DNA of 64,000 nt from Synechococcus sp. Nb3U1 (lineage in GTDB: Bacteria > Cyanobacteriota > Cyanobacteriia > Thermostichales > Thermostichaceae), in NCBI RefSeq assembly GCF_021533835.1, contig NZ_JAKFYQ010000002.1, positions 248,001 through 312,000 of the forward strand, given 5' to 3'. The translations under genes and the position numbers were made by a program. Under the pieces are notes generated by a model, which was not told the DNA's origin, did no database searches, and saw nothing but the letters and a program-made list of their open reading frames with translations. Within the stretch, counting starts at the first letter, position 1. Every line of letters begins with the position of its first letter. Of this stretch, positions 1 through 64,000 are shown one piece after another.

Positions 1-66
1 GCTATGAAAGCTTCGATAAATTGGGGATCCCTGCCGCTAACGGAAGAAGAGCGAGAAGATCGTTAG
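1..66 (+). other. Possible 3' end of an upstream gene
   Basis: The first frame is open from the window edge to a TAG at 64-66 and would give 21 residues ending in an acidic/basic tail (TEEEREDR). It may be the C-terminus of a gene that begins outside the window, converging on the amidohydrolase gene. A second frame is also open here to about position 98, so the assignment is weak and no family can be named. Confidence 0.25.
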
Positions 67-70
67 CGGC
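33..70. terminator. Hairpin between convergent gene ends
   Basis: A perfect 10-bp inverted repeat, GCCGCTAACG at 33-42 and CGTTAGCGGC at 61-70, encloses an 18-base loop. It lies just beyond the 3' end of the minus-strand amidohydrolase gene and overlaps a stop codon (64-66) of a plus-strand frame open from the window edge. No clear T-run follows on either strand, so a factor-independent terminator is only one reading. Confidence 0.4.
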
Positions 71-117
71 TCCCCGATTGGGGGCATCGCCATTTTGAGG
101 CAGGATCCCGGGTCTGC

Positions 118-1347
118 TCAAAGGTTGAGTTTGTCCCACAGGATTTTTCCCTGCCGCAGCGTCATCAGTACATCTTCCGGGGTAACCCGGGTCAGGATCG
201 AAGCGATCACATGGCGGCTAGCCCGCAAATGAGGCCGCGTGAAGTCCAGCACCAATACATCGGCAGGCAACCCCACCTCCAGGTAGCCGTACACATCGGA
301 TCCCAGTAGGGGCCGCAAATGTCGGATATTGCTGGTGACCATTTTCAAAATCTCAACAGGTTCGGGTCGCACTGCATCCCCAAATTGGCTTTTGGCAACT
401 TTGTAGGTAAAGTCCAGTTCTGGCAGCAGATTGGGGCTATTCAAAAGGCCATTGTCAGTGCCGAGCAAGAAGTTAGCTTCACTCTCCAAAAGGGGGGCAA
501 TCGGGGGCAAGGGCAGGCCCAAGTTGGCATTGGCCCGTGGATTTAGGGCAACATTGACCCGATGCTCAGAGAGCAATTGAATTTCAGTGGCATTGGCTAC
601 CGTGGCGTGAATTATCAGATGGGGATGGTAAACATCAAGAGCGCGCTCCAGATCTCCTCGTCCGCTAATGGCCAGGCTTACTTCTCGATAGCCCTCGTTT
701 TCCAGGCAGTGAATGGCTCGGAGTTTACCCATGTGCTCGGTTAGGTGATGAATTTGTCTCCAGGCAGGCTCCGTTAGGTCATTCATGGTGCTTTCGGAAA
801 AGCCATCCGCTACCGCCAGAATATCTTGCAATTCTTGATAGGCCTGTGGGCTGAGGGGATCCCGATTCTGCTGCAATTGCTCGGGTGTAAAGGGTACACT
901 ATCGAACTGGCTGAGAATCACGGAATGAATACCCGCTTGGGCTGCCGCTTCTCTGAGTAGGTGACAGCCATAAACCCCCTGCTCCCGAAAGTCGATGTGC
1001 CGAATGGTGCCCGTGGCCGCCATGTAGTGCAAGTGGGCAGTGATGTGCTCTAGGTGCTGTTGCCGCGATTGTTTGGCCAGCTCCCGATATTTGTAGCCAT
1101 TGGGCCGGAAAAACCCTTCTTCTAAGGTCATGCCCGTCGCCCCATCCGGCAGACAGCTATCCCCCATGTGGGTGTGGCTATTGGTGAAAGCAGGCAGGAT
1201 CACCCAAGAGCCTCTTTCCAGGCTTTGAACGGGATCCCCCAGTTCCATTCGGGTAATGGTATCTTGGTCAACTGCAAAGTGAGAGCAACGATGGGGGACG
1301 AGTTCTGGGCCAGCCAAAACCACACCGTCCTGTAGATGAAGATTCAT
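118..1347 (-). CDS. Amidohydrolase family metal-dependent hydrolase (TRZ/ATZ-like)
   Basis: A 409-residue metallo-dependent hydrolase. Near residue 58 it has the first metal motif NSHTHMGD (HxH), then a histidine in IHCLENEG, another in LIIHATVAN, and the late aspartate in LLGTDNGLL. This order fits the amidohydrolase superfamily acting on cyclic or ring-substituted amines (chlorohydrolase, guanine or cytosine deaminase relatives); the exact substrate cannot be read. I chose ATG 1347 because the short N-terminal beta region before the HxH motif starts there; an upstream TTG at 1374 would add nine residues. It is divergent from the BMP importer genes, which suggests deamination of an imported nitrogen heterocycle (inference). 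Confidence 0.8.
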   Translation of the reverse strand: MNLHLQDGVVLAGPELVPHRCSHFAVDQDTITRMELGDPVQSLERGSWVILPAFTNSHTHMGDSCLPDGATGMTLEEGFFRPNGYKYRELAKQSRQQHLEHITAHLHYMAATGTIRHIDFREQGVYGCHLLREAAAQAGIHSVILSQFDSVPFTPEQLQQNRDPLSPQAYQELQDILAVADGFSESTMNDLTEPAWRQIHHLTEHMGKLRAIHCLENEGYREVSLAISGRGDLERALDVYHPHLIIHATVANATEIQLLSEHRVNVALNPRANANLGLPLPPIAPLLESEANFLLGTDNGLLNSPNLLPELDFTYKVAKSQFGDAVRPEPVEILKMVTSNIRHLRPLLGSDVYGYLEVGLPADVLVLDFTRPHLRASRHVIASILTRVTPEDVLMTLRQGKILWDKLNL

Positions 1348-1457
1348 AGAAGATTTATAGTTTGCACAGCTCAAGCAACAAGGGCAGACAGGATTTGCGG
1401 TCAGGACGGCCCTCTGCTAATACAAGGGCAGCATCAGCGCCTTGAACCTAAGAGATT

Positions 1458-1471
1458 GTAGCTGAGGCTAC
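1458..1471 (+). promoter_or_regulatory. NtcA-type box upstream of the BMP transporter operon
   Basis: GTAGCTGAGGCTAC matches the NtcA consensus GTA-N8-TAC exactly. A TTAAAT hexamer at 1494-1499, 22 bases after the box, could be the -10 element, although it is only TATAAT-like and not a strict TA-N3-T. The box lies 128 bases before the BMP protein ATG. It implies activation under nitrogen limitation. Because the motif is palindromic it could also affect the divergent amidohydrolase. Confidence 0.6.
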
Positions 1472-1599
1472 GAAAACTTGTGGATAGAGGTCATTAAATC
1501 CATTAGCAGCAGATCCGGGTTTACCACACACGCTCTCTCTTTAGAATCGCACACTGTCTGCTGCCCTTAACCCCTGCAGGAAGTTCCTTCACCCATAGG

Positions 1600-2760
1600 A
1601 TGCCCAAGATGAGCCAGTCTCCGTTTCGCCATCTGTACACCCGTCGGCAGATAATTCGTACCAGTGCTGCCGCCGCTGCTTTGACCCTGACTTCACAGCT
1701 ATGGCGTGCCCAGGCCCAAAACAAAGAGATCACCATCGGCTTCATTTACGTTGGCCCCAAAGATGATTTTGGCTGGAACCAAGCTCATGCAGAGGCCAAT
1801 GTCGGCCTGTCCGGTTTGGATTGGGTGAAAACCGTCGAAGAAGAAAGCGTGCCGGAAACGGTGGCGGTAGAAGAATCGATGCGGGCCATGATCGAGCAGG
1901 ATGGGGCAACAGTGATCTTCCCCACTTCCTTTGGCTACTACGATCCGCACGTTCTGAAGGTGGCGCGAGAATATCCGGAAGTGCAGTTTTTCCATGCGGG
2001 CGGCCTCTACATTGAAGGGGTTCACCCTGAAAATGTCGGCACCTACTTCGGTTACCTAGACGAGGGCCACTACATCAACGGCGTGCTGGCCGGCTCTATG
2101 ACCAAGAGCAACCGCCTCGGGTTCATCGCCGCTAAGCCCATCCCTCTGGTGCTGCGCAATATTAACAGCTTCACGTTGGGGGCCAAAAGCGTCAATCCCG
2201 ACATTAGCACGCAGGTGATTTTCACTGGAGACTGGGCCTTGCCCGTTAAAGAAGCGGAAGCGGCCAACAGCATGGCCGACCAAGGCATTGACGTGCTCAC
2301 CTGCCACGTGGATAGCCCTAAGATCGTCATCGAAACCGCAGAACGACGCGGCCTGATGAGCTGTGGCCACAACACCAGCCAGGCAGCTTTGGCCCCCAAT
2401 GGTTATTTGACGGGGGCAGAATACGACTGGACGAGTGTATACACCCAGTTTGCCGAAGATATTCAGGCGGGCAAAACCCTGATGAACGGCGGGATCCCCC
2501 ATCTGATTCGGGGTGGGATTAAGGAGAAATTCATCAAGGTCTCCCCCTGGGGATCCGCTGCCAGCGAGGAGGCCAAAAAAGCCGGAGAAGAAGCTCTAGC
2601 CCAACTCCAGGCGGGATCTCTGGTGATCTACAAAGGCCCCCTCAAGGACAACACCGGCAAAGAGGTAGTACCTGCCGGGGCGGAATATGGCCAGCGGGCG
2701 ATTGAGTTGGAATCTATGGATTACCTAGTGGAAGGCGTGATTGGGAGCACCTCCAGCTAA
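1600..2760 (+). CDS. BMP family ABC transporter substrate-binding protein
   Basis: A 386-residue periplasmic binding protein of the BMP/PnrA (basic membrane protein) family, whose characterised members bind nucleosides or purines. The N-terminus carries a twin-arginine stretch (YTRRQIIRTS) and a hydrophobic Ala/Leu segment ending AQAQ, so Tat-type export is likely. The mature part opens with ITIGFIYVGPKDDFGWNQAH, typical of the family, and includes FFHAGG and a GTYFGYLDEG segment. ATG 1600 is used; ATG 1609, with AGGA eight bases upstream, is an equally good start. The TAA overlaps the next gene's ATG (TAATG), so translation is coupled to the permease. The operon has an NtcA-type box upstream. 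Confidence 0.87.
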   Translation: MPKMSQSPFRHLYTRRQIIRTSAAAAALTLTSQLWRAQAQNKEITIGFIYVGPKDDFGWNQAHAEANVGLSGLDWVKTVEEESVPETVAVEESMRAMIEQDGATVIFPTSFGYYDPHVLKVAREYPEVQFFHAGGLYIEGVHPENVGTYFGYLDEGHYINGVLAGSMTKSNRLGFIAAKPIPLVLRNINSFTLGAKSVNPDISTQVIFTGDWALPVKEAEAANSMADQGIDVLTCHVDSPKIVIETAERRGLMSCGHNTSQAALAPNGYLTGAEYDWTSVYTQFAEDIQAGKTLMNGGIPHLIRGGIKEKFIKVSPWGSAASEEAKKAGEEALAQLQAGSLVIYKGPLKDNTGKEVVPAGAEYGQRAIELESMDYLVEGVIGSTSS

Positions 2761-3857
2761 TGGCAACCACCACTTCTGCTGTTTCCTCTGCGGCTCCTCT
2801 GCGGTGGCGTTCTAGCCTAGAGCCGATTCTATTGCCCTTTGGGGCCTTGTTGGCCTCCCTGGTCATCTTTGGTTTGTTCTGTGCGGTGGCGGGAGCCAAT
2901 CCCTTTGCGGTTTATGGCTCCATCTACCGGGCCGCTTTTGGCAGTTGGTTCTCTTGGCAAAATACTTTGCAGCGGGCGGCACCCTTAATGTTGGCCTCTC
3001 TGTGTACGATTCTGCCGGCTCGTATGGGTTTGGTGATCATCGGCAATGAGGGGGCTCTGGTCATCGGTGGAGTGACAGCCGTGGCTATGGGTCTCTGGGT
3101 GGGATCCCTGGCTCCGCCGGTGGTGGTATTTCTGATGGCCGTGGCGGGCATGGTGGCAGGGGGCCTGTGGATCATGGCGGTGGGGGCGCTGCGCCACTAC
3201 CGAGGCGTGAACGAAACCATCAGCAGCCTGCTGATGAACTACATCGCCATCGCCCTGATGAACCATCTGGTGGGGGGGCCATTGCGGGATCCCAGTTTTC
3301 TGAGTAAGCCCTCCAGCTTTGCCATTGATGAGGCCAATATGCTGGGTCGGTTGTTTGCTACCCGCATTCACTTCGGCTTGATGTATGGCATCATTGCCTG
3401 CTTGATTGCCTATGTGCTGATTCAGCGTACCACCCTGGGTTTTTCGGTGCGGACGGTGGGGGGGAACCCGAAGGTGGCCCGCATGGTGGGCATCGCCGTG
3501 GGCAAATTGACCTTACTGATCACCTTCTTGGCTGGATCCTGTGCTGGGTTGGCAGGCATGGTGGAAGTGGCAGCCGTGCATGGGCGAGCCAATGAGTCCT
3601 TGAGCGCTGGCTATGGCTACAGCGGCATCTTGGTGGCTTTCATTGCTCGGCAAAACCCTGCGGCGGCAGTGGTGATGGCGATCTTGTTAGGGGGGATCCT
3701 GGCCAGTGGCAGCATTTTGCAGCGCTCCCATAATCTGCCCGATGCCACCGTACTGGTGTTTCAGGGTATCGTCTTTCTGCTGATCCTTTATAGTGAGTCG
3801 CTTTACGGGCGGTTTGACTTTTTCCGGGATCGGGAGGCGGGAGAGTCAGCGCCATAA
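2760..3857 (+). CDS. ABC transporter permease (nucleoside/purine type), subunit 1
   Basis: A 365-residue integral membrane permease with about eight to ten hydrophobic segments, of the inner-membrane branch that includes NupP/YufP and BPD-type nucleoside permeases. Diagnostic stretches are NEGALVIGGVTA near residue 95, GVNETISSLLMNYIAI in the middle, and VRTVGGNPKVARMVGI before the C-terminal helices. Its ATG overlaps the BMP protein stop. It should form a heterodimer with the second permease gene downstream. No ATP-binding subunit is encoded beside it in this window, so the ATPase must lie elsewhere or be shared. Confidence 0.85.
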   Translation: MATTTSAVSSAAPLRWRSSLEPILLPFGALLASLVIFGLFCAVAGANPFAVYGSIYRAAFGSWFSWQNTLQRAAPLMLASLCTILPARMGLVIIGNEGALVIGGVTAVAMGLWVGSLAPPVVVFLMAVAGMVAGGLWIMAVGALRHYRGVNETISSLLMNYIAIALMNHLVGGPLRDPSFLSKPSSFAIDEANMLGRLFATRIHFGLMYGIIACLIAYVLIQRTTLGFSVRTVGGNPKVARMVGIAVGKLTLLITFLAGSCAGLAGMVEVAAVHGRANESLSAGYGYSGILVAFIARQNPAAAVVMAILLGGILASGSILQRSHNLPDATVLVFQGIVFLLILYSESLYGRFDFFRDREAGESAP

Positions 3858-3925
3858 GGGTGTCAACTTTGGCTCTAGAGTTATCCGTTTTGGGTTTCTA
3901 CCACTTGCTTGAGCTGCTCAGAGTA

Positions 3926-3990
3926 CAGCCTTTTCCAGCATGATCTGATATAGCAGATTCAGATTACTTCCTTGCCCCATAAAGTTTTTT
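3926..3990 (+). repeat. 65-bp element, copy A
   Basis: This gap between the two permease genes holds a 65-base element that is about 80 percent identical, without gaps, to 55520-55583 downstream of the orphan NMT1-type binding protein. Read on the minus strand both copies could encode a similar peptide, GQG-x-x-LNLLYQI-x-LEKAV, with several differences at third codon positions. It may be a fragment of a decayed gene family or a small dispersed repeat. Nothing else is visible in this gap except a Shine-Dalgarno-like CGGAGA near 3995. Confidence 0.55.
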
Positions 3991-4009
3991 GCTTCGGAGA
4001 TTTTGACAG

Positions 4010-4957
4010 ATGGTAACAGAAGCGCTGGGATGGTGGGGAGTACCCTTGGCAGTGGTGGCGGGAACCCTGCGGGGGAGCGCACCGTTTCTATTCGTCAGCT
4101 TGGGGGAATGCCTGACGGAAAAGAGCGGCAAAATCAACCTGGGCCTAGAGGGATCCCTGTTGATGGGGGCGATGAGTGCCTATGCTATTTCCTTCCTGAC
4201 TCAAAATACCGCCGGCCCCGTGATAGCCCCTTGGCTAGGGGTATTGGTGGCTGGCTTTGCGGGGTTGGCCCTGGGTGGGATCCATGCCTTTCTGTCTCAA
4301 CAACCCCGGGTTAACGATGTCGCAGTGGGCATTGCCATGATCATCTTTGGCAGTGGGATGGCCTTTTACTTGGGTAAACCCTTTATTCAGCCCGTAGCTC
4401 CTCAGCTACCTGCTTTTGAGCTGGGCAACTGGAGCAGTAATCCTGCCATTCAAGCTGCCCTAAAACTCAGCCCACTGCTATTGCTGGGGATCCTCCTAGC
4501 CTTTGCTATGCACTGGTTCTTTCGGGCCACCCGCTGGGGGCTATTTGTGCGGGCGGTTGGGGATAACCCCGAAGCAGCGCGAGCGATGGCCATCTCGGTA
4601 CCGAAGGTACGGGCTTTGTGCATCATGGCGGGCAGTTTCTTTGCCGCTTTGGGAGGCGCTTATCTGTCGCTGTATTACCCCGGCAGTTGGACAGAGCGGA
4701 TCTCGAGCGGGCAGGGACTGATGGCAGTGGCGTTGGTGATCTTCGCCAAGTGGAATCCACTGCAGTGTTTGTTGGCGGCTTTCTTGTTTGGGGGAGCACA
4801 GGCAATTGGGCCAGCCCTACAGTCAGTGGGGGTGCAATCCAACTACTACCTCTGGAATGCTGCTCCTTATGTGCTGACGCTGGGGATCATGATCCTCACC
4901 AGTTCTCCACGGCGAACCTTGGCGGGTATGCCCGGAGCCTTGGGAACAGGAAAGTGA
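4010..4957 (+). CDS. ABC transporter permease (nucleoside/purine type), subunit 2
   Basis: A 315-residue multi-spanning permease, partner of the one at 2760-3857 and of the NupQ/YufQ type. Typical stretches are GKINLGLEGSLLMGAMSAY near residue 45, QPRVNDVAVGIAMIIFGSG, VRAVGDNPEAARAMAIS and SSGQGLMAVALVIFAKWNP near the end. A CGGAGA sequence about ten bases upstream serves as ribosome binding site. The 152-base gap from the first permease contains repeat copy A. With the BMP protein it makes an importer lacking a local ATPase. Confidence 0.85.
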   Translation: MVTEALGWWGVPLAVVAGTLRGSAPFLFVSLGECLTEKSGKINLGLEGSLLMGAMSAYAISFLTQNTAGPVIAPWLGVLVAGFAGLALGGIHAFLSQQPRVNDVAVGIAMIIFGSGMAFYLGKPFIQPVAPQLPAFELGNWSSNPAIQAALKLSPLLLLGILLAFAMHWFFRATRWGLFVRAVGDNPEAARAMAISVPKVRALCIMAGSFFAALGGAYLSLYYPGSWTERISSGQGLMAVALVIFAKWNPLQCLLAAFLFGGAQAIGPALQSVGVQSNYYLWNAAPYVLTLGIMILTSSPRRTLAGMPGALGTGK

Positions 4958-4990
4958 TGAGGTGAGCATAGGGATTGTCCGGTTAAATCA

Positions 4991-5022
4991 ACAGGAACGA
5001 GAAGTTAAGTTCTTGTTCCTGT
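4991..5022 (+). terminator. Strong intergenic hairpin between permease and formamidase
   Basis: ACAGGAACGAGAA (4991-5003) pairs with TTCTTGTTCCTGT (5010-5022) over 13 bp with a single G-U pair and a GTTAAG loop. No U-run follows (TCTCCCC), so it may be an attenuator or a transcript-stabilising or processing stem rather than a classic terminator. The remaining gap to 5220 holds a 63-codon frame from a TTG at 5033 with no recognised family, which I do not call a gene. Confidence 0.5.
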
Positions 5023-5220
5023 CTCCCCTCTCTTGGAACTAACTGGTTTCTTTTCGGGTGAAGTTCAAATTGTCTTGGAGGAGAACATTGCTGAAATCAA
5101 CATCGAAGATGAGAAGAATCAAGGGGTGGTGATTAGGGGACGTATGGATTTGTTGGTATTAAGTTGTGGCAGGGTCGTTTTCCACCATTCATTCCATTTA
5201 TTCAACAAAGGATCCGGATC

Positions 5221-6249
5221 ATGAGCGGACTTGGCGGCCTCAATAAAACCCCCAATGGCGTGGTGTTAGGCTTGGTGCAATTACAACTGCCCAATGTGGT
5301 CACCCCAGACGATTTGGCAGCGCAAACCCAAAAGGTGGTCAGCATGGTGGGCAAGGCTCGCCGCAACATGCCCACCATGGATTTGGTGGTCTTTCCAGAG
5401 TACGCTCTGCACGGCCTATCGATGGATACCAACCCGGAGATTATGTGCCGCTTGGATGGACCAGAAGTGGCTGCTTTCAGTGCTGCCTGTCGGGACCATA
5501 ATATTTGGGGCTGTTTCTCGATTATGGAATACAACCCCCACGGCAATCCCTACAACAGCGGCATCATTTTCGACAACCAAGGGAACTTGCAACTGTACTA
5601 TCGCAAGCTTCACCCTTGGATCCCCGTGGAACCTTGGGAGCCGGGAAATTTAGGGATCCCCGTCTGCGATGGCCCCAATGGTTCGAAAATTGCCCTGATC
5701 ATTTGCCATGATGGTATGTTTCCGGAAATGGCGCGGGAATGTGCCTATAAAGGGGCGGAGATCATGTTGCGCACAGCGGGATATACGGCTCCCATTCGCC
5801 ATAGCTGGCAGATCACCAATCAGGCCAATGCCTTTTGCAATTTGATGGTGACCGCTTCGGTGTGTATGTGTGGATCCGATGGCACCTTCGACTCGATGGG
5901 AGAAGGGATGATCTGCAATTTTGATGGCACCCCTTTGGTGATGGGATCCCATCGTCCCGATGAGATCATTACTGCCGAAGTGCGCCCGGATTTAGTGCGG
6001 GAAGCTCGCATTCATTGGGGGGTAGAAAACAACATCTATCAATTTGGCCATCGTGGCTACGTGGCCGTTAAAGGGGGAGCTCAGGATTGCCCCTACACCT
6101 ACATGCAGGATTTGGTGAAGGAGGTCTACCGCCTGCCCTGGGAAGATGAGGTGATCCACAAAGATGGCAGCGCCTGCGGGTTTCCACCCCCCACCCGCCT
6201 TTACCAGGGATCCTCGGTCGTCCAGGTCACCTACAGCGGTTCTTCCTAG
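5221..6249 (+). CDS. amiF: Formamidase (AmiF-type nitrilase-superfamily amidase)
   Basis: A 342-residue member of the nitrilase superfamily that should hydrolyse formamide to formate and ammonia in the cytoplasm. The catalytic triad is visible: Glu60 in VVFPEYALHG, Lys129 in YYRKLHPW, and Cys162 in LIICHDGMFPE. The stretches FSIMEYNPHGNPYN, PVEPWEPGNLG, GEGMICNFDGT, WGVENNIYQFGHRGYV and the C-terminal YRLPWEDE match formamidase AmiF more closely than the broader amidase AmiE. Length agrees with AmiF (about 334). ATG 5221 with AAAGG upstream is preferred over a GTG at 5164. Placed after the nitrogen-regulated BMP importer, it fits a role in releasing ammonium from a scavenged compound. Confidence 0.87.
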   Translation: MSGLGGLNKTPNGVVLGLVQLQLPNVVTPDDLAAQTQKVVSMVGKARRNMPTMDLVVFPEYALHGLSMDTNPEIMCRLDGPEVAAFSAACRDHNIWGCFSIMEYNPHGNPYNSGIIFDNQGNLQLYYRKLHPWIPVEPWEPGNLGIPVCDGPNGSKIALIICHDGMFPEMARECAYKGAEIMLRTAGYTAPIRHSWQITNQANAFCNLMVTASVCMCGSDGTFDSMGEGMICNFDGTPLVMGSHRPDEIITAEVRPDLVREARIHWGVENNIYQFGHRGYVAVKGGAQDCPYTYMQDLVKEVYRLPWEDEVIHKDGSACGFPPPTRLYQGSSVVQVTYSGSS

Positions 6250-6267
6250 TCTTCCTGGTCTTCCTAG
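6241..6267 (+). repeat. Three tandem 9-bp repeats
   Basis: TCTTCCTAG, TCTTCCTGG and TCTTCCTAG follow one another directly. The first unit contains the formamidase stop codon (TAG), so the tract covers the gene end. No function is evident. The following stretch to 6509 holds only a short GAAAGA/TCTTTC hairpin near 6282-6298. Confidence 0.6.
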
Positions 6268-6509
6268 TAAAGAGGTGCCTTGAAAGAAGCAATCTTTCGC
6301 TCAAGCGCAAGGAGAGTTGCAAGGATCCGTCGATGCCCTATCTGTAGAGTTAGGGAATCAGTTTAGGGTCTAGGACTAGTTGTTCCGTCGAGAATTGATG
6401 GATATTCCTTGACTTGCCCTGGCAATTGAGCTTGGCTACCCTTCTATAACCCGCTTAGGCGAGTGATAGAACAGGGGCAAACCCGGTAGAGTTTAGGAGG
6501 TTTGTTGTG

Positions 6510-6659
6510 ATGGCTCTATTACAACCCAACGTGACTCGTCAGCTACTGGTCGCCCTGGCACTGTTCGTTTGCCTGGGGCTTTTGCCCGCCTGTGACGAAG
6601 GCGGTGGCAGCAGCACCGTTAGCCCCCCGAGCATCACCCCCACCCCCGCTAGCGAATAG
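6510..6659 (+). CDS. Small putative lipoprotein (49 aa)
   Basis: A 49-residue frame with an excellent ribosome binding site (TAGGAGG at 6494-6500) ahead of ATG 6510. It has a short N-region with one Arg, a Leu/Val-rich core and the lipobox LLPAC, then a tail rich in Gly, Ser, Pro and Thr (GGGSS, TPTP). This is the layout of a small secreted, membrane-anchored lipoprotein. It ends 17 bases before a larger lipoprotein gene, so the two are probably cotranscribed. No family is recognised. Confidence 0.6.
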   Translation: MALLQPNVTRQLLVALALFVCLGLLPACDEGGGSSTVSPPSITPTPASE

Positions 6660-6676
6660 TTCCCATTGGTTTTTGC

Positions 6677-7780
6677 ATGGTCTTGCACTGGCTGCCCAGA
6701 CTTGGGAAGCACCTGTTCTTGGGGATCCTCTGCCTCTGTCTACTGGTTGCCTGTGGGGGAGGCGAGGGATTCTCTTTTTCCGTGGGGCCTCCTCCTGCTG
6801 GGGAAGTGCCGATTGCCAGCCTGCTCTGCCAACTGGATCGGGAGACCCGCACCTTTTCTGGGCCGATCTATGCTGTGCCACCGGATGTGGCCACCTGTAA
6901 CCCCGGTCGCCTGACTCCAGCCGCCGCTCAAAAAATGATGGATCGGCTGAACTTTTTGCGGCTTTTACATCTGTTACCGCCGGTAGATTTGAACGATGAG
7001 TTTTTGCAGGCTTCTCAACAAGCCGCCCTCATGCAGGTGGCCAACGGAACCCTCAGCCATGAGCCGCCCCCTTCCTGGCGATGTTTTACCCCTGCTGGAG
7101 AAGAGGGATCCCGGTTGAGCAACTTGGCGATCGGCCCGATCTTGGAGCTGAATGGGCCCGACTCAGGACGCATCTTGGCCCGGCAGGTGGATATCTATTT
7201 TGCCGAGCCAGGGGCAGAAAATGTCGTCGATGTAGGGCACCGTCGCTGGAATCTTTATCCCCAGTACCGCCAAGGGGCCTATGCCATTGTTTATGATCCC
7301 CGCGCTGGACGAGTAACCCAGGCCAATGCCAACTGGATCTTCGGCTTCGATGAGTCCGTGTCGGATCCGGAGTTCATCGCCTTTCCGGAAAAAGATGGCT
7401 ACCTTTACCGCCTAGAAGGGTTTTCCAACCAGCCTCTTAGCGCTTACCGTTGGTCTTTTTCGGTGCCCAGTCGTGGGGGCGCATCGGATCTGAGCCAGGC
7501 GCAAGTTCGCATCACCGATGCTCTGAGCGGGGATCCCGTTCCCGTGAGCAACATTCGAGTCGGAGATCCTGCTTTTGGACTGGAAACGCTCACCTACTCT
7601 GTCGGATTTGTGCAGCCCAATCGAGAGTACAACTTTGAGATCAGTGGCATCCGTTTGAATGGGGGGGCACCTCGCACCTACCGTTACAGCACCGCTCTGT
7701 ACGATTGCGATCCAATCTCTCCCCTTCAGGATTCAATTCCCACCGGAGAACTGGGTATACCTCCTCGCCTGCTTCAGTAG
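6677..7780 (+). CDS. CAP-domain lipoprotein
   Basis: A 367-residue protein with a lipoprotein signal: a basic N-terminus (RLGKH), a hydrophobic core and the lipobox LLVAC, cysteine near residue 26. Residues about 80-215 look like a CAP/SCP-like domain: MMDRLNFLRLL near the start, an AALMQVANGTLSH segment, paired cysteines, and the VGHRRWNLYP motif. The C-terminal half contains beta-rich stretches such as YRWSFSVPS and ITDALSGDPVPV and may be a separate module. It should be anchored on the outer face of a membrane. Its biochemical role is unknown. Confidence 0.65.
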   Translation: MVLHWLPRLGKHLFLGILCLCLLVACGGGEGFSFSVGPPPAGEVPIASLLCQLDRETRTFSGPIYAVPPDVATCNPGRLTPAAAQKMMDRLNFLRLLHLLPPVDLNDEFLQASQQAALMQVANGTLSHEPPPSWRCFTPAGEEGSRLSNLAIGPILELNGPDSGRILARQVDIYFAEPGAENVVDVGHRRWNLYPQYRQGAYAIVYDPRAGRVTQANANWIFGFDESVSDPEFIAFPEKDGYLYRLEGFSNQPLSAYRWSFSVPSRGGASDLSQAQVRITDALSGDPVPVSNIRVGDPAFGLETLTYSVGFVQPNREYNFEISGIRLNGGAPRTYRYSTALYDCDPISPLQDSIPTGELGIPPRLLQ

Positions 7781-7901
7781 GGGTCTCCCGGACAGTCTCA
7801 AGGGATCCCTCCCTCTTGAAGAGGCATTCCCCAAGTCCGAACCAGAAAAATGCGTAAGTCGCAAGTCAAGCATGATAAAACTGCATAACTTGTCACAAAC
7901 C

Positions 7902-7915
7902 GTAGTGTTGAATAC
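7902..7915 (+). promoter_or_regulatory. NtcA-activated promoter of the nirA-nrt operon
   Basis: GTAGTGTTGAATAC fits GTA-N8-TAC. A TA-N3-T -10 element, TAAGGT at 7939-7944, starts 24 bases after the box, the class II NtcA arrangement. The start site would be near 7950, leaving about a 20-base leader before the nirA ATG. This also rules out the upstream in-frame TTG at 7928 as nirA start. Confidence 0.8.
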
Positions 7916-7969
7916 CAAAGTTCAAGATTGGCAATCGCTAAGGTGGCGTGTAGTGACCCCACGGCAGCG

Positions 7970-9526
7970 ATGATGGCAAACCAATTTGAACGCATTAAAA
8001 GCGAGAAGGATGGGCTAGCGGTTAAGGCTGAATTGGAACAGTTCGCCCGCCTCGGCTGGGAAAACATTCCCGAAGATGACCGCGATCACCGCCTCAAGTG
8101 GTTGGGGATCTTCTCCCGCAAGCGCACCCCCGGTCAGTTCATGCTGCGGCTGCGGGTGCCCAATGGCATTCTCACCAGCGGCCAAATGCGCATGTTGGGG
8201 GCGATCATCCACCCCTACGGGGTCGATGGTGTAGCGGACATCACCACCCGGCAGAACCTTCAACTGCGGGGCATCCCCATTGAAGAGATGCCTCAGATTT
8301 TGGGGTATTTGAAGGATGTTGGCCTGACCAGCGTGCAGTCGGGTATGGATAACGTGCGCAACATCACGGGATCCCCCCTGGCGGGCATCGACCCAGATGA
8401 GCTGATTGACGTGCGTGGCCTTACCCGTAAGGTGCAGGACATGATCACCAACAACGGCGAGGGGAATGAATCCTTCAGTAACCTACCCCGGAAGTTCAAC
8501 ATCGCCATCGCTGGCTGTCGAGACAACTCTGTTCATGCCGAGATTAATGATCTGGCCTTTATCCCCGCCTTCAAAAATGGCAAGCTGGGCTTCAACGTGC
8601 TGGTGGGGGGCTTTTTTTCTGCTCGTCGCTGCGCGGAGGCTATTTCCCTCAATGTTTGGGCGGATCCGCGGGATGTGGTGGCCATTTGTGAGGCGGTGTT
8701 GCTGGTCTATCGGGATCACGGCCTGCGGGCCAACCGGCAAAAGTCACGGCTGATGTGGTTGGTGGATGAATGGGGGATCGAAAAGTTCCGAGCTACCCTG
8801 GAAAGCCAAATCGGCCATACCTTGCCTACCGCGGCGGAAAAAGACGAGGTGCTCTGGCACAAGCGGGATCTGATCGGGGTTCATGCCCAGAAGCAGCCGG
8901 GCTTGAACTTTGTCGGTCTGCACGTTCCGGTGGGACGGCTGCAGGCTCTAGAGCTGATGGAACTGGCGCGCATGGCGGAGGTGTATGGCTCCGGGGAATT
9001 GCGTCTGACGGTGGAGCAGAACCTGCTGATTCCCAACGTGCCGGATTCTCGCGTGGCCTCTTTGTTAAAGGAGCCACTGCTGAAAAAGTTCTCTCCCAAT
9101 CCAGGGCCGTTGCAGCGGGGGTTGGTGTCTTGTACGGGCAATCAGTTCTGTAACTTTGCCCTGATCGAGACCAAAAATCAGGCAGTGGCCCTGATGGAAG
9201 TCTTAGAGCAAGAGCTAGAACTCCCCCGAATCGTGCGCATCCACTGGACCGGCTGCCCCAACTCCTGCGGTCAGCCGCAGGTGGCAGATATTGGCCTGAT
9301 GGGCACCACTGCTCGCAAGGACGGCAAACCTGTTGAGGCGGTGGATATCTATATGGGAGGGGAAGTGGGTAAAGACGCCAAGCTGGGCGAATGTGTGCGC
9401 AAAGGGATCCCTTGCGAGGACCTAAAACCTGTCTTGGTGGAGCTGCTGATTGAGCATTTCGGGGCCAAACTTCGCCTCCATCCCCCCGTTGCTGGGTCAT
9501 TTCCTCATCCCGTGGCCATCGGGTAG
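7970..9526 (+). CDS. nirA: Ferredoxin-nitrite reductase
   Basis: A 518-residue siroheme/4Fe-4S enzyme that reduces nitrite to ammonium with reduced ferredoxin. The N-terminal half has the nitrite/sulfite reductase half-domain (PGQFMLRLRVPNGILTSGQ, DITTRQNLQLRGI, RKFNIAIAGCRDN). The cofactor cysteines appear as CTGNQFC and TGCPNSCGQP around residues 395-440. ATG 7970 (or the adjacent ATG 7973) is chosen from the NtcA-type promoter position. It is the first gene of the nitrate cluster; nrtA follows after 109 bases. Length is normal for cyanobacterial NirA. Confidence 0.95.
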   Translation: MMANQFERIKSEKDGLAVKAELEQFARLGWENIPEDDRDHRLKWLGIFSRKRTPGQFMLRLRVPNGILTSGQMRMLGAIIHPYGVDGVADITTRQNLQLRGIPIEEMPQILGYLKDVGLTSVQSGMDNVRNITGSPLAGIDPDELIDVRGLTRKVQDMITNNGEGNESFSNLPRKFNIAIAGCRDNSVHAEINDLAFIPAFKNGKLGFNVLVGGFFSARRCAEAISLNVWADPRDVVAICEAVLLVYRDHGLRANRQKSRLMWLVDEWGIEKFRATLESQIGHTLPTAAEKDEVLWHKRDLIGVHAQKQPGLNFVGLHVPVGRLQALELMELARMAEVYGSGELRLTVEQNLLIPNVPDSRVASLLKEPLLKKFSPNPGPLQRGLVSCTGNQFCNFALIETKNQAVALMEVLEQELELPRIVRIHWTGCPNSCGQPQVADIGLMGTTARKDGKPVEAVDIYMGGEVGKDAKLGECVRKGIPCEDLKPVLVELLIEHFGAKLRLHPPVAGSFPHPVAIG

Positions 9527-9635
9527 GAATCCGAGAGTTCACCCCTCTTCAATCCCTATTCATTTTGGGTGTGTCTTAGGTGTGTCCTCTGCTGCATTGT
9601 CCTCATCTTCGTCATTCAAAATCTCGGAGTTCATC

Positions 9636-10958
9636 ATGTTCAATATATTCAACGCTTCTTCTGCGGTATCTCGTCGGCAATTTTTGGCCGGGGCGGCGGC
9701 TCTTACGGCTGGGGCTGTCACAGCAGGGATCCCACGGGCCCAGTCTCAGTCTTTGGGCAGTGGCTACTGGATTGCTCAGGCAGATACCCCCGAAACCACC
9801 CGTGCCAAGCTAGGGTTTATTGCCCTCACGGATGCAGCTCCCCTCATTATCGCCAAGGAAAAGGGGCTGTTTGAAAAGTACGGCATGAAAGATGTGGAGG
9901 TGGAAAAACAAGCCTCCTGGGGCACCACCCGCGATAATTTGGTACTTGGCTCTGGGGCCGGTGGCATCGATGGGGCGCACATCCTCACCCCCATGCCCTA
10001 CTTGATCACCACCGGCAAAGTTACCGATGGTCGGCCTGTACCGATGTACATTTTGGCCCGTTTGAATCTGGATGGACAGGGGATTAGCATTGCCAATACC
10101 TATCGGGATCTGGAAATTGGCCTAGACAGTTCCCCCCTCAAGGCCAAATTTGCCGAGGCGCGAGCTGCCGGTGGGGATCCCAAGTGTGCGGTGACCTTCC
10201 CGGGGGGAACCCATGATCTGTGGATGCGCTACTGGCTATCTGCCGGGGGAATTGATCCCAACAATGATGTTTCCACCATCGTAGTGCCGCCGCCGCAAAT
10301 GGTGGCCAACATGAAATCCAGAACTATGGAAGCCTTTTGTGTGGGCGAACCCTGGAATGCTCAACTGATCAACCAAAAAGAAGGTTATTCCGCTTTAACC
10401 ACCGGCGAATTGTGGAACAATCACCCCGAAAAATCTCTGGGGATGCGGGCCGATTGGGTAGATGCCCACCCCAAGGCAGCCTTGGCATTGATCAAGGCAG
10501 TGCAAGAAGCACAAATCTGGTGCGATCAACTGGAGAACAAAGAAGAGATGTGTCAAATCTTGGCACAACGGCGCTGGTTCGGGATCCCGGCAGCCGATAT
10601 TTTGGGCCGTGCCCAGGGTACCTTCGACTACGGCACCAGCAAGATCGTTGAAAATAGCCCCCATGTGATGAAGTTCTGGGATGAAAACGCTTCTTATCCC
10701 TTTAAGAGTCACGATCTCTGGTTCTTAACCGAAGATATCCGTTGGGGCTATTTCCCCGCAGATACCGATATCAAAGCCCTAGTGGAGCAAGTGAACCGAG
10801 AAGACTTGTGGCGAGAAGCCGCCAAAGCCATTGGCCAGGAATCTGCCATTCCGGCAAGCACCTCCCGGGGTGTAGAGACCTTCTTCGATGGGGTGCAATT
10901 TGATCCGGAAAATCCTGGAGCCTACCTCGATGGGCTGTCCATCAAAAAGCTGGCCTAA
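9636..10958 (+). CDS. nrtA: Nitrate/nitrite ABC transporter substrate-binding protein
   Basis: A 440-residue periplasmic binding protein, close to the usual NrtA length. It begins with a twin-arginine signal (SRRQFLAG followed by an Ala-rich core). The mature part starts KLGFIALTDAAPLIIAKEKG and contains PGGTHDLWMRYWLSAGGID and EAFCVGEPWNAQ, typical of the NrtA/CmpA family. Start ATG 9636, with CGGAG seven bases before, is chosen over an earlier in-frame start because it places the signal peptide at the N-terminus. CmpA (bicarbonate) is a close paralogue, but the position between nirA and narB argues for nitrate/nitrite. Confidence 0.92.
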   Translation: MFNIFNASSAVSRRQFLAGAAALTAGAVTAGIPRAQSQSLGSGYWIAQADTPETTRAKLGFIALTDAAPLIIAKEKGLFEKYGMKDVEVEKQASWGTTRDNLVLGSGAGGIDGAHILTPMPYLITTGKVTDGRPVPMYILARLNLDGQGISIANTYRDLEIGLDSSPLKAKFAEARAAGGDPKCAVTFPGGTHDLWMRYWLSAGGIDPNNDVSTIVVPPPQMVANMKSRTMEAFCVGEPWNAQLINQKEGYSALTTGELWNNHPEKSLGMRADWVDAHPKAALALIKAVQEAQIWCDQLENKEEMCQILAQRRWFGIPAADILGRAQGTFDYGTSKIVENSPHVMKFWDENASYPFKSHDLWFLTEDIRWGYFPADTDIKALVEQVNREDLWREAAKAIGQESAIPASTSRGVETFFDGVQFDPENPGAYLDGLSIKKLA

Positions 10959-11081
10959 CTCTACCCTTTGAGCACCCTTTGCAGAAGAGAGAGAAGGGAT
11001 CCCCTTCAAACTGTTCAATCCAGACCCCTTTTCTCTCCTCTTTCCCTTACATTTACATCAACCCCCAGCCCCCAGCCAACC

Positions 11082-12044
11082 ATGAACCTTATTCCCCTCC
11101 GCAAGATCGGGTACAACCTCTTCCGCATCCTGTTGCCCATCATCGGGAGCTTCGGTCAATGGCTATTGAGAGCGCTGCATAGCCACATTCTACAATTCAA
11201 AGCCGTTGTCAATACTTCCTCTAGTTCTGGATCCAGCCCCCGCTCCGCTTGGATACAACGAGTCAACCTCCATAAAGCATTGCGCCGTATTTTGTTGCCA
11301 ATTACAGCAATTTTGGTGGTTTTGCTGCTCTGGCAAATTATTTACAGTCAACCAGGGGCCAATTTGCCTACCCCCGCGCAAGTTTGGCAGGATACTTGGG
11401 ATCCCTTGATCAAAGATCCCTTCTTCGATTTTGGTGGCAACGATAAGGGGTTGTTCTGGCAAATTTGGGCCAGTTTGCAGCGGGTGGCGATCGGCTTTAC
11501 CTTGGCGGCTTTGGCGGGAGTCCTGGGGGGGATGATCATCGGGGTGAACCGCTGGCTCTACGAGGCAGTAGATCCGATCTTTCAAGTGCTGCGCACGGTG
11601 CCTCCTTTGGCTTGGTTGCCCATTTCCCTTGCGGCCTTTCGAGATGCCACCCCTTCGGCTATTTTCGTGATTTTCATCACCGCCATCTGGCCCATTTTGA
11701 TTAACACAACCGTGGGTGTGCAACGGATCCCGCAGGATTACCGCAACGTGGCTCGGATTGTGCACATGTCGGGCTGGAAATACTTTTTCAAAATTGTCTT
11801 TCCGGCAACCGTGCCTTACATCTTTACCGGCTTGCGGATTGGGGTGGGGCTGTCTTGGTTGGCGATTGTCGCGGCGGAAATGTTGATCGGTGGTGTGGGC
11901 ATCGGTTTCTTTATTTGGGATGCCTGGAATAGTTCCCGCATCAGCGAGATCATTTTGGCTCTCATCTACGTTGGGATTGTCGGTCTTTTGCTGGATCGAT
12001 TGATGGCTTGGATCGGTTCGCTGGTCGTTGCTGAAGATCACTAG
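11082..12044 (+). CDS. nrtB: Nitrate ABC transporter permease
   Basis: A 320-residue inner-membrane permease of the NrtB/CmpB/SsuC type. After a polar N-terminal segment there is a first helix (RRILLPITAILVVLLLW), the family stretch PFFDFGGNDKGLFWQIWASL, and the EAA-like loop VARIVHMSGWKYFFKIVFPA, which contacts the ATPases, then terminal helices. ATG 11082 is preferred over a TTG at 10968, which would add 38 low-complexity residues. It lies 123 bases after nrtA and 54 before nrtC. It would form the membrane channel for NrtC and NrtD. Confidence 0.92.
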   Translation: MNLIPLRKIGYNLFRILLPIIGSFGQWLLRALHSHILQFKAVVNTSSSSGSSPRSAWIQRVNLHKALRRILLPITAILVVLLLWQIIYSQPGANLPTPAQVWQDTWDPLIKDPFFDFGGNDKGLFWQIWASLQRVAIGFTLAALAGVLGGMIIGVNRWLYEAVDPIFQVLRTVPPLAWLPISLAAFRDATPSAIFVIFITAIWPILINTTVGVQRIPQDYRNVARIVHMSGWKYFFKIVFPATVPYIFTGLRIGVGLSWLAIVAAEMLIGGVGIGFFIWDAWNSSRISEIILALIYVGIVGLLLDRLMAWIGSLVVAEDH

Positions 12045-12098
12045 AAGATCACTAATAACTCAAACCTTGAACAGACAGGGATCCCTTAGGTGAGCATC

Positions 12099-14099
12099 AT
12101 GAAGACCCAACCCTATATCGAAGTCGATCATATTGATAAGAGTTTTCCGCTCGAGAATGGCACCCTTTATCCAGCCCTGAAAGGGATCCATCTAGAGATC
12201 CGACAGGGAGAATTTGTTTCTCTGATTGGCCATTCGGGTTGTGGCAAATCCACGCTGCTCAACATCATTGCCGGACTAGACAAACCCTCTCGGGGGGGGA
12301 TCCTTCTGGAAGGCCGACAGGTGAGGGATCCCGGCCCGGAGCGGATGGTGGTATTTCAAAACTACTCCCTGTTGCCCTGGCTGACGGTGCGGGAAAACAT
12401 CGCCCTAGCTGTGGATGAAGTCTTGGGATCCCAACCCAAAGCCAAACGACAGCAGATTGTTGAGGAGCATATCCGTCAGGTGGGGTTACAGGCAGCAGCC
12501 GACAAACGCCCTGCCCACCTGTCTGGGGGCATGAAACAACGGGTGGCCATAGCCCGCGCGCTTGCGATTCGTCCCCGAGTGCTGCTGCTAGATGAGCCTT
12601 TTGGGGCATTGGATGCCCTCACCCGTGGCAACTTACAGGAACAACTGATGGACATTGCCCAGGCGGAGCAGCTCACCTGTGTCATGGTCACCCACGATGT
12701 GGATGAGGCGCTGCTGCTCTCCGACCGGGTGGTGATGCTCACCAATGGCCCCGCCGCCCAAATCGGGCAAATTTTGTCTGTGCCCTTTGGCCGCCCTCGC
12801 CATCGTCTAGAAGTGGTCAATCACCCCGATTACTACAGCTTGCGGGGGGAGATGATCTATTTTCTCAATCAACAAAAACGAGCCCGCAAGAAAACTCCGG
12901 CCAATGTGGCGATTGCCAGGCACGGCCTAGAAAAAGTGAACCTGGAAATTGGCTTTGTTCCTCTCACAGACTGTGCGCCTGTGGTAATCGCCAAAGAAAA
13001 GGGCCTGTTTCAAAAATATGGCCTAGAAGAGGTCACCCTAGTGCGGGAACCAGGCTGGAAAATCCTGGCAGAAGGGATCCGTTCCGGGCGTTTGGATGCA
13101 GCTGGGGTTGTGGCTGGGATCCCGTTGGCTTCTACCTTAGGGATCGGAGGAACTCCAGTTCCTTTGGTTACCGCGCTCACTTTATCACGCGGGGGGAATG
13201 CCATTACGTTTGGGCGCCAATTCTTGGAGCAGGACATTCAAAGCCTGGAGGATTTTCGTGAGTATCTCAGCCAAACCCCTGACAAAGTGCATATCTTGGG
13301 GATGGTGCATCCGGCCTCCATGCACAATTTTCTTTTGCGGCATTGGTTAGCTAGCGGCGGTATTGATCCGGATCGGGATACAACCTTGACGGTGATCCCG
13401 CCACCCCAAATGGTGAGCAATCTCAAAGCAGGGAATATCGATGGCTACTGCGTCGGCGAACCTTGGAACTCAAGAGCAGTACGGGAACAGGTCGGCTTCA
13501 TCATCACCACCACTCCAGAAATCTTGCCTAGCCACATCGAAAAAGTCCTGGCGGTGCGACAGGATTGGGCACAAAAGTATCCCCGTACTCATGTTGCTCT
13601 GGTCAAAGCCCTTTTGGAAGCCTGTCAGTATTGTGATCAGCCACGTCATCGCCCGGAAATTTTGGAGTACCTTGCCCAACCTCAGTACTTAGGCGCAGTA
13701 CCCGCCGATATTCAGCCGGGATTAACGGGCGCTCTTCATCGAGGTATTCAAGATGAATCGGAGGTAATGGTGGGCTTTAATCAGTTTGCCAGTGGCCGCA
13801 ATACCTGTCCCGAAAAGTTGGAAAACCTCTGGATCTTGACACAAATGGCCCGCTGGGGACTCTGTGCATTTCCACGCAATTGGCTTTCGGTGATCGATCA
13901 AGTGTTGGATACAGAAACCTACGCCCTTGCCGCCCAGGATTTGGGGTTACCGGATCGCGCCCATGACCGAGGTGCGCTGATGTTTGCGGATGGATCCCAG
14001 TTTGATGGACAGGATCCCATTGGTTATTTGGAATCAGTTCAAATTCGACAGGAGGTACAGCTACAGGAATACCGCATCAGCAACCCAGTCTTAGCTTAG
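12099..14099 (+). CDS. nrtC: Nitrate ABC transporter ATPase with fused NrtA-like regulatory domain
   Basis: A 666-residue two-part protein. Residues 1 to about 255 are an ABC ATPase with Walker [10 protein letters not shown], signature [14 protein letters not shown] and Walker [13 protein letters not shown]. From about residue 280 it continues as an NrtA-like binding domain ([29 protein letters not shown]) without a signal peptide, so cytoplasmic. In the well-studied NrtC this domain mediates inhibition of transport by ammonium or signalling proteins. ATG 12099 with AGGTGAG upstream is chosen; a GTG at 12090 is an alternative. Full length, no sign of decay. Confidence 0.94.
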
Positions 14100-14130
14100 T
14101 CTTGACTCACTTTAATCATTTCTCAAAATT

Positions 14131-14976
14131 ATGATGACCAGCTCTCGTCTTTCTTCTTCTGCTTTATCCTCCGCACCTGTGGTGTCTGGGTTGCCCTTGC
14201 TTTCTCTTCAAAATGTGGGCAAAACTTACTCAACATCTAATGGGTCTTTTATCGCTTTAGAAAATGTCAACCTCGATGTGGGATCCGGAGAATTTATTTG
14301 CCTGATCGGCCACTCTGGGTGTGGCAAATCCACCCTGATGAATATGGTAGCCGGTTTTTCCACCCCTAGCTCGGGATCCATCACCCTCAAAGGGCAGCCG
14401 GTGGGATCCCCTGGCCCGGATCGGATGATGGTGTTTCAAAACTATTCTTTATTACCCTGGCTGACGGCTTTTGAAAATGTGTATTTGGTTGTGGATCAGG
14501 TATATTCCAACAAATCCCATAGTGAAAAAAAGCAGATCGTTCAGGAACATCTGGAATTGGTGGGCCTGACCGAAGCCGCTCACAAACGCCCGAAACAGCT
14601 TTCCGGCGGCATGAAACAACGGGTGGCTATTGCCCGTGCCCTCTCCATTCGTCCAGAGGTGCTGTTGTTGGATGAGCCCTTTGGGGCACTAGATGCCATT
14701 ACCAAAGAAGAACTTCAGGAGGAGTTACTCGCTATTTGGCGGGATCACCGCTGTACGGTTTTGATGATCACCCATGATATTGACGAAGCGCTTTATCTAG
14801 CAGACCGAGTGGTGATGATGACCAATGGCCCAGCTGCCCATATTGGTGAGATCCTGACTATTCCCTTCGACCGACCACGCATCCGCTCCCGCATTCTAGA
14901 AATGCCGGAGTTTTACGAATTGCGCAACTATGCCCTTGACTTCCTCTACCGCCGTTTTGCCCATACTACCGATTAA
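14131..14976 (+). CDS. nrtD: Nitrate ABC transporter ATPase
   Basis: A 281-residue ABC ATPase, partner of NrtC. It shows Walker [17 protein letters not shown], the Q-loop in [10 protein letters not shown], signature [14 protein letters not shown], Walker [12 protein letters not shown] and the H-loop in MITHDIDEA. The C-terminus ends shortly after the ATPase fold, without the NrtA-like extension. It starts 31 bases after nrtC and completes the nrtABCD importer. ATG 14131 and ATG 14134 are adjacent; either may be used. Confidence 0.93.
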   Translation: MMTSSRLSSSALSSAPVVSGLPLLSLQNVGKTYSTSNGSFIALENVNLDVGSGEFICLIGHSGCGKSTLMNMVAGFSTPSSGSITLKGQPVGSPGPDRMMVFQNYSLLPWLTAFENVYLVVDQVYSNKSHSEKKQIVQEHLELVGLTEAAHKRPKQLSGGMKQRVAIARALSIRPEVLLLDEPFGALDAITKEELQEELLAIWRDHRCTVLMITHDIDEALYLADRVVMMTNGPAAHIGEILTIPFDRPRIRSRILEMPEFYELRNYALDFLYRRFAHTTD

Positions 14977-15021
14977 GTAAACCCATTAAGCTAAAAGCAG
15001 AACCTCCGGAGAACAAGATCG

Positions 15022-15609
15022 ATGGTGATTGCCCATCAGCCAGCTCCAACTCAGCAGATGGATCCAGAAATAGAGGATCTTGCCTTAATCCTGCCGAAAA
15101 CTCTAGAAGAATATCTTGCCAACCCAGTTGATAAATCAGAGTGGGTAGATGGCCAGGTTGTGGAGAAGTCAGGCCAAACACTTATGCATGCAAAGATACA
15201 AACTCGACTTCTCATTCGATGGGCAAACTATGTCGAAAATCAGCAGTTAGGGGGGATAGTACTGGTGGAGGCTCCCTGCCAAACTTTAGGGAGAGGAAGA
15301 CCTCCTGACGTTGCCTATCTTTCTCCAGACTTGGTTGAACAATTTGGTGACGATGTTGCTACACTGCCTCAAAGTTACTCCTTGATTGCGGAGATCATCT
15401 CTCCAACAGACAGTGGAGAAAATATCTTTCTGAAAGCGCAGGAATATCTCAGCTCCGCAATCTTAGAAGTTTGGCTGTTTTTTCTAAAAAGCAAATATAT
15501 TTTCATTCAAACTCAAGAGCAAAACCTTTGGCTAGCCGAGAAGGATGTGGCCAAAACTCAACAAGTCTTGCCGGGTTTTGAGATTGCAGTTTCCGAACTA
15601 CTCAGTTAA
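15022..15609 (+). CDS. Uma2 family (DUF820) putative endonuclease
   Basis: A 195-residue protein of the Uma2/DUF820 family, abundant in cyanobacteria and with a PD-(D/E)XK nuclease fold. Typical pieces are LPKTLEEYLANPVDKSEWVDG, the acidic residue in RPPDVAYLSPDL near residue 97, and AEIISPTDSGEN near residue 130. A CTCCGGAG sequence about ten bases upstream gives a binding site. It is wedged between nrtD and narB with toxin-antitoxin remnants just after it, so this looks like an insertion into a formerly continuous nitrate operon. Cellular function is not established. Confidence 0.85.
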   Translation: MVIAHQPAPTQQMDPEIEDLALILPKTLEEYLANPVDKSEWVDGQVVEKSGQTLMHAKIQTRLLIRWANYVENQQLGGIVLVEAPCQTLGRGRPPDVAYLSPDLVEQFGDDVATLPQSYSLIAEIISPTDSGENIFLKAQEYLSSAILEVWLFFLKSKYIFIQTQEQNLWLAEKDVAKTQQVLPGFEIAVSELLS

Positions 15610-15654
15610 GGGATCCCTATAAACATAAAATGACATTTGATCTGGTTGAAGACG

Positions 15655-15777
15655 ATGGGATTGAGAATTGATGATTTGCTCAAAGACAAAAGAGAAATCG
15701 TTTTTGCTATTGCTGCCAAGCATGAAGAAAACCATGTCAAAGTATTAAGAGAGGCTACTCCTCTGTGGGCGACCTAG
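15655..15777 (+). pseudogene. Remnant of MntA-type nucleotidyltransferase antitoxin
   Basis: The 40-residue frame beginning MGLRIDDLLKDKREIVFAIA resembles the N-terminus of MNT-domain (MntA-type) minimal nucleotidyltransferases, which start with a two-helix segment ending AAKHGxxxVRVFGS. Here AAKHEENHVKVL is followed by sequence lacking the GSxARG catalytic strand, and the frame stops at 15775-15777. I read it as a truncated, decayed gene. The intact family adenylylates a HEPN toxin. Confidence 0.55.
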
Positions 15778-15814
15778 AGCTTCTTACCTGTATATTTTAG
15801 ATATTAACTAGAAA

Positions 15815-15961
15815 GATATATCAGATTTTCGAGATGTGTTGATTCATTCGTGCCTACAAGTTGATTTTGAGCAGGTTTGGGCTGTCGTCGCACAAGAAAT
15901 TCCAAGCTTAAAGCCTAAGCTAAAATCTAAGCTAATAGTCATCCATCCTTTCCAGTGCTGA
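15815..15961 (+). pseudogene. Remnant of HepT-type HEPN toxin (C-terminal part)
   Basis: An open stretch without its own start codon encodes DISDFRDVLIHSCLQVDFEQ and then VWAVVAQEIPSLKPKL. This matches the C-terminal part of HEPN toxins of the HepT/DUF86 group, where the motif is RDVLIHxY and VWxxVxxxLPxL; the tyrosine of the Rx4-6H toxin motif is replaced here (IHSC). The N-terminal half is missing. With the upstream MntA-like remnant it represents a dead mntA-hepT pair. narB starts eight bases after its stop. Confidence 0.6.
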
Positions 15962-15969
15962 GTTAGAAA

Positions 15970-18150
15970 GTGACGAGTCATCAAGTTACTAAGACCCAAT
16001 GCCCCTATTGCGGAGTAGGGTGTGGATTAGAGGCCGTTCCTACTCCTGCGGGCGATTGGAAAATTCGTGGAGATCGGGAGCACCCCTCCAGTTTGGGAAT
16101 GGTGTGTGTGAAGGGAGCCACGATTATGGAGTCGGTCAGCCAAGATCGATTGCTTTACCCCATGTTTCGAGAGAATCTAGAGCAACCTTTTCGGCGCATC
16201 TCTTGGGAACAAGCTTTGCAAGAAATCACCATCCGCATCCAAGATTTGCAAGATACCCCTGATGCAATGGCAATGTACGGATCTGGGCAATTTTTGACGG
16301 AAGATTACTATGTGGCCCAAAAACTGATTAAAGGATATCTGAGAACTAACAATTTTGATGCCAATTCTCGTCTGTGTATGTCCTCGGCAGTTTCGGGCTA
16401 TATTCAATCTTTTGGCTCCGATGGCCCCCCTTGCTGTTACGAGGATTTAGATCAGTGTGATCTGGCCTTTTTGGTGGGTACCAATACGGCAGAATGTCAT
16501 CCCATTCTCTTTAATCGCCTGAAAAAAAGACATCGGTTTGGATCCCCTCTTAAGATTATTGTGGTGGATCCCCGCAAAACTCAGACTGCGGAAGCAGCAG
16601 ATCTGTACTTGGGTATTCAGCCGGGTAGTGATATTGATCTATTTAACGGGATCGCCCATTTGCTCTTGCGCTGGGGGGAGATTGATGCCCCTTTCATCGA
16701 AGATTGCACGCAAGGCTTTGCCCAATACGCGGCCTTGTTATCTAGTTATGAGCCTGAAACGGTGGCACAGCGCTGTGGCATCTCGCCGGAAGATCTGATC
16801 CAGGCTGCCAAACTCTGGCAGGGATCCCAAAAGATTCTTTCCCTTTGGTCGATGGGCCTCAATCAATCCAGCGAAGGTACGGCCAAAATCTCTAGCTTGA
16901 TCAATCTCCATTTGATGACGGGGCAGATTGGCAAGCCGGGGATGGGGCCATTTTCGCTGACAGGTCAACCCAATGCCATGGGGGGCCGAGAGGCCGGAGG
17001 ATTATCCCATTTGCTGCCGGGATATCGCTCGGTGAAAAATCCTCAGCACCGAGCAGAAGTGGAACAGGCTTGGGGCTTGCCCAGTGGATCTATATCGCCT
17101 CAGCCAGGGCTAACTGCAACCGAAATGATTTCTGCTCTAGAAGCAGGATCCCTGCAACTGTTCTGGATCGCGGCAACTAATCCTCTGGTGAGCTTGCCCG
17201 ATCTAGAGCGAGTTAAAAAGGCCTTGAGAAAATCTCCATTTACAATCTATCAAGAAGCCTATTACCCCACCGAAACAGCTGAGTATGCCCATCTGCTCTT
17301 GCCCGCCTGCCAATGGAGCGAAAAAACAGGGGTGATGACCAACTCGGAGCGCCGGGTTACCCTTTGCCAACAATTTCAGGATCCCCCCGGAGAAACCCGA
17401 CCAGATTGGGACATTTTTGCGGAAGTGGGGCGTAGATTGGGGTTTGTTGAGCCATTTCAGTTTCAAAGCTCAGCAGACGTTTATGCCGAATTTGCTGCCC
17501 TTACGGAAAATCGCCCTTGTGATCACTCGGGCCTCAGTCATGCTCTTTTGGCCGAACAAGGCCCTCAACAATGGCCCTACCCCAAGGATCAAACCCAGGA
17601 TAAGATTCTGGATCCCGCCCGACTTTATACCGATTTGCGCTTTCCCACTGTGGATGGTCGCGCTCGGTTTATCCCCTACCATTCCCGTGGATTGGCTGAG
17701 CCTGCGGATCCCCAATATCCTCTTGTATTGACTACCGGTCGAGTTTATGGCCACTGGCACACCCAAACCCGCACCGGCAGAGTCGAGAAAATTACCAAAA
17801 TGCATCCGCAGCCCTTTATTGAGATTCATCCCCACGATGCCGAAAAGCTAGCCCTCCAGAATGGGGATCCAGTTCAGGTAAGTTCCGCCCGTGGGCAAGC
17901 CTATTTCCCCGCTAAGATCACTCGTGCCATTGCGCCGGGAACGGTGTTTGTGCCCATGCACTGGGGATCCCTGTGGGCAGAATCTGCCGAGTGCAATGCG
18001 CTCACCCACGACATCAGTTGTCCAGTCTCTGGCCAACCAGAATTAAAAGCCTGTGCAGTTGCTTTGAGCAAAGCAGAGTCGTTTCCGCCGAAACTGGAGA
18101 TTGAGAAGATTGTACCCGAGGAAGTTTTGGATGTCTCTGTTTCAGTTTGA
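15970..18150 (+). CDS. narB: Ferredoxin-nitrate reductase
   Basis: A 726-residue molybdopterin oxidoreductase that reduces nitrate to nitrite in the cytoplasm using ferredoxin. The N-terminal 4Fe-4S motif is [11 protein letters not shown] with a fourth cysteine in MVCVKGATI. Bis-MGD domains follow ([40 protein letters not shown]) and the C-terminal molydopterin dinucleotide-binding region ([18 protein letters not shown]). The start is a GTG at 15970. Its 3' end overlaps narM by 20 bases. Unlike the compact operon of some relatives, a Uma2 gene and toxin-antitoxin debris separate it from nrtD. Confidence 0.94.
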
Positions 18151-18589
18151 GCAGGATTTTGCCGATTCTCTGCGCTGTATCCCCATGAGTGTGCGCCTCA
18201 AGTTAGATTTGTGCGGGATTAAGCTCAAACTCCATCAGTGGGGGCAATTTTCAACTCAGCAAAAGCAGCAGTGTGTCAACTGGCCCTTTCAAACCCCCCA
18301 GGATATTGAACAATTTGGCAGCCATTTACGGCAGTTGATTCGTTCTACCTGTCATGAGGAGGCTAAAGAAATTCCCCCTGACCCACTGCCCGAATGGCAA
18401 AATACGGATGGGATCCCAGTCAGTGTTCAACAAAAGGCCGAGGAACTAGGGATTCAGATAACCCTCGATTTCTGGAAAACCCTACAGGATCTACAACGAT
18501 TCGCCCTAATTAAACTGAGCCGTTCCCATCACGAAAATAAGAATTTTTTGCCAGCCTTACAAGAATTTGGCCTGAAGCCAAAAGTTTGA
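18131..18589 (+). CDS. narM: Nitrate reductase-associated protein
   Basis: A 152-residue protein of the nitrate reductase-associated family. The hallmark start [19 protein letters not shown], then [17 protein letters not shown], is present. In cyanobacteria NarM is needed to obtain active NarB, probably in assembly or cofactor handling. ATG 18131 lies inside the end of narB in another frame, so the two are translationally coupled. The family-specific start motif directly follows this ATG, which is why the longer frame from 18101 is rejected. Confidence 0.85.
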
Positions 18590-18833
18590 ACGGGAATGGT
18601 TCAGCCCTCTGTGGATTCCCTCAATTCCTTCTCAGTACAGGTGTTCTGGGCGCGGAGGAGTCCTCGTTGAGGAATATAAATTAAAGTTGAGGATTTGATA
18701 CTTGCGTTGCTTTCTTGTTACAGGAAGCGTTATTTTTTAGCTATCAAAACTCTTTTCAATACGGTCTTTACTGGCCCCGGAGGAGCGACCCTCTGGGGTT
18801 CATTTTTTCTGAGTAGGTTGCTGAGTAGATTGA

Positions 18834-20132
18834 CTAAACGGGTGCTACACCCCAACGGACAGCAGATCCCAGCGCTCGGCTGCCAATATCAGAACGACAA
18901 TAGGCTCCGGTAAACTGCACTTGCTCCACCGCTGCATAGGCTTGGCCCAAGGCTTCCGATAGACTGGCCCCTTGCCCTGTCATACACAAGACGCGTCCGC
19001 CATCGCTGAGGATCTGCCCGCCCGCCTGACGGGTACCGGCATGAAACACTAAGGCTCCTGTTTGGGTGGCTGCTGCTAAGCCAAAGATCGGGATCCCACG
19101 TTCATAGGGGCCTGGATAGCCGGGTGCAGCCATGACCACGCAGGCAGCGTAGCCGGGTTTCCAGTTCAGCTGGACTTGGGCCAAACGCCCTTCCACACAG
19201 GCCAGCAGCACCTCTTCGAGCGGGTTTTCCAGCAACGGCAAAATCACCTGGGCTTCTGGATCCCCAAATCGGCAGTTGTACTCCAACACATAGGGATCCC
19301 CTGTGGGTGTGATCATCAACCCAGCATAGATCACCCCTTGGTAGAGAATGCCCCGCTGCTGCAAGCCCCTTAGGGTGGGATCCAACACCTGGGTTTGAAG
19401 GCGGGCCAATAACTCCGGTGTCACCAGATGATCCGCTGGAGCATGAGCCCCCATGCCGCCGGTATTTGGGCCAGTATCCCCGTCGCCAATGCGTTTGTAG
19501 TCCTGAGCAGGCAAAAGGGGCACACAGGTTTGGCCATCCGTGAGGGCCAGTAGCGACACCTCTTGGCCTGTGATGAACTCTTCAATCACCACCTGTTGGG
19601 AGCTAGAAGGATGAGCCAGCGCCGCCTGTAGAGCTTGTGCCGCCTCATCGCGGTGTTGGGCAATGGTCACCCCTTTGCCTGCCGCCAGTCCATCCACCTT
19701 CACCACCAGTGGAAAGGACTGGGAATCCAGGTAAGCCAGGGCCGCCGCCAACTCCTTAAATCCAGTAGCACGAGGCGTCGGGATCCCGGCTTCTTGCATC
19801 AGATGTTTGGCCCAGAGTTTGCTCCCCTCCAATTGGGCGGCCACACGGTTCGGCCCAAAAATGGTCAGCCCAGCCGCTTGAAAGGCATCGACAATCCCCT
19901 CCACCAAGGGCACCTCCGGCCCCACCACCGTCAGACGGATCCCTTGTACGGTGGCAAAACGTACCAACCCCTCAATATCGGTTGCCGCCAACGCTAAGGA
20001 TTGGCAGCGGGGCATCTGGCGCGTTCCCCCATTGCCGGGTGCGCAGTAAACTTGGGTAACTTGCGGAGACTGCAACAGCTTCCAGGCTAGAGCGTGTTCT
20101 CGTCCCCCCGATCCGATGACCAGAACTTGCAT
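18834..20132 (-). CDS. purD: Phosphoribosylamine-glycine ligase (GAR synthetase)
   Basis: A 432-residue enzyme of purine synthesis that joins phosphoribosylamine and glycine with ATP. The sequence opens MQVLVIGSGGREHALAWKL, contains the ATP-grasp stretches PLVVKVDGLAAGKGV and VVIEEFITGQEVSLLALTDG, the GPNTGGMGA loop, and YNCRFGDPEAQ near the metal site. Length is normal. It converges on narM with a 244-base gap in which no gene or clear terminator was seen. Confidence 0.95.
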   Translation of the reverse strand: MQVLVIGSGGREHALAWKLLQSPQVTQVYCAPGNGGTRQMPRCQSLALAATDIEGLVRFATVQGIRLTVVGPEVPLVEGIVDAFQAAGLTIFGPNRVAAQLEGSKLWAKHLMQEAGIPTPRATGFKELAAALAYLDSQSFPLVVKVDGLAAGKGVTIAQHRDEAAQALQAALAHPSSSQQVVIEEFITGQEVSLLALTDGQTCVPLLPAQDYKRIGDGDTGPNTGGMGAHAPADHLVTPELLARLQTQVLDPTLRGLQQRGILYQGVIYAGLMITPTGDPYVLEYNCRFGDPEAQVILPLLENPLEEVLLACVEGRLAQVQLNWKPGYAACVVMAAPGYPGPYERGIPIFGLAAATQTGALVFHAGTRQAGGQILSDGGRVLCMTGQGASLSEALGQAYAAVEQVQFTGAYCRSDIGSRALGSAVRWGVAPV

Positions 20133-20235
20133 ATCCCGCTATTCCACCGTTCGTAAACCCAACTAGCTGCATATTGGGGCGTCCCCAAACACCCCCCATT
20201 AGACCATGTTCCTGTAGCGTTTCACGTTGGCTGGG

Positions 20236-21465
20236 TTAGTTTGCTGCCAAAGAACGACCCCGCCAAGTCCAGTTGCGTCCGGTGCTAGTGCGAATCGCCG
20301 AGGCCAAAACGATCGCCGCTGTCACCCAGCCCCCCACTGCCGTCAGCCACCAGTAACGCAAGGGCAAATCGGCCCAGTGTTTGAGGAGCCATCGAATCCC
20401 CAGTTGAGCCAGGATCCCGGCCAAACTGGCCAACAACACCCCTAAAGATTGGGTGGCCACAGCTAAGATCAGCCCCAGCCAGGGCAGACTGCAAATCGCC
20501 AAAATGGTAACTATGGCTAACAGTGCCAGCAACCAGTTGCGCTCCAGGCCCAAAAACCAATTTTTTGTCCAACCTTCCCAAAGGGCGGCCCCATCAGCAT
20601 ACATACGGCTGCGCACCCGTTCTCCGCCCAGGCGCAACTGGAGACCCCATCCATTCGCTTTGATGCGCTGGCCCAAGGTGACATCTTCCACCACCACATC
20701 TGCTACTCCGGCATGCCCGCCAATTTGTTCGTAGGCGAGGCGGCGGAACAACATAAACGGCCCAAAGGCAAATGCCTTGGAACTCCTGGGATCGTTCACA
20801 GCCGCAAAGTTATATCCTGCTGCCAGGATGGTCATCATGATTGGTTGCACCAACCATTCCGCCAGGCAACCACACACCAACTGGGGCCCCACCGTAACCA
20901 GGCCACTGTCTGTTTCCAGCAGCTGCCTCAGGGCTGCCTCAATCGCGCCGGATCCCAGCCGCACATCACAATCGAGAAACAGCAGATAATCGGCTTCAAT
21001 CGTCGCCACCGCCTGGGCACAGGCCCAGTTTTTGCCCACCCACACCTGCCCTTCTGGACGGGGATCCCCTTTGAGCAGATGCAGGCGCGGATCTTGTCGG
21101 TCGGCAGCCAAGGCTTGGGCTAGATCCCAGGTGGCATCGGTAGAATCATCATCCACCAGCCACACCTGCAGCGGAGCTGAAGTACTTTCCAAGATGCTGG
21201 TCAGACAGTCCACCACGTTTTGGGCCTCGTTGTAAGCAGGCACAATCACCGCCAGCCGCGCCATCGCCGCAGCAACCTGGTTGGTTTGGTCTTCCGGGAC
21301 GTCGGTCAGCCAAGGGGAAGCCGCCAACGCGCGCCACAGCCGCAAGGCCACCAACCCAATCAACAGGGCCGTCATCGCCAGTACCCCCATGAGCAGGCCA
21401 GGGATCCCAGACTCGATGTGTCCCCACACTAAGCTCCCCAACATGTCTTTCTCCCGCCAATTCAC
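20236..21465 (-). CDS. Membrane-associated family 2 glycosyltransferase
   Basis: A 409-residue protein with one N-terminal hydrophobic anchor, a GT2 domain and three or so C-terminal membrane helices. The GT-A motifs are VIVPAYNEAQN, the nucleotide-binding acidic cluster VWLVDDDSTDATW, and LLFLDCDVRLG; VVVEDVTLGQRIKANGW could hold the catalytic acid. This architecture is shared by HpnB-like transferases and by CruG-type carotenoid glycosyltransferases of cyanobacteria; I cannot choose between them. The start could also be the ATG at 21444. It follows the HD-domain gene by 12 bases and is probably cotranscribed with it. Confidence 0.75.
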   Translation of the reverse strand: MNWREKDMLGSLVWGHIESGIPGLLMGVLAMTALLIGLVALRLWRALAASPWLTDVPEDQTNQVAAAMARLAVIVPAYNEAQNVVDCLTSILESTSAPLQVWLVDDDSTDATWDLAQALAADRQDPRLHLLKGDPRPEGQVWVGKNWACAQAVATIEADYLLFLDCDVRLGSGAIEAALRQLLETDSGLVTVGPQLVCGCLAEWLVQPIMMTILAAGYNFAAVNDPRSSKAFAFGPFMLFRRLAYEQIGGHAGVADVVVEDVTLGQRIKANGWGLQLRLGGERVRSRMYADGAALWEGWTKNWFLGLERNWLLALLAIVTILAICSLPWLGLILAVATQSLGVLLASLAGILAQLGIRWLLKHWADLPLRYWWLTAVGGWVTAAIVLASAIRTSTGRNWTWRGRSLAAN

Positions 21466-21477
21466 ATCTGAAGTGCA

Positions 21478-22767
21478 TCAGGCATACAAAAACCCCTCCA
21501 CGATATCGCTGTAGGGGCGGGGAAAGATCAACCAGACTTGCAGTTGGGTTTCCACCAGAGCGCGTACCAAGGGGGAAAGATGGGCAATTTCTTCGTAGCC
21601 CCGGTCGGTTTTCAGGTGGATCCCTTGGGCGTAGAGGCTGTAGCCCTGGGTGTGGGCTGAGCGGATCCCCAGGTAACTTTCGGGATCCAGACCATCCCGC
21701 AGCATTTTTTCGCCGACGGTGGCGATCAGTTTTTCTCGTCGGTCTTCGGGCAACTGAGTCAGGTTACGGGCCTTAAACAGATCCCGATCCAGGTAGCGCC
21801 GCGATAGATCCGACAAAATCGGGTCAGCCGCAAACATTGCCCAAAAGCGCAACGGATAGCTAAAGAGCACATCATCTGCTGCCAAATAGAGGGGCAACGG
21901 CAACTCAAAAGGATCCCCTTTTTGTGCGGCCATTGAGGCCCAAGACCAGGCCGTCAGCACCGGATCCAGCTCAATTTCCCCCTTTTGCAAGAGCACCTGC
22001 GCACGCTTAAACAGCCGATCCAAAATGAAGCGGGCAGACAAACTTTTGGGATGTTGGTACACCTGGGTGTACATGAAGTAGCGCACCACCAAGTAATGTT
22101 CGATCGCCCCCAAGCCTTTGCGGGCCGGAATGGACAGGGATCCCGTTTCTGGATCGTAATCGAGCACTGTTACAATCCGATCCAAATCCAGATGGCCGTA
22201 CTGAGCGCCTGTGAGCAGGCTATCCCGCATGAGGTAATCGAAGCGGTCGCAGTCTAGTTGGCTGGAGATCAGTTGCCCCACCAGGGGCAGGGGAAATTGC
22301 TTGTGCAACACCTGCTGCATCTGGGCTGGCAGCTGCGGATTGAACTCCGCCAGCAGGGCGGAAACTTGTGGATCCTCCCGTAAAATGCGCGCTGTCCAGA
22401 CTTCGTGGTGACAGCCGAAGATCTCTTCCCCCGCGTGGCTAAAGGGGCTATGGCCAATATCGTGCAACAGGGCAGAGGCTAGAGTCACCGCCCGGTAGGG
22501 CCGCAACTCCGCGTAACGGCGGGCCAACTTGTCGAACAGCCGTCGGGCAATGTGCAACACCCCCACCGAATGGGTAAAGCGGGATCCCTCTGCTCCATGG
22601 AAGGTAAAAAAGGCCGTATCCAACTGGCGAATGCGGCGCAGGCGCTGAAAAGCCGGCGTATCGATCAGGCGAATCAAGAGTGCCTCAACCGCATCCCCTC
22701 CATCTAGGCTGATGGCTCCATGCAGGGGATCGTGATAGGTACGAGACTTGCAAAAACGCAGCGCCAT
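21478..22767 (-). CDS. HD-domain phosphohydrolase (dNTPase/SAMHD1-like)
   Basis: A 429-residue HD-domain protein of the family whose members hydrolyse dNTPs. The N-terminus has the family signature RTYHDPLHGAISLDG. The metal ligands appear in FTHSVGVLHIARRL (first His) and LASALLHDIGHSPFSHAGEE (His-Asp), with further Asp in LDCDRFDYLMRDS. ATG 22767 directly precedes the conserved start; a TTG at 22839 after a strong AAGGAGG would add 24 residues without family similarity. The substrate is inferred from the family only. Confidence 0.8.
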   Translation of the reverse strand: MALRFCKSRTYHDPLHGAISLDGGDAVEALLIRLIDTPAFQRLRRIRQLDTAFFTFHGAEGSRFTHSVGVLHIARRLFDKLARRYAELRPYRAVTLASALLHDIGHSPFSHAGEEIFGCHHEVWTARILREDPQVSALLAEFNPQLPAQMQQVLHKQFPLPLVGQLISSQLDCDRFDYLMRDSLLTGAQYGHLDLDRIVTVLDYDPETGSLSIPARKGLGAIEHYLVVRYFMYTQVYQHPKSLSARFILDRLFKRAQVLLQKGEIELDPVLTAWSWASMAAQKGDPFELPLPLYLAADDVLFSYPLRFWAMFAADPILSDLSRRYLDRDLFKARNLTQLPEDRREKLIATVGEKMLRDGLDPESYLGIRSAHTQGYSLYAQGIHLKTDRGYEEIAHLSPLVRALVETQLQVWLIFPRPYSDIVEGFLYA

Positions 22768-22924
22768 ACTCCTACCATACTCGCTCCCTTTCTCGGATGT
22801 CGGAGCTGGTCGCAACAGCCTTGCAAAGAAATAGCACAACTCCTCCTTGGTTAAAATGCCCTTTGTGGAGCTTGTTGCTAGCAGCGGCGAGCAGCATTGC
22901 CTTGAGAGAAGCGCTAAAGATCAG

Positions 22925-24001
22925 ATGAGTGCCAATATATCAAGGGATCCTTTCTCCCCCCAGCGGATATCCAACCAGTGGATATCCAAAAAGCGTTGGA
23001 CTGGCTTACTACTGGCCTTAGCCCTCAGTTTGCATTTGGTCGCTTGTTCTGGAGCCTCTGAATCGGTTGTGCCCACCCCACCCACTCTCACCCGCTATAC
23101 GGCTCTGGGGGCCAGTGATGCTGTCGGATTCAATGCTTCCGTTTCCTGTGATGGCCCTGCCAATACCGCCGGTATCCGGCCCCAACGATCAGATCCACTG
23201 GATTGCCCAAATGGAACCGGCTATGTGCCTCGTTTAGCCCAGTCTTTGCCGGCACCGGTTCAGTTGACAAACCTAGGTCGTTCGGGGGCGGTGATCAGCC
23301 CCACCATTCAAGCTTTAGGGGACTCTTTTCCCGCCAACCTATTGCAGGATCAAGTGCCCCGTATCCCCCCCGACACTACCTTGATAACGCTCTGGATCGG
23401 AGGGAATGACACCAACGCCATTACCCTAGCAGCTGTTCGTCTAGCGATAGAGGGAGGGGATCCCTTTTCTTTTATCGATCGCCAAATCGAGCAATTCGCC
23501 AGCGACTATCAAACGCTGTTGCAATTTATTCGCGCCCGTGCCCCGCAGACCCGCATTGTCGTGGCCAACCTGCCCAACTTTGCCCTGATCCCCTTGGGGC
23601 AACAGCAACCCGACAGTGCGCGTCAACTGTTGGCTACGGTTTCCCTGGGTCTGAGCCAACGGGTCATCAACCCCCTCAGCCAGCAAGGGATCCCGGTGGT
23701 GGATTTGCTCTGCGATCCGCGCTCCTACAGCCGCGACTCCTTTTTCCCTGGCCCGATTGCCGATGGCTTTCACCCCAATGACCAGGGCTATGCTGACTTG
23801 GCCGATGCTTTTTTAAGAGCGATTCAGCAACCCACCCCACCCCAACCCAGTTGCCCTCCCTTCAGCGAGAGGGGATCCTGGTTGCAACAGGAGGCAACTG
23901 TTCGCGTCAGCGAGATGGAGGCCTGGCTGAGGAGCTTTTTGAACAAATTTAGCCTGCAATCCCCCATCCTCGCGTCAGCAGATAGGGGAGCATTCATCTA
24001 G
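22925..24001 (+). CDS. SGNH/GDSL-type esterase lipoprotein
   Basis: A 358-residue secreted lipoprotein. A basic region (SKKRW) and hydrophobic core end in the lipobox LHLVAC. The SGNH blocks are GASDAVGFN (Ser nucleophile), GRSGAVIS (Gly block), LWIGGNDTNA (Asn block) and ADGFHPNDQGY with the Asp-His pair. It should hydrolyse an ester outside the cytoplasm; the substrate is unknown. ATG 22925 is preferred; an in-frame start at 22847 would lie almost against the divergent HD gene. The C-terminal 50 residues are a low-similarity tail. Confidence 0.8.
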   Translation: MSANISRDPFSPQRISNQWISKKRWTGLLLALALSLHLVACSGASESVVPTPPTLTRYTALGASDAVGFNASVSCDGPANTAGIRPQRSDPLDCPNGTGYVPRLAQSLPAPVQLTNLGRSGAVISPTIQALGDSFPANLLQDQVPRIPPDTTLITLWIGGNDTNAITLAAVRLAIEGGDPFSFIDRQIEQFASDYQTLLQFIRARAPQTRIVVANLPNFALIPLGQQQPDSARQLLATVSLGLSQRVINPLSQQGIPVVDLLCDPRSYSRDSFFPGPIADGFHPNDQGYADLADAFLRAIQQPTPPQPSCPPFSERGSWLQQEATVRVSEMEAWLRSFLNKFSLQSPILASADRGAFI

Positions 24002-24089
24002 TGAAACAGACAAAAATAGAGATAGAAATAGAGAATCCCTCTAAGGGATCCTGCATGTTAGCGAGATTGTGCCGCAGCAATGGGCTGGT

Positions 24090-25931
24090 CTAGGACGCCA
24101 CCACAGCTGCAGAGGAGCGCCGCCGCCGCCGAGAAGCATCCGGCACCTCTTGTCGAGGTTCAGGCTCTGCGACTGGCACAGAAGAGACTGACTCTTGTTC
24201 AGGGGATTGCACAAACACCACCACAGTCGGTTTGTTGCGCAGTTGTTCTCGCACAAAGCGACATACCACCCGCTCCAATTCCCCCTTGAGGCCAGCCCAG
24301 TCGATATCCACCCTGCCTTGTTCCAGAGAGCGGGCAAAGTGAGACCATTCTCGTTGGAGGGTATCCTCTAGCAGCAGTTTCAAGGCGGATCCCTTGAGAT
24401 TCTTAGCCTCACCGGCCAAGCCAAAGGTTTGTACCTGTGGGGCATAGAGCAACTGGCCGCTGCTATCCAGGCTGAGCACCACCGTTACCATACCATCTTT
24501 GGCAATCTGCTGACGCTCTTGGAGCACTTTGTCCATCACCACGCCTGCACGGGAATCATCCATCATCTGTAGGCCAGAGGGTACCTTGTCGATGACAGCA
24601 ATGCGATCCTGGCTCACCTCCACCACATCGCCATTGTCGACGATGACGATATTTTCGCGGGGGATCCCCATGCTCATGGCGGTTTCTGCGTGCTTGAGCA
24701 ACATGCGGTACTCGCCGTGGGTGGGCACGAAGAACTTAGGCCGGGTGAGAGCCAGCATCAGCTTTTGGTCTTCCTGGCAGCCGTGGCCGGAGACGTGCAA
24801 ACCCTTGTCTTTGCCATAAATTACGTTGGCTCCCAACTCCATCAGCTTGTCGATCACCCGAGACACCGGAATCGTGTTGCCCGGAATCGGGTTGGCCGAC
24901 CAAACCACCGTATCTCCAGGCTTGATTTGAAGTTGAGGGTGCTCACCATTGGCAATGCGGGTGAGGGCGGCCAGGGGCTCCCCTTGGGATCCGGTGGTGA
25001 GAATGATCACCTGATCATCAGGCAGATTATTGATCACATGCATCGGCTGCAGAGTTTCATCCTTGCAGCGGATATACCCCAAACGGCGGGCATGAGCCAC
25101 CACATTCAACATGGAGCGGCCCAGCAAAGACACTACCCGCCCCTGTTGTTCGGCAGCCTGCAACACCAGATTCAGACGGTGCACCGAGGAGGCAAAGGTG
25201 GTAATGATCACTCGGCCCTTAGCCCCCGCAATAGCTTTAGAAAGACCGGGTAACACAGAAGCTTCGGAAGGGGTAAATCCCGGCACTTCAGCGTTGGTGG
25301 AGTCGCTAATCAGGCAAAGAACGCCTTTCTCCCCATGTTCTGCCAGCCGTTGCAGGTCGAAATACTCCCCATCCACGGGGGTATGGTCGATTTTGAAATC
25401 GCCGGTTTGGATAATCACCCCAGCGGGAGTATGCAGAGCCACGGTAAAACTATCGGCAAAAGAGTGGGTATTGCGAATAAATTCCGCAAAAAAATGTTTG
25501 CTCAGGGGTACGATCTCGCGGGGGGCAACAGTGCGCAGTTCTGTACGGTTGAGCAGCCCAACATCCCGCAATTTTTCTTCTAGCAAGGCCAGCGCCAATC
25601 GAGGGCCGTAAATGACCGGAATATCGAACTCCCGCAGGTGATACGGGATCCCGCCGATGTGATCTTCATGGCCGTGGGTGACCACCATGCCCCGCACTTT
25701 GTCCCGGTTTTGCTTGATGTAAGACATATCCGGCAGCACGATATTCACGCCGTGCATACTTTCATCCGGGAAGGCCAAACCGGCATCCAGAAGGATAATG
25801 TCATCCTCGTAGCGGAAGGCCCAAGTGTTCTTGCCAATCTCCCGTTCTCCCCCCAGTGGAATGAGCTGAACGGAGGAAGTGGAAGGCGGAGCCACAGAAC
25901 GAGAAGTAACCGGAGTACGTGATGTTGGCAT
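24090..25931 (-). CDS. rnj: Ribonuclease J
   Basis: A 613-residue metallo-beta-lactamase/beta-CASP ribonuclease involved in mRNA decay and RNA maturation. The fold begins VQLIPLGGEREIGKNTWAF, with metal ligands in VTHGHEDHIGG, the beta-CASP stretch VIITTFASSVHRLN, ILTTGSQGEP, and FVPTHGEYRML. The tail after about residue 560 is variable and ends in a basic run RRRRRS. It lies downstream of dapA in the same orientation, a pairing also seen in other bacteria. Confidence 0.94.
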   Translation of the reverse strand: MPTSRTPVTSRSVAPPSTSSVQLIPLGGEREIGKNTWAFRYEDDIILLDAGLAFPDESMHGVNIVLPDMSYIKQNRDKVRGMVVTHGHEDHIGGIPYHLREFDIPVIYGPRLALALLEEKLRDVGLLNRTELRTVAPREIVPLSKHFFAEFIRNTHSFADSFTVALHTPAGVIIQTGDFKIDHTPVDGEYFDLQRLAEHGEKGVLCLISDSTNAEVPGFTPSEASVLPGLSKAIAGAKGRVIITTFASSVHRLNLVLQAAEQQGRVVSLLGRSMLNVVAHARRLGYIRCKDETLQPMHVINNLPDDQVIILTTGSQGEPLAALTRIANGEHPQLQIKPGDTVVWSANPIPGNTIPVSRVIDKLMELGANVIYGKDKGLHVSGHGCQEDQKLMLALTRPKFFVPTHGEYRMLLKHAETAMSMGIPRENIVIVDNGDVVEVSQDRIAVIDKVPSGLQMMDDSRAGVVMDKVLQERQQIAKDGMVTVVLSLDSSGQLLYAPQVQTFGLAGEAKNLKGSALKLLLEDTLQREWSHFARSLEQGRVDIDWAGLKGELERVVCRFVREQLRNKPTVVVFVQSPEQESVSSVPVAEPEPRQEVPDASRRRRRSSAAVVAS

Positions 25932-26038
25932 AAAGGTCTAGATCCTCAACAGTAAAACAAAAACAAACCCAAAATTCGCGCAGGCCAACCCCAGCAAAGT
26001 ATGGGAAAAAGCTGGATTTGGCTACTGCAATTCATTCA

Positions 26039-26055
26039 TTTCCCAAGTTGGGAAA
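26039..26055. promoter_or_regulatory. Palindrome TTTCCCAAGTTGGGAAA between dapA and rnj
   Basis: A perfect 8-bp inverted repeat around one central base lies about 110 bases upstream of the rnj start and 115 downstream of the dapA stop. It is too short-looped for a terminator and has the shape of an operator. No protein can be assigned. Nothing else is evident in this 238-base gap. Confidence 0.35.
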
Positions 26056-26169
26056 GAGTGAAATGATGTCAGGGGCACCATTGAACCACAGGTCAAACGC
26101 CACAAAAGAGCCCCATGCAAACCTCTCAAAACTTTAGTCATAGTGGAGGCAAAACCTGAAAAGATGCCA

Positions 26170-27114
26170 TTATGAAACCTTCGCCGCCATTCGCCCGGAT
26201 CCCTTCAATTCAGTCAACAACCCCATCTCTTCCAAAACCTGACGCAAAGCCTGTAAAGAACTCGCTTGCAGCGGAGCCAGGGGTAAACGCACCCGCCCCA
26301 CCTGCCATCCCTGCATCTCCAGTGCTGCCTTGACCGGAACAGGGTTAGTCTCGACGAACAAAGCCTTGAACAAGGGAAATAGACGCAAGTGATGAGCCAA
26401 AGCCTGATCGTGCTGGCCTCTGGCGTAGCTTTGGATCAACTCTTGCAACTGCAACCCAACCAGATGGCTGGCTACACTAACCACACCGCTCCCGCCTAGA
26501 GACAAGATCGGCAAAGTCAAGGAATCATCTCCTGAGTAGATGCCGAAGCGGGAGGGAGTGAGTCGCCGAATTTCGGAAGCTACATCCATGATACCACTAG
26601 CTTCCTTGATAGCGACGATAGTTTCCAACTCCGCCAGTTTCGCCACGGTTTCCGGTTGTAAGCTAGCCCCCGTCCGACCGGGAATGTTGTAGAGCAGAAT
26701 AGGGAGATCGCTCGCTTCGGCGATGGCTTTAAAATGTTGATAGAGCCCCGCTTGGGTGGGTTTGTTGTAGTAGGGCACCACCTGCAAGGAGCCATCCAAC
26801 CCCAGTTGAGCGGCTTTCTTGGTAGCCTCGACTGCCTCTCGCGTGGAATTGGAGCCGGTGCCGGCAATCACCTTGGCCCGACCTGCCACGGCATCCCGAA
26901 CCACTCGAAATAGCTCAAATTCTTCGTGCCAGGTTAGAGTGGGGGACTCGCCAGTGGTGCCACATACCACCAGGCCATCGCTGCCATGGGTCACCAAATA
27001 ATCGGCCAAACGAGCGGCTTCGCCGTAGTTTAGCTCCCCCTCATCGGTGAAAGGGGTAACCATCGCCGTCAGCACCCGACCCAAACTCACAGACTGTTTC
27101 TCCCCATCAACCAC
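26170..27114 (-). CDS. dapA: 4-hydroxy-tetrahydrodipicolinate synthase
   Basis: A 314-residue TIM-barrel enzyme condensing pyruvate with aspartate semialdehyde in lysine and diaminopimelate synthesis. Visible motifs are [13 protein letters not shown] near residue 50, [24 protein letters not shown] with the catalytic Tyr, and VAIKEASG with the Schiff-base Lys near residue 173. Length is slightly above the usual 290-300 because of a short N-terminal extension. The 279-base gap before the next gene shows no gene. Confidence 0.95.
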
Positions 27115-27393
27115 ACCGCTTCTAGCAGCGAGACAGATAACGGTACAGAGCCCGCTTGGACGCTGCCTGCCTTCTCACCTTCCCATCATAGCTGCCTCTG
27201 GGTCAGGGATCCCGTCCTGGTCGATCCGCCTTATCTCTCTATCGACCCAGGCTAAACTAGCAAAAGAAAATAAACAGAAGACAGGCCATTTAAACGCAGA
27301 ATAACGGCTGGCTGGCCAGTTTTGTACTTAATTTAAGGATTTAAGGGAAGCAACCTTTATTGTTTTTCTCTCCTGACCCCGTGGAGGATCCTG

Positions 27394-28020
27394 ATGGACG
27401 CCCTAACTGCCCTGAAAGCGCGCATCTCCGCCAACAAGTTCGACACTGACCGCAGTTTATCCGAAGCCGAAATCAAAGAGCTGGTTGCCTATGCAACAGA
27501 AGCGTCATCCGCCTACAACATTCAGCACTGGCGATTTGTCGCCGTCACGGAGCCAGAGGCCAAAGAGCGCCTCAAATCGGTAGCCTACAACCAACAGAAA
27601 GTCGCGGATGCGCCGGTGGTGTTTATCATCCTGGGGGATCTGCAAGGCTACGAAAAGATGGCTCAGATCGTTGAGCAGACCGTTGCTGCAGGGATCCTCC
27701 CCGCTGAGAAGGCCGAAGGTTGGGTGAAAATGGCCCAGAGTTCCTACCGCAACAATGCCACTTTGGCGCGGGATGAGGCGATTCGCTCAGGGGCAATGGC
27801 CGCCATGGCTTTAATGATTGCCGTGCAAGCGAAAGGACTGGTGAGCGGACCGATGATCGGGTTTGACCCGGAGGGGGTCAAACGGGAATTCAGGATTTCG
27901 GAACGCTATGTGCCAGTGATGTTGCTGCCCGTCGGATATGCTGCACCAGGAAATTGGCCACGGAAGCCCCGTTTGAGTGTGGATGAGGTGCTGGCCTTTG
28001 GGCAAGGGCGAGAGTTTTAG
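27394..28020 (+). CDS. Nitroreductase family protein
   Basis: A 208-residue FMN-dependent nitroreductase-like oxidoreductase. Family features are the early segment [19 protein letters not shown], which binds FMN phosphate, the middle [16 protein letters not shown] helix, and the C-terminal [20 protein letters not shown]. It has GGAGGATC just upstream of ATG 27394. The substrate is unknown; candidates are quinones, flavins or nitro-compounds. Confidence 0.85.
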
Positions 28021-28046
28021 GGTTACAAGGGTTACAGCGGATCCTC

Positions 28047-28541
28047 TCACCGAGCCGGAATCTGCACTTGCGGAGCTAGGTTGGCTCGAAAGCGATCCGG
28101 GCGGGCTAGCAGAGGTGGTTCGGGGGGAGTTGCCATCTCTTCGAGCAGCGTTTGCGCCCACTCGAGCCCGATAGCCTCCCCACAGGGATGAGCCACCATC
28201 ACCGTCACCCGTCCTGTCACATCGGTCATGGAGCAGTCGATGATGACGCTGGTATCGGAGCTTTGTCCCATGACAAAGGGGGTGTTGTTCAAGTTAATCA
28301 CACGGTTGGGAGTAGGCAGTTGATGGGCATTGAGAACAGCTGCTGCCCTCGCTTCACAGTCTGCCTGGCTGAGATCGAGGTGAGCGTAGCGAAAAAAGAG
28401 GGCCGGAGCAGAGGGATCCGCCTTCTCCATGAGCCAACTGGGTTCTGCCGTTGAGGTTGGGGAAGTCTGCCTAGCCAGATAAAAACCCGACATTCCCCCC
28501 AGCAGCGCAGCCGCCAGGACGATCAAACTCCTGAGATGCAT
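28047..28541 (-). CDS. Hypothetical exported or membrane-anchored protein (164 aa)
   Basis: The N-terminus (MHLRSLIVLAAALLGGMSGF) is a signal peptide or membrane anchor; the remainder is soluble, with two cysteines about 75 residues apart (ADCEARA and VIIDCSMTD) and a third in AHPCGE. No family is recognised. It converges on the nitroreductase gene with a 26-base gap. Codon use and GGATCC content match the neighbours. Confidence 0.6.
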   Translation of the reverse strand: MHLRSLIVLAAALLGGMSGFYLARQTSPTSTAEPSWLMEKADPSAPALFFRYAHLDLSQADCEARAAAVLNAHQLPTPNRVINLNNTPFVMGQSSDTSVIIDCSMTDVTGRVTVMVAHPCGEAIGLEWAQTLLEEMATPPEPPLLARPDRFRANLAPQVQIPAR

Positions 28542-28636
28542 CTTTTAGGATCCCCAAAGAGATGGCTACAAGTTAGCACGGCCACCCGGAAGTGAATCCG
28601 ATAGAGATAGCCAGAAAGACTCTGGGATCCCCATCC

Positions 28637-30241
28637 TCAGTCGTAGAGGGCAGGAGCCAAGGCCACTGTTTCGGTGGGTGGCGGGGGGAGTTCTTGCCGT
28701 AGGGTGGCCACCAGAGCGTTGGTGGATGGGTCGTAGAGAGTGGTGACCAATTTCGGATACAGCCCAATGCCGATTATCGGGATGAGCAAGCAGGCGATGA
28801 TGAACACCTCACGAGGTTCGGCGTCCACCAATTCCTCGTGCTCGGTCAGCTCTTTGTTTTCAGGGCCAAAGAAGATCTGCCGCAACATGGATAGCAAGTA
28901 GATGGGGGTCAAGATCACCCCAACCGCCGCCAGAAACACCACCACCACCTTAAAGGGGCCCGAGTAGGCGTCGGTGGTGGCCATGCCGATAAACACCATG
29001 ATCTCGGCCACAAAGCCACTCATGCCCGGCAGCGCCAGAGAGGCCAGCGAACAGGCGGTGAACATAGAAAAGATCTTGGGCATTTTCAAGCCCACGCCCC
29101 CCATCTCCTCTAGCTCCAGCGTGTGGGTGCGATCGTAGGTGGCCCCCACCAAGAAGAAGAGACTAGCCCCGATCAACCCATGGGAGATCATCTGCAACAT
29201 TGCCCCGCTCATGCCGATTTCCGTCAGGCAGCCGATACCGATCAACACAAAGCCCATGTGGCTGATGGAAGAATAGGCAATTTTGCGCTTCAGGTTGCGC
29301 TGAGCAAAAGAGGTCAAGGCAGCAAAGATGATATTCACCACCCCCAATACAATCAACACCGGCGCAAAGTAAAGATGGGCCTCCGGTAGCATTCCCACAT
29401 TCATGCGCAGGAGGGCATAGCCGCCCATTTTCAGGAGGATCCCAGCCAGCAGCATGTGGACGGGCGCTGTGGCTTCCCCATGAGCATCCGGCAGCCAGGT
29501 GTGCAGAGGGAAAATCGGCAGTTTCACGCCATAGGCAATCAGAAAGGCTCCGTAAATGAGCAACTGGAAGGTGAGGGGATAGGTTTTCTGAGCCAGATCC
29601 GTCATGTCAAAGCTGATGGTGTTGCCGTAGAAGGCCATGGCCAAAGCCGCTACCAAAATAAAGAGGGAGCTGAGGGCGGTGTAGAGGATGAACTTGGTGG
29701 CTGCATAGAGACGGTTTTTCCCACCCCAGATGGAGAGCAACAGATAAACCGGGATGAGCTCCAATTCCCACATCAGAAAAAAGAGCAGCATATCCTGCAC
29801 GGCAAACACCCCGATCTGTCCACCATACATGGCCAACATCAGGAAATAAAACAGGCGGGGTTTGAGGGTGACGGGCCAGGAGGCCAGGATTGCCAGGGTG
29901 GTAATGAAGGCTGTCAACAAAATCAGGGGCATGGAGAGGCCATCCGCCCCCACCGACCAGCTCAGGCCCACCTGAGGCACCCAGGTGTAGCGCTCAAACA
30001 GTTGTAACCCTGTCTGGCTGGGATCATAGCCGTAGTAAAAACCGGCCAACAGAATCAGCAGATCCGTCACCCCGATGAACAATGCAAACCAGCGAATCCG
30101 TTCCGCCAGCTTTTGGGCATGGGCGCGGGTGCTAGGATCCCCTGCCGGAGCCGGGATCAGCGGAATGAATAGGGAGGCGACAATCGGGTAGAAAATCACC
30201 GTCGTCAGCCAGGGAAACTCGTTCAAGCTGGGCAGTGCCAT
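28637..30241 (-). CDS. ndhD: NAD(P)H-quinone oxidoreductase chain 4
   Basis: A 534-residue antiporter-like subunit of the NDH-1 complex in the thylakoid or plasma membrane, with about fourteen hydrophobic helices. Characteristic stretches are [35 protein letters not shown] with the conserved Glu, [19 protein letters not shown], the TM8 region [17 protein letters not shown], and the loop [15 protein letters not shown]. The sequence resembles the NdhD1/D2 type rather than the CO2-uptake D3/D4 type, but this is not decisive. The C-terminal 25 residues are Pro/Ala-rich. Confidence 0.93.
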
Positions 30242-30504
30242 GAATGCAACCTCGTTACGCCAAGTTCACTCCAAACCACCTAGGGGATCCCTGTCGGCTA
30301 CACCGGGATAGCCCTTTACCAGAATCGCCCTTATGTATCAACGCTTAGCAAATCTACAGGATTATCTTAAGGCCCGCTCTCCGATTTAGATGGGATCCCT
30401 AGAGGACGACGGTGGCGGTGAATCTGCGGGGCAGGTGCGTTTGCGAAGGTTGTACCTGAAAATGAAGAGATACAAAGACAACCTCACAAGGGATCCGAAC
30501 CATC

Positions 30505-31383
30505 ATGCCTCAGCCCAAACTGATCATCCACGGCGGAGCTGGTAGCGCCCTGGATGGCGAAACCAGTGTGGAAAACGTGAGGGGATCCCTGCGGCGAGTG
30601 GTGGAGAGCACCTATGAATTGCTGCGGTCAGGACAAAGTGCTGAGGCGGCGGTGCTGCATGCCTGTCAATTGCTAGAAGATGATCCCCTCTACAATGCCG
30701 GTACAGGGTCGGTGCTGCAATCGGACGGACAAATTCGCATGAGTGCCGCCCTCATGAACGGGACCAGCCAGTCCTTCAGCGGGGTGATCAACGTCAGCCG
30801 CGTTCAGCATCCGATCCTGATGGCGCAGGCTTTACAATCAAGCCCCGACCGAGTGGTGGCCGAACAGGGTGCCGCTGAACTGGCACGGGAACTGAAATTA
30901 CCGCTCTACGACCCGGCCACCTTAAAACGGGTTCAGGAATGGTTGCAGTTGCGCCAAGAGCATCCTCCGGCGCGGGTGCTCACCTCTTTGGCCATGGGCA
31001 CAATTGGGGCGGTGGCCCTGGATCAACAGGGGCACATTTCGGTGGGAACCTCCACCGGCGGGCGCGGCTTCGAGCGCTTGGGGCGGGTGAGTGATTCCGC
31101 CACTCCGGCGGGCACCTATGCCAGTGCTGTGGCGGGAGTCAGTTGTACCGGTGTGGGGGAAGACATTTTGGATGAGAGCCTAGCGGCGCGGATCGTGGTG
31201 CGGGTGGAGGATGGAATGAGCTTGAAAGCCGCGGTGGCCAAGTCTTTTCAAGAGGCCCGTCAGCGCAACCGGGCTTTTGGGGCCATTGCCCTGTCTTGCT
31301 CTGGCGAGATTGTCTGGGATACCACCACCGATATGCTCTTGGCCGCTTACCACGATGGGCAGGGGATCGGCCTCACCCTCTGA
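30505..31383 (+). CDS. iaaA: Isoaspartyl peptidase/L-asparaginase (Ntn-hydrolase)
   Basis: A 292-residue precursor of the plant-type asparaginase family, which cleaves itself and hydrolyses isoaspartyl dipeptides and asparagine. The start LIIHGGAGS, the DDPLYNAGTGSVL loop, and the self-cleavage site MGTIGAVALD with Thr near residue 166 as nucleophile are all present. STGGRGFERLGRVSDS follows and completes the active site. Next is a deaminase-like gene in the same direction, so both may contribute ammonium from organic nitrogen. Confidence 0.9.
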   Translation: MPQPKLIIHGGAGSALDGETSVENVRGSLRRVVESTYELLRSGQSAEAAVLHACQLLEDDPLYNAGTGSVLQSDGQIRMSAALMNGTSQSFSGVINVSRVQHPILMAQALQSSPDRVVAEQGAAELARELKLPLYDPATLKRVQEWLQLRQEHPPARVLTSLAMGTIGAVALDQQGHISVGTSTGGRGFERLGRVSDSATPAGTYASAVAGVSCTGVGEDILDESLAARIVVRVEDGMSLKAAVAKSFQEARQRNRAFGAIALSCSGEIVWDTTTDMLLAAYHDGQGIGLTL

Positions 31384-31519
31384 AGACTCGATCCGGGATC
31401 CAACCCCAAGCTTGCGGAGCTCCTCCTGGACAAGGCCGCTGCCGTTGGATAAGAGTAGAAATAGTACTTAAACAAACCAAGCCCGCTCCCCAGTGGGCCA
31501 CTATGGGAAACCTCAATTT

Positions 31520-32560
31520 ATGGCACTTCATGCTGAGTTGCACCGCCACCTGGGCGGCTCTGTTGTACCCAGAATTTTATGGCGCTATTTTCATCGCCAG
31601 GGATCCTCTTTGGCGGAGCGCTTTCCCACCTATCCCGAATTTGAAGACTTTTACACTCGTCCGCGCAACACTCTCGAAGATTACCTGGAGCTGCACACGC
31701 TGGTGGAGCATGTGCAAACCCTCGAGACTCTGCCCTATTTCATCTATCGTCTGCTGCGGGGGGCCTATGTGTTCGAAGATTTGGCCTATCTGGAAATTCG
31801 CTATACCCCCTATCTGCGCACGGATCCCGGCCTAGATGAGGCGGATCGGCTCAAGCAAATGCGCCAGGTGATCGAGACTGTAGGCCAAGCTAGCCAACAA
31901 CAGGAATATCCCATTGTCACCAGCCAGATCTTGTGTTTACACTCGCGTCTGCCCAGCCATATCAATCGGGCTATGCTGGAGGCCGCCGCCGAGTCGGACT
32001 ATGTGTGTGCCATCGACCTAGCCGGGGGCGACAAACCCTACCGGGAACGCATGGAGGAGTGGATTGAGCTGTACAAATATGCGTTGGCCCGCGGCCTGAA
32101 AACCACCGCCCACCTCTACGAAACCTTAGATGGCTGCCACCCGGAATTGTTGCCCTATGTCTCGCGGATTGGACATGGCATTCAAATCCCGCTGCATTAC
32201 CCGGAACTACTGCCGGAACTGGCGCAGCGTGGGCAGTGCTTGGAAGTTTGCCCCACCACCTATCTGAAGACGGGCACTCTGCCCAGTTTGGATCCTCTCA
32301 AGATCGTCTTTGATCGCTGTTTTGAGGCGGGAGTGGATATCGCCATCTGTACCGACAACGCCGGTTTGCACAATGTGCGGCTGCCCTTTGAGTACGAGAA
32401 CCTGCTCACCCACGACATTATTAATTTTGAGCAGTTAAAACTTTGTCAGGAGGCGGCCTTCCGGCATGCTTTTGCCTGGCCGTATAAGGATCGTCCGGCC
32501 TCGCTGTTGTCGGAGTTGCAGCAGGGGGTATCGGCATCCCTGGTGGCTCTCGAAGCCTGA
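31520..32560 (+). CDS. Adenosine deaminase-like amidohydrolase
   Basis: A 346-residue protein of the adenosine/AMP deaminase family. It keeps the zinc motif AELHRHLGGS (H8, H10), RIGHGIQIP, and a late Asp in CTDNAGLHN. The usual HAGE motif is replaced by TAHLYETLDG and the usual TDDP by CTDNAG, so activity on adenosine itself is uncertain; another aminated purine or nucleoside is possible. ATG 31520 is preferred over a GTG at 31493 because the zinc motif follows at once. It is 136 bases after iaaA. Confidence 0.75.
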   Translation: MALHAELHRHLGGSVVPRILWRYFHRQGSSLAERFPTYPEFEDFYTRPRNTLEDYLELHTLVEHVQTLETLPYFIYRLLRGAYVFEDLAYLEIRYTPYLRTDPGLDEADRLKQMRQVIETVGQASQQQEYPIVTSQILCLHSRLPSHINRAMLEAAAESDYVCAIDLAGGDKPYRERMEEWIELYKYALARGLKTTAHLYETLDGCHPELLPYVSRIGHGIQIPLHYPELLPELAQRGQCLEVCPTTYLKTGTLPSLDPLKIVFDRCFEAGVDIAICTDNAGLHNVRLPFEYENLLTHDIINFEQLKLCQEAAFRHAFAWPYKDRPASLLSELQQGVSASLVALEA

Positions 32561-32629
32561 GGAACGGTGGGACGGGATCCCTGACAATCCGGGTTCTCTT
32601 AGAGTAGGGAAGGGATCCCTAGTAGAGCC

Positions 32630-33787
32630 ATGGGCAACTTTTACGAGCAGTTGGCGGTCATGGAAAGCCTGCGGGAGATCGCCAACCTCGAACAGTTCGT
32701 GCGGATCCCGGAAGACTGGTGGGTGGTGATCACAGACATTCGCGGGTCCACCCAGGCGATTGCAGCAGGCCAGTACAAGGCAGTAAACCTGATTGCGGCT
32801 TCCTCGATTGTGGCTGTGCTGAACGGGGCAGGAAATGTCGGGATCCCGTTTGTGTTTGGCGGGGATGGGGCTTCTTTGGCGATTCCGGCAGATGTGTTGG
32901 AACCGACTCGACAAGCTTTGGTGGCGACCCAATGGCTAGCCGCTCAATCCTTTCAACTGGATCTGCGGGTGGCCTTGGTGCCGGTGGCGGTGATTCACCA
33001 AAGCCCCTACGAGTTGCGGGTGGCCAAGCTGCGGGTGTCACCGGAGTATAGCCAGGCGATTTTTATCGGGGGAGGACTGAAATTTGCCGAAGCCCTGATC
33101 AAAGATCCCCGCACCGCTGCGCAATTTGCCGTGCAGTGGCCCCCGGGATCCGAGCCACAAGCGGATTACAGTGGCCTGGAGTGCCGTTGGCAGGATATCC
33201 GCAGCCCCTACGGGGAAACCCTCAGCCTTTTGGTCAGTGCCAACAGCTCCGACGAGCGGCAAGCTGCCCAGATTTACCAAGAGATACTGGAGCAGATCGA
33301 GCGGATCTACGGAACGGGATCCCAGCGTCGTCCGGTGAGCTTGCAGTCTTTGCACCTGACCTTCCAAGACCGACTGTTACAGCTAGAAACCCTGGTGCAT
33401 CAGGGCAAACAACCGCCCCTGGTGCAGGCTTGGTATCGGCTGCGTCTGAAGTTGGAGAACGTATTGGGTTGGTGCCTGATTCGCCTGCGCTTGGGGGTAT
33501 GGGGAAAGTATCCGCAGTTGGTGGTCTCGGCAACCGATTTCGAGAAGCTAGACGATCTGCTGCGCATGGTGATCGCCAGTAGCCCCAGGCAACGACAACG
33601 ATTGACACAATACTTAGAAACCCGCTTTCGCCAGGGGGAGCTGGTTTACGGGATCCACATTTCCGATCGAGCTTTGTTGACCTGTTTGGTATTCGAGCGG
33701 GACGGTCAGCAGGTACATTTTGTGGATGGTGCGGATGGGGGCTATGCCTTGGCTGCTAGGGATCTCAAAGCTCGTTTCGATGCCTAG
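32630..33787 (+). CDS. DUF3095 family protein
   Basis: A 385-residue protein of the DUF3095 family. The N-terminal half has ITDIRGSTQAIAAGQYKAVN and PFVFGGDGASLAIP, which recall the metal-binding segments of class III nucleotidyl cyclases. A central part ends IFIGGGLKFAEALIK; the C-terminal half is helical and family-specific. Whether it makes a cyclic nucleotide is not known. Its last 23 bases overlap the convergent histidine kinase gene. Confidence 0.8.
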   Translation: MGNFYEQLAVMESLREIANLEQFVRIPEDWWVVITDIRGSTQAIAAGQYKAVNLIAASSIVAVLNGAGNVGIPFVFGGDGASLAIPADVLEPTRQALVATQWLAAQSFQLDLRVALVPVAVIHQSPYELRVAKLRVSPEYSQAIFIGGGLKFAEALIKDPRTAAQFAVQWPPGSEPQADYSGLECRWQDIRSPYGETLSLLVSANSSDERQAAQIYQEILEQIERIYGTGSQRRPVSLQSLHLTFQDRLLQLETLVHQGKQPPLVQAWYRLRLKLENVLGWCLIRLRLGVWGKYPQLVVSATDFEKLDDLLRMVIASSPRQRQRLTQYLETRFRQGELVYGIHISDRALLTCLVFERDGQQVHFVDGADGGYALAARDLKARFDA

Positions 33788-35546
33788 CAGAACCTGGGGC
33801 TAGAGGGAGGCGTTGGCCTTCGGCTGCGGGCATGGTGGAGGGAGGCGTTTCTGGGGTGGGAGCCGCGGCTAGATCTAGATCCTGGCAATCCTGGTAGCGC
33901 AGCGGCAGGCGTACCCGAAAGAGGGTTCCGACTCCGATTTGGCTGCTTACCTCGACATGGCCCGCCAGCAAATCGACCAACCGCTTGAGGATGGCCAACC
34001 CTAGACCTGTGCCGGGAATCGTGCTGACGTTGCTACCCCGATGAAAGGGATCGAACAGATAGGGTTGATCCTCCGGTGGGATCCCAATGCCCTGATCTTC
34101 TACTTCAAAAACAAGCCATTCCTGCTGACCAAAGAGACGAAATTGGATCCCCTGTTTGGGATTGGAATACTTGATAGCGTTGGAGAGCATATTTAATAAA
34201 ATCGAGCGCAGCATGGAAAGATCTAAATAAGCATTTTGCTGTGGACGATCGGAATGGAACTGGATATCAGCCTCTGTGTGGGTGAGTTGTAGCTCGTGAA
34301 TGACATATCTACAACACTGAACCAGCTCAATTTGAGTCGGCTGGGGAATGAGTTTGCGGGCATCGGTACGTCCGATCAGCAACACATCGTCTAGCATTTG
34401 CGTCATGTGTTGGATATCCGCTTGGATCCCTTGCACATAGTGATGTTGGTCGGTCTCGGAGAGTTGATGTCGATAGCGTTCTAGACAGGTGACGGCAAAT
34501 AGGATCGTATTCAGGGGGGTGCGAAATTCGTGGCAGACCATCGAGACAAACCGCGATTTCATCTCGTTCAACTCTTGTAGTTGTTGATTGGCCCGTTGCA
34601 GTTCTGCTGTTCTTTCCTGCACTTTCCGTTCTAGATCTTCGTGGGCTTGCTTCAGGGCGGCTTCTGCCCATTTGCGTTCCGTGATGTCTTGAAAGGTAAC
34701 AACAGCGCCCACCAAGCGACCATGCTCATCCCGCATCGGGGTGCTGGTATATTCCACTGGGAAGGAGGTGCCATCTTTACGCCAAAACACTTCGTCCACC
34801 ACGTGATGCACCTGCCCATCTCGGAAGGCGGCGTAGATCGGGCACTCGGTTCGGGGGTAGGGGGTATGGTCGGGGTGGCTGTGATGCAGCAGATCGTGCA
34901 TGGAGCGTCCGATCAATTCTGAAGTTGACCAGCCGATCATGCGGGCAGCGGCGGGGTTGGCAAAGGTGACCATGCCGTTGGCATCGAGGCCGTAGATCCC
35001 TTCCCCAGCCGAGTTGAGGATCAGCTCATTTTGTTGCCGCAACTGGCTCAGGGTTGTATCGGTCAGGTCGGGTGCAAGGGATCCCTCACCTCTCATGTGT
35101 TGCCAAAGATGAGGCGTGGAATCCCACAATCCCCATCCTTGAGGTTGTGGAATCGCAATCCAAAGAGGGGAGAAAGGCTTTTCATGCCTACGAGCCAAGA
35201 GCCTGGCTATGGCTTCCTCCACCGTTAGGGATTCCTGCAAGACCTCTGCTGGCAGCCAGTGGTCTTGAATGTCTTCTAGGCTGAGCGTGCTCAAGGGATC
35301 CCACTGGGTCGGATCCAACCGCCATTCCGCTACCTGGGCACGGGTGAGGATCCCCAGCAGCGATAGGTGAGCAGACTCAGGCTCAGCACCAACAATCACT
35401 GCCCCGACTGTGCCAGGAGAATGCACCAAAGCCTGAGCCAACTGCGCCAGCTGCCATTCTGGGTGAACCCGCAAAGCCGGCTGGGCCAACTGCTGGAGAG
35501 AAGGCTTGCTCTCAAAGCCCCTGGTTGAGGAGAGTCGCCTGGACAT
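33765..35546 (-). CDS. PAS-domain sensor histidine kinase
   Basis: A 593-residue soluble kinase with no clear membrane helix. Residues 1-170 include CBS-like segments ([20 protein letters not shown] and [12 protein letters not shown]). Residues about 175-300 are a PAS/PAC domain ([36 protein letters not shown]), followed by a coiled coil. The dimerisation domain has the phosphoacceptor His in [13 protein letters not shown], and the ATPase has N, G1 and G2 boxes ([33 protein letters not shown]). It is divergent from a response regulator 112 bases away, likely its partner. Confidence 0.88.
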
Positions 35547-35658
35547 CCGCCTGTAACCATTGCGATGCTTCTAGGCTAACGGTATCTCCTGACACCACAA
35601 GGATTGGTAAGACTGACTACCAAGGAAACTAGACCCTGAAGATGGTGCTGCTGTACCT

Positions 35659-36444
35659 GTGTCCAAAATATTGGTGATCGAAGACGAGCTGCGCACCCGC
35701 CAAATCTTTCTGCATTGTTTGCAGCTGGAGGGGTTTGAGGTGTTCGGAGCGGAAAATGGCCGGATTGGAATTGAGCAAGCCCGCCGCCAGCGACCGGATC
35801 TGATCATCTGCGACATTATGATGCCGGAGGTGGATGGCTACGGGGTTCTGCACATCTTGCAGCAGGATCCCCAGACGGCTCGGATCCCGCTGATTTTTCT
35901 AACGGCAAAGGTGGCCAAACAGGATGTGCGACAGGGGATGGTGTTGGGGGCGGATGACTATCTGACCAAGCCCTGCACGGTTAACGAGTTTTTAACCGCC
36001 ATCAATGCCCGTCTGCGCAAACAGGCTCTCTGGCGACGCAGTTCTTCAAGCGCTCTCCCGGCCCCCTCACCAACGGATACAACCCTTACTGACGAGTTTC
36101 AATATCCCAACCAGGCCAAACTGACGGCAGTGTTCGCCTTCATCGAGGCCCACTATGCCGAGCCCATCGAACTGACGGATGTAGCCCGCGCCGTGGGCTA
36201 TTCTCCCGCCTATTTAACCACCCTACTGCGCAAACAAACGGGGCGCAGCGTCAAAGACTGGATCACCGAACGACGGATGGCAGCCGCAAGACGGCTCTTA
36301 CGAAATAGCCAAGCCTCAATTAAGCAGATTGGACAGGCGGTGGGATATGTGGATCCCGCCTACTTTGCCCGCCACTTTCGACAACGGCACGGGATCCCAC
36401 CGCTCCTTTGGCGAGAGCAACAGGGCAGTTTCTTCCAGGCTTGA
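35659..36444 (+). CDS. Response regulator with AraC-type DNA-binding domain
   Basis: A 261-residue transcription regulator. The receiver domain starts SKILVIEDE, has the phosphorylatable Asp in LIICDIMMPEVDG, and the conserved Thr and Lys in FLTAKV and YLTKPC. From about residue 150 there is an AraC/XylS double helix-turn-helix (IELTDVARAVGYSPAYLTTL and SIKQIGQAVGYVDPAYFARH). The start is a GTG. It is encoded back to back with the PAS kinase and probably acts downstream of it. Target genes are unknown. Confidence 0.88.
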   Translation: MSKILVIEDELRTRQIFLHCLQLEGFEVFGAENGRIGIEQARRQRPDLIICDIMMPEVDGYGVLHILQQDPQTARIPLIFLTAKVAKQDVRQGMVLGADDYLTKPCTVNEFLTAINARLRKQALWRRSSSSALPAPSPTDTTLTDEFQYPNQAKLTAVFAFIEAHYAEPIELTDVARAVGYSPAYLTTLLRKQTGRSVKDWITERRMAAARRLLRNSQASIKQIGQAVGYVDPAYFARHFRQRHGIPPLLWREQQGSFFQA

Positions 36445-36498
36445 AACCGTGCAGTTGTGGTTTCTCATTTTAAATTTCAGATCATTTAGGTTCTTGCC

Positions 36499-36512
36499 GT
36501 AGTTGATGCTAC
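36499..36512 (+). promoter_or_regulatory. NtcA-type box upstream of cynABDS
   Basis: GTAGTTGATGCTAC matches GTA-N8-TAC. A TA-N3-T element, TAAACT at 36538-36543, follows after 25 bases, slightly longer than the common 22-24. It lies about 230 bases before the cynA ATG and implies nitrogen-limitation control of cyanate use, as known for cyanobacterial cyn operons. Confidence 0.65.
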
Positions 36513-36739
36513 AAAACAATCCAAAAGCTGAATCTTCTAAACTTTGTCCTGATTTAGAGAAAAGATCTCCTTGGAATGGGGAACGGCACATACAAAAGAA
36601 GCCGCTAGGATATTTCCAAAGCTGAAGGAAACATTGAAACGAGCCTGGGTATGTCTCGTTCGGGGGTTGCGCTGGGCAGGATACCGCTCATGCGGGCCCC
36701 TGTTAGACCCAACTGTTCTCCCTCGTTTGCCCTTTTGAG

Positions 36740-38308
36740 ATGGGTACAAGTTTTATGCGACTCTCCACTGACAAACTCTTCACTCTTGATGCAAAGCGGT
36801 GTGCCTGTGGGGGTTTTCATGCCCCGCAAGATCACAGCGAATTTCTCGCGTCTATGCCCCAAAATCCGGCGGATTTGGCGGATGATTTGATCAAAATGGG
36901 AGTGTATAAGCCGCAGGTGTTGAAACTGGCGGATCAGATCAACCGCACCGAGATGCTGGAAACGCTGGTTTTGGAGCGCTTGAGTCAGCGCAACCCAGAA
37001 AAGGAGCCAATCTTGCGGGAGATGATCCGGCAGGCAGGGGGGCTGGATCAGGCGATGGTGGCGGCTTTTGGCCCGCAAGCCTCTGAGTTTTTCACCGATA
37101 CCCTGCGGGCTGGCCCCTACTCGCGGCGGCGCTTTTTGACTCAGGTGTTGGTGGCCGCTTCGGTGATCGGGTTGACAGCCACTCAAGGAGAACGGGAGCT
37201 GTCTGCCCAGGCTCAGGGATCCCTGGAAAAAACGGATCTGCGGATTGGTTTTATTCCCATCACCTGTGCCACCCCGATCATCATGGCGGAACCCCTGAAG
37301 TTCTATGAGAAGTATGGGCTGAATGTGCAGGTGGTGAAAATGCCCAGTTGGGCTGCCGTACGGGATTCGGCCATTGCCGGGGAACTGGATGCCTATCACA
37401 TGCTCTCCCCGATGCCCATTTCCATTACCTTAGGCCTGGGATCCACCGCTTTCCCCATTAAGCTGGCCAGCATCGAGAACATTAACGGCCAAGCCATTAC
37501 CGTTGCCAACAAGTACAAAGACACCCTCAAAGGTCCCGCCGACTTCAAAGGTTTCACGATTGGCGTGCCCTTCCCCTACTCGATGCACAACCTCTTGATC
37601 CGCTACTACCTAGCCACTGGCGGTCTTAATCCCGATACCGACGTGCAGATCAACCCCGTGCCACCTCCAGACAGTGTGGCTCGTCTGACGGTGGGGGATA
37701 TTGACGCCATGTTGATGCCGGATCCCTTTAACCAACGGGCGGTGTTTGAGGGGGCGGGTTTTCTCCATATGGTCAGTAAAGATCTGTGGCCAGGGCACCC
37801 CTGCTGTGCCTTTGCCGCCAGCCAAAGCTGGATTGACGCCAACCCCAACACCTTCCGGGCCGTGAACAAAGCGATCATTGATGGGGCCAACTACGCCAGC
37901 CAAGCGGAGAATCGAGCCGAGATCGCCAAGGCCATTGCTCCGCGGGAATTTCTCAATCAGCCAGAAGAAGTGGTGGCTGCGGTGCTAACGGGCAAGTTTG
38001 AGGATGGCTTGGGCAATACCTTCGACATTCCCGATCGTATCGATTTTGATCCCTACCCCTGGCAGAGCTTTGCCTACTGGATCACCAGCCAGATGGTGCG
38101 CTGGAATCTGCTCGAGGCAGATCAGGCGGATTATTCGCAGATTGCCCAGGATATTTTCCTGACAGATTTGGCCCGCGATTTGGCCCGCGAGCTGGGGCAA
38201 ACCCCACCCGCTGAGATGCTGCGCGTCGAGACCTTGATGTTCGATAGCTTCGATCCCAGCGATCCGGCTGCCTACATTCAGGCTCAGATCGATCGCTACG
38301 GCGTGTAG
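36740..38308 (+). CDS. cynA: Cyanate ABC transporter substrate-binding protein with N-terminal extension
   Basis: A 522-residue NrtA-family binding protein, first gene of a cynABDS-type operon. The binding-protein part starts near residue 160 (LRIGFIPITCATPIIMAEPL) and has PYSMHNLLIRYYLATGGL and MLMPDPFNQRAV. A twin-arginine signal, YSRRRFLTQVLVAASVIGLT, lies at residues 127-146, preceded by an unusual 126-residue polar extension with CACGGFHAP near residue 21. If exported by Tat, this extension would be a very long cytoplasmic N-region. A later start is possible (ATG 36854 or 36896) but would still leave a long leader. Substrate is inferred from cynS in the operon. Confidence 0.85.
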   Translation: MGTSFMRLSTDKLFTLDAKRCACGGFHAPQDHSEFLASMPQNPADLADDLIKMGVYKPQVLKLADQINRTEMLETLVLERLSQRNPEKEPILREMIRQAGGLDQAMVAAFGPQASEFFTDTLRAGPYSRRRFLTQVLVAASVIGLTATQGERELSAQAQGSLEKTDLRIGFIPITCATPIIMAEPLKFYEKYGLNVQVVKMPSWAAVRDSAIAGELDAYHMLSPMPISITLGLGSTAFPIKLASIENINGQAITVANKYKDTLKGPADFKGFTIGVPFPYSMHNLLIRYYLATGGLNPDTDVQINPVPPPDSVARLTVGDIDAMLMPDPFNQRAVFEGAGFLHMVSKDLWPGHPCCAFAASQSWIDANPNTFRAVNKAIIDGANYASQAENRAEIAKAIAPREFLNQPEEVVAAVLTGKFEDGLGNTFDIPDRIDFDPYPWQSFAYWITSQMVRWNLLEADQADYSQIAQDIFLTDLARDLARELGQTPPAEMLRVETLMFDSFDPSDPAAYIQAQIDRYGV

Positions 38309-38418
38309 AGAGTGTGTGGATTTTCCAGAGGAGAGGGATCCCGTCTGTTCGAGTTGAACGGTTTGTCGGGGATCCCGCTTCTTAAGATTATCTTCAAGTT
38401 TGTCTCATCAGGGGTGTT

Positions 38419-39249
38419 ATGGCTGCTTCTTCCGCTTCGCCAAGGCGATGGATCCGCTCGGTTTTGCCCGGTGTCAATCAACAGGCTTTTGCGCTCTTTT
38501 TGATTTCTCTGCTCTTGATCTTGGGGGTTTGGGAAGCAGGAGCGCGCTTTGGGGTGTTCTCGCAGCTGATGCCGCCTGCTAGCAAAACCTTGGTAGCCAT
38601 TTGGGGGTGGATTTCGGATCCCTTCTACGATTACGGCCCCAATGACAAAGGCATCGGCTGGCACCTGTTGGTCAGCTTGCGGCGGGTGGCGATTGGGTTC
38701 ACGATCGGCTCTTTGATCGCCATCCCTCTGGGGGTACTGGTGGGCCTTTCAGAAGTCACCTCGCGGGCGATGGATCCCTACATTCAACTGCTCAAACCGG
38801 TCTCGCCCTTGGCCTGGCTACCATTGGGTTTGGGGATCCTGAAAAGTTCGGAAAATACCGCCCTATTTGTCATCGCTATCACCAGCATTTGGCCCACCCT
38901 GATCAACACCAAATTTGGGGTGAGCAATGTGGACCAAGCCTACTTGAATGTGGCCCGTTCTCTGGGGGCTTCCCGGTGGCGCACCATCTTCAGGGTGATT
39001 TTGCCTGCCGCTGCGCCGAACATCGTGGCCGGATTGCGCATCAGCATCGGTATTGCCTGGTTGGTGATTGTGGCTGCGGAGATTTTGGTGGGGGGCACAG
39101 GTTTGGGCTATTTCATCTGGAATGAATGGAATAACTTGCAGATCACCAGCATCATCACTGCGATTGTCGTCATCGGCATGGTGGGGCTGTTGCTGGATCG
39201 GTTGTTTGGATTGTTGCAGCAATGGGTCGCGTTTGGGCTGAGATCATGA
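38419..39249 (+). CDS. cynB: Cyanate ABC transporter permease
   Basis: A 276-residue inner-membrane permease of the NrtB/SsuC family. It has a first helix (LFLISLLLILGVW), the family stretch PFYDYGPNDKGIGWHLLVSL, a helix with LIAIPLGVLVGLS, and the EAA loop NVARSLGASRWRTIFRVILPA that couples to the ATPase. Its TGA overlaps the start region of the downstream ATPase (ATGATG), so translation is coupled. There is a 110-base gap after cynA. Confidence 0.88.
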   Translation: MAASSASPRRWIRSVLPGVNQQAFALFLISLLLILGVWEAGARFGVFSQLMPPASKTLVAIWGWISDPFYDYGPNDKGIGWHLLVSLRRVAIGFTIGSLIAIPLGVLVGLSEVTSRAMDPYIQLLKPVSPLAWLPLGLGILKSSENTALFVIAITSIWPTLINTKFGVSNVDQAYLNVARSLGASRWRTIFRVILPAAAPNIVAGLRISIGIAWLVIVAAEILVGGTGLGYFIWNEWNNLQITSIITAIVVIGMVGLLLDRLFGLLQQWVAFGLRS

Positions 39250-40130
39250 TGGTTACTTCCCCTGCCTATTCCTCCGGTTCCGTCGGCTCGGAGCGGATCC
39301 CGCAACTGCAACTGCGCCAAGTGACCAAGATCTACTCGGGTCGCCGTGGCCTAATGGATCGAATGCTCGGTCGGGCTTCGGTGGATTATGCGGCGCTTTC
39401 CCCCATTGATTTGGTGGTGGAGGCCAACACCTTTGTCTCGATCATCGGCCCCTCTGGCTGCGGCAAATCCACGTTGCTGAATATCATCGCGGGGCTATCG
39501 CAACCTTCCACGGGCCAGGTGCTGATCGACGGACAGGAAGTGCATCGCCCTGGCCCCGATCGCGGCATTGTCTTTCAAAACTACGCCCTGATGCCCTGGA
39601 TGACAGTGGCGGAAAATATCCGTTTTGCGGTGGAGACCGTTCATCCCACCATGCCCTTGCCCCAGCAGAAGCAGGTGGTGCAATCCTTCATTGACTTAGT
39701 GGGGTTGCGGGGGGCAGAGAAGAAACATCCCCATGAGCTGTCAGGGGGGATGAAACAGCGGGTGGGTATTGCCCGTGCTCTGGCGATCAATCCGCAAATT
39801 CTCTTAATGGATGAGCCCTTCGGAGCTTTGGACGCCCTGACCCGTGGTTTTCTTCAGGATGAGATTGAGCGGATCTGGGAATCGCAACGGAAGACGGTCA
39901 TCTTGATCACCCACAGTATTGAGGAGGCCCTGTTGCTGTCGGATCGAATTGTGATGATGACCCGTGGGCCGGGTGCCCGCATTGCCCAGATTTTGGATGT
40001 GCCCTTTGCCCGTCCGCGTCACCGAGACAGTTTGGATCAACAGCCGGGCTACCACGATCTGAAGGCGGCGATGGAACGTCACCTCTCCCAAGAAACCCGC
40101 GCGGTTGAGGAATCACGAATCCGGGTTTGA
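39246..40130 (+). CDS. cynD: Cyanate ABC transporter ATPase
   Basis: A 294-residue ABC ATPase with Walker [14 protein letters not shown]-loop VFQNYALMPW, signature [14 protein letters not shown], Walker [13 protein letters not shown] and H-loop ITHSIEEA. The protein begins with a short non-conserved leader, and ATG 39246 overlaps the permease stop codon; ATG 39249 is an alternative. It has no NrtA-like C-terminal extension, consistent with cynD. Confidence 0.88.
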   Translation: MMVTSPAYSSGSVGSERIPQLQLRQVTKIYSGRRGLMDRMLGRASVDYAALSPIDLVVEANTFVSIIGPSGCGKSTLLNIIAGLSQPSTGQVLIDGQEVHRPGPDRGIVFQNYALMPWMTVAENIRFAVETVHPTMPLPQQKQVVQSFIDLVGLRGAEKKHPHELSGGMKQRVGIARALAINPQILLMDEPFGALDALTRGFLQDEIERIWESQRKTVILITHSIEEALLLSDRIVMMTRGPGARIAQILDVPFARPRHRDSLDQQPGYHDLKAAMERHLSQETRAVEESRIRV

Positions 40131-40193
40131 AAGCTCAGGCCAGGTTGCGTCAGTTGCACAGTTGTTTGTTTAGTTACCATTTAGGAGTTTGTG

Positions 40194-40640
40194 ATGAGCA
40201 CAGCCATTCCCGAAATTACTGAAAAGCTCTTGGCAGCCAAGGCCGAGAAAGGTTTAACCTTTGCTGATTTGGAACAGAAAATAGGGCGGGATGAAGTGTG
40301 GATCGCGGCGGTCTTTTATCGCCAGGCCAGTGCCTCTGCCGAAGAAGCCAGCAAGCTCACAGACATTCTAGGGTTGGATGCTGCGGTAGCCAAACAATTA
40401 ACCGAATGTCCGGTGAAAGGCTTGGGGCCAGTGGTGCCGACGGATCCTTTGATCTACCGCTTTTACGAGATCATGCAGGTGTATGGTATGCCGATTAAAA
40501 CCATCATCCACGAGAAGTTTGGCGATGGCATTATGAGCGCAATTGACTTTACTCTCGATGTGGAAAAGGAAGAGGATCCCAAAGGAGATCGCGTCAAGGT
40601 GATCATGTCTGGCAAGTTCTTGCCCTACAAGAAATGGTAG
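40194..40640 (+). CDS. cynS: Cyanate hydratase (cyanase)
   Basis: A 148-residue enzyme that converts cyanate and bicarbonate to ammonia and carbon dioxide, usually as a decamer. An N-terminal helical domain ([19 protein letters not shown]) precedes the catalytic domain, where Arg and Glu in [12 protein letters not shown] and Ser in [11 protein letters not shown] correspond to the known active site residues. TAGGAG seven bases before ATG 40194 is the binding site; a GTG at 40191 is rejected. It ends the cyn operon; a terminator hairpin follows. Confidence 0.95.
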
Positions 40641-40701
40641 AGCGCTATAACGTGTCGGGGTAACGCCTGATAGAGTTTTGGATGACCTAAAAAAGACCAG
40701 C

Positions 40702-40735
40702 GGCTGAGGTAGAGATTTCTATGCTCAGCCTTTTC
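40702..40735 (+). terminator. Factor-independent terminator after cynS
   Basis: GGCTGAG (40702-40708) pairs with CTCAGCC (40724-40730), with a further TAGA/TCTA pairing inside the loop, and TTTT follows at 40731. Position 62 bases after the cynS stop and before the next gene fits the end of the cyn operon. Confidence 0.65.
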
Positions 40736-40757
40736 TCCTTATCTTTTTCCTTGTGCT

Positions 40758-41237
40758 ATGAATCCACAACCTGAGTCAAAGCCTCCTTTTCCTCCCTTTA
40801 ACCTGGAAACTGCAGCTCTCAAAGTGCGCATGGCAGAGGATGTCTGGAATAATCGGGATCCCTACAAAGTTGCTTTAGCCTATACAGTCGATAGTCTGTG
40901 GAGAAATCGATCTGAATTCATCAGGGGACGGGAACAGATCATTCAATTCCTAACCCGCAAGTGGAATAAAGAACTCGAGTATCGCTTGATCAAAGAGCTT
41001 TGGGCCATCACAGATAACCGCATTGCAGTCCGCTTTGCCTATGAGTGGCATGATGATTCTGGCTATTGGTTTCGCTCCTACGGCAACGAAAATTGGGAGT
41101 TTAACGAGCAGGGGCTGATGAAACGCCGCATCGCCAGTATCAACGATTTGCCCATTTCAGATGCAGAACGGAAATACCATTGGCCGTTGGGTCAGCGACC
41201 AGAGGATCACCCTGGATTATCGGACTTGGGCCTGTAG
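40758..41237 (+). CDS. DUF1348 family (SnoaL-like) protein
   Basis: A 159-residue protein of the DUF1348 branch of the SnoaL/NTF2 fold. Typical stretches are [42 protein letters not shown], the [19 protein letters not shown] segment, and [13 protein letters not shown]. No catalytic function is established for the family. It stands alone after the cyn terminator. Confidence 0.85.
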
Positions 41238-41301
41238 GAAAATGACCCTCATGAGAAAAAGGTGAGTAAAGGATTTTCTGGAAAGTTTCTATTGTGTCAG
41301 C

Positions 41302-41694
41302 TTAGGGAGTTTCTCGAATTTCGTAGGTATAAAACTGTCCTGCCCCAGCAAGGGTGGCAAAGTGATAGGTGGGCAGGGATCCCTCTAGGGGGCCGAAATA
41401 GAGCAAAGATAAATCTGTGGTGTAGAGGCTGAACAAGAAGAAGTTTTGGCGGCAGGTTTGGCGAATAAACAGGGCTTCGAGTTCTGGCTGCAATTCCTGG
41501 ACTAGGGCCTGGCATTCCCCGACCAAGCTGTTCAAAAAAGCGGGGATCTGAGCACAATACTCCTGCGTGGCATAAGCGGCCAATGATTCACCAGCATAGG
41601 CCCCGTACTCTTCTAGGGTGGGGTTGGTGAGGGCCAAAGCGGTGATGCCACCCGCCAAGATCAGACCAGAGAGTAGTGAGAGGGGTTTCAGCAT
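41302..41694 (-). CDS. DUF4359 family protein
   Basis: A 130-residue exported or membrane-anchored protein of the cyanobacterial DUF4359 type. The N-terminus is a hydrophobic signal or anchor (LSLLSGLILAGGITALAL), then TNPTLEEYGAYAGESL, two cysteines in EYCAQ and GECQAL, and RQNFFLFSLYTTDL, which matches the family core. ATG 41694 is chosen because the signal begins there; the longer frame to 41790 adds 32 unrelated residues. Function unknown. Confidence 0.7.
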   Translation of the reverse strand: MLKPLSLLSGLILAGGITALALTNPTLEEYGAYAGESLAAYATQEYCAQIPAFLNSLVGECQALVQELQPELEALFIRQTCRQNFFLFSLYTTDLSLLYFGPLEGSLPTYHFATLAGAGQFYTYEIRETP

Positions 41695-41880
41695 GGCTGG
41701 CTCCAAAAACGGGATCCCTAGCTTGGATGATCTCCCCCCACATGGAGCCGTGATAGGGGCCTTTGGGCAAAACCCCTTGCTCAAATCCACTCTAGGGTCG
41801 GCCCATAGGGTCGTTGATGCCGTGGGAGAGGTTAGGATGGGATCCCAAGCGCAGACACTACAGATACTGTTAAGAACCCT

Positions 41881-43009
41881 ATGGAACTGGCCGACTTGAG
41901 ACGGACTCTGGAATCGCTCACCTTACGCCTGGGCAATGCTCAGGACTATCTTTGACCTGCCCAACCTAGAGCAGCAAATCGCCATCATGGAGCAGGAGGC
42001 TTCGCAACCGGAATTTTGGAATGATGCCGAAGCCGCTCGCCGTCAAATGCAACAACTGAATAGCCTGAAAGCCTCTTGGGATCAGGTGCACCGCTGGAAA
42101 GACCGCCTCGAAGATGCCGAAAGCGCCCTAGAACTGCTGCAAGAGGAAGTTGATCCAGATCTGTTGGCCGAAACCGACGGATCCCTGGCGATGGTGGAGC
42201 AGGAGCTGAGTCAATGGGAGCTGCAACAGCTGCTCTCCGGCCCCTATGACAAGAATGGTGCCATCCTCACCATCACAGCGGGCGCGGGGGGAACCGATGC
42301 TCAGGACTGGGCCGAGATGCTGCTGAAAATGTATAGCCGCTGGGGAGAGAACCAGGGTTACAAGGTCAGCCTGTCGGAATATTCAGAAGGGGCTGAGGCC
42401 GGGATCAAGTCGGCCACCCTGTTGATCGAAGGCCCCTATGCCTATGGCTATCTCTCTGCCGAAAAGGGCAACCACCGCATGGAGCGGATCAGCCCTTTTA
42501 ATGCTAATGGCAAACGGCAGACCAGTTTTGCCGGGGTAGAGGTGATGCCGATTCTGGAGGCGGAAGACGAGTACGAGCTGAAAATGGATGAGCTGGAGTT
42601 TGAAACGTCCCGTTCCGGTGGGGCGGGCGGCCAAAACGTCAACAAAGTGGAAACAGCAGTCCGGGTGATCCACAAACCAACTGGCCTTGCGGTGCGCTGT
42701 ACCGAAGAACGCTCCCAACTGCAAAACAAAGAACGGGCCATGCAAATTTTGAAGGCGAAATTGATCGAACTTGAGGAAGAAAAACGGCGACAAAAGCTGG
42801 CGGAAATTCGCGGTGGCATGGTAACCCAGGGGTTTGGAGGGCGCATTCGCACCTACACATTTGATCCTTATAAACTGATTAAGGATCACCGTACCAACGC
42901 CGAGACTTACAACGTTGATGCCTTTATGGCAGGAGAGCCAAGCGAGTTGATGCACTTTATCCACGCTTATCTGCGGCAAGAGACCGCCAAAGAAGCTGTC
43001 CTGATTTGA
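41881..43009 (+). CDS. prfB: Peptide chain release factor 2 (programmed +1 frameshift)
   Basis: Release factor RF2, which reads UGA and UAA stop codons. ATG 41881 opens a 24-codon frame ([20 protein letters not shown] and a short end) that stops at an in-frame TGA, 41953-41955. At TAT-CTT-TGA-C a +1 shift continues into the long frame ([21 protein letters not shown]), giving about 375 residues in total. The SPF recognition tripeptide is in [10 protein letters not shown] and the catalytic GGQ in [18 protein letters not shown] frame caller sees only 41936-43009 with an artificial start. Confidence 0.93.
41947..41956 (+). promoter_or_regulatory. prfB: RF2 programmed frameshift site
   Basis: TATCTTTGAC is the classic slippery site where a slow RF2 decoding of TGA lets ribosomes shift +1 from CTT to TTT, an autoregulatory loop on RF2 level. 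A short AGGA lies at 41942-41945, only four bases upstream of the CTT codon, in the position of the stimulatory Shine-Dalgarno-like element. Confidence 0.88.
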
Positions 43010-43192
43010 CATTCCCATTTGAAATACTCATAGGGACTGGAGTGCTTCCGTTTGCCGGTCGTGTGCGGGATCCTCGTGTGTAGAATTTTGAGTGGCGTGA
43101 TTTGTGGATCCGTTGGGTTCCCATGGCTAGGGATCCGGAATCGAGGCATTTTAGATAGGCATATTAGATAGGCATAGGTTAGGCAATAGGCC

Positions 43193-44026
43193 ATGAGTAG
43201 CAACTGGGACAACTTCCGCAAAAACCTAGGGGAGTGGCATGGATCCTTCACCAGCGTCACGCCTGCAGGCGAGCTAGGCCCTTCTGTGCCCTCTATCCTG
43301 GCGCTGGAAGATGTAGAAGGGGGCCAGCGGGTGCGCTTTCAGCTGCGGCGGTTTGGCCAAGGACTGGATTACCCCCCCACCAGCCAACTGGAGCAGGAAT
43401 ACAGCAGCATTGGCCACCTGAATGTCTTTTTTCCCAACGGGACTTTTTCTAAGGGATCCCTGCAGGTAGCTCCTTTTGCCGAGTTTGGGGCAGAGTATGG
43501 TTTTGTACAGGGCAATCGCCGCCTGCGGTTTGTTCAGCTCTATGACAAAGACCAGCGCTTGCAGTCCATGACGCTGATTCGGGAGTTCCGCGCTGGCACT
43601 GATGCCCAAGAGCAGCCGCCGCTGACGGTGGAGCAGTTGTTAGGAGAATGGCAGGGCACCGCCTACACTGTGTATGCCGATGGGCGACCTTCCACGGAAG
43701 TGACAACCCACCTGTGCATCCAACAGGAGGGTAACCAGCTTTTCTACCACAATGCCTGGGCAGGACAAAAGCTGCAAAGTACAGCGGTTATCGACGGGTG
43801 CTGCCTACACTTCCAGGACACAGACCTGCCCAAGCAGTTGCTCTTGCTACCCGATGGCACCTCCAGCCTGACGCCGTTGCAGATCTCCTTCCGTCGCCCT
43901 TTTTTAGTAGAAGTAGGCTGGCTGTGGGCCAGAGGACAGCGACAGCGTGTCATCCGCTCCTACGGAGAGCGGGGGGAATGGGTGAGCGCCACCCTGGTAG
44001 TGGAGTCTTCTCTGCATCATCGGTAA
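43193..44026 (+). CDS. DUF3598 family protein
   Basis: A 277-residue protein of the cyanobacterial DUF3598 family with a predicted lipocalin-like (calycin) shape. The start SNWDNFRKNLGEWHGSFTS, then TFSKGSLQVAPFAEFGAEYGF, is typical, and a second repeat-like half begins at LLGEWQGTAYTVYADG near residue 148. Likely soluble. Function unknown; distant relatives in phycobilin-lyase-like folds are known but do not establish a role here. Confidence 0.75.
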   Translation: MSSNWDNFRKNLGEWHGSFTSVTPAGELGPSVPSILALEDVEGGQRVRFQLRRFGQGLDYPPTSQLEQEYSSIGHLNVFFPNGTFSKGSLQVAPFAEFGAEYGFVQGNRRLRFVQLYDKDQRLQSMTLIREFRAGTDAQEQPPLTVEQLLGEWQGTAYTVYADGRPSTEVTTHLCIQQEGNQLFYHNAWAGQKLQSTAVIDGCCLHFQDTDLPKQLLLLPDGTSSLTPLQISFRRPFLVEVGWLWARGQRQRVIRSYGERGEWVSATLVVESSLHHR

Positions 44027-44059
44027 AAATGGGATCCCTGATCTTCTCCGGAGGAAGGG

Positions 44060-45094
44060 TTAGCCATAGAAATCCCAAACCTCCTGCAGCAAGGTTTCTC
44101 GCTCTTCCGCTGAAGCCCTAAGCAGGGTTAAGGGATCCCATGTTGGGAAAAAGCTACCCACCCCCCAACCCAGAGCTCTTGGGCAAGCAGTTTTGGGTTG
44201 TAGGGATCCGGCCCAAGCTATGCCGTGCCAAGCGCCAATCGGGGTTTCTAAGGCCGAAGAGAAGACCAGATCCAGTTCAGGATGCTGATCCCGGTAGTCT
44301 TGTAAAGCCAAACAGGATCCGAGTAGGGCCGGCTTCACCACCAGGATCCCCACCCAACCCGACTGATGGAGCCGCTTCAATTGACTCAACTGAGCCACTG
44401 ATTCATCCAGTGCAATCGGGGTTTGGTACTGCTGGCTGAGGTGAACGAGTTCTGTGGAGTGATTGGGAGATAGAGGTTGTTCGAGAAACTCAATTCGTCC
44501 GGGGCTGTGGTGATTCACTTGATCACAAAGGGCCAACCACTCATGGGCCTCTAACCCGGTCAGACCCCCATTGGCATCTAGGCGTAGGTGACAGTCCTGG
44601 GGCAAATGCTTGATCAGGTCTGTTAACACTTGCCATTCCTGTTGCCGCTCCCGGACGCCAACTTTCCACTTCAACACCCGATACCCCTGTTCATAAAGGG
44701 ATCCCGCTTGGGTTAAGGCGGCCTCTCCGGCAGGAAGTAGCCCACAGAAGGCTAAACCCGAGAGATCTCTGTTGAACCCATCGGGATCCTGTAAAGCCAA
44801 CCCGGCAGATTCAAACCCGAACTGACAGGCGGGCAACTCCTCTGGGATCCCGAACAGGTAAGCTTTTGAAATCTGGCGGGGCAACTGCTGACAAAACTGC
44901 AGGGCTTGCTCCAGGGTTTCGCTGCCAAACCAGGGGATAGGGGCAATTTCTCCGTAACGGTGGATGCCTGTGCCTATATCCGTGAGGCGAATCAGGATCC
45001 CTTCTCGGATCAACCACAAACCGTGATGGGTTCGTAAGGGTTGCCGAAAGGGGCGTCGATAGGGGCGAAACTCGAACTTCAGATCGGTCAGCAT
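44060..45094 (-). CDS. menC: o-Succinylbenzoate synthase
   Basis: A 344-residue enolase-superfamily enzyme of phylloquinone (vitamin K1) synthesis; phylloquinone is the photosystem I electron carrier. Features are GEIAPIPWFGSE near residue 45, YRVLKWKVGVRE with the catalytic Lys, RLDANGGL, EFLEQPL and IALDESVA for the metal ligands, and ILVVKPALLG with the second Lys. It is divergent from the phnE-like gene with only 39 bases between starts. Confidence 0.88.
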   Translation of the reverse strand: MLTDLKFEFRPYRRPFRQPLRTHHGLWLIREGILIRLTDIGTGIHRYGEIAPIPWFGSETLEQALQFCQQLPRQISKAYLFGIPEELPACQFGFESAGLALQDPDGFNRDLSGLAFCGLLPAGEAALTQAGSLYEQGYRVLKWKVGVRERQQEWQVLTDLIKHLPQDCHLRLDANGGLTGLEAHEWLALCDQVNHHSPGRIEFLEQPLSPNHSTELVHLSQQYQTPIALDESVAQLSQLKRLHQSGWVGILVVKPALLGSCLALQDYRDQHPELDLVFSSALETPIGAWHGIAWAGSLQPKTACPRALGWGVGSFFPTWDPLTLLRASAEERETLLQEVWDFYG

Positions 45095-45133
45095 CTTGAT
45101 TTATGATCGCCTGGAAGCATTTTCAACTCCCCC

Positions 45134-45946
45134 ATGGAAATCTCTCTGGATGAAATCCGGATCCCAGAGCCACCCGCGCAGGTGCGTTGGGCCCGCCGAG
45201 TGCTGTGGATGATCTTACTGACGGTGTTGCTGTTGATGGCCCTGTGTCTGCTCAACATATCCGTGGATTGGAACCGAGTCGCCAGTGGTTTGCAGCGTAA
45301 CTTAACACCTTTGCTGCGGGGTTTTAGTCGGCCCTCGGGGGCGGTTTTCAACTTGGCAGTGCAGCGGATGTTTGAGTCTTTTAACATGGCCGTAGTCGGT
45401 ACCACCATTGGGGGTATTCTCTCCTTTCCGCTCTCGTTTCTGGCTGCCTCTAACTTACTGGGATCCGGGCGTTTGGCAATTCCAGGCAAAGCCTTTCTGG
45501 CCGCGATCCGCACCTTCCCAGAGTTGCTGCTGGGCATTATTTTTGTCTCTTCTTTCGGGCCAGGGCAGTTGGCAGGGATCATGGCGGTAGGCATTAACTC
45601 GATTGGCTTTTTGGGTAAGGTATTTGCCGATATTATCGAAGGGATTGATCCAGGGCCGAGCGAGGCTTTGTTGGCAACGGGAGCTTCTCCTTTACATGTT
45701 TTTCGCTATGCGGTGATCCCGCAGGTTTTGCCCGAGTTTCTCTCGACGGTGCTGTATCGTTTTGAGGTGAACTTACGCTCTTCGGCCACCTTGGGTTTGG
45801 TGGGAGCAGGCGGCGTAGGGGTATTGCTGGTGCAGCGTATTCAGTTCCGCCGCTGGGAGGAAATTTCTACCATTTTGTTGGTGATTGTCGCCTTTGTCAT
45901 TGTGGTAGATACTTTGAGTAGCTTTTTGCGTAAGAAATTAGTGTAG
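45134..45946 (+). CDS. phnE: PhnE-type phosphonate/phosphite ABC permease, orphan
   Basis: A 270-residue permease with about six membrane helices. Family marks are MFESFNMAVVGTTIGGILSF, LAAIRTFPELLLGIIFVSS, ALLATGASPLHVFRYAVIPQ (EAA loop), and LGLVGAGGVGVLLVQ. This is the PhnE pattern of phosphonate or phosphite importers. No phnC or phnD lies beside it, so the complex is either split or this is a leftover. ATG 45134 has a weak upstream signal. Confidence 0.75.
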   Translation: MEISLDEIRIPEPPAQVRWARRVLWMILLTVLLLMALCLLNISVDWNRVASGLQRNLTPLLRGFSRPSGAVFNLAVQRMFESFNMAVVGTTIGGILSFPLSFLAASNLLGSGRLAIPGKAFLAAIRTFPELLLGIIFVSSFGPGQLAGIMAVGINSIGFLGKVFADIIEGIDPGPSEALLATGASPLHVFRYAVIPQVLPEFLSTVLYRFEVNLRSSATLGLVGAGGVGVLLVQRIQFRRWEEISTILLVIVAFVIVVDTLSSFLRKKLV

Positions 45947-46010
45947 ATCCTTATTTCAGAATCCTTTTTTAGATTCGCCTGTAGCAGGGATCCCCAGCCG
46001 CTGAAACACA

Positions 46011-46415
46011 CTAACTTTTTGAATTTTTTGTCAGGCTTTCTATGTAGGCCCGCCAGCCCCCCCAAGCCGTAATTTCTGTTTGCCCTTCGCACAGATAGGG
46101 CTCTGCCAGGATCCCTAAAACTTCTGTTTGGTCTGACAACAGAATGCGTCCTACCGATAAACCAGGTGGCTCTTGCAGAAGAAGCTGACTTAATCCGAGG
46201 GCAGGAATTTCCCAAATTTCCAAGGCAATGGCGGATCCCCCTTGGCTCGTCCTGATCATGCCTGGATGAATATCCCGAATAGACCAAAGCCGGTAACAAG
46301 GAGCTGTTTGGGCTTCTCGCAAAAATGTTCCGCCAATTTGGGTCAGGTTCCCATTTAAGGCCAGGCCCCGCATTAGGGTACCATTCACTGCTAACTGAAT
46401 TGGATTCAAACTCAC
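46011..46415 (-). CDS. Stand-alone allophanate hydrolase C-terminal-like domain protein
   Basis: A 134-residue protein resembling the C-terminal domain of allophanate hydrolases (AtzF/urea amidolyase partner), which occurs fused to an amidase in that enzyme. Corresponding segments are LAVNGTLMRGLALNGNL, APCYRLWSIRDIHPGMIR, IALEIWEIP, GRILLSDQTEVLGILAEP and TAWGGWRAYIES. No amidase domain is present. The start is a GTG with GGAG seven bases upstream. A nitrogen link is tempting but unproven. Confidence 0.65.
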   Translation of the reverse strand: MSLNPIQLAVNGTLMRGLALNGNLTQIGGTFLREAQTAPCYRLWSIRDIHPGMIRTSQGGSAIALEIWEIPALGLSQLLLQEPPGLSVGRILLSDQTEVLGILAEPYLCEGQTEITAWGGWRAYIESLTKNSKS

Positions 46416-46479
46416 GGTTCACTCCAAATCACCCAGGCAGGAGGCAGGCTATCATGGTCAGGGTTCAGGAGGAAACTGC

Positions 46480-46602
46480 ATGGATGCAAAGTTGATTGTG
46501 GTGGGAATTGCCATTGTCCTTTCTCTGGCAACCTTTTACTTCGGCACCCGCAACGGCTTTTACAACACCGATAAGTACCACGGTAACGGTTCCGCCCATT
46601 AA
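46480..46602 (+). CDS. Small membrane protein (40 aa)
   Basis: A 40-residue protein with a strong binding site (CAGGAGGA at 46466-46473) before ATG 46480. One transmembrane helix ([18 protein letters not shown]) is followed by a polar end, [17 protein letters not shown]. The sequence looks like one of the conserved short cyanobacterial membrane proteins found near photosynthetic or respiratory complexes, but I cannot name it. It precedes the yraN gene by 34 bases and is divergent from the allophanate-domain gene. Confidence 0.7.
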
Positions 46603-46636
46603 ATCTGGAAATCTGGACTCTTGCGGGGGTGATGGT

Positions 46637-47038
46637 GTGGATCCCTTGCCCAGACAAACCTCCCTTCAGAATACAGGGGATGCCGGAGAAAACTGGGTGC
46701 GGCAGTACCTGGGTCAACAGGGTTGGCGGATCCTGGCTCAGCAGTGGCGCTGTCGTTGGGGCGAGTTGGATTTGGTGGCTTGTCGGTCAGGGGTGCTTGC
46801 TTTTGTCGAGGTGAAGACCCGCAGCCCCGGTAGCTGGGATCAGACCGGGCTTTTGGCAGTCGGGATCCCGAAGCAGCAGCGACTGATCCGAGCTGCCCAA
46901 GCGTTTTTGAGCCAACATCCGCATCTGTCTGAGTTGCCCTGCCGCTTTGATGTTGCTTTAGTGGAAAGTCGGGCCTCTAAAGAGGGAACCGACTACGCTT
47001 TGGTTGAATATTTGGAAGGAGCTTTTGAGCTTTATTGA
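46637..47038 (+). CDS. YraN family (UPF0102) nuclease-like protein
   Basis: A 133-residue protein of the YraN/UPF0102 family with a restriction-endonuclease-like fold. Conserved parts are [37 protein letters not shown] (acidic residues and Lys of the nuclease core), and [14 protein letters not shown] 46637 after GCGGGGG is the likely start; the longer frame from 46496 overlaps the 40-residue protein and is not supported. Physiological role unknown. Confidence 0.8.
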
Positions 47039-47148
47039 ATAGGCTAATCGGATGCTGGCCGATATTTTGAGTTTTGCGCCCGTACCTACAGACAAACTCC
47101 CTGCCCCCTGATTATGATTGGAGCCATTCTCGGTGGAGGCTGAGGGTA

Positions 47149-48951
47149 TTGGGTCTGCGGAAAAAACAAGGGATCCGCTGGATGGGGGTGCTGTTGGGTG
47201 GGGTGCTGTTGCTGCTGGGGTGCGCGGCTCAAGCTCAGTTGTTCGGGCCGGGCCATTCCCTCTTTCAGGACTCCGGTTCTCTGCCTAGAGAGAGCCCTCC
47301 AGTCATTCCACAGGAACAAACGGGATCCCTGGCGACGGCTAGCCTCAACGCTTTTTGCCAGCAATCTCCCGCAGAGGTGGCTCGCAAAGCTCAACTGCGC
47401 CAACAGGCCAACCAATCTGACCGCGCCTGGGCGGATTACACGCAAATTTTGGCAGACCATCGCGCCGCCTTGATCGCCTGCCGAAGCCAACGTTGGCCAC
47501 AGATCCAAGCCATTTGGCTGCGCTTTCATCCTTGTGATGCCAATGCGGGCGTGTTGGATCAGGTGTTTGACCAAGTGGTAAACTTGGGCTACAATCGTGT
47601 TTTTATTGAGACCTTTTACGATGGCCGTTCCATCTTGCCGGATGGCGCCAGTGGGGTTTGGCCCAGCATTCAGCCCAATGCCGACCTATTGGATTTGGCC
47701 CTAACAGCGGCACGACGACGGGGATTATCCGCCTACGCTTGGGTGTTCTCTCTCAATTTTGGCTACAGCTACGGGCAACGTGCGGATCGACAAGTAGTGC
47801 TGGCTCGCAATGGTCGTGGCATTACCACCGTGCTGGATCCCGCCACAGCCCATTTGAATGATTTGGGTAGCCCGGATGAGGTGTTCGTGGATCCTTTTCA
47901 TCCCCTGGCTCGGCAGGATTTTGCTGAGTTAATTGGGCGCTTATTGCAACGACAACCGGACGGGATCCTCTTCGACTACATTCGCTATCCGCGCGGATCA
48001 GGAGGCTCCAGCGTGGCGGCTACCGTCAAGGATTTGTGGATTCATGGGGAGGCGGCTCGGCAAGCCTACCTGGATTTGGCAGAAAATCTGGCGGGTCGAG
48101 CTTTGTTGGAGCGCTATTTGGCTCAGGGTTATGTGACCGTAACAGATGTTCTGCAGTTGGATGCCCTCTATGGAGAAGAGCCCCGGTGGCGCTGGCCAGG
48201 GGATCCAAAGCTTGGCTTGGAAGGGATCCCTGAGCTGGAGTTGGCACTATCTTCTTCAGAATTGCCGGAATTGTTGGATTGGCGTACCCATGATGAAAAG
48301 GCATCAGCAGGTTTGACAGATTCAACTGCAATAGCCAATTCAATAGACTTAGAACCAGACTTAGAACCCTCAGGGGATCCCGAGCCTGAACTGGAGCAGA
48401 GGGACGCCCAACCTGAAGATGCGGATCCCACCCCCTCTCCTACCCCCACCCCCGACGCGGCAACCCGACAGGAACGCTGGCAGAAGGAGCTTTGGGACTT
48501 CAGCACAGACTTTGCCCGCCATGGGGTACTAGACTACTTGAACCAGGCGGCTCAACCGGCCCGAACCCGTGGGATCCCTACTGGAGCAGTCTTTTTTCCA
48601 GATGGAAACCAAATGGTAGGAGAAGCTCAACAAGGATTTGACTCCCGTCTCCAACCTTGGGATCGCTTTGATTCGAATATGGAGTGGCACCCAATGGCCT
48701 ATGCCAAATGTGAGGATGTCACTTGCGTGGTGCAGCAGGTAGAGCAGGTTTTAACAGCAGCCTCTCCTGAAACGTTTATTTGTCCAGCCATTGCCGGATT
48801 GTGGGGGCAACCCCAACGCCAGCGCCCTGCCCTGGAGGTGCAGATGGGAGAATTGGCCCGTCGGTTACCCCAACTACCCTGTGTGAGCCATTTTGCGCTG
48901 TCTTGGATCGAACCGGAGCTGGAGCGGAGTCGCCAAGCCTGTCAACTGTAA
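47149..48951 (+). CDS. Family 10-like glycosyl hydrolase (DUF187-type) lipoprotein
   Basis: A protein of about 600 residues with a basic N-terminus (LRKKQGIRW), a hydrophobic core and the lipobox LLGC, so probably a lipoprotein. The catalytic region, related to glycoside hydrolase-like family 10 (DUF187), shows WLRFHPCDAN, VFIETFYDGRSI, LSAYAWVFSLNFGY and GILFDYIRYPRG. Between about residues 420 and 455 there is an acidic Pro/Glu-rich linker (DLEPSGDPEPELEQ, then TPSPTPTP), after which conserved sequence resumes (WHPMAYAKCED). TTG 47149 with GGAGG nine bases upstream is preferred; TTG 47074 or ATG 47182 are options. Confidence 0.7.
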   Translation: MGLRKKQGIRWMGVLLGGVLLLLGCAAQAQLFGPGHSLFQDSGSLPRESPPVIPQEQTGSLATASLNAFCQQSPAEVARKAQLRQQANQSDRAWADYTQILADHRAALIACRSQRWPQIQAIWLRFHPCDANAGVLDQVFDQVVNLGYNRVFIETFYDGRSILPDGASGVWPSIQPNADLLDLALTAARRRGLSAYAWVFSLNFGYSYGQRADRQVVLARNGRGITTVLDPATAHLNDLGSPDEVFVDPFHPLARQDFAELIGRLLQRQPDGILFDYIRYPRGSGGSSVAATVKDLWIHGEAARQAYLDLAENLAGRALLERYLAQGYVTVTDVLQLDALYGEEPRWRWPGDPKLGLEGIPELELALSSSELPELLDWRTHDEKASAGLTDSTAIANSIDLEPDLEPSGDPEPELEQRDAQPEDADPTPSPTPTPDAATRQERWQKELWDFSTDFARHGVLDYLNQAAQPARTRGIPTGAVFFPDGNQMVGEAQQGFDSRLQPWDRFDSNMEWHPMAYAKCEDVTCVVQQVEQVLTAASPETFICPAIAGLWGQPQRQRPALEVQMGELARRLPQLPCVSHFALSWIEPELERSRQACQL

Positions 48952-49166
48952 GTTGTTATTCAACCTAGAAATCTTTTTAGCTCTTCGGTCAAAAAGGGAG
49001 AACACCTTAAACCTTTGTTGCATAGTGATCCCTGCTACCGGAAGGAATCCATCCCATCCGAGAAGATAATCCCTGGGATCTGTCTAGATGACATTGGCTG
49101 GACGAGAGAACAGATGGCATGGCAGAAGCAGACTGGGCTACGGGTGGTTTCGCAGCGTATCGACTT

Positions 49167-50912
49167 ATGAATTCCTTGATCATTGTGTGTGGATTGGGCC
49201 GCACCGGTTTGAACATTTTTCGGCTTTTGCAACAGCAGGGGGCACAGGGAGCCCGGGTGCGGGGCATTAGCGATATGCCCATAGAAGGCGAGAACATTGT
49301 GATCGGGGATCCGCGCCGGGCAGAAACCTTGATTGCCGCCGGTATTCAGCGGGCCCATACGCTGGTGCTAGCGGGGGCAGATCACACTCTAAACTTGGCC
49401 ATTCTCACCCAGGCACGGGTGTTGAACCCCCGCATCCGCATTATCGACCGCATTTTGGATACCCACTTGGGGGAGCACCTGGATCGGATTTTGCCGGATC
49501 ACTTCACCCTCAGCGTCGCCGCGTTGGCCGCCCCTATCTTCACCTTTGCCGCCTTGGGCAGCCGAGCGATCGGGCAATTGCAACTGTTTGACCAAACCTG
49601 GCCGATCCACGAAGAGGTGATCACCCCAGACCATCCCTGGTGTGGACGGCGCATGAACGAGTTTTGGGATGACAAAAATCGCATGCTGATCTACTACCTT
49701 TCGGCACGGGATCCGATCGATCTGGTGTCGGCAGTGATCCAGGAGCGAGTGCTGCAACCAGGGGATCGCCTGTTGATCGGCAACAAGCCAGCCCAAGTGT
49801 ATCGTCGTCGGCCCTGGCAAGAGCGCCTGCGCAAACTCTGGAAAGGGATCCAACGGCTGAAACACCACGACCAACCCATTCTGGCGGTAACCCTGACCCT
49901 GTTGCTAACCATTTTTCTGGCCACCGGCACTTACTTGGCAGTGAACCTGGAGACCCCGTTTGTGGATGCCCTGTATTTCTCGGTGGGCATGATCACCGGG
50001 GCCGGGGGGAAAGAAGAAGTGGCAGAAGCTGCTCCAGCCGGGATTAAACTCTTCACCGCTGTGATGATGTTGGTGGGGGCAGGTATCATCGGCATCTGCT
50101 ACGCCCTGCTCAACGATTTCATTTTGGGATCCCGCTTGCGACAGGTGTGGGATGTGGCGCGGGCGCCTCAGAAAGGCCACTACATCATCTGTGGGTTGGG
50201 GGGGATCGGCATTAACATTGCTAGCCAATTGCAGGCCAGCGGCTATGAGGCGGTGGTGATCGAGCGGGATAGTGAGTGCCGCTTCTTGAGCAGTGCGCGG
50301 GAGCAGCGGATCCCGGTATTGATCGCCGATGCCAGCCTCTCCGATACCCTAACGGCTGCCCACATTCAACAGGCAGAAGCCCTGATCGCCGTCACCAGTA
50401 ACGACACCGTGAACTTGCAAGTGGCTTTAGCAGCCAAGGGGTTGGCACCTCGTATCCCCGTGGTGGTACGCACTCACGATCCGGACTTTGCTCGGCAGGT
50501 GCAGCAGGTATTTGAGTTCGAGGCGGTCCTTAGCCCGGCGGAGTTGGTGGCTCCCACCTTTGCGGCGGCGGCTTTGGGGGGCAAAATTTTGGGCAATGGC
50601 TTGGTGGGCAACCAGCTTTGGGTGGCTTTGGGCACACTGATCACCCGGAACCACAGCTTTTTTGGCCGACAAATTAAAGAACTTGCCGCAGCGGTGGATC
50701 TGGTGCCCCTTTACATCGAACGAGCCACAGGCCGCGTTCATGGCTGGGAATTGCTCATCACAGCTTTGCAAGAAGAGGATGTGCTCTACCTCACGATCCC
50801 GGCAGCCCAGTTGGATCATCTGTGGCGCTCAGCTTCCAGCTCAGCCCATCCTCAGTATCGAGAACAGGACCCCCAATGGGTCAGTCCCATGGAGGGTTTG
50901 GCCGAAGCTTGA
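49167..50912 (+). CDS. Two-RCK potassium channel-like/NAD-binding membrane protein
   Basis: A 581-residue protein arranged as RCK/TrkA-N, two-helix pore-like segment, RCK/TrkA-N. Nucleotide-binding starts are SLIIVCGLGRTGLNIF at the N-terminus and HYIICGLGGIGINIASQL near residue 337. The membrane part (ILAVTLTLLLTIFLATGTYL and a later helix) brackets LYFSVGMITGAGGKEEVAE, where a potassium selectivity filter TVGYG would sit, replaced by TGAGG. ATG 49167 is preferred; an upstream in-frame start at 49119 exists. It could move ions other than potassium, or be a gated regulator. Confidence 0.72.
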   Translation: MNSLIIVCGLGRTGLNIFRLLQQQGAQGARVRGISDMPIEGENIVIGDPRRAETLIAAGIQRAHTLVLAGADHTLNLAILTQARVLNPRIRIIDRILDTHLGEHLDRILPDHFTLSVAALAAPIFTFAALGSRAIGQLQLFDQTWPIHEEVITPDHPWCGRRMNEFWDDKNRMLIYYLSARDPIDLVSAVIQERVLQPGDRLLIGNKPAQVYRRRPWQERLRKLWKGIQRLKHHDQPILAVTLTLLLTIFLATGTYLAVNLETPFVDALYFSVGMITGAGGKEEVAEAAPAGIKLFTAVMMLVGAGIIGICYALLNDFILGSRLRQVWDVARAPQKGHYIICGLGGIGINIASQLQASGYEAVVIERDSECRFLSSAREQRIPVLIADASLSDTLTAAHIQQAEALIAVTSNDTVNLQVALAAKGLAPRIPVVVRTHDPDFARQVQQVFEFEAVLSPAELVAPTFAAAALGGKILGNGLVGNQLWVALGTLITRNHSFFGRQIKELAAAVDLVPLYIERATGRVHGWELLITALQEEDVLYLTIPAAQLDHLWRSASSSAHPQYREQDPQWVSPMEGLAEA

Positions 50913-50933
50913 TCGTCCTGAAATCCGCGATGC

Positions 50934-52754
50934 TTACATCGACTCGGGGGCGCTCAACCCGAGAATGCCCGTGAGCAAGTTAAACAATACCTGTCGCGTG
51001 GCCTGTACCAACTGAATGCGGGCCTGCGCCAAAACGGGATCCTCCTGCAAGAGCGGCAAAATGCGGCAGTTGTCGTAGAACTTGTTGAAATCAGCAGCAA
51101 TTGCTTCCGTGTAGCGAATGATTTTGTGGGGGGCGCGTTCTTCGGCGGCGACAATCAACTCATCCGGCAAGGCCAAAAGGTGCAGCAATAGGGCCCGTTC
51201 TTCCGGCTCTTTGTAGGGGAGCTCTCCCTTGTCTGATATGGATACATTCGGGATCAATTCTACTTTTTCTTCTTCCTGTAGTCGCCGCAGTAGGGTACAG
51301 CAGCGGGCATGGCTGTAGTGAACATACACCACCGGGTTATCGAAGGTTTGTTTGACGGCCAAATCCAAGTCGAAATTGATCGGGCTATCCATGCTGTTGC
51401 TGAGCAAAAACCAGCGGGCGGCATCGGCTCCTACCCCAATGTCGGGATCCTCGATCAGATCATTTAAAGAGACAAAATTGCCGGTACGTTTGGACATACG
51501 CACTTCGGTTTTTTCGCCCGTTTCTGGATCTGTCTTAAATAATTTGACAAATTGACCGATTAAAATCTCTAACTTGACATCCAAACTAAAAGCTCCCACC
51601 GCTGCATTCAGCCGACCGATATAGCCGTGGTGATCCGAGCCGAGAATGTTGATCAGCCGCTGATAGCCACGCCGCACTTTATCTCGATGGTAGGCAATAT
51701 CGGCAGCCAAATAGGTCACTGAGCCATCGGCTTTTTGTACCACCCGATCTTTGTCGTCACCAAATTCTTGGGTCTTGAAATAGATGGCTTCTTCAGCGTT
51801 GGGTTTGGGATCCTCACCGCGCGGGGCTTTGGCTCTATAGAGGAAGCCGCGCTTCTGTAATTCCTGCAAAGATTGCTGGATGGCACTCAGGCCTGTCTCG
51901 GGATCAGGGGTGTGTAAGCGGCGCTCGCTAAACCATTGTTCAAACTCCGTTTGCAGTTGCTGGAGGGTGTTTTTTTGCCAAGCGAGCATTTCCCTATAGG
52001 CAAAATTGGTGTACTCCTCCAGGGTGGTGGGCAGGGGGCAGATCCCGGCTTGCACTTGTTCCAGGAGCCGTTTGGCCAAATCCACCAAATAGGATCCCCG
52101 ATAGGCATCGTCTGGTAGGGGAATTTCTTCTCCCTGTAGCTGCTTCACTCGTACAGCCAAAGACTTGCCCAAAATCTGCATTTGGTTGCCGGCATCGTTG
52201 ATGTAAAACTCCCGATCCACTTGATGCCCTGTCCAGCGCAGCAGATTGGCCACGGTAGAACCCACAGCCGCCCAACGCCCGTGCCCCACATGCAAAGGCC
52301 CTGTCGGATTGGCGGAGACAAACTCTAGCAAAATACGCTCTGGCTGAGGTGCGGTGGTTTTGCCAAAATCACCCCCCAAGCTCAGCAACTCCTGTAGGCG
52401 TTCGGCCAAAAAGGGATCCCCGAGCCGAAAATTGATAAACCCAGCCCCCGCCACACTGGTTTCCACATTGGGTAAGTCTAGGTGTGCGACGATTGTCCGG
52501 GCAATTTGGGCTGGGGCCATGCGGCAGAGCTTCGCCATCCCTAGGGCCGTCGGGCAGGCATAGTCGCCGTAGCGGGTATCGTTGGGGATTTGAATGACAG
52601 GAACCACTGGGGAAGTCTGGTTCGGAGCCAAGGGCTGCAAGGCCCCAGCAGCCAGGGATCCCAGTTGGCCTGCTTCTGCCGCCCGTTGAATGGCCTCAGA
52701 TACCGCGGCGCTGAGAAACCGAATCAGAGAAGTGGACTGGGGTTGGGGTGCCAT
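50934..52754 (-). CDS. argS: Arginyl-tRNA synthetase
   Basis: A 606-residue class I synthetase. Motifs are [15 protein letters not shown] (HIGH-type) near residue 134, [14 protein letters not shown] in the catalytic core, and [16 protein letters not shown] (KMSKS-equivalent). The C-terminal helical anticodon-binding domain ends with [15 protein letters not shown]. The gene converges on the RCK protein gene, 21 bases away. Confidence 0.95.
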
Positions 52755-52788
52755 TTGAAATAACAGAGGGAAAATTGAAAGTTCAGGG

Positions 52789-52950
52789 TCAAGCTTGAGC
52801 GGGAAGACTTATCGGGATCCCTCTCGCAGCAGAAAAAAATATCATACCGGCGATGACGCTAATGGTTGCACCGGCAATCAATGTGGCCATTCTCACCATG
52901 CCATCTGTCGCCATGGCCATTTCCAGCCGTTCGAGCCGTTTTTCGCTCAT
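52789..52950 (-). CDS. Putative small membrane protein (53 aa)
   Basis: A short frame starting [17 protein letters not shown] with a charged, possibly coiled-coil N-terminus, then a hydrophobic segment ([19 protein letters not shown]) that could span the membrane. It lies 34 bases upstream of argS in the same orientation. The binding site is poor, so this is tentative. The remaining part of the 313-base gap before corA shows nothing else. Confidence 0.35.
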
Positions 52951-53067
52951 CCCTAAACCCAGTTGCCTTGAACTTAAGTATGACAAAAGACACCCGACAA
53001 CAGGGGATCCAAGGCGGAACAGGTAGCGGATAGTAGGGAATGGCTATGTATTCAGGGATCCCTTGCC

Positions 53068-54243
53068 ATGCGCGAACATGCCCCCATTGTCCCCGTCCTG
53101 TCTGCTCCTGAGGAAGAGGAAGAATCTTACCTGGATTACTACTATGACGATCCGGGAGAGGCCCCCGGCACCCTCAATATCGATCCAGATGCGCCTCTGC
53201 CAGAGATCCTGCTCATCGACTACACTCCAGAACGGTCGACATGTCGCCCTCTCACCCATTTAGAAGAATGCCGCCCCTATCTACTGTCTCCTTCGGTTGC
53301 TTGGATCGACATTCGCGGCCTGGGCAGCCAAACGGTGATGGAACAGGTCGGCCATGTCTTTGGTTTACACCCGCTGGCTCTTGAGGATGTTGTGAATGTA
53401 CCGCAGCGACCCAAAGTAGAAGAGTACGAAGAGCACTTGATTTTGATCTGTCGGCTTGTGCAGTTGAACAAGGATCCAGAAGCAGACGAAAGCCTTACTC
53501 ACAGTCAGGTCAGCTTTGTATTGGGGGAACAGTACCTGCTTAGCTTGCAAGAAACCCCCGACTTCGATGTGTTCGAGCCCATTCGAGAGCGCATCCGTAC
53601 CCAAAAAGGCACCATTCGCCGCCAGGGAGCTGATTATTTGGTCTATGCCCTGCTGGACATGATCATCGACGGCTATTTCCCGATTTTAGAGGAATTTGGG
53701 GAACGGATTGAGACCTTAGAAGAGGAAGTCATGACATCTCCCACCCGCCGCACCCTGGAAAAAATCCAAACCCTGAAGCGGGATCTGCTCAGTTTGCGCC
53801 GCGCCATCTGGCCCCACCGGGATGCCATCAATATCCTGATTCGAGATGGTAATCCCTTAATTCGCCGCGAGGTACGTACCTATTTGCGAGATTGTTATGA
53901 CCACTGTATCCAGGTGCTCGACATCGTAGAAACCTACCGAGAACTGACATCTAGCTTGATGGATGTCTATCTCTCGGCAATCAGCAATCGCATGAATGAG
54001 GTGATGAAGTTCTTAACGGTGGTCTCCTCGATCTTTATTCCGTTAACCTTTGTGGCTGGGGTGTATGGCATGAACTTCAACCCCGATCGCTCCCCACTCA
54101 ATATGCCGGAACTCAATGCCTACTGGGGTTACCCCCTCTGCCTGGCCATTATGGTCTGCGTCGGTGGACTGCAAATCTTTTGGTTTTGGCGTAAGGGCTG
54201 GTTCGAGAATTTCTCCGCTCCCAAACGGGATCCCTCCATTTAG
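53068..54243 (+). CDS. corA: Magnesium/cobalt transporter CorA
   Basis: A 391-residue CorA-type channel. A large acidic N-terminal cytoplasmic domain (EEEEESYLDYYYDD near the start) leads to a long helix (IETLEEEVMTSPTRRTLEKI), then two C-terminal membrane helices. The diagnostic GMN motif appears in VAGVYGMNFN. The start ATG 53068 has a HIP-like GGGATCCC just upstream. It normally forms pentamers importing magnesium. Confidence 0.92.
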   Translation: MREHAPIVPVLSAPEEEEESYLDYYYDDPGEAPGTLNIDPDAPLPEILLIDYTPERSTCRPLTHLEECRPYLLSPSVAWIDIRGLGSQTVMEQVGHVFGLHPLALEDVVNVPQRPKVEEYEEHLILICRLVQLNKDPEADESLTHSQVSFVLGEQYLLSLQETPDFDVFEPIRERIRTQKGTIRRQGADYLVYALLDMIIDGYFPILEEFGERIETLEEEVMTSPTRRTLEKIQTLKRDLLSLRRAIWPHRDAINILIRDGNPLIRREVRTYLRDCYDHCIQVLDIVETYRELTSSLMDVYLSAISNRMNEVMKFLTVVSSIFIPLTFVAGVYGMNFNPDRSPLNMPELNAYWGYPLCLAIMVCVGGLQIFWFWRKGWFENFSAPKRDPSI

Positions 54244-54301
54244 CTGGCCTACATTCTGAATCTTTCCCTCTGCCCCAGGATCGTTTCTTCACCCAGCAAA
54301 G

Positions 54302-54315
54302 GTATCCTCAAATAC
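54302..54315 (+). promoter_or_regulatory. NtcA-type promoter of the orphan binding-protein gene
   Basis: GTATCCTCAAATAC matches GTA-N8-TAC. TAAGTT at 54337-54342 gives a TA-N3-T -10 element 21 bases after the box, the expected class II arrangement. Transcription would start near 54349, about 77 bases before the ATG. This suggests induction of the binding protein under nitrogen limitation. Confidence 0.65.
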
Positions 54316-54425
54316 AAAAGTCTGGCCCCACCCTGCTAAGTTTACTGTTTGTAATTGTTGCCTCAGTTTTTGCCGCATTCTCGCTGCGGATTCCTCCTGA
54401 GTTAGGTACTGTGGAGCTTACCGAT

Positions 54426-55514
54426 ATGTCAATCACAAAATCGTCGCGTCGCCAATTCATTCAATCTGCTGCTGCTGCTGCCTCCCTTGTTGCTGCTGGA
54501 GGGTACGGCTTACAAGCCAAAGCCCAGAGCCGAGGCCCTCTTCTCGTTTCCCAGGGACTAGCTCCACTCAAGTACACTCTCTCGTGGCTGCCCTCCTCCA
54601 TGGATACTCCTCTCGTCACCGCCATCCTGAAGGGCTACTTTGCCGATAACGGTGTCGAGGTGACCTATGAGCGGGGTTTTGGCTCCGCCGATTCCATCAC
54701 CAAGATCGCGGCGGGCCAATACGATTTGGGAGAAGGGGATCCCTACTCCATGATCGAGTTCAACGCCAAGAACCCGGATGTGCCTTTGGTGGCCATTTAC
54801 GTCCATTTCAACCGCTCGCCCTTCGGCATCTACACGCTAGAAGGCAGAGGTATTACAGAACCCAGCCAACTCGTTGGCAAGAAGCTAGGAGCACCGGCAG
54901 GGGATGCCCCTCGTCGTCTCTGGCCGGTGTTTGCCAAACAAGTTGGCATTGATCCGGGCTCGGTGGATTGGCTGACCATGGAGCCGCAACTGCGGGAACC
55001 CTTCCTGATTCAAGGTCGGGTGGATGCCATCAGCGGCTTCATGACCTCAGCCATGCCCAATATTGTGCGGGGTGGTGTCAACTTAAATGATATTACTCCC
55101 TTCTTCTACAACGACTATGGCCTTGAAATGTATGGAAATGCTGTCATCACTCGTGCTGAATTATTGCAGGAGAAACCCGAAGAACTTAAAGGCTTCTTGA
55201 ATGGGTATGTCAAGGGTTGGCAAGATACCATCCGCGACACCGACGGCAATATGTTTGCCCTAATCGACAAGCTCAAGGAGCAAGGTCAAGTGTTGGATAC
55301 CACTATTGAGAAATTGCGCCTCACCCTGGCGATGCCTCGCCTGTTTGTCACTGATGAAGTGCGGGAAATTGGTTTGGGAGATGTTGTGCCTTCCCGTATG
55401 GAAACCTCTATCGCCCAAGTCGTGGATGGGTTCGGTTTACCCACTAAGCCCGCTCTGGAGCAGGTGTTTGATGGCAGCTTGTTGCCGCCGAAATCTGAGC
55501 GGATGATCGGTTGA
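54426..55514 (+). CDS. NMT1/SsuA-type ABC substrate-binding protein, orphan
   Basis: A 362-residue periplasmic binding protein of the NMT1/THI5-like or SsuA group. Near the N-terminus is a twin-arginine signal (SSRRQFIQSAAAAASLVAAG). The mature chain starts LKYTLSWLPSSMDTPLV, with GYFADNGVEVTYERGFGSAD and AAGQYDLGEGDPYSMIEF. Related proteins bind aminopyrimidines, sulfonates, nitriles or riboflavin, so the substrate is open. No permease or ATPase gene is next to it. It has an NtcA-type promoter, and the 65-bp repeat copy B lies immediately after the stop. ATG 54426 is preferred over a GTG at 54411. Confidence 0.8.
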   Translation: MSITKSSRRQFIQSAAAAASLVAAGGYGLQAKAQSRGPLLVSQGLAPLKYTLSWLPSSMDTPLVTAILKGYFADNGVEVTYERGFGSADSITKIAAGQYDLGEGDPYSMIEFNAKNPDVPLVAIYVHFNRSPFGIYTLEGRGITEPSQLVGKKLGAPAGDAPRRLWPVFAKQVGIDPGSVDWLTMEPQLREPFLIQGRVDAISGFMTSAMPNIVRGGVNLNDITPFFYNDYGLEMYGNAVITRAELLQEKPEELKGFLNGYVKGWQDTIRDTDGNMFALIDKLKEQGQVLDTTIEKLRLTLAMPRLFVTDEVREIGLGDVVPSRMETSIAQVVDGFGLPTKPALEQVFDGSLLPPKSERMIG

Positions 55515-55519
55515 TTTTA

Positions 55520-55583
55520 CAGCCTTTTCCAGCGTTATCTGATACAGCAGATTCAGGTCAATCCCTTGCCCGATAGGTTTTTT
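55520..55583 (+). repeat. 65-bp element, copy B
   Basis: Copy of the element at 3926-3990, about 80 percent identical with no gaps. On the minus strand it sits inside a longer frame reading ADADFTQALELDKKPIGQG and then IDLNLLYQITLEKAV, which runs into the end of the binding-protein gene and is not a full gene. It lies between the binding-protein stop and the leuS stop. Confidence 0.55.
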
Positions 55584-55663
55584 GTCTAGCTCAAGGGCCT
55601 GTGTGAAGTCGGCATCTGCCTTAATCAGTAGTAGGTTGAGGCGGGTGCTCTCTTGCTGAGTTG

Positions 55664-58264
55664 CTAAACCACAAAGTTGACCAATTTCTTGGGCACCACA
55701 ATCACTTTTTTGGGCAGGGATCCCTCTAGATATTTCTGGGCGGCTGCTGATGTCAGAGCCAACTGTTCTTGTTCCTCTTGGGTCACCTCTGATGGCGCCT
55801 CAAAGGAGCCACGCAACTTGCCATTCACCTGGATCACAATCGTGACAGTATCGGCAATCAAAGCTGCCGGGTCATAGCTAGGCCAGGTTTGTTTATGTAC
55901 AGAGTTAGTCCCCCCTAACTCATGCCACAATTCCTCAGCAATATGGGGGGCAAACGGCGCCATGAGCAAGATTAAAGTGCGGATCCCGTCGGCATAGACT
56001 GGCGAGTCCACAAGTGCTGCATCATTGAGGGCATTGCTCAGCTTCATCAGCTCAGAAATGGCGGTGTTGAACTGGTAGCCTTCTTCAATATCCTCGCTGA
56101 TCTCTTTGATGGCAGTATGGACAGCCCGACGCAGATCTTTTTCCGGTTTGCTCAGGGCTGTGGGGATAATCTCAGCTGTGAGTAGATCTCGAAAGTTGGG
56201 CTGCTCCACAAACTCGTGTACCTGCCGCCAGACCCGATTGAGAAAGCGAAATTGCCCTTCTACATCGGCATCATCCCACTCCAGATCTTTCTCGGGAGGG
56301 GCTTTGAAGAGGATAAACATCCGCGCCGTATCGGCACCGTAGTTGGCCAACACATCCTCGGGATCCACCCCATTGCCCTTCGATTTGGACATGGTGGCGT
56401 AGATGACCTCTAGCTTCTCGCCAGTTTCGGGATCCACAGGATTGTCGGGATCCTTCACCAGAGCCGCCGGGATCCATCTGTCTTTGCCAGATTTGTTGGG
56501 ATTGAAGTAGGTCAACCCTTGCACCATACCCTGGGTGAGCAAGCGCAAAAAGGGCTCGTCAAAATCTAACAAGCCCCGATCCCGTAGAACTTTGGTGAAA
56601 AAGCGCGAGTAAAGCAAATGTAAAATGGCATGCTCAATGCCACCCACATATTGATCCACCGGCAGCCAACCATTGACTTGATCTTTGCGGAAGATGGCTT
56701 GGTCATTGCGAGCATCACTAAACCGGAGGAAATACCAGGACGAACAAATAAACGTATCCATCGTGTCGGTCTCGCGGCGGGCCTCCACGCCACAGATTGG
56801 GCAGCTCACCTTAACCCAATCCTCCATCTGAGCCAATGGGGATCCCCCACGGCCCCTCAGCTCCACCTCTTCCGGCAAGATCACCGGCAGATCTGCTTCT
56901 GGTACCGGCACAATGCCACACTCCGGACAATGGATCACGGGAATCGGGCATCCCCAGTAGCGTTGCCGTGAGATCAACCAATCCCGCAGACGGTAGTTAA
57001 TCTGCTTCTCCCCCAACCCCTGGCTTTCTAACCAAGCAATTGCTTTTTCTACGCTTTGACCGGGGCCTTTGCCGGCAGGGATCCCGTCTAGAGGGCCGGA
57101 ATGGATCATCACCCCTTCCCCCGGCCAAGCTGCTGTCAGATCCTCGGCGGATGTGAGGGATCCATCGAGGGGCTGCACCACGAGTTTGATCGGGATGCCA
57201 AATTTGCGGGCAAACTCAAAATCCCGCTGGTCGTGGGCGGGCACCGCCATAATTGCCCCGGTGCCGTAGCCCATCAGCACATAGTCGGCAATCCAGATGG
57301 GGATTTTGTCGCCATTCACCGGATTGATGGCGTAGGATCCTGTCCAGACCCCCGTTTTTTCTCGATCCTCAGCAGTGCGGTCGATCTCGCTTTGGGCCGC
57401 CGCTTGAACTTGATAGGCTTTGACAGCCTCCGCTTGCTCAGGGGTGGTGAGGCTCTCCACCAAGGGATGCTCCGGCGACAACACCATGAAGGTGGCCCCC
57501 CAGAGGGTATCGGGTCGGGTGGTAAAAACGGGCAGCTCATCCCCCGATTCCGTTCTGAAGATCACCTTGGCCCCGGTGGACTGGCCGATCCAGTTCTCCT
57601 GCATGGTGCGCACCCGCTCCGGCCAGCCGGGGAGCTTCTCCAGATCCGCCAAAAGCTGATCGGCGTAGTCGGTGATTTTGAGGAACCACTGCTTCAACAT
57701 CCGCTTTTCCACCAGGGCACCGGAGCGCCAGGAGCGGCCATCGGCATCCACCTGCTCGTTGGCCAGCACAGTTTGATCGACGGGATCCCAGTTCACCGCC
57801 GCCTCTTTTTGGTAGGCCAACCCCGCCGCCAAAAACTGCAAGAAGATCCACTGCGTCCACTTGTAGTAGTCCGGCGAACAACTGGCCACCTCCCGCTCCC
57901 AGTCGTAGGAGAGTCCCAAGCGCTGCAACTGATCCCGCATCTGGGCGATATTTTCATAGGTCCACTTGGCGGGCGGGATCCCGCGGTCAATGGCGGCATT
58001 CTCGGCGGGCAAGCCAAAGGCATCCCACCCCATCGGGTGCAACACCGCATACCCCTGCATGCGCTTGTGGCGGGCAATCACATCTGTAATCGAGTAATTG
58101 CGTACATGCCCCATGTGCAGCTTGCCGCTGGGATAGGGAAACATCGACAGGGCATAAAATTTGCGGATCCCCTCTTGCAGCTCCGGCGTGCGATCCAGCC
58201 CGGTTTCACGCCAATGCGCCTGCCACTTGCTTTCGATGGCCTGAGGGTTGTACCGCGCGTCCAC
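55664..58264 (-). CDS. leuS: Leucyl-tRNA synthetase
   Basis: An 866-residue class I synthetase. Motifs are [17 protein letters not shown] (HIGH-type) near residue 45, the editing domain [19 protein letters not shown], zinc-like CPECGIVP and CPICGVEA, and [13 protein letters not shown] (KMSKS). The start is GTG 58264 with AGGAG nine bases upstream, giving the usual [11 protein letters not shown] beginning; the longer frame to 58375 is not conserved-looking. Confidence 0.94.
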
Positions 58265-58468
58265 TGTTCGATGCTCCTGGGGAGAAAAGCTTTCCGACTC
58301 CACACTGCACTGCAGCGGGATACAAGCATTGTAACGGTTGCCCCTAACCCTTGCGGCAGTCTCTCCACAGCGCAAGTGCAGCTTTCAGTTACAAAAAAAC
58401 TCTCCCAATATGAGGGAGTTCAGGAACCAGGAACAGGATTTGAAACTAGAGAAAAGGGATTCCTACCA

Positions 58469-59359
58469 TCAGTAGGTTTCCTCGTGCCATTTGTCAGCTT
58501 TCTTCAGCTCTTTCTGGAACTTGCTCCAGTCCTGCCCGGCTTGTTCTGCCAGGGGACTCATGAAGCCATTGATGCCATCCTCCATGCCCTTGAGGCCGCA
58601 AATGTAGGTGTAGGTATTGGGTTTTTGCAGCATTTCCCACAATTCCGGGCCATATTCCGCCATGCGGTTTTGCACATACATCTTTTTGCCATCGGCGGTT
58701 TGCTGTTCGCGGCTGATAGCGTAATCCACTCGGAAGCGCCCTCCGTACAGAGCTTTCCAAGCCTCGAGATCCCCTTGGTAGAGCAAGGTGGAGGAGGTGG
58801 GTACGCCAAAGAACAGCCAAATGTTGCCCTTGTAGCTGGGATCCTCCTCGAACAGGTGCTTGATGAAGGCGCGGAAAGGAGCAATGCCGGTGCCCGTAGC
58901 GATCAAGATCAGGTTGGCATTCTCATCTTCCGGCAGCAGGAAGGTTTTTCCGGCAGGCCCCGTGATCATCACCTCGTCACCCGCTTTCAGATCGGTGAGA
59001 AACCCTGAGCAAACACCAACCCCTGGCTCACCCGTGTCTTTGTCCACATGTTCAGCCCGTTTCACACTCAGAGAAACCGTACGCCCTTCCCCATCATCCC
59101 CAAATCGGGTAGAGGCAATTGAGTAGAGACGGGGCTTGTGGGGTTTGCCTTTGGCATCTTCGCCAGGAGGGATAATGCCAACGCTTTGGCCTTCCAGATA
59201 CTTGTATTTTGGATCCGGCAAGCTCAGCACGATATGTTTGGTCAAGCCGGGTGCCCCTTCGCCCACAATGGAGTAGGTCTCCACACATTGGCCGATCATG
59301 GGCGCGTTAGGACGATACAGATTGACAACAATCTCTTGCTTTTCTGCGCTAGCAACCAT
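58469..59359 (-). CDS. petH: Ferredoxin-NADP+ reductase, short form without linker domain
   Basis: A 296-residue FAD enzyme reducing NADP+ with ferredoxin from photosystem I. FAD binding is shown by KPRLYSIAST, VCSGFLTDLK and the C-terminal EETY with the terminal Tyr; NADP binding by LIATGTGIAPFRAFIKHL and YICGLKGMEDGI. Most cyanobacterial PetH proteins carry an extra CpcD-like domain of about 80-100 residues that docks to phycobilisomes; here the protein starts close to the FAD domain. The gene lies 204 bases upstream of leuS in the same direction. Confidence 0.92.
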   Translation of the reverse strand: MVASAEKQEIVVNLYRPNAPMIGQCVETYSIVGEGAPGLTKHIVLSLPDPKYKYLEGQSVGIIPPGEDAKGKPHKPRLYSIASTRFGDDGEGRTVSLSVKRAEHVDKDTGEPGVGVCSGFLTDLKAGDEVMITGPAGKTFLLPEDENANLILIATGTGIAPFRAFIKHLFEEDPSYKGNIWLFFGVPTSSTLLYQGDLEAWKALYGGRFRVDYAISREQQTADGKKMYVQNRMAEYGPELWEMLQKPNTYTYICGLKGMEDGINGFMSPLAEQAGQDWSKFQKELKKADKWHEETY

Positions 59360-59594
59360 AACTGCGATCTTCTCCTGGCATCGGGAGGAAATTCCATAGC
59401 AAACACCTTAGCAGCCTCTTTGCCACAACGGATCTGAGGGATAGGAGCACGAATGGGGATGGGACAGCCTCCATCGGTCGATCCTGAGAAGCAGAACCCC
59501 GAGAGGAGCTACTGAAGCCCAATCCGGCGGCAGAAAATATGCACTTTTTGTTAAATTATTCTTTGAGGCGTTCCCCTTTCCGGCCCCAGGTGGG

Positions 59595-59624
59595 TTGTGG
59601 TGTAACGGCTCAGTTTGGTATTAT
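59595..59624 (+). promoter_or_regulatory. Probable sigma-70-type promoter of prk
   Basis: TTGTGG (59595-59600) and TATTAT (59619-59624) are separated by 18 bases and lie 75 bases before the prk ATG. GTAAC occurs three times around it, at 59602, 59633 and 59643, and could be an operator motif. The rest of the 339-base gap between petH and prk shows no gene. Confidence 0.4.
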
Positions 59625-59698
59625 GCAGAACCGTAACAGAGCGTAACTTTTTTAGCGATTTTCCTCATTTTTGCCCTGTCCATCCCCAAGGAGTTCTC

Positions 59699-60706
59699 AT
59701 GGCAAGCAGTCCTGATCGCGTTGTGATGATTGGTGTCGCCGGAGATTCTGGCTGCGGCAAATCGACGTTTTTGCGGCGGCTGGGGGATCTGTTCGGTCGG
59801 GATCTGATCACGAGCATCTGTCTGGACGATTACCACTCCTTGGATCGCTATCAGCGTAAAGAGAAGGGCATTACGGCACTGGATCCCCGCGCCAACAACT
59901 TCGACCTGATGTACGAGCAGGCCAAGGCCCTGAAAAACGGCCAGAGCGTGATGAAGCCCATCTACAACCACGAGACCGGCCTGATCGACCCGCCGGAATT
60001 GGTAGAGCCGAATCGCATCATTGTGCTGGAGGGTTTGCATCCTCTCTACGACGAGCGGGTGCGGGAGCTGCTGGATTTCAAGGTGTATTTGGATCTGGCC
60101 CCTGAGATTAAGGTGGCCTGGAAAGTGCAACGGGATATGGCGGAACGGGGCCACACCTACGAGGATGTGCTGCGCTCGATTGAGGCCCGCCGCCCCGACT
60201 TTGAAGCCTATATCGATGTGCAGAAGCAATACGCCGATGCGGTGATCGAAGTATTGCCAACGAGGCTGCTACCGGAGCTGGATCAAGAACACAAGGTACT
60301 GCGGGTGCGCCTGGTGCAGCGGGAAGGGGTGAACTACTTTGACCATGCCTATCTGTTCGACGAAGGCTCCACCATCGATTGGATCCCCTGCGGCAAGAAG
60401 CTGACCTGCTCCTATCCTGGTATTCGGCTACATTATGGCCCTTCTAGCTACTTCGACCATCCCGTTTCGATTTTGGAAATTGACGGCACCTTCGACAAAC
60501 TGGAAGAAGTAGTCTACATCGAGAACCATCTGAGCAACATCTCTACCCACTACTATGGTGAGCTGACAGAACTGTTGCGCAAACACCCAGAATATCCGGG
60601 ATCCCGCAATGGCTCTGGCCTGATTCAGGTGTTGGTGGGTCTGAAGCTGCGCTCCGTTTATGAGCAAATTCGGGCAGAAGAGAAAGAGCTAGCGGTAGCC
60701 TCCTAA
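59699..60706 (+). CDS. prk: Phosphoribulokinase
   Basis: A 335-residue Calvin-cycle kinase making ribulose 1,5-bisphosphate. It opens with Walker A GVAGDSGCGKSTFLRRL, followed by SICLDDYHSLDRYQRKEKG with the catalytic Asp, and YNHETGLIDPPELVEP. ATG 59699 has AAGGAG five bases upstream; a longer frame from 59615 is rejected. Length and sequence agree with cyanobacterial class II PRK. Confidence 0.95.
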   Translation: MASSPDRVVMIGVAGDSGCGKSTFLRRLGDLFGRDLITSICLDDYHSLDRYQRKEKGITALDPRANNFDLMYEQAKALKNGQSVMKPIYNHETGLIDPPELVEPNRIIVLEGLHPLYDERVRELLDFKVYLDLAPEIKVAWKVQRDMAERGHTYEDVLRSIEARRPDFEAYIDVQKQYADAVIEVLPTRLLPELDQEHKVLRVRLVQREGVNYFDHAYLFDEGSTIDWIPCGKKLTCSYPGIRLHYGPSSYFDHPVSILEIDGTFDKLEEVVYIENHLSNISTHYYGELTELLRKHPEYPGSRNGSGLIQVLVGLKLRSVYEQIRAEEKELAVAS

Positions 60707-60814
60707 TTCTCACCCCAGGGATCCCTTTTGCAGCTACATTGGTGCGAGTAGGCTAATCGTCCTCCAGATGACTTGGAGGGTCATTGGCGGGGATCTGCGA
60801 CAAGGGGTTGGTGC

Positions 60815-61546
60815 ATGCAGGGGTTCCAATTGGAGATCTTCCCAGAGGGATCCGCTCTTATTCAGCGAGCCATCCAGATCTGGCAGCAGAGTGCAGCCCC
60901 AGCGATCCAAGAACGGGGTCGTTTCACGGTGGCCTTGGCAGGAGGAAGCACCCCCAAGAAGCTATATGTTGCCTTGGCGCAAACCCCAGGGATCCTCTGG
61001 CAGCAAACTTGGCTATTTTGGGGGGATGAGCGCTACGTTCCCCCCGATCACCCCGATAGCAACTACCGCATGGTGCAGGAAGCCATGTTGGATCAAATCG
61101 AGATCCCAGAGGCCCAGGTTTTCCCGATGCCTACCCAGGCAGGGGATCCGGCCCAGGATGCCAGCCAGTACGAGGCCCAACTCAAGCAGCTATTCAGCGG
61201 AGATTGGCCCCAACTGGACTTGGTATTACTCGGGATTGGGGAAGATGGCCATACTGCTTCCTTGTTTCCCGGCACAACCGCTCTTGCAGTACAGGATCGC
61301 TGGGTAACCGTCGGGCAAAAGGATGAGGATCCCCGTTTGACCTTGACCTACCCTGTTCTCAACCAAGCGGCACAGGTGGTATTTTTGGTAACTGGGGCAA
61401 ACAAAGCAGCCATTATCAAGGAAGTGCTGACGACAGAAGCCCATTTGCCCTGTCAGGCGGTGAAACCGCAGGGACGGTTGCTGTGGTTACTGGATACAGC
61501 AGCAGCAGCTCAACTGCCCCTGCAAACCGGTTTAATAAAGGCTTGA
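60815..61546 (+). CDS. pgl: 6-phosphogluconolactonase
   Basis: A 243-residue enzyme of the oxidative pentose phosphate pathway. Conserved parts are VALAGGSTPKKLYVAL near residue 45, LFWGDERYVPPDHPDSNYRM, and LLGIGEDGHTASLFPG with the active site His. ATG 60815 is chosen from similarity start and an AAGGGG upstream; a frame from 60773 adds 14 non-conserved residues. It follows prk by 108 bases in the same direction. Confidence 0.9.
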   Translation: MQGFQLEIFPEGSALIQRAIQIWQQSAAPAIQERGRFTVALAGGSTPKKLYVALAQTPGILWQQTWLFWGDERYVPPDHPDSNYRMVQEAMLDQIEIPEAQVFPMPTQAGDPAQDASQYEAQLKQLFSGDWPQLDLVLLGIGEDGHTASLFPGTTALAVQDRWVTVGQKDEDPRLTLTYPVLNQAAQVVFLVTGANKAAIIKEVLTTEAHLPCQAVKPQGRLLWLLDTAAAAQLPLQTGLIKA

Positions 61547-61616
61547 GCTGACAAAAAACTCTATCCATACCCGTCACGCACCGACTGGATGGAAACTCGC
61601 CGACACTAGGAGGCGC

Positions 61617-61787
61617 TTACCCTTTGGGAATGGCGGTGGGTGCGGAGGTAGGAGATTTCACAGGAGAGCCTGCTCCCAAATCCGTCAACGGCTTAGATAC
61701 ATAAAGGGTAAATGATTTGACAGAAGAAAGGGATCCCGACCCAGCTTTTTTCGCGAGTAGGGATCCGATGGCACACAACTGACACAT
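61617..61787 (-). CDS. Possible small protein (56 aa) downstream of methyltransferase
   Basis: A frame starting MCQLCAIGSLLAKKAG with AAAGG eight bases before its ATG, ending in a Pro/Ser/Thr-rich tail (SPTSAPTAIPKG). It begins 11 bases after the methyltransferase stop. No family is recognised and it could equally be chance or a gene fragment. Confidence 0.3.
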   Translation of the reverse strand: MCQLCAIGSLLAKKAGSGSLSSVKSFTLYVSKPLTDLGAGSPVKSPTSAPTAIPKG

Positions 61788-61798
61788 GGCTAGAACCT

Positions 61799-62878
61799 TT
61801 AGTTTTTCCGAATCACGTAGTAGTCATTCATGATGTCGTGGGGCAACTCGTGGAGGATGACCGAGGTGAACCCCGCCTCTTGGAGATACTGTTTAGCCTG
61901 TTCACGTCCCCACATGGTTCCTAAGCCTACTCCGCCTGCGGCCAAAGATACCGACATACAGTGCATACAAGAAATCGTATAGAGGAATGGTGCAAGCGGG
62001 TGCTCCATATTGCCATCTACCTGAGTGGTAGCGCGGATGTCTTGCATCAGGTAGACCCCATCTGGGCGCAGAGCGCGACAGATATTTTTTAAAACTTGAT
62101 CGGGTCTTGCCTGATCATGAACAGCATCAAAAGTGGTGATAAAATCATAGGAATCAGGTTCATTAAACTGGGTAGTATCCTGGACAAAATAGTGAACATT
62201 GGTCACCTGATATCGTTCAGCCTCGGCATTGGCAAACGCAATTGCATCTGAGTTCAAGTCATACCCCTTAAAGCGACTATTAGGGAAAAGACGAGCCATT
62301 TTTAATAGGGCTTTGCCACGCCCACACCCTACATCTAACACATCAATACCCTGTTGCAGGGTTGCTTGGACTTCTGGGATCAAAGGCAAGATGTGCTCTT
62401 CAAGAGCTTCCACGATATTTAGATTGCTATCTTCGGCCATCACCTGATGAAAACGGCCATATTCTGAGTAGTTGACACCACTCCCTTGATGGAAGCAATT
62501 CACGATCTTGTCTTCAACTGAGGCCAAGACAGGAATATATTGGGCATAGGTGGCAAAGTTAGCAGCTCCAGCAGCACGAGTGAGAAACGCAGCATGTTCT
62601 GGAGGCAGAAAATAAGTGTGCCCAGAGCTTTCATACTCAATGACTCGAGCCGTCACCAAAGCATTCAACCATTCCCGTACATAACGTTCTTGCAAGTTGG
62701 CAGCCTCTGCAATCTGTTGACTGGTGGATTTGGGTAGGGATCCCATAATGTCAAATAGCCGAGTTTGATGGCCAACAGACATCATCAATACTAAAGCTGC
62801 GTGATTGAGCGCATTGAGAGTATGTTCCGCAAAGGCTTCTGCTTTCTCTTGAGCAAAAGCAACTTGAGTATCCGACAT
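61799..62878 (-). CDS. SAM-dependent methyltransferase with winged-helix N-terminus
   Basis: A 359-residue class I methyltransferase. Residues 1-100 look like a winged-helix dimerisation domain (STSQQIAEAANLQERYVREW). The SAM-binding motif is IDVLDVGCGRGKALLKMA near residue 180, followed by FKGYDLNSDAIAFA and FDAVHDQARPDQVL. The acceptor is unknown; Rv2258c-like and O-methyltransferase relatives share this layout. ATG 62878 has AGGAG seven bases upstream. Divergent TetR-type regulator and a TetR-like operator suggest repression by it. Confidence 0.82.
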   Translation of the reverse strand: MSDTQVAFAQEKAEAFAEHTLNALNHAALVLMMSVGHQTRLFDIMGSLPKSTSQQIAEAANLQERYVREWLNALVTARVIEYESSGHTYFLPPEHAAFLTRAAGAANFATYAQYIPVLASVEDKIVNCFHQGSGVNYSEYGRFHQVMAEDSNLNIVEALEEHILPLIPEVQATLQQGIDVLDVGCGRGKALLKMARLFPNSRFKGYDLNSDAIAFANAEAERYQVTNVHYFVQDTTQFNEPDSYDFITTFDAVHDQARPDQVLKNICRALRPDGVYLMQDIRATTQVDGNMEHPLAPFLYTISCMHCMSVSLAAGGVGLGTMWGREQAKQYLQEAGFTSVILHELPHDIMNDYYVIRKN

Positions 62879-63075
62879 ATTGACTCTCCTGTTTGGATGG
62901 ATGAAACCGGACTGCGAATTTTCTGAGCCTTGATGCCTGTGAAGGGCATTGAGTTTTCGTGAGGAGCAAAGAGCTTACTCAGAGCTTCGGTAGCACACAA
63001 ACCCATAGCGATACACGCCAGAACGGCCATTGATGGCAATGCGGCGCGGAGCCAAGGGGTGAGCGAGAAGTTTTT

Positions 63076-63095
63076 TATACAAACTGGTTTGTATA
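63076..63095. promoter_or_regulatory. TetR-type operator palindrome
   Basis: TATACAAACTGGTTTGTATA contains perfect 9-bp arms, TATACAAAC and GTTTGTATA, around a central TG. TATAGT at 63092-63097 overlaps it and could be a -10 element toward the TetR gene; TATAAA on the other strand could serve the methyltransferase. Between 62879 and 63421 no gene is seen; other short repeats are GGAGCGCTCC at 63276-63285 and ATCAG-TGG-CTGAT at 63362-63374. Confidence 0.65.
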
Positions 63096-63421
63096 GTATC
63101 TGGATCCCCCCCGTGAGATCAAGGCTTTTTGATGAAGAAATGTAAATCGTGCCTCTTAAACTCTTTCCAGAAAGGGTTTTGGATATGGATGACCTTGTCG
63201 GGCAGAAGACTCACCTTGAACAGACTAGATGGTTTTCATGGTAGAGTAAGTTCTAGGGGATCCCTGTTGGGCCTAGGAGCGCTCCCGGCCTGAGGGGGCG
63301 AGTTGTGCGTTCCATCCGGATCCAGCACCCCAAGCTCTAGATTGCAGGTGTGAGATTGTCAATCAGTGGCTGATCTTTCAAAAAATATTGATTGGCGAAC
63401 TCAAAAGTGAGAAATTGACCC

Positions 63422-64000
63422 ATGGCAAAAAATGGCGCTCAAACCAAAAACAGCATCTTGGATGCAGCTCATCAGTTGGTGCTGGGGTATGGACTGGCAG
63501 GTACTTCCATAGACATGGTTTTGGAAAAAGCTGGGATTACCAAAGGAGCTTTTTTTTATCACTTTAAGAGCAAGGCGGAACTGGCAAAAGCCTTAGTGGA
63601 GCGCTACGCTAGCCAGGATGCCGCACATTTGGATACTCAACTGGATCGGGCAGAAAAGCTCAGCCGGGATCCCTTGGAACAGGTGCTAATTTTGGTGGGA
63701 CTGTTTATTGAAGAAGCCGAACAGATTTCTGAGCCGGGGGCAGGATGTCTGTATGCCTCTTACGTCTATGAGTTTGAGGGTTTGGATACTGAAATCCGCG
63801 CACTCTCAGCTCACGCACTGCTGCGTTGGCGAGAAAAATTGGGTCGAAAATTTGAGGAGGTCATGGCGCTTTATCCCCCTCAGCTGCCCGTCAAGGCTCA
63901 AGATCTGGCTGATGCGTTGGTGTCTGTTTTTGAAGGATCTTTCATTATGATCCGGGTTTTGCAGGAGCCTCAGCAAATGAAGCATCAACTCACCCATTAT
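63422..64000 (+). CDS. TetR family transcription regulator (partial, 3' end outside window)
   Basis: The frame from ATG 63422 is open to the window end (193 codons) without a stop. The N-terminal helix-turn-helix is TSIDMVLEKAGITKGAFFYH, followed by FKSKAELAKALVERY, a typical TetR DNA-binding domain with the FYHF motif. The ligand-binding part starts after about residue 60 and includes SEPGAGCLYASY. It is divergent from the methyltransferase gene, with a palindromic operator between them; it probably controls that gene and itself. Confidence 0.85.
   Translation, partial: MAKNGAQTKNSILDAAHQLVLGYGLAGTSIDMVLEKAGITKGAFFYHFKSKAELAKALVERYASQDAAHLDTQLDRAEKLSRDPLEQVLILVGLFIEEAEQISEPGAGCLYASYVYEFEGLDTEIRALSAHALLRWREKLGRKFEEVMALYPPQLPVKAQDLADALVSVFEGSFIMIRVLQEPQQMKHQLTHY

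Follow-up and report, generated by a model that had tools for sequence, protein, structure and literature searches.

A candidate receptor gene for purine-type nitrogen compounds behind a conserved NtcA-type promoter in a cyanobacterium

What does an ABC transporter receptor import when its gene stands apart from any transporter? The question is raised by a gene in a stretch of 64 kb (C2:248001-312000, hereafter the window) of the 3.49 Mb genome of a hot-spring-type cyanobacterium (G000). This gene encodes an NMT1/THI5-like substrate-binding protein matching PF09084 with an E value of 1.4e-30 (107.3 bits, for a gathering score of 20.5), and is one of 13 such matches in the genome. Its conserved ATG (54426, MSITKSSRRQF) was preferred to the listed GTG at 54411, and the first ∼35 residues, with their SRRQF, fit a signal of the twin-arginine type. 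The original prediction of a twin-arginine binding protein of the NMT1 type therefore describes a real open reading frame. Among the flanking ORFs, one CorA-like and upstream, the other leucyl-tRNA-synthetase-like (Table 1), no permease or ATPase gene was found, and no catabolic gene adjoins the binding-protein gene in the window.

Table 1. Positions of the features discussed. Simple numbers refer to the window, prefixed ones to other contigs, genomes or loci.
Feature	Position	Strand	Basis or remark
NtcA-type box GTATCCTCAAATAC (GTA-N8-TAC)	54302..54315	+	position; half-sites identical across four related species
−10 box TAAGTT (TAN3T)	54337..54342	+	separated from the NtcA-type box by 21 bases; no variation among four related species
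NMT1/THI5-like ABC substrate-binding protein, 362 aa	54426..55514	+	PF09084, conserved ATG, AlphaFold2 model, nearest folds
CorA-like ORF	53068-54243	same as binding-protein gene	sequence reading
Leucyl-tRNA-synthetase-like ORF	55664-58375	opposite	sequence reading
Bmp/PnrA-type receptor gene, two permease-like ORFs, formamidase; divergent amidohydrolase	1600-6249, 118-1374		PF02608 (receptor); formamidase above NCBIfam cut-off
NMT1_2 receptor, apparent nitrate transporter and reductase genes	9450-18589
Second NMT1_2 receptor, permease, ATPase, cyanase	36740-40640
Matching permease/ATPase pair	G000:C1:919131-920815		no binding-protein gene beside it
Second receptor of the family	L055:8268-10592 (G000:C1:1149267-1151591)		47% identity; a Rieske gene immediately precedes it
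PuuE group and nearby Dpp/Nik-type transporter operon	L191:10640-18953 (G000:C2:348639-356952)		operon preceded by a class II composite
Rieske/2-oxoglutarate oxygenase pair	L192:615-2611 (G000:C2:357614-359610)		one unit, own class II composite
Stand-alone AH_C/GGCT-like proteins	L096:16223-16627, L191:18531-18953, L217:14066-14458		cyanobacterial purine islands
ATPase remnant	G002:C16:67797-68273		three stops
Split permease	L053:9259-10112 (G006)		two frames
Xanthine riboswitches, unannotated Variovorax plasmid	L216:7673-7739 and 7851-7918	divergent	one before the receptor homologue, one before a Rieske oxygenase

The gene had been called an orphan, and a look for a distant permease/ATPase pair with an NtcA site of its own had been proposed. 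Such a pair was found on contig C1. The ATPase located beside an orthologue in another cyanobacterium has a single match of ∼68% in the genome, the next best being 44%, and the matching gene adjoins a permease gene. Compared with the pairs beside orthologues, this ATPase is 66-72% identical and the permease 60-63%. The gene is thus isolated in its locus, as claimed, but the genome does encode a matching permease and ATPase, the probable rest of a complete importer. Across the eight genomes of the window's family, pair and receptor are retained or lost together: five have the receptor and an intact pair. Of the three that lack the receptor, G001 has no pair, G002 keeps an ATPase remnant, and in G006 the permease is broken into two frames, though an assembly error could account for this; what is left in G002 and G006 would be decaying remnants of the pair. 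From the family matching and this co-inheritance, we infer that the receptor and the C1 pair work together. Upstream of the pair, a site with one mismatch to the NtcA consensus (GTATCAGGCAACAC in this genome) is conserved in four species of the window's genus, and exact GTAN8TAC boxes are present in G006 and G007, the two sister genera; the NtcA site expected for the pair is therefore exact in the sister genera, but only near-consensus in the window's genus. The second receptor of the family, which has no exact GTAN8TAC box upstream (C1:1149-1152 kb), may share the same pair.

Indications on the ligand came from the gene context of orthologues, examined at 79 loci that were collected, together with their flanks, by scanning species genomes. 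The most recurrent neighbours were a permease (57 loci), an ATPase (53) and an OprB porin (20), followed by OHCU decarboxylase (12), a GntR regulator (9), a stand-alone allophanate-hydrolase C-terminal domain (9), xanthine-dehydrogenase-type subunits (9 and 9), the urate hydroxylase HpxO (8), HIUase (8), a Rieske oxygenase (7), an allantoate-amidohydrolase-type protein (7), PuuE (6) and AtzD-type ring-opening enzymes (5). Family model scores above curated cut-offs confirmed HpxO, HIUase, OHCU decarboxylase and PuuE, while the XDH proteins match xanthine-dehydrogenase models below the equivalog cut-offs. In Microcoleus, an island has the order HpxO-HIUase-Rieske-OHCU decarboxylase-permease-ATPase-protein-porin-GntR-PuuE-AH_C-amidohydrolase, and in Chloroflexota an apparent operon reads protein-ATPase-permease-XdhFAD-XDH. 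On a plasmid of Pseudanabaena sp. ABRG5-3, the annotation places uraH, uraD, puuE and an 8-oxoguanine deaminase around the transporter. Counted over 194 cyanobacterial genomes, with the window's family left out, 34 of the 36 genomes having the receptor also encode OHCU decarboxylase, versus 48 of the 150 without it, related genomes being non-independent. The stand-alone AH_C/GGCT-like protein was seen to recur in cyanobacterial purine islands (Table 1). Some relatives adjoin ring-opening amidohydrolases or dihydropyrimidinases, so that specificity may vary within the family.

A second line of evidence comes from riboswitches. Yu and Breaker reported xanthine and urate as ligands of the NMT1 motif RNA, which they found ahead of NMT1/THI5-like, tauA, Rieske and isopenicillin-N-synthase-like genes (PMC7373994). 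We found homologues of the window's receptor family directly behind RF03054, as are the proteobacterial genes of that study, in two betaproteobacteria, Variovorax (54.8 bits) and Cupriavidus (47.1 bits), for a gathering score of 36. These homologues are 34% and 28% identical, respectively, to the window's protein, and are far nearer to the receptor family than to the genome's other NMT1 proteins. Variovorax has a divergent RF03054 copy as well, ahead of a Rieske oxygenase that shares 41-45% identity with Rieske proteins of the genome studied here. The partner gene types common to RF03054 systems are Rieske and isopenicillin-N-synthase-like oxygenases and amidohydrolases of the guanine/8-oxoguanine deaminase type. 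The differences are that the identity is limited to 28-34%, that in the window's family the receptor gene is split from the permease/ATPase pair, and that the window's gene and its sampled close relatives have no riboswitch, an NtcA-type promoter being found instead. No RF03054 match was obtained at the window's own gene (locus L009), an Rfam scan of sampled relatives from cyanobacteria, Chloroflexota, Spirochaetota and Armatimonadota detected no riboswitch, and no xanthine riboswitch was found in alphaproteobacterial relatives.

We propose, with a probability of roughly two in three, that this protein serves as periplasmic receptor to an ABC importer which scavenges nitrogen from purine bases or closely related oxidised cyclic ureides, of the xanthine, urate or hypoxanthine type. 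In a tree, the receptor family is well separated from the genome's other NMT1 proteins. The window's protein lies inside the cyanobacterial clade, and a non-cyanobacterial group, which includes the XDH-linked proteins of Chloroflexota, lies outside it; the purine-linked members therefore bracket the window's protein. The midpoint root served for drawing only, and the exact sister group of the window's protein was left ambiguous. The expectation of a nitrogen substrate under NtcA control is supported by independent comparative evidence, the purine gene context and a conserved site (see below). Among the ligands first suggested, pyrimidine, nitrile or amide, the idea of a nitrogen compound is supported, but the evidence favours purines of the xanthine/urate type or related cyclic ureides over nitriles and amides.

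The same transporter family and the same regulation could also serve another ring, allantoin or a compound of the barbiturate, cyanurate or pyrimidine type. Relatives of the Nodosilinea type and from alphaproteobacteria adjoin AtzD/TrzD ring-opening amidohydrolases, formamidase, dihydropyrimidinase or allantoinase, and the window's own species has a PuuE allantoinase but its family no OHCU decarboxylase. On the other hand, three of the five family genomes with the receptor (G003, G004 and G007) retain it without PuuE, and both the Chloroflexota proteins, placed outside the cyanobacterial clade, and the riboswitch-linked relatives indicate purines of the xanthine type. We consider this other-ring ligand rather unlikely. 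The missing OHCU decarboxylase and PuuE nevertheless mean that retention of the receptor gene in this family is not due to the canonical urate route, and that the ligand here may differ in detail from that of the urate-degrading relatives.

Candidate enzymes for using a purine are present in the genome. The segment at C2:351-357 kb encodes a PuuE that scores above cut-off and a Zn-dependent hydrolase, together with a GntR regulator and an AH_C-type protein that share 57% and 61% identity, respectively, with those of the islands; close by are a Dpp/Nik-type transporter operon and a unit of two oxygenases, Rieske and 2-oxoglutarate, each preceded by a class II composite of its own (Table 1). This oxygenase unit consists of the same gene types as the proteobacterial xanthine-riboswitch operons. 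At C1:981-986 kb, an XDH-like protein and a cytosine deaminase are encoded. The best solved match of the Rieske family is the methylxanthine demethylase NdmA, followed by the NdmB and SxtT types; six proteins of this NdmA-like kind are encoded in the genome, and such proteins occur in 5/5 family genomes with the receptor and 0/3 without it. A tentative extension, which we regard as doubtful, is that the receptor is kept together with this expanded Rieske set and feeds an undescribed NtcA-controlled route of Rieske and 2-oxoglutarate oxygenases, by which nitrogen of methylated or modified purines would be obtained in replacement of the urate pathway. At the beginning of the window, a Bmp/PnrA-type receptor gene, two permease-like ORFs and a formamidase gene stand in a row, adjoining a divergent chlorohydrolase-type amidohydrolase that scores below cut-off.

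The proposed control by nitrogen concerns the promoter. In class II promoters, transcription starts about 41.5 bases after the centre of the NtcA box. The class II sequence pattern consists of GTAN8TAC and TAN3T separated by 20-24 bases; it is found upstream of the binding-protein gene, with the box and the TAAGTT at the predicted spacing (Table 1), and is conserved across related species. The canonical class II promoters of glnA, nirA and urtA have the same pattern (PMC3898017), on the model of which the window's promoter is predicted. Is it a chance match, the gene being constitutive or under another regulation? Counted over both strands, the window contains GTAN8TAC 7 times and the strict class II composite 4 times, and the whole genome has 35 composites, compared to 77 for a reversed control pattern. 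Composites this frequent are expected by chance, so that the motif by itself is not significant and was rejected as stand-alone evidence. Significance comes from conservation. Among four related species, the 9 consensus columns (six half-site and three −10 bases) are all invariant, compared to 60/192 of the other upstream columns (p∼5e-5); what varies in the box, its positions 6-9, belongs to the N8 spacer. A GTAN8TAC box is present within 350 bp upstream of 45 of the 57 cyanobacterial orthologues having enough upstream DNA, versus a mean of 2.9 and a maximum of 7 after shuffling, and versus 43/562 for other genes of the same loci, the orthologues being phylogenetically non-independent. No such box precedes any of 16 relatives from phyla other than cyanobacteria, as expected for a regulator that is cyanobacterial (PMC3898017). 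Close relatives retain the exact class II −10 spacing, which a minority of distant ones share; of all orthologous loci sampled, only about ten have it. We conclude that NtcA-type control of the gene is credible through its conservation, and that a chance match is very unlikely.

The AlphaFold2 model of the protein (pLDDT 89.4) has a fold that suits a planar nitrogen heterocycle, without identifying which. Its nearest folds are ThiY (3ix1, Z 33.1 over 299 residues), Thi5 and a thiamin-binding protein. ThiY, the receptor for N-formyl-4-amino-5-aminomethyl-2-methylpyrimidine, shares the fold and the two-lobed architecture, and 3ix1 is the closest solved protein in sequence as well, so that a receptor for thiamine-precursor pyrimidines might be envisaged. 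The two proteins are however only ∼22% identical, neither thiamine genes nor a TPP riboswitch were found around the window's gene or the scanned orthologues, and a thiamine-precursor ligand is at odds with the conserved NtcA control and with the purine gene context; such a function is most improbable. A sulfonate or taurine receptor (SsuA/TauA) has hardly any chance of being correct, as the matches to TIGR01728 and TIGR01729 are weak and far under the curated NCBIfam cut-offs (44.6 for 163.5, and 20.2 for 304), the SsuA fold match (Z 24.5) is clearly weaker than that of ThiY, and no sulfonate genes are among the recurrent neighbours of orthologues. The NrtA, CmpA and cyanate-type NMT1_2 receptors of cyanobacteria belong to the same broad fold class and also serve ABC import, but they fall in PF13379 rather than PF09084, give Z scores of ∼21-22, and have a different gene context. 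Members of PF13379 are encoded in the window itself, where nitrogen genes cluster: one NMT1_2 receptor accompanies what look like genes for a nitrate transporter and reductase, another a permease, an ATPase and a cyanase. Guanidine import was also considered; a literature search gave nothing relevant, and the idea was dropped as the neighbours pointed to purines.

For the preferred purine receptor, the steps would be as follows. Under nitrogen limitation, NtcA with 2-oxoglutarate would bind GTATCCTCAAATAC and activate transcription from the TAAGTT −10 box, as motif and conservation suggest. The receptor, presumably exported by the Tat route given its signal, would bind its ligand and hand it to the separate C1 permease/ATPase pair. 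Inside the cell, the ring would be opened for its nitrogen by some of the Rieske and 2-oxoglutarate oxygenases, the xanthine-dehydrogenase-like enzyme, the PuuE allantoinase and the Zn-dependent hydrolase.

An undescribed substrate had been suggested, which is too strong, as xanthine riboswitch work had already tied NMT1/THI5-like genes to purines (PMC7373994). No report specific to a cyanobacterial NMT1 transporter of purine type was found in the literature searched, the nearest being that same paper and the purine ABC transporters of SAR11. The novelty lies in the split form under NtcA-type control in cyanobacteria. A protein with only a vague NMT1 annotation becomes the subject of a specific and cheaply testable prediction, and an unusual split-locus importer would find an explanation. 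The large receptor family, whose members are usually named 'ABC transporter substrate-binding protein' or by analogy with nitrate or sulfonate receptors, would gain a likely ligand class. More generally, these data suggest that purine scavenging is part of the NtcA nitrogen regulon across many cyanobacteria, a link of which the papers searched gave no description.
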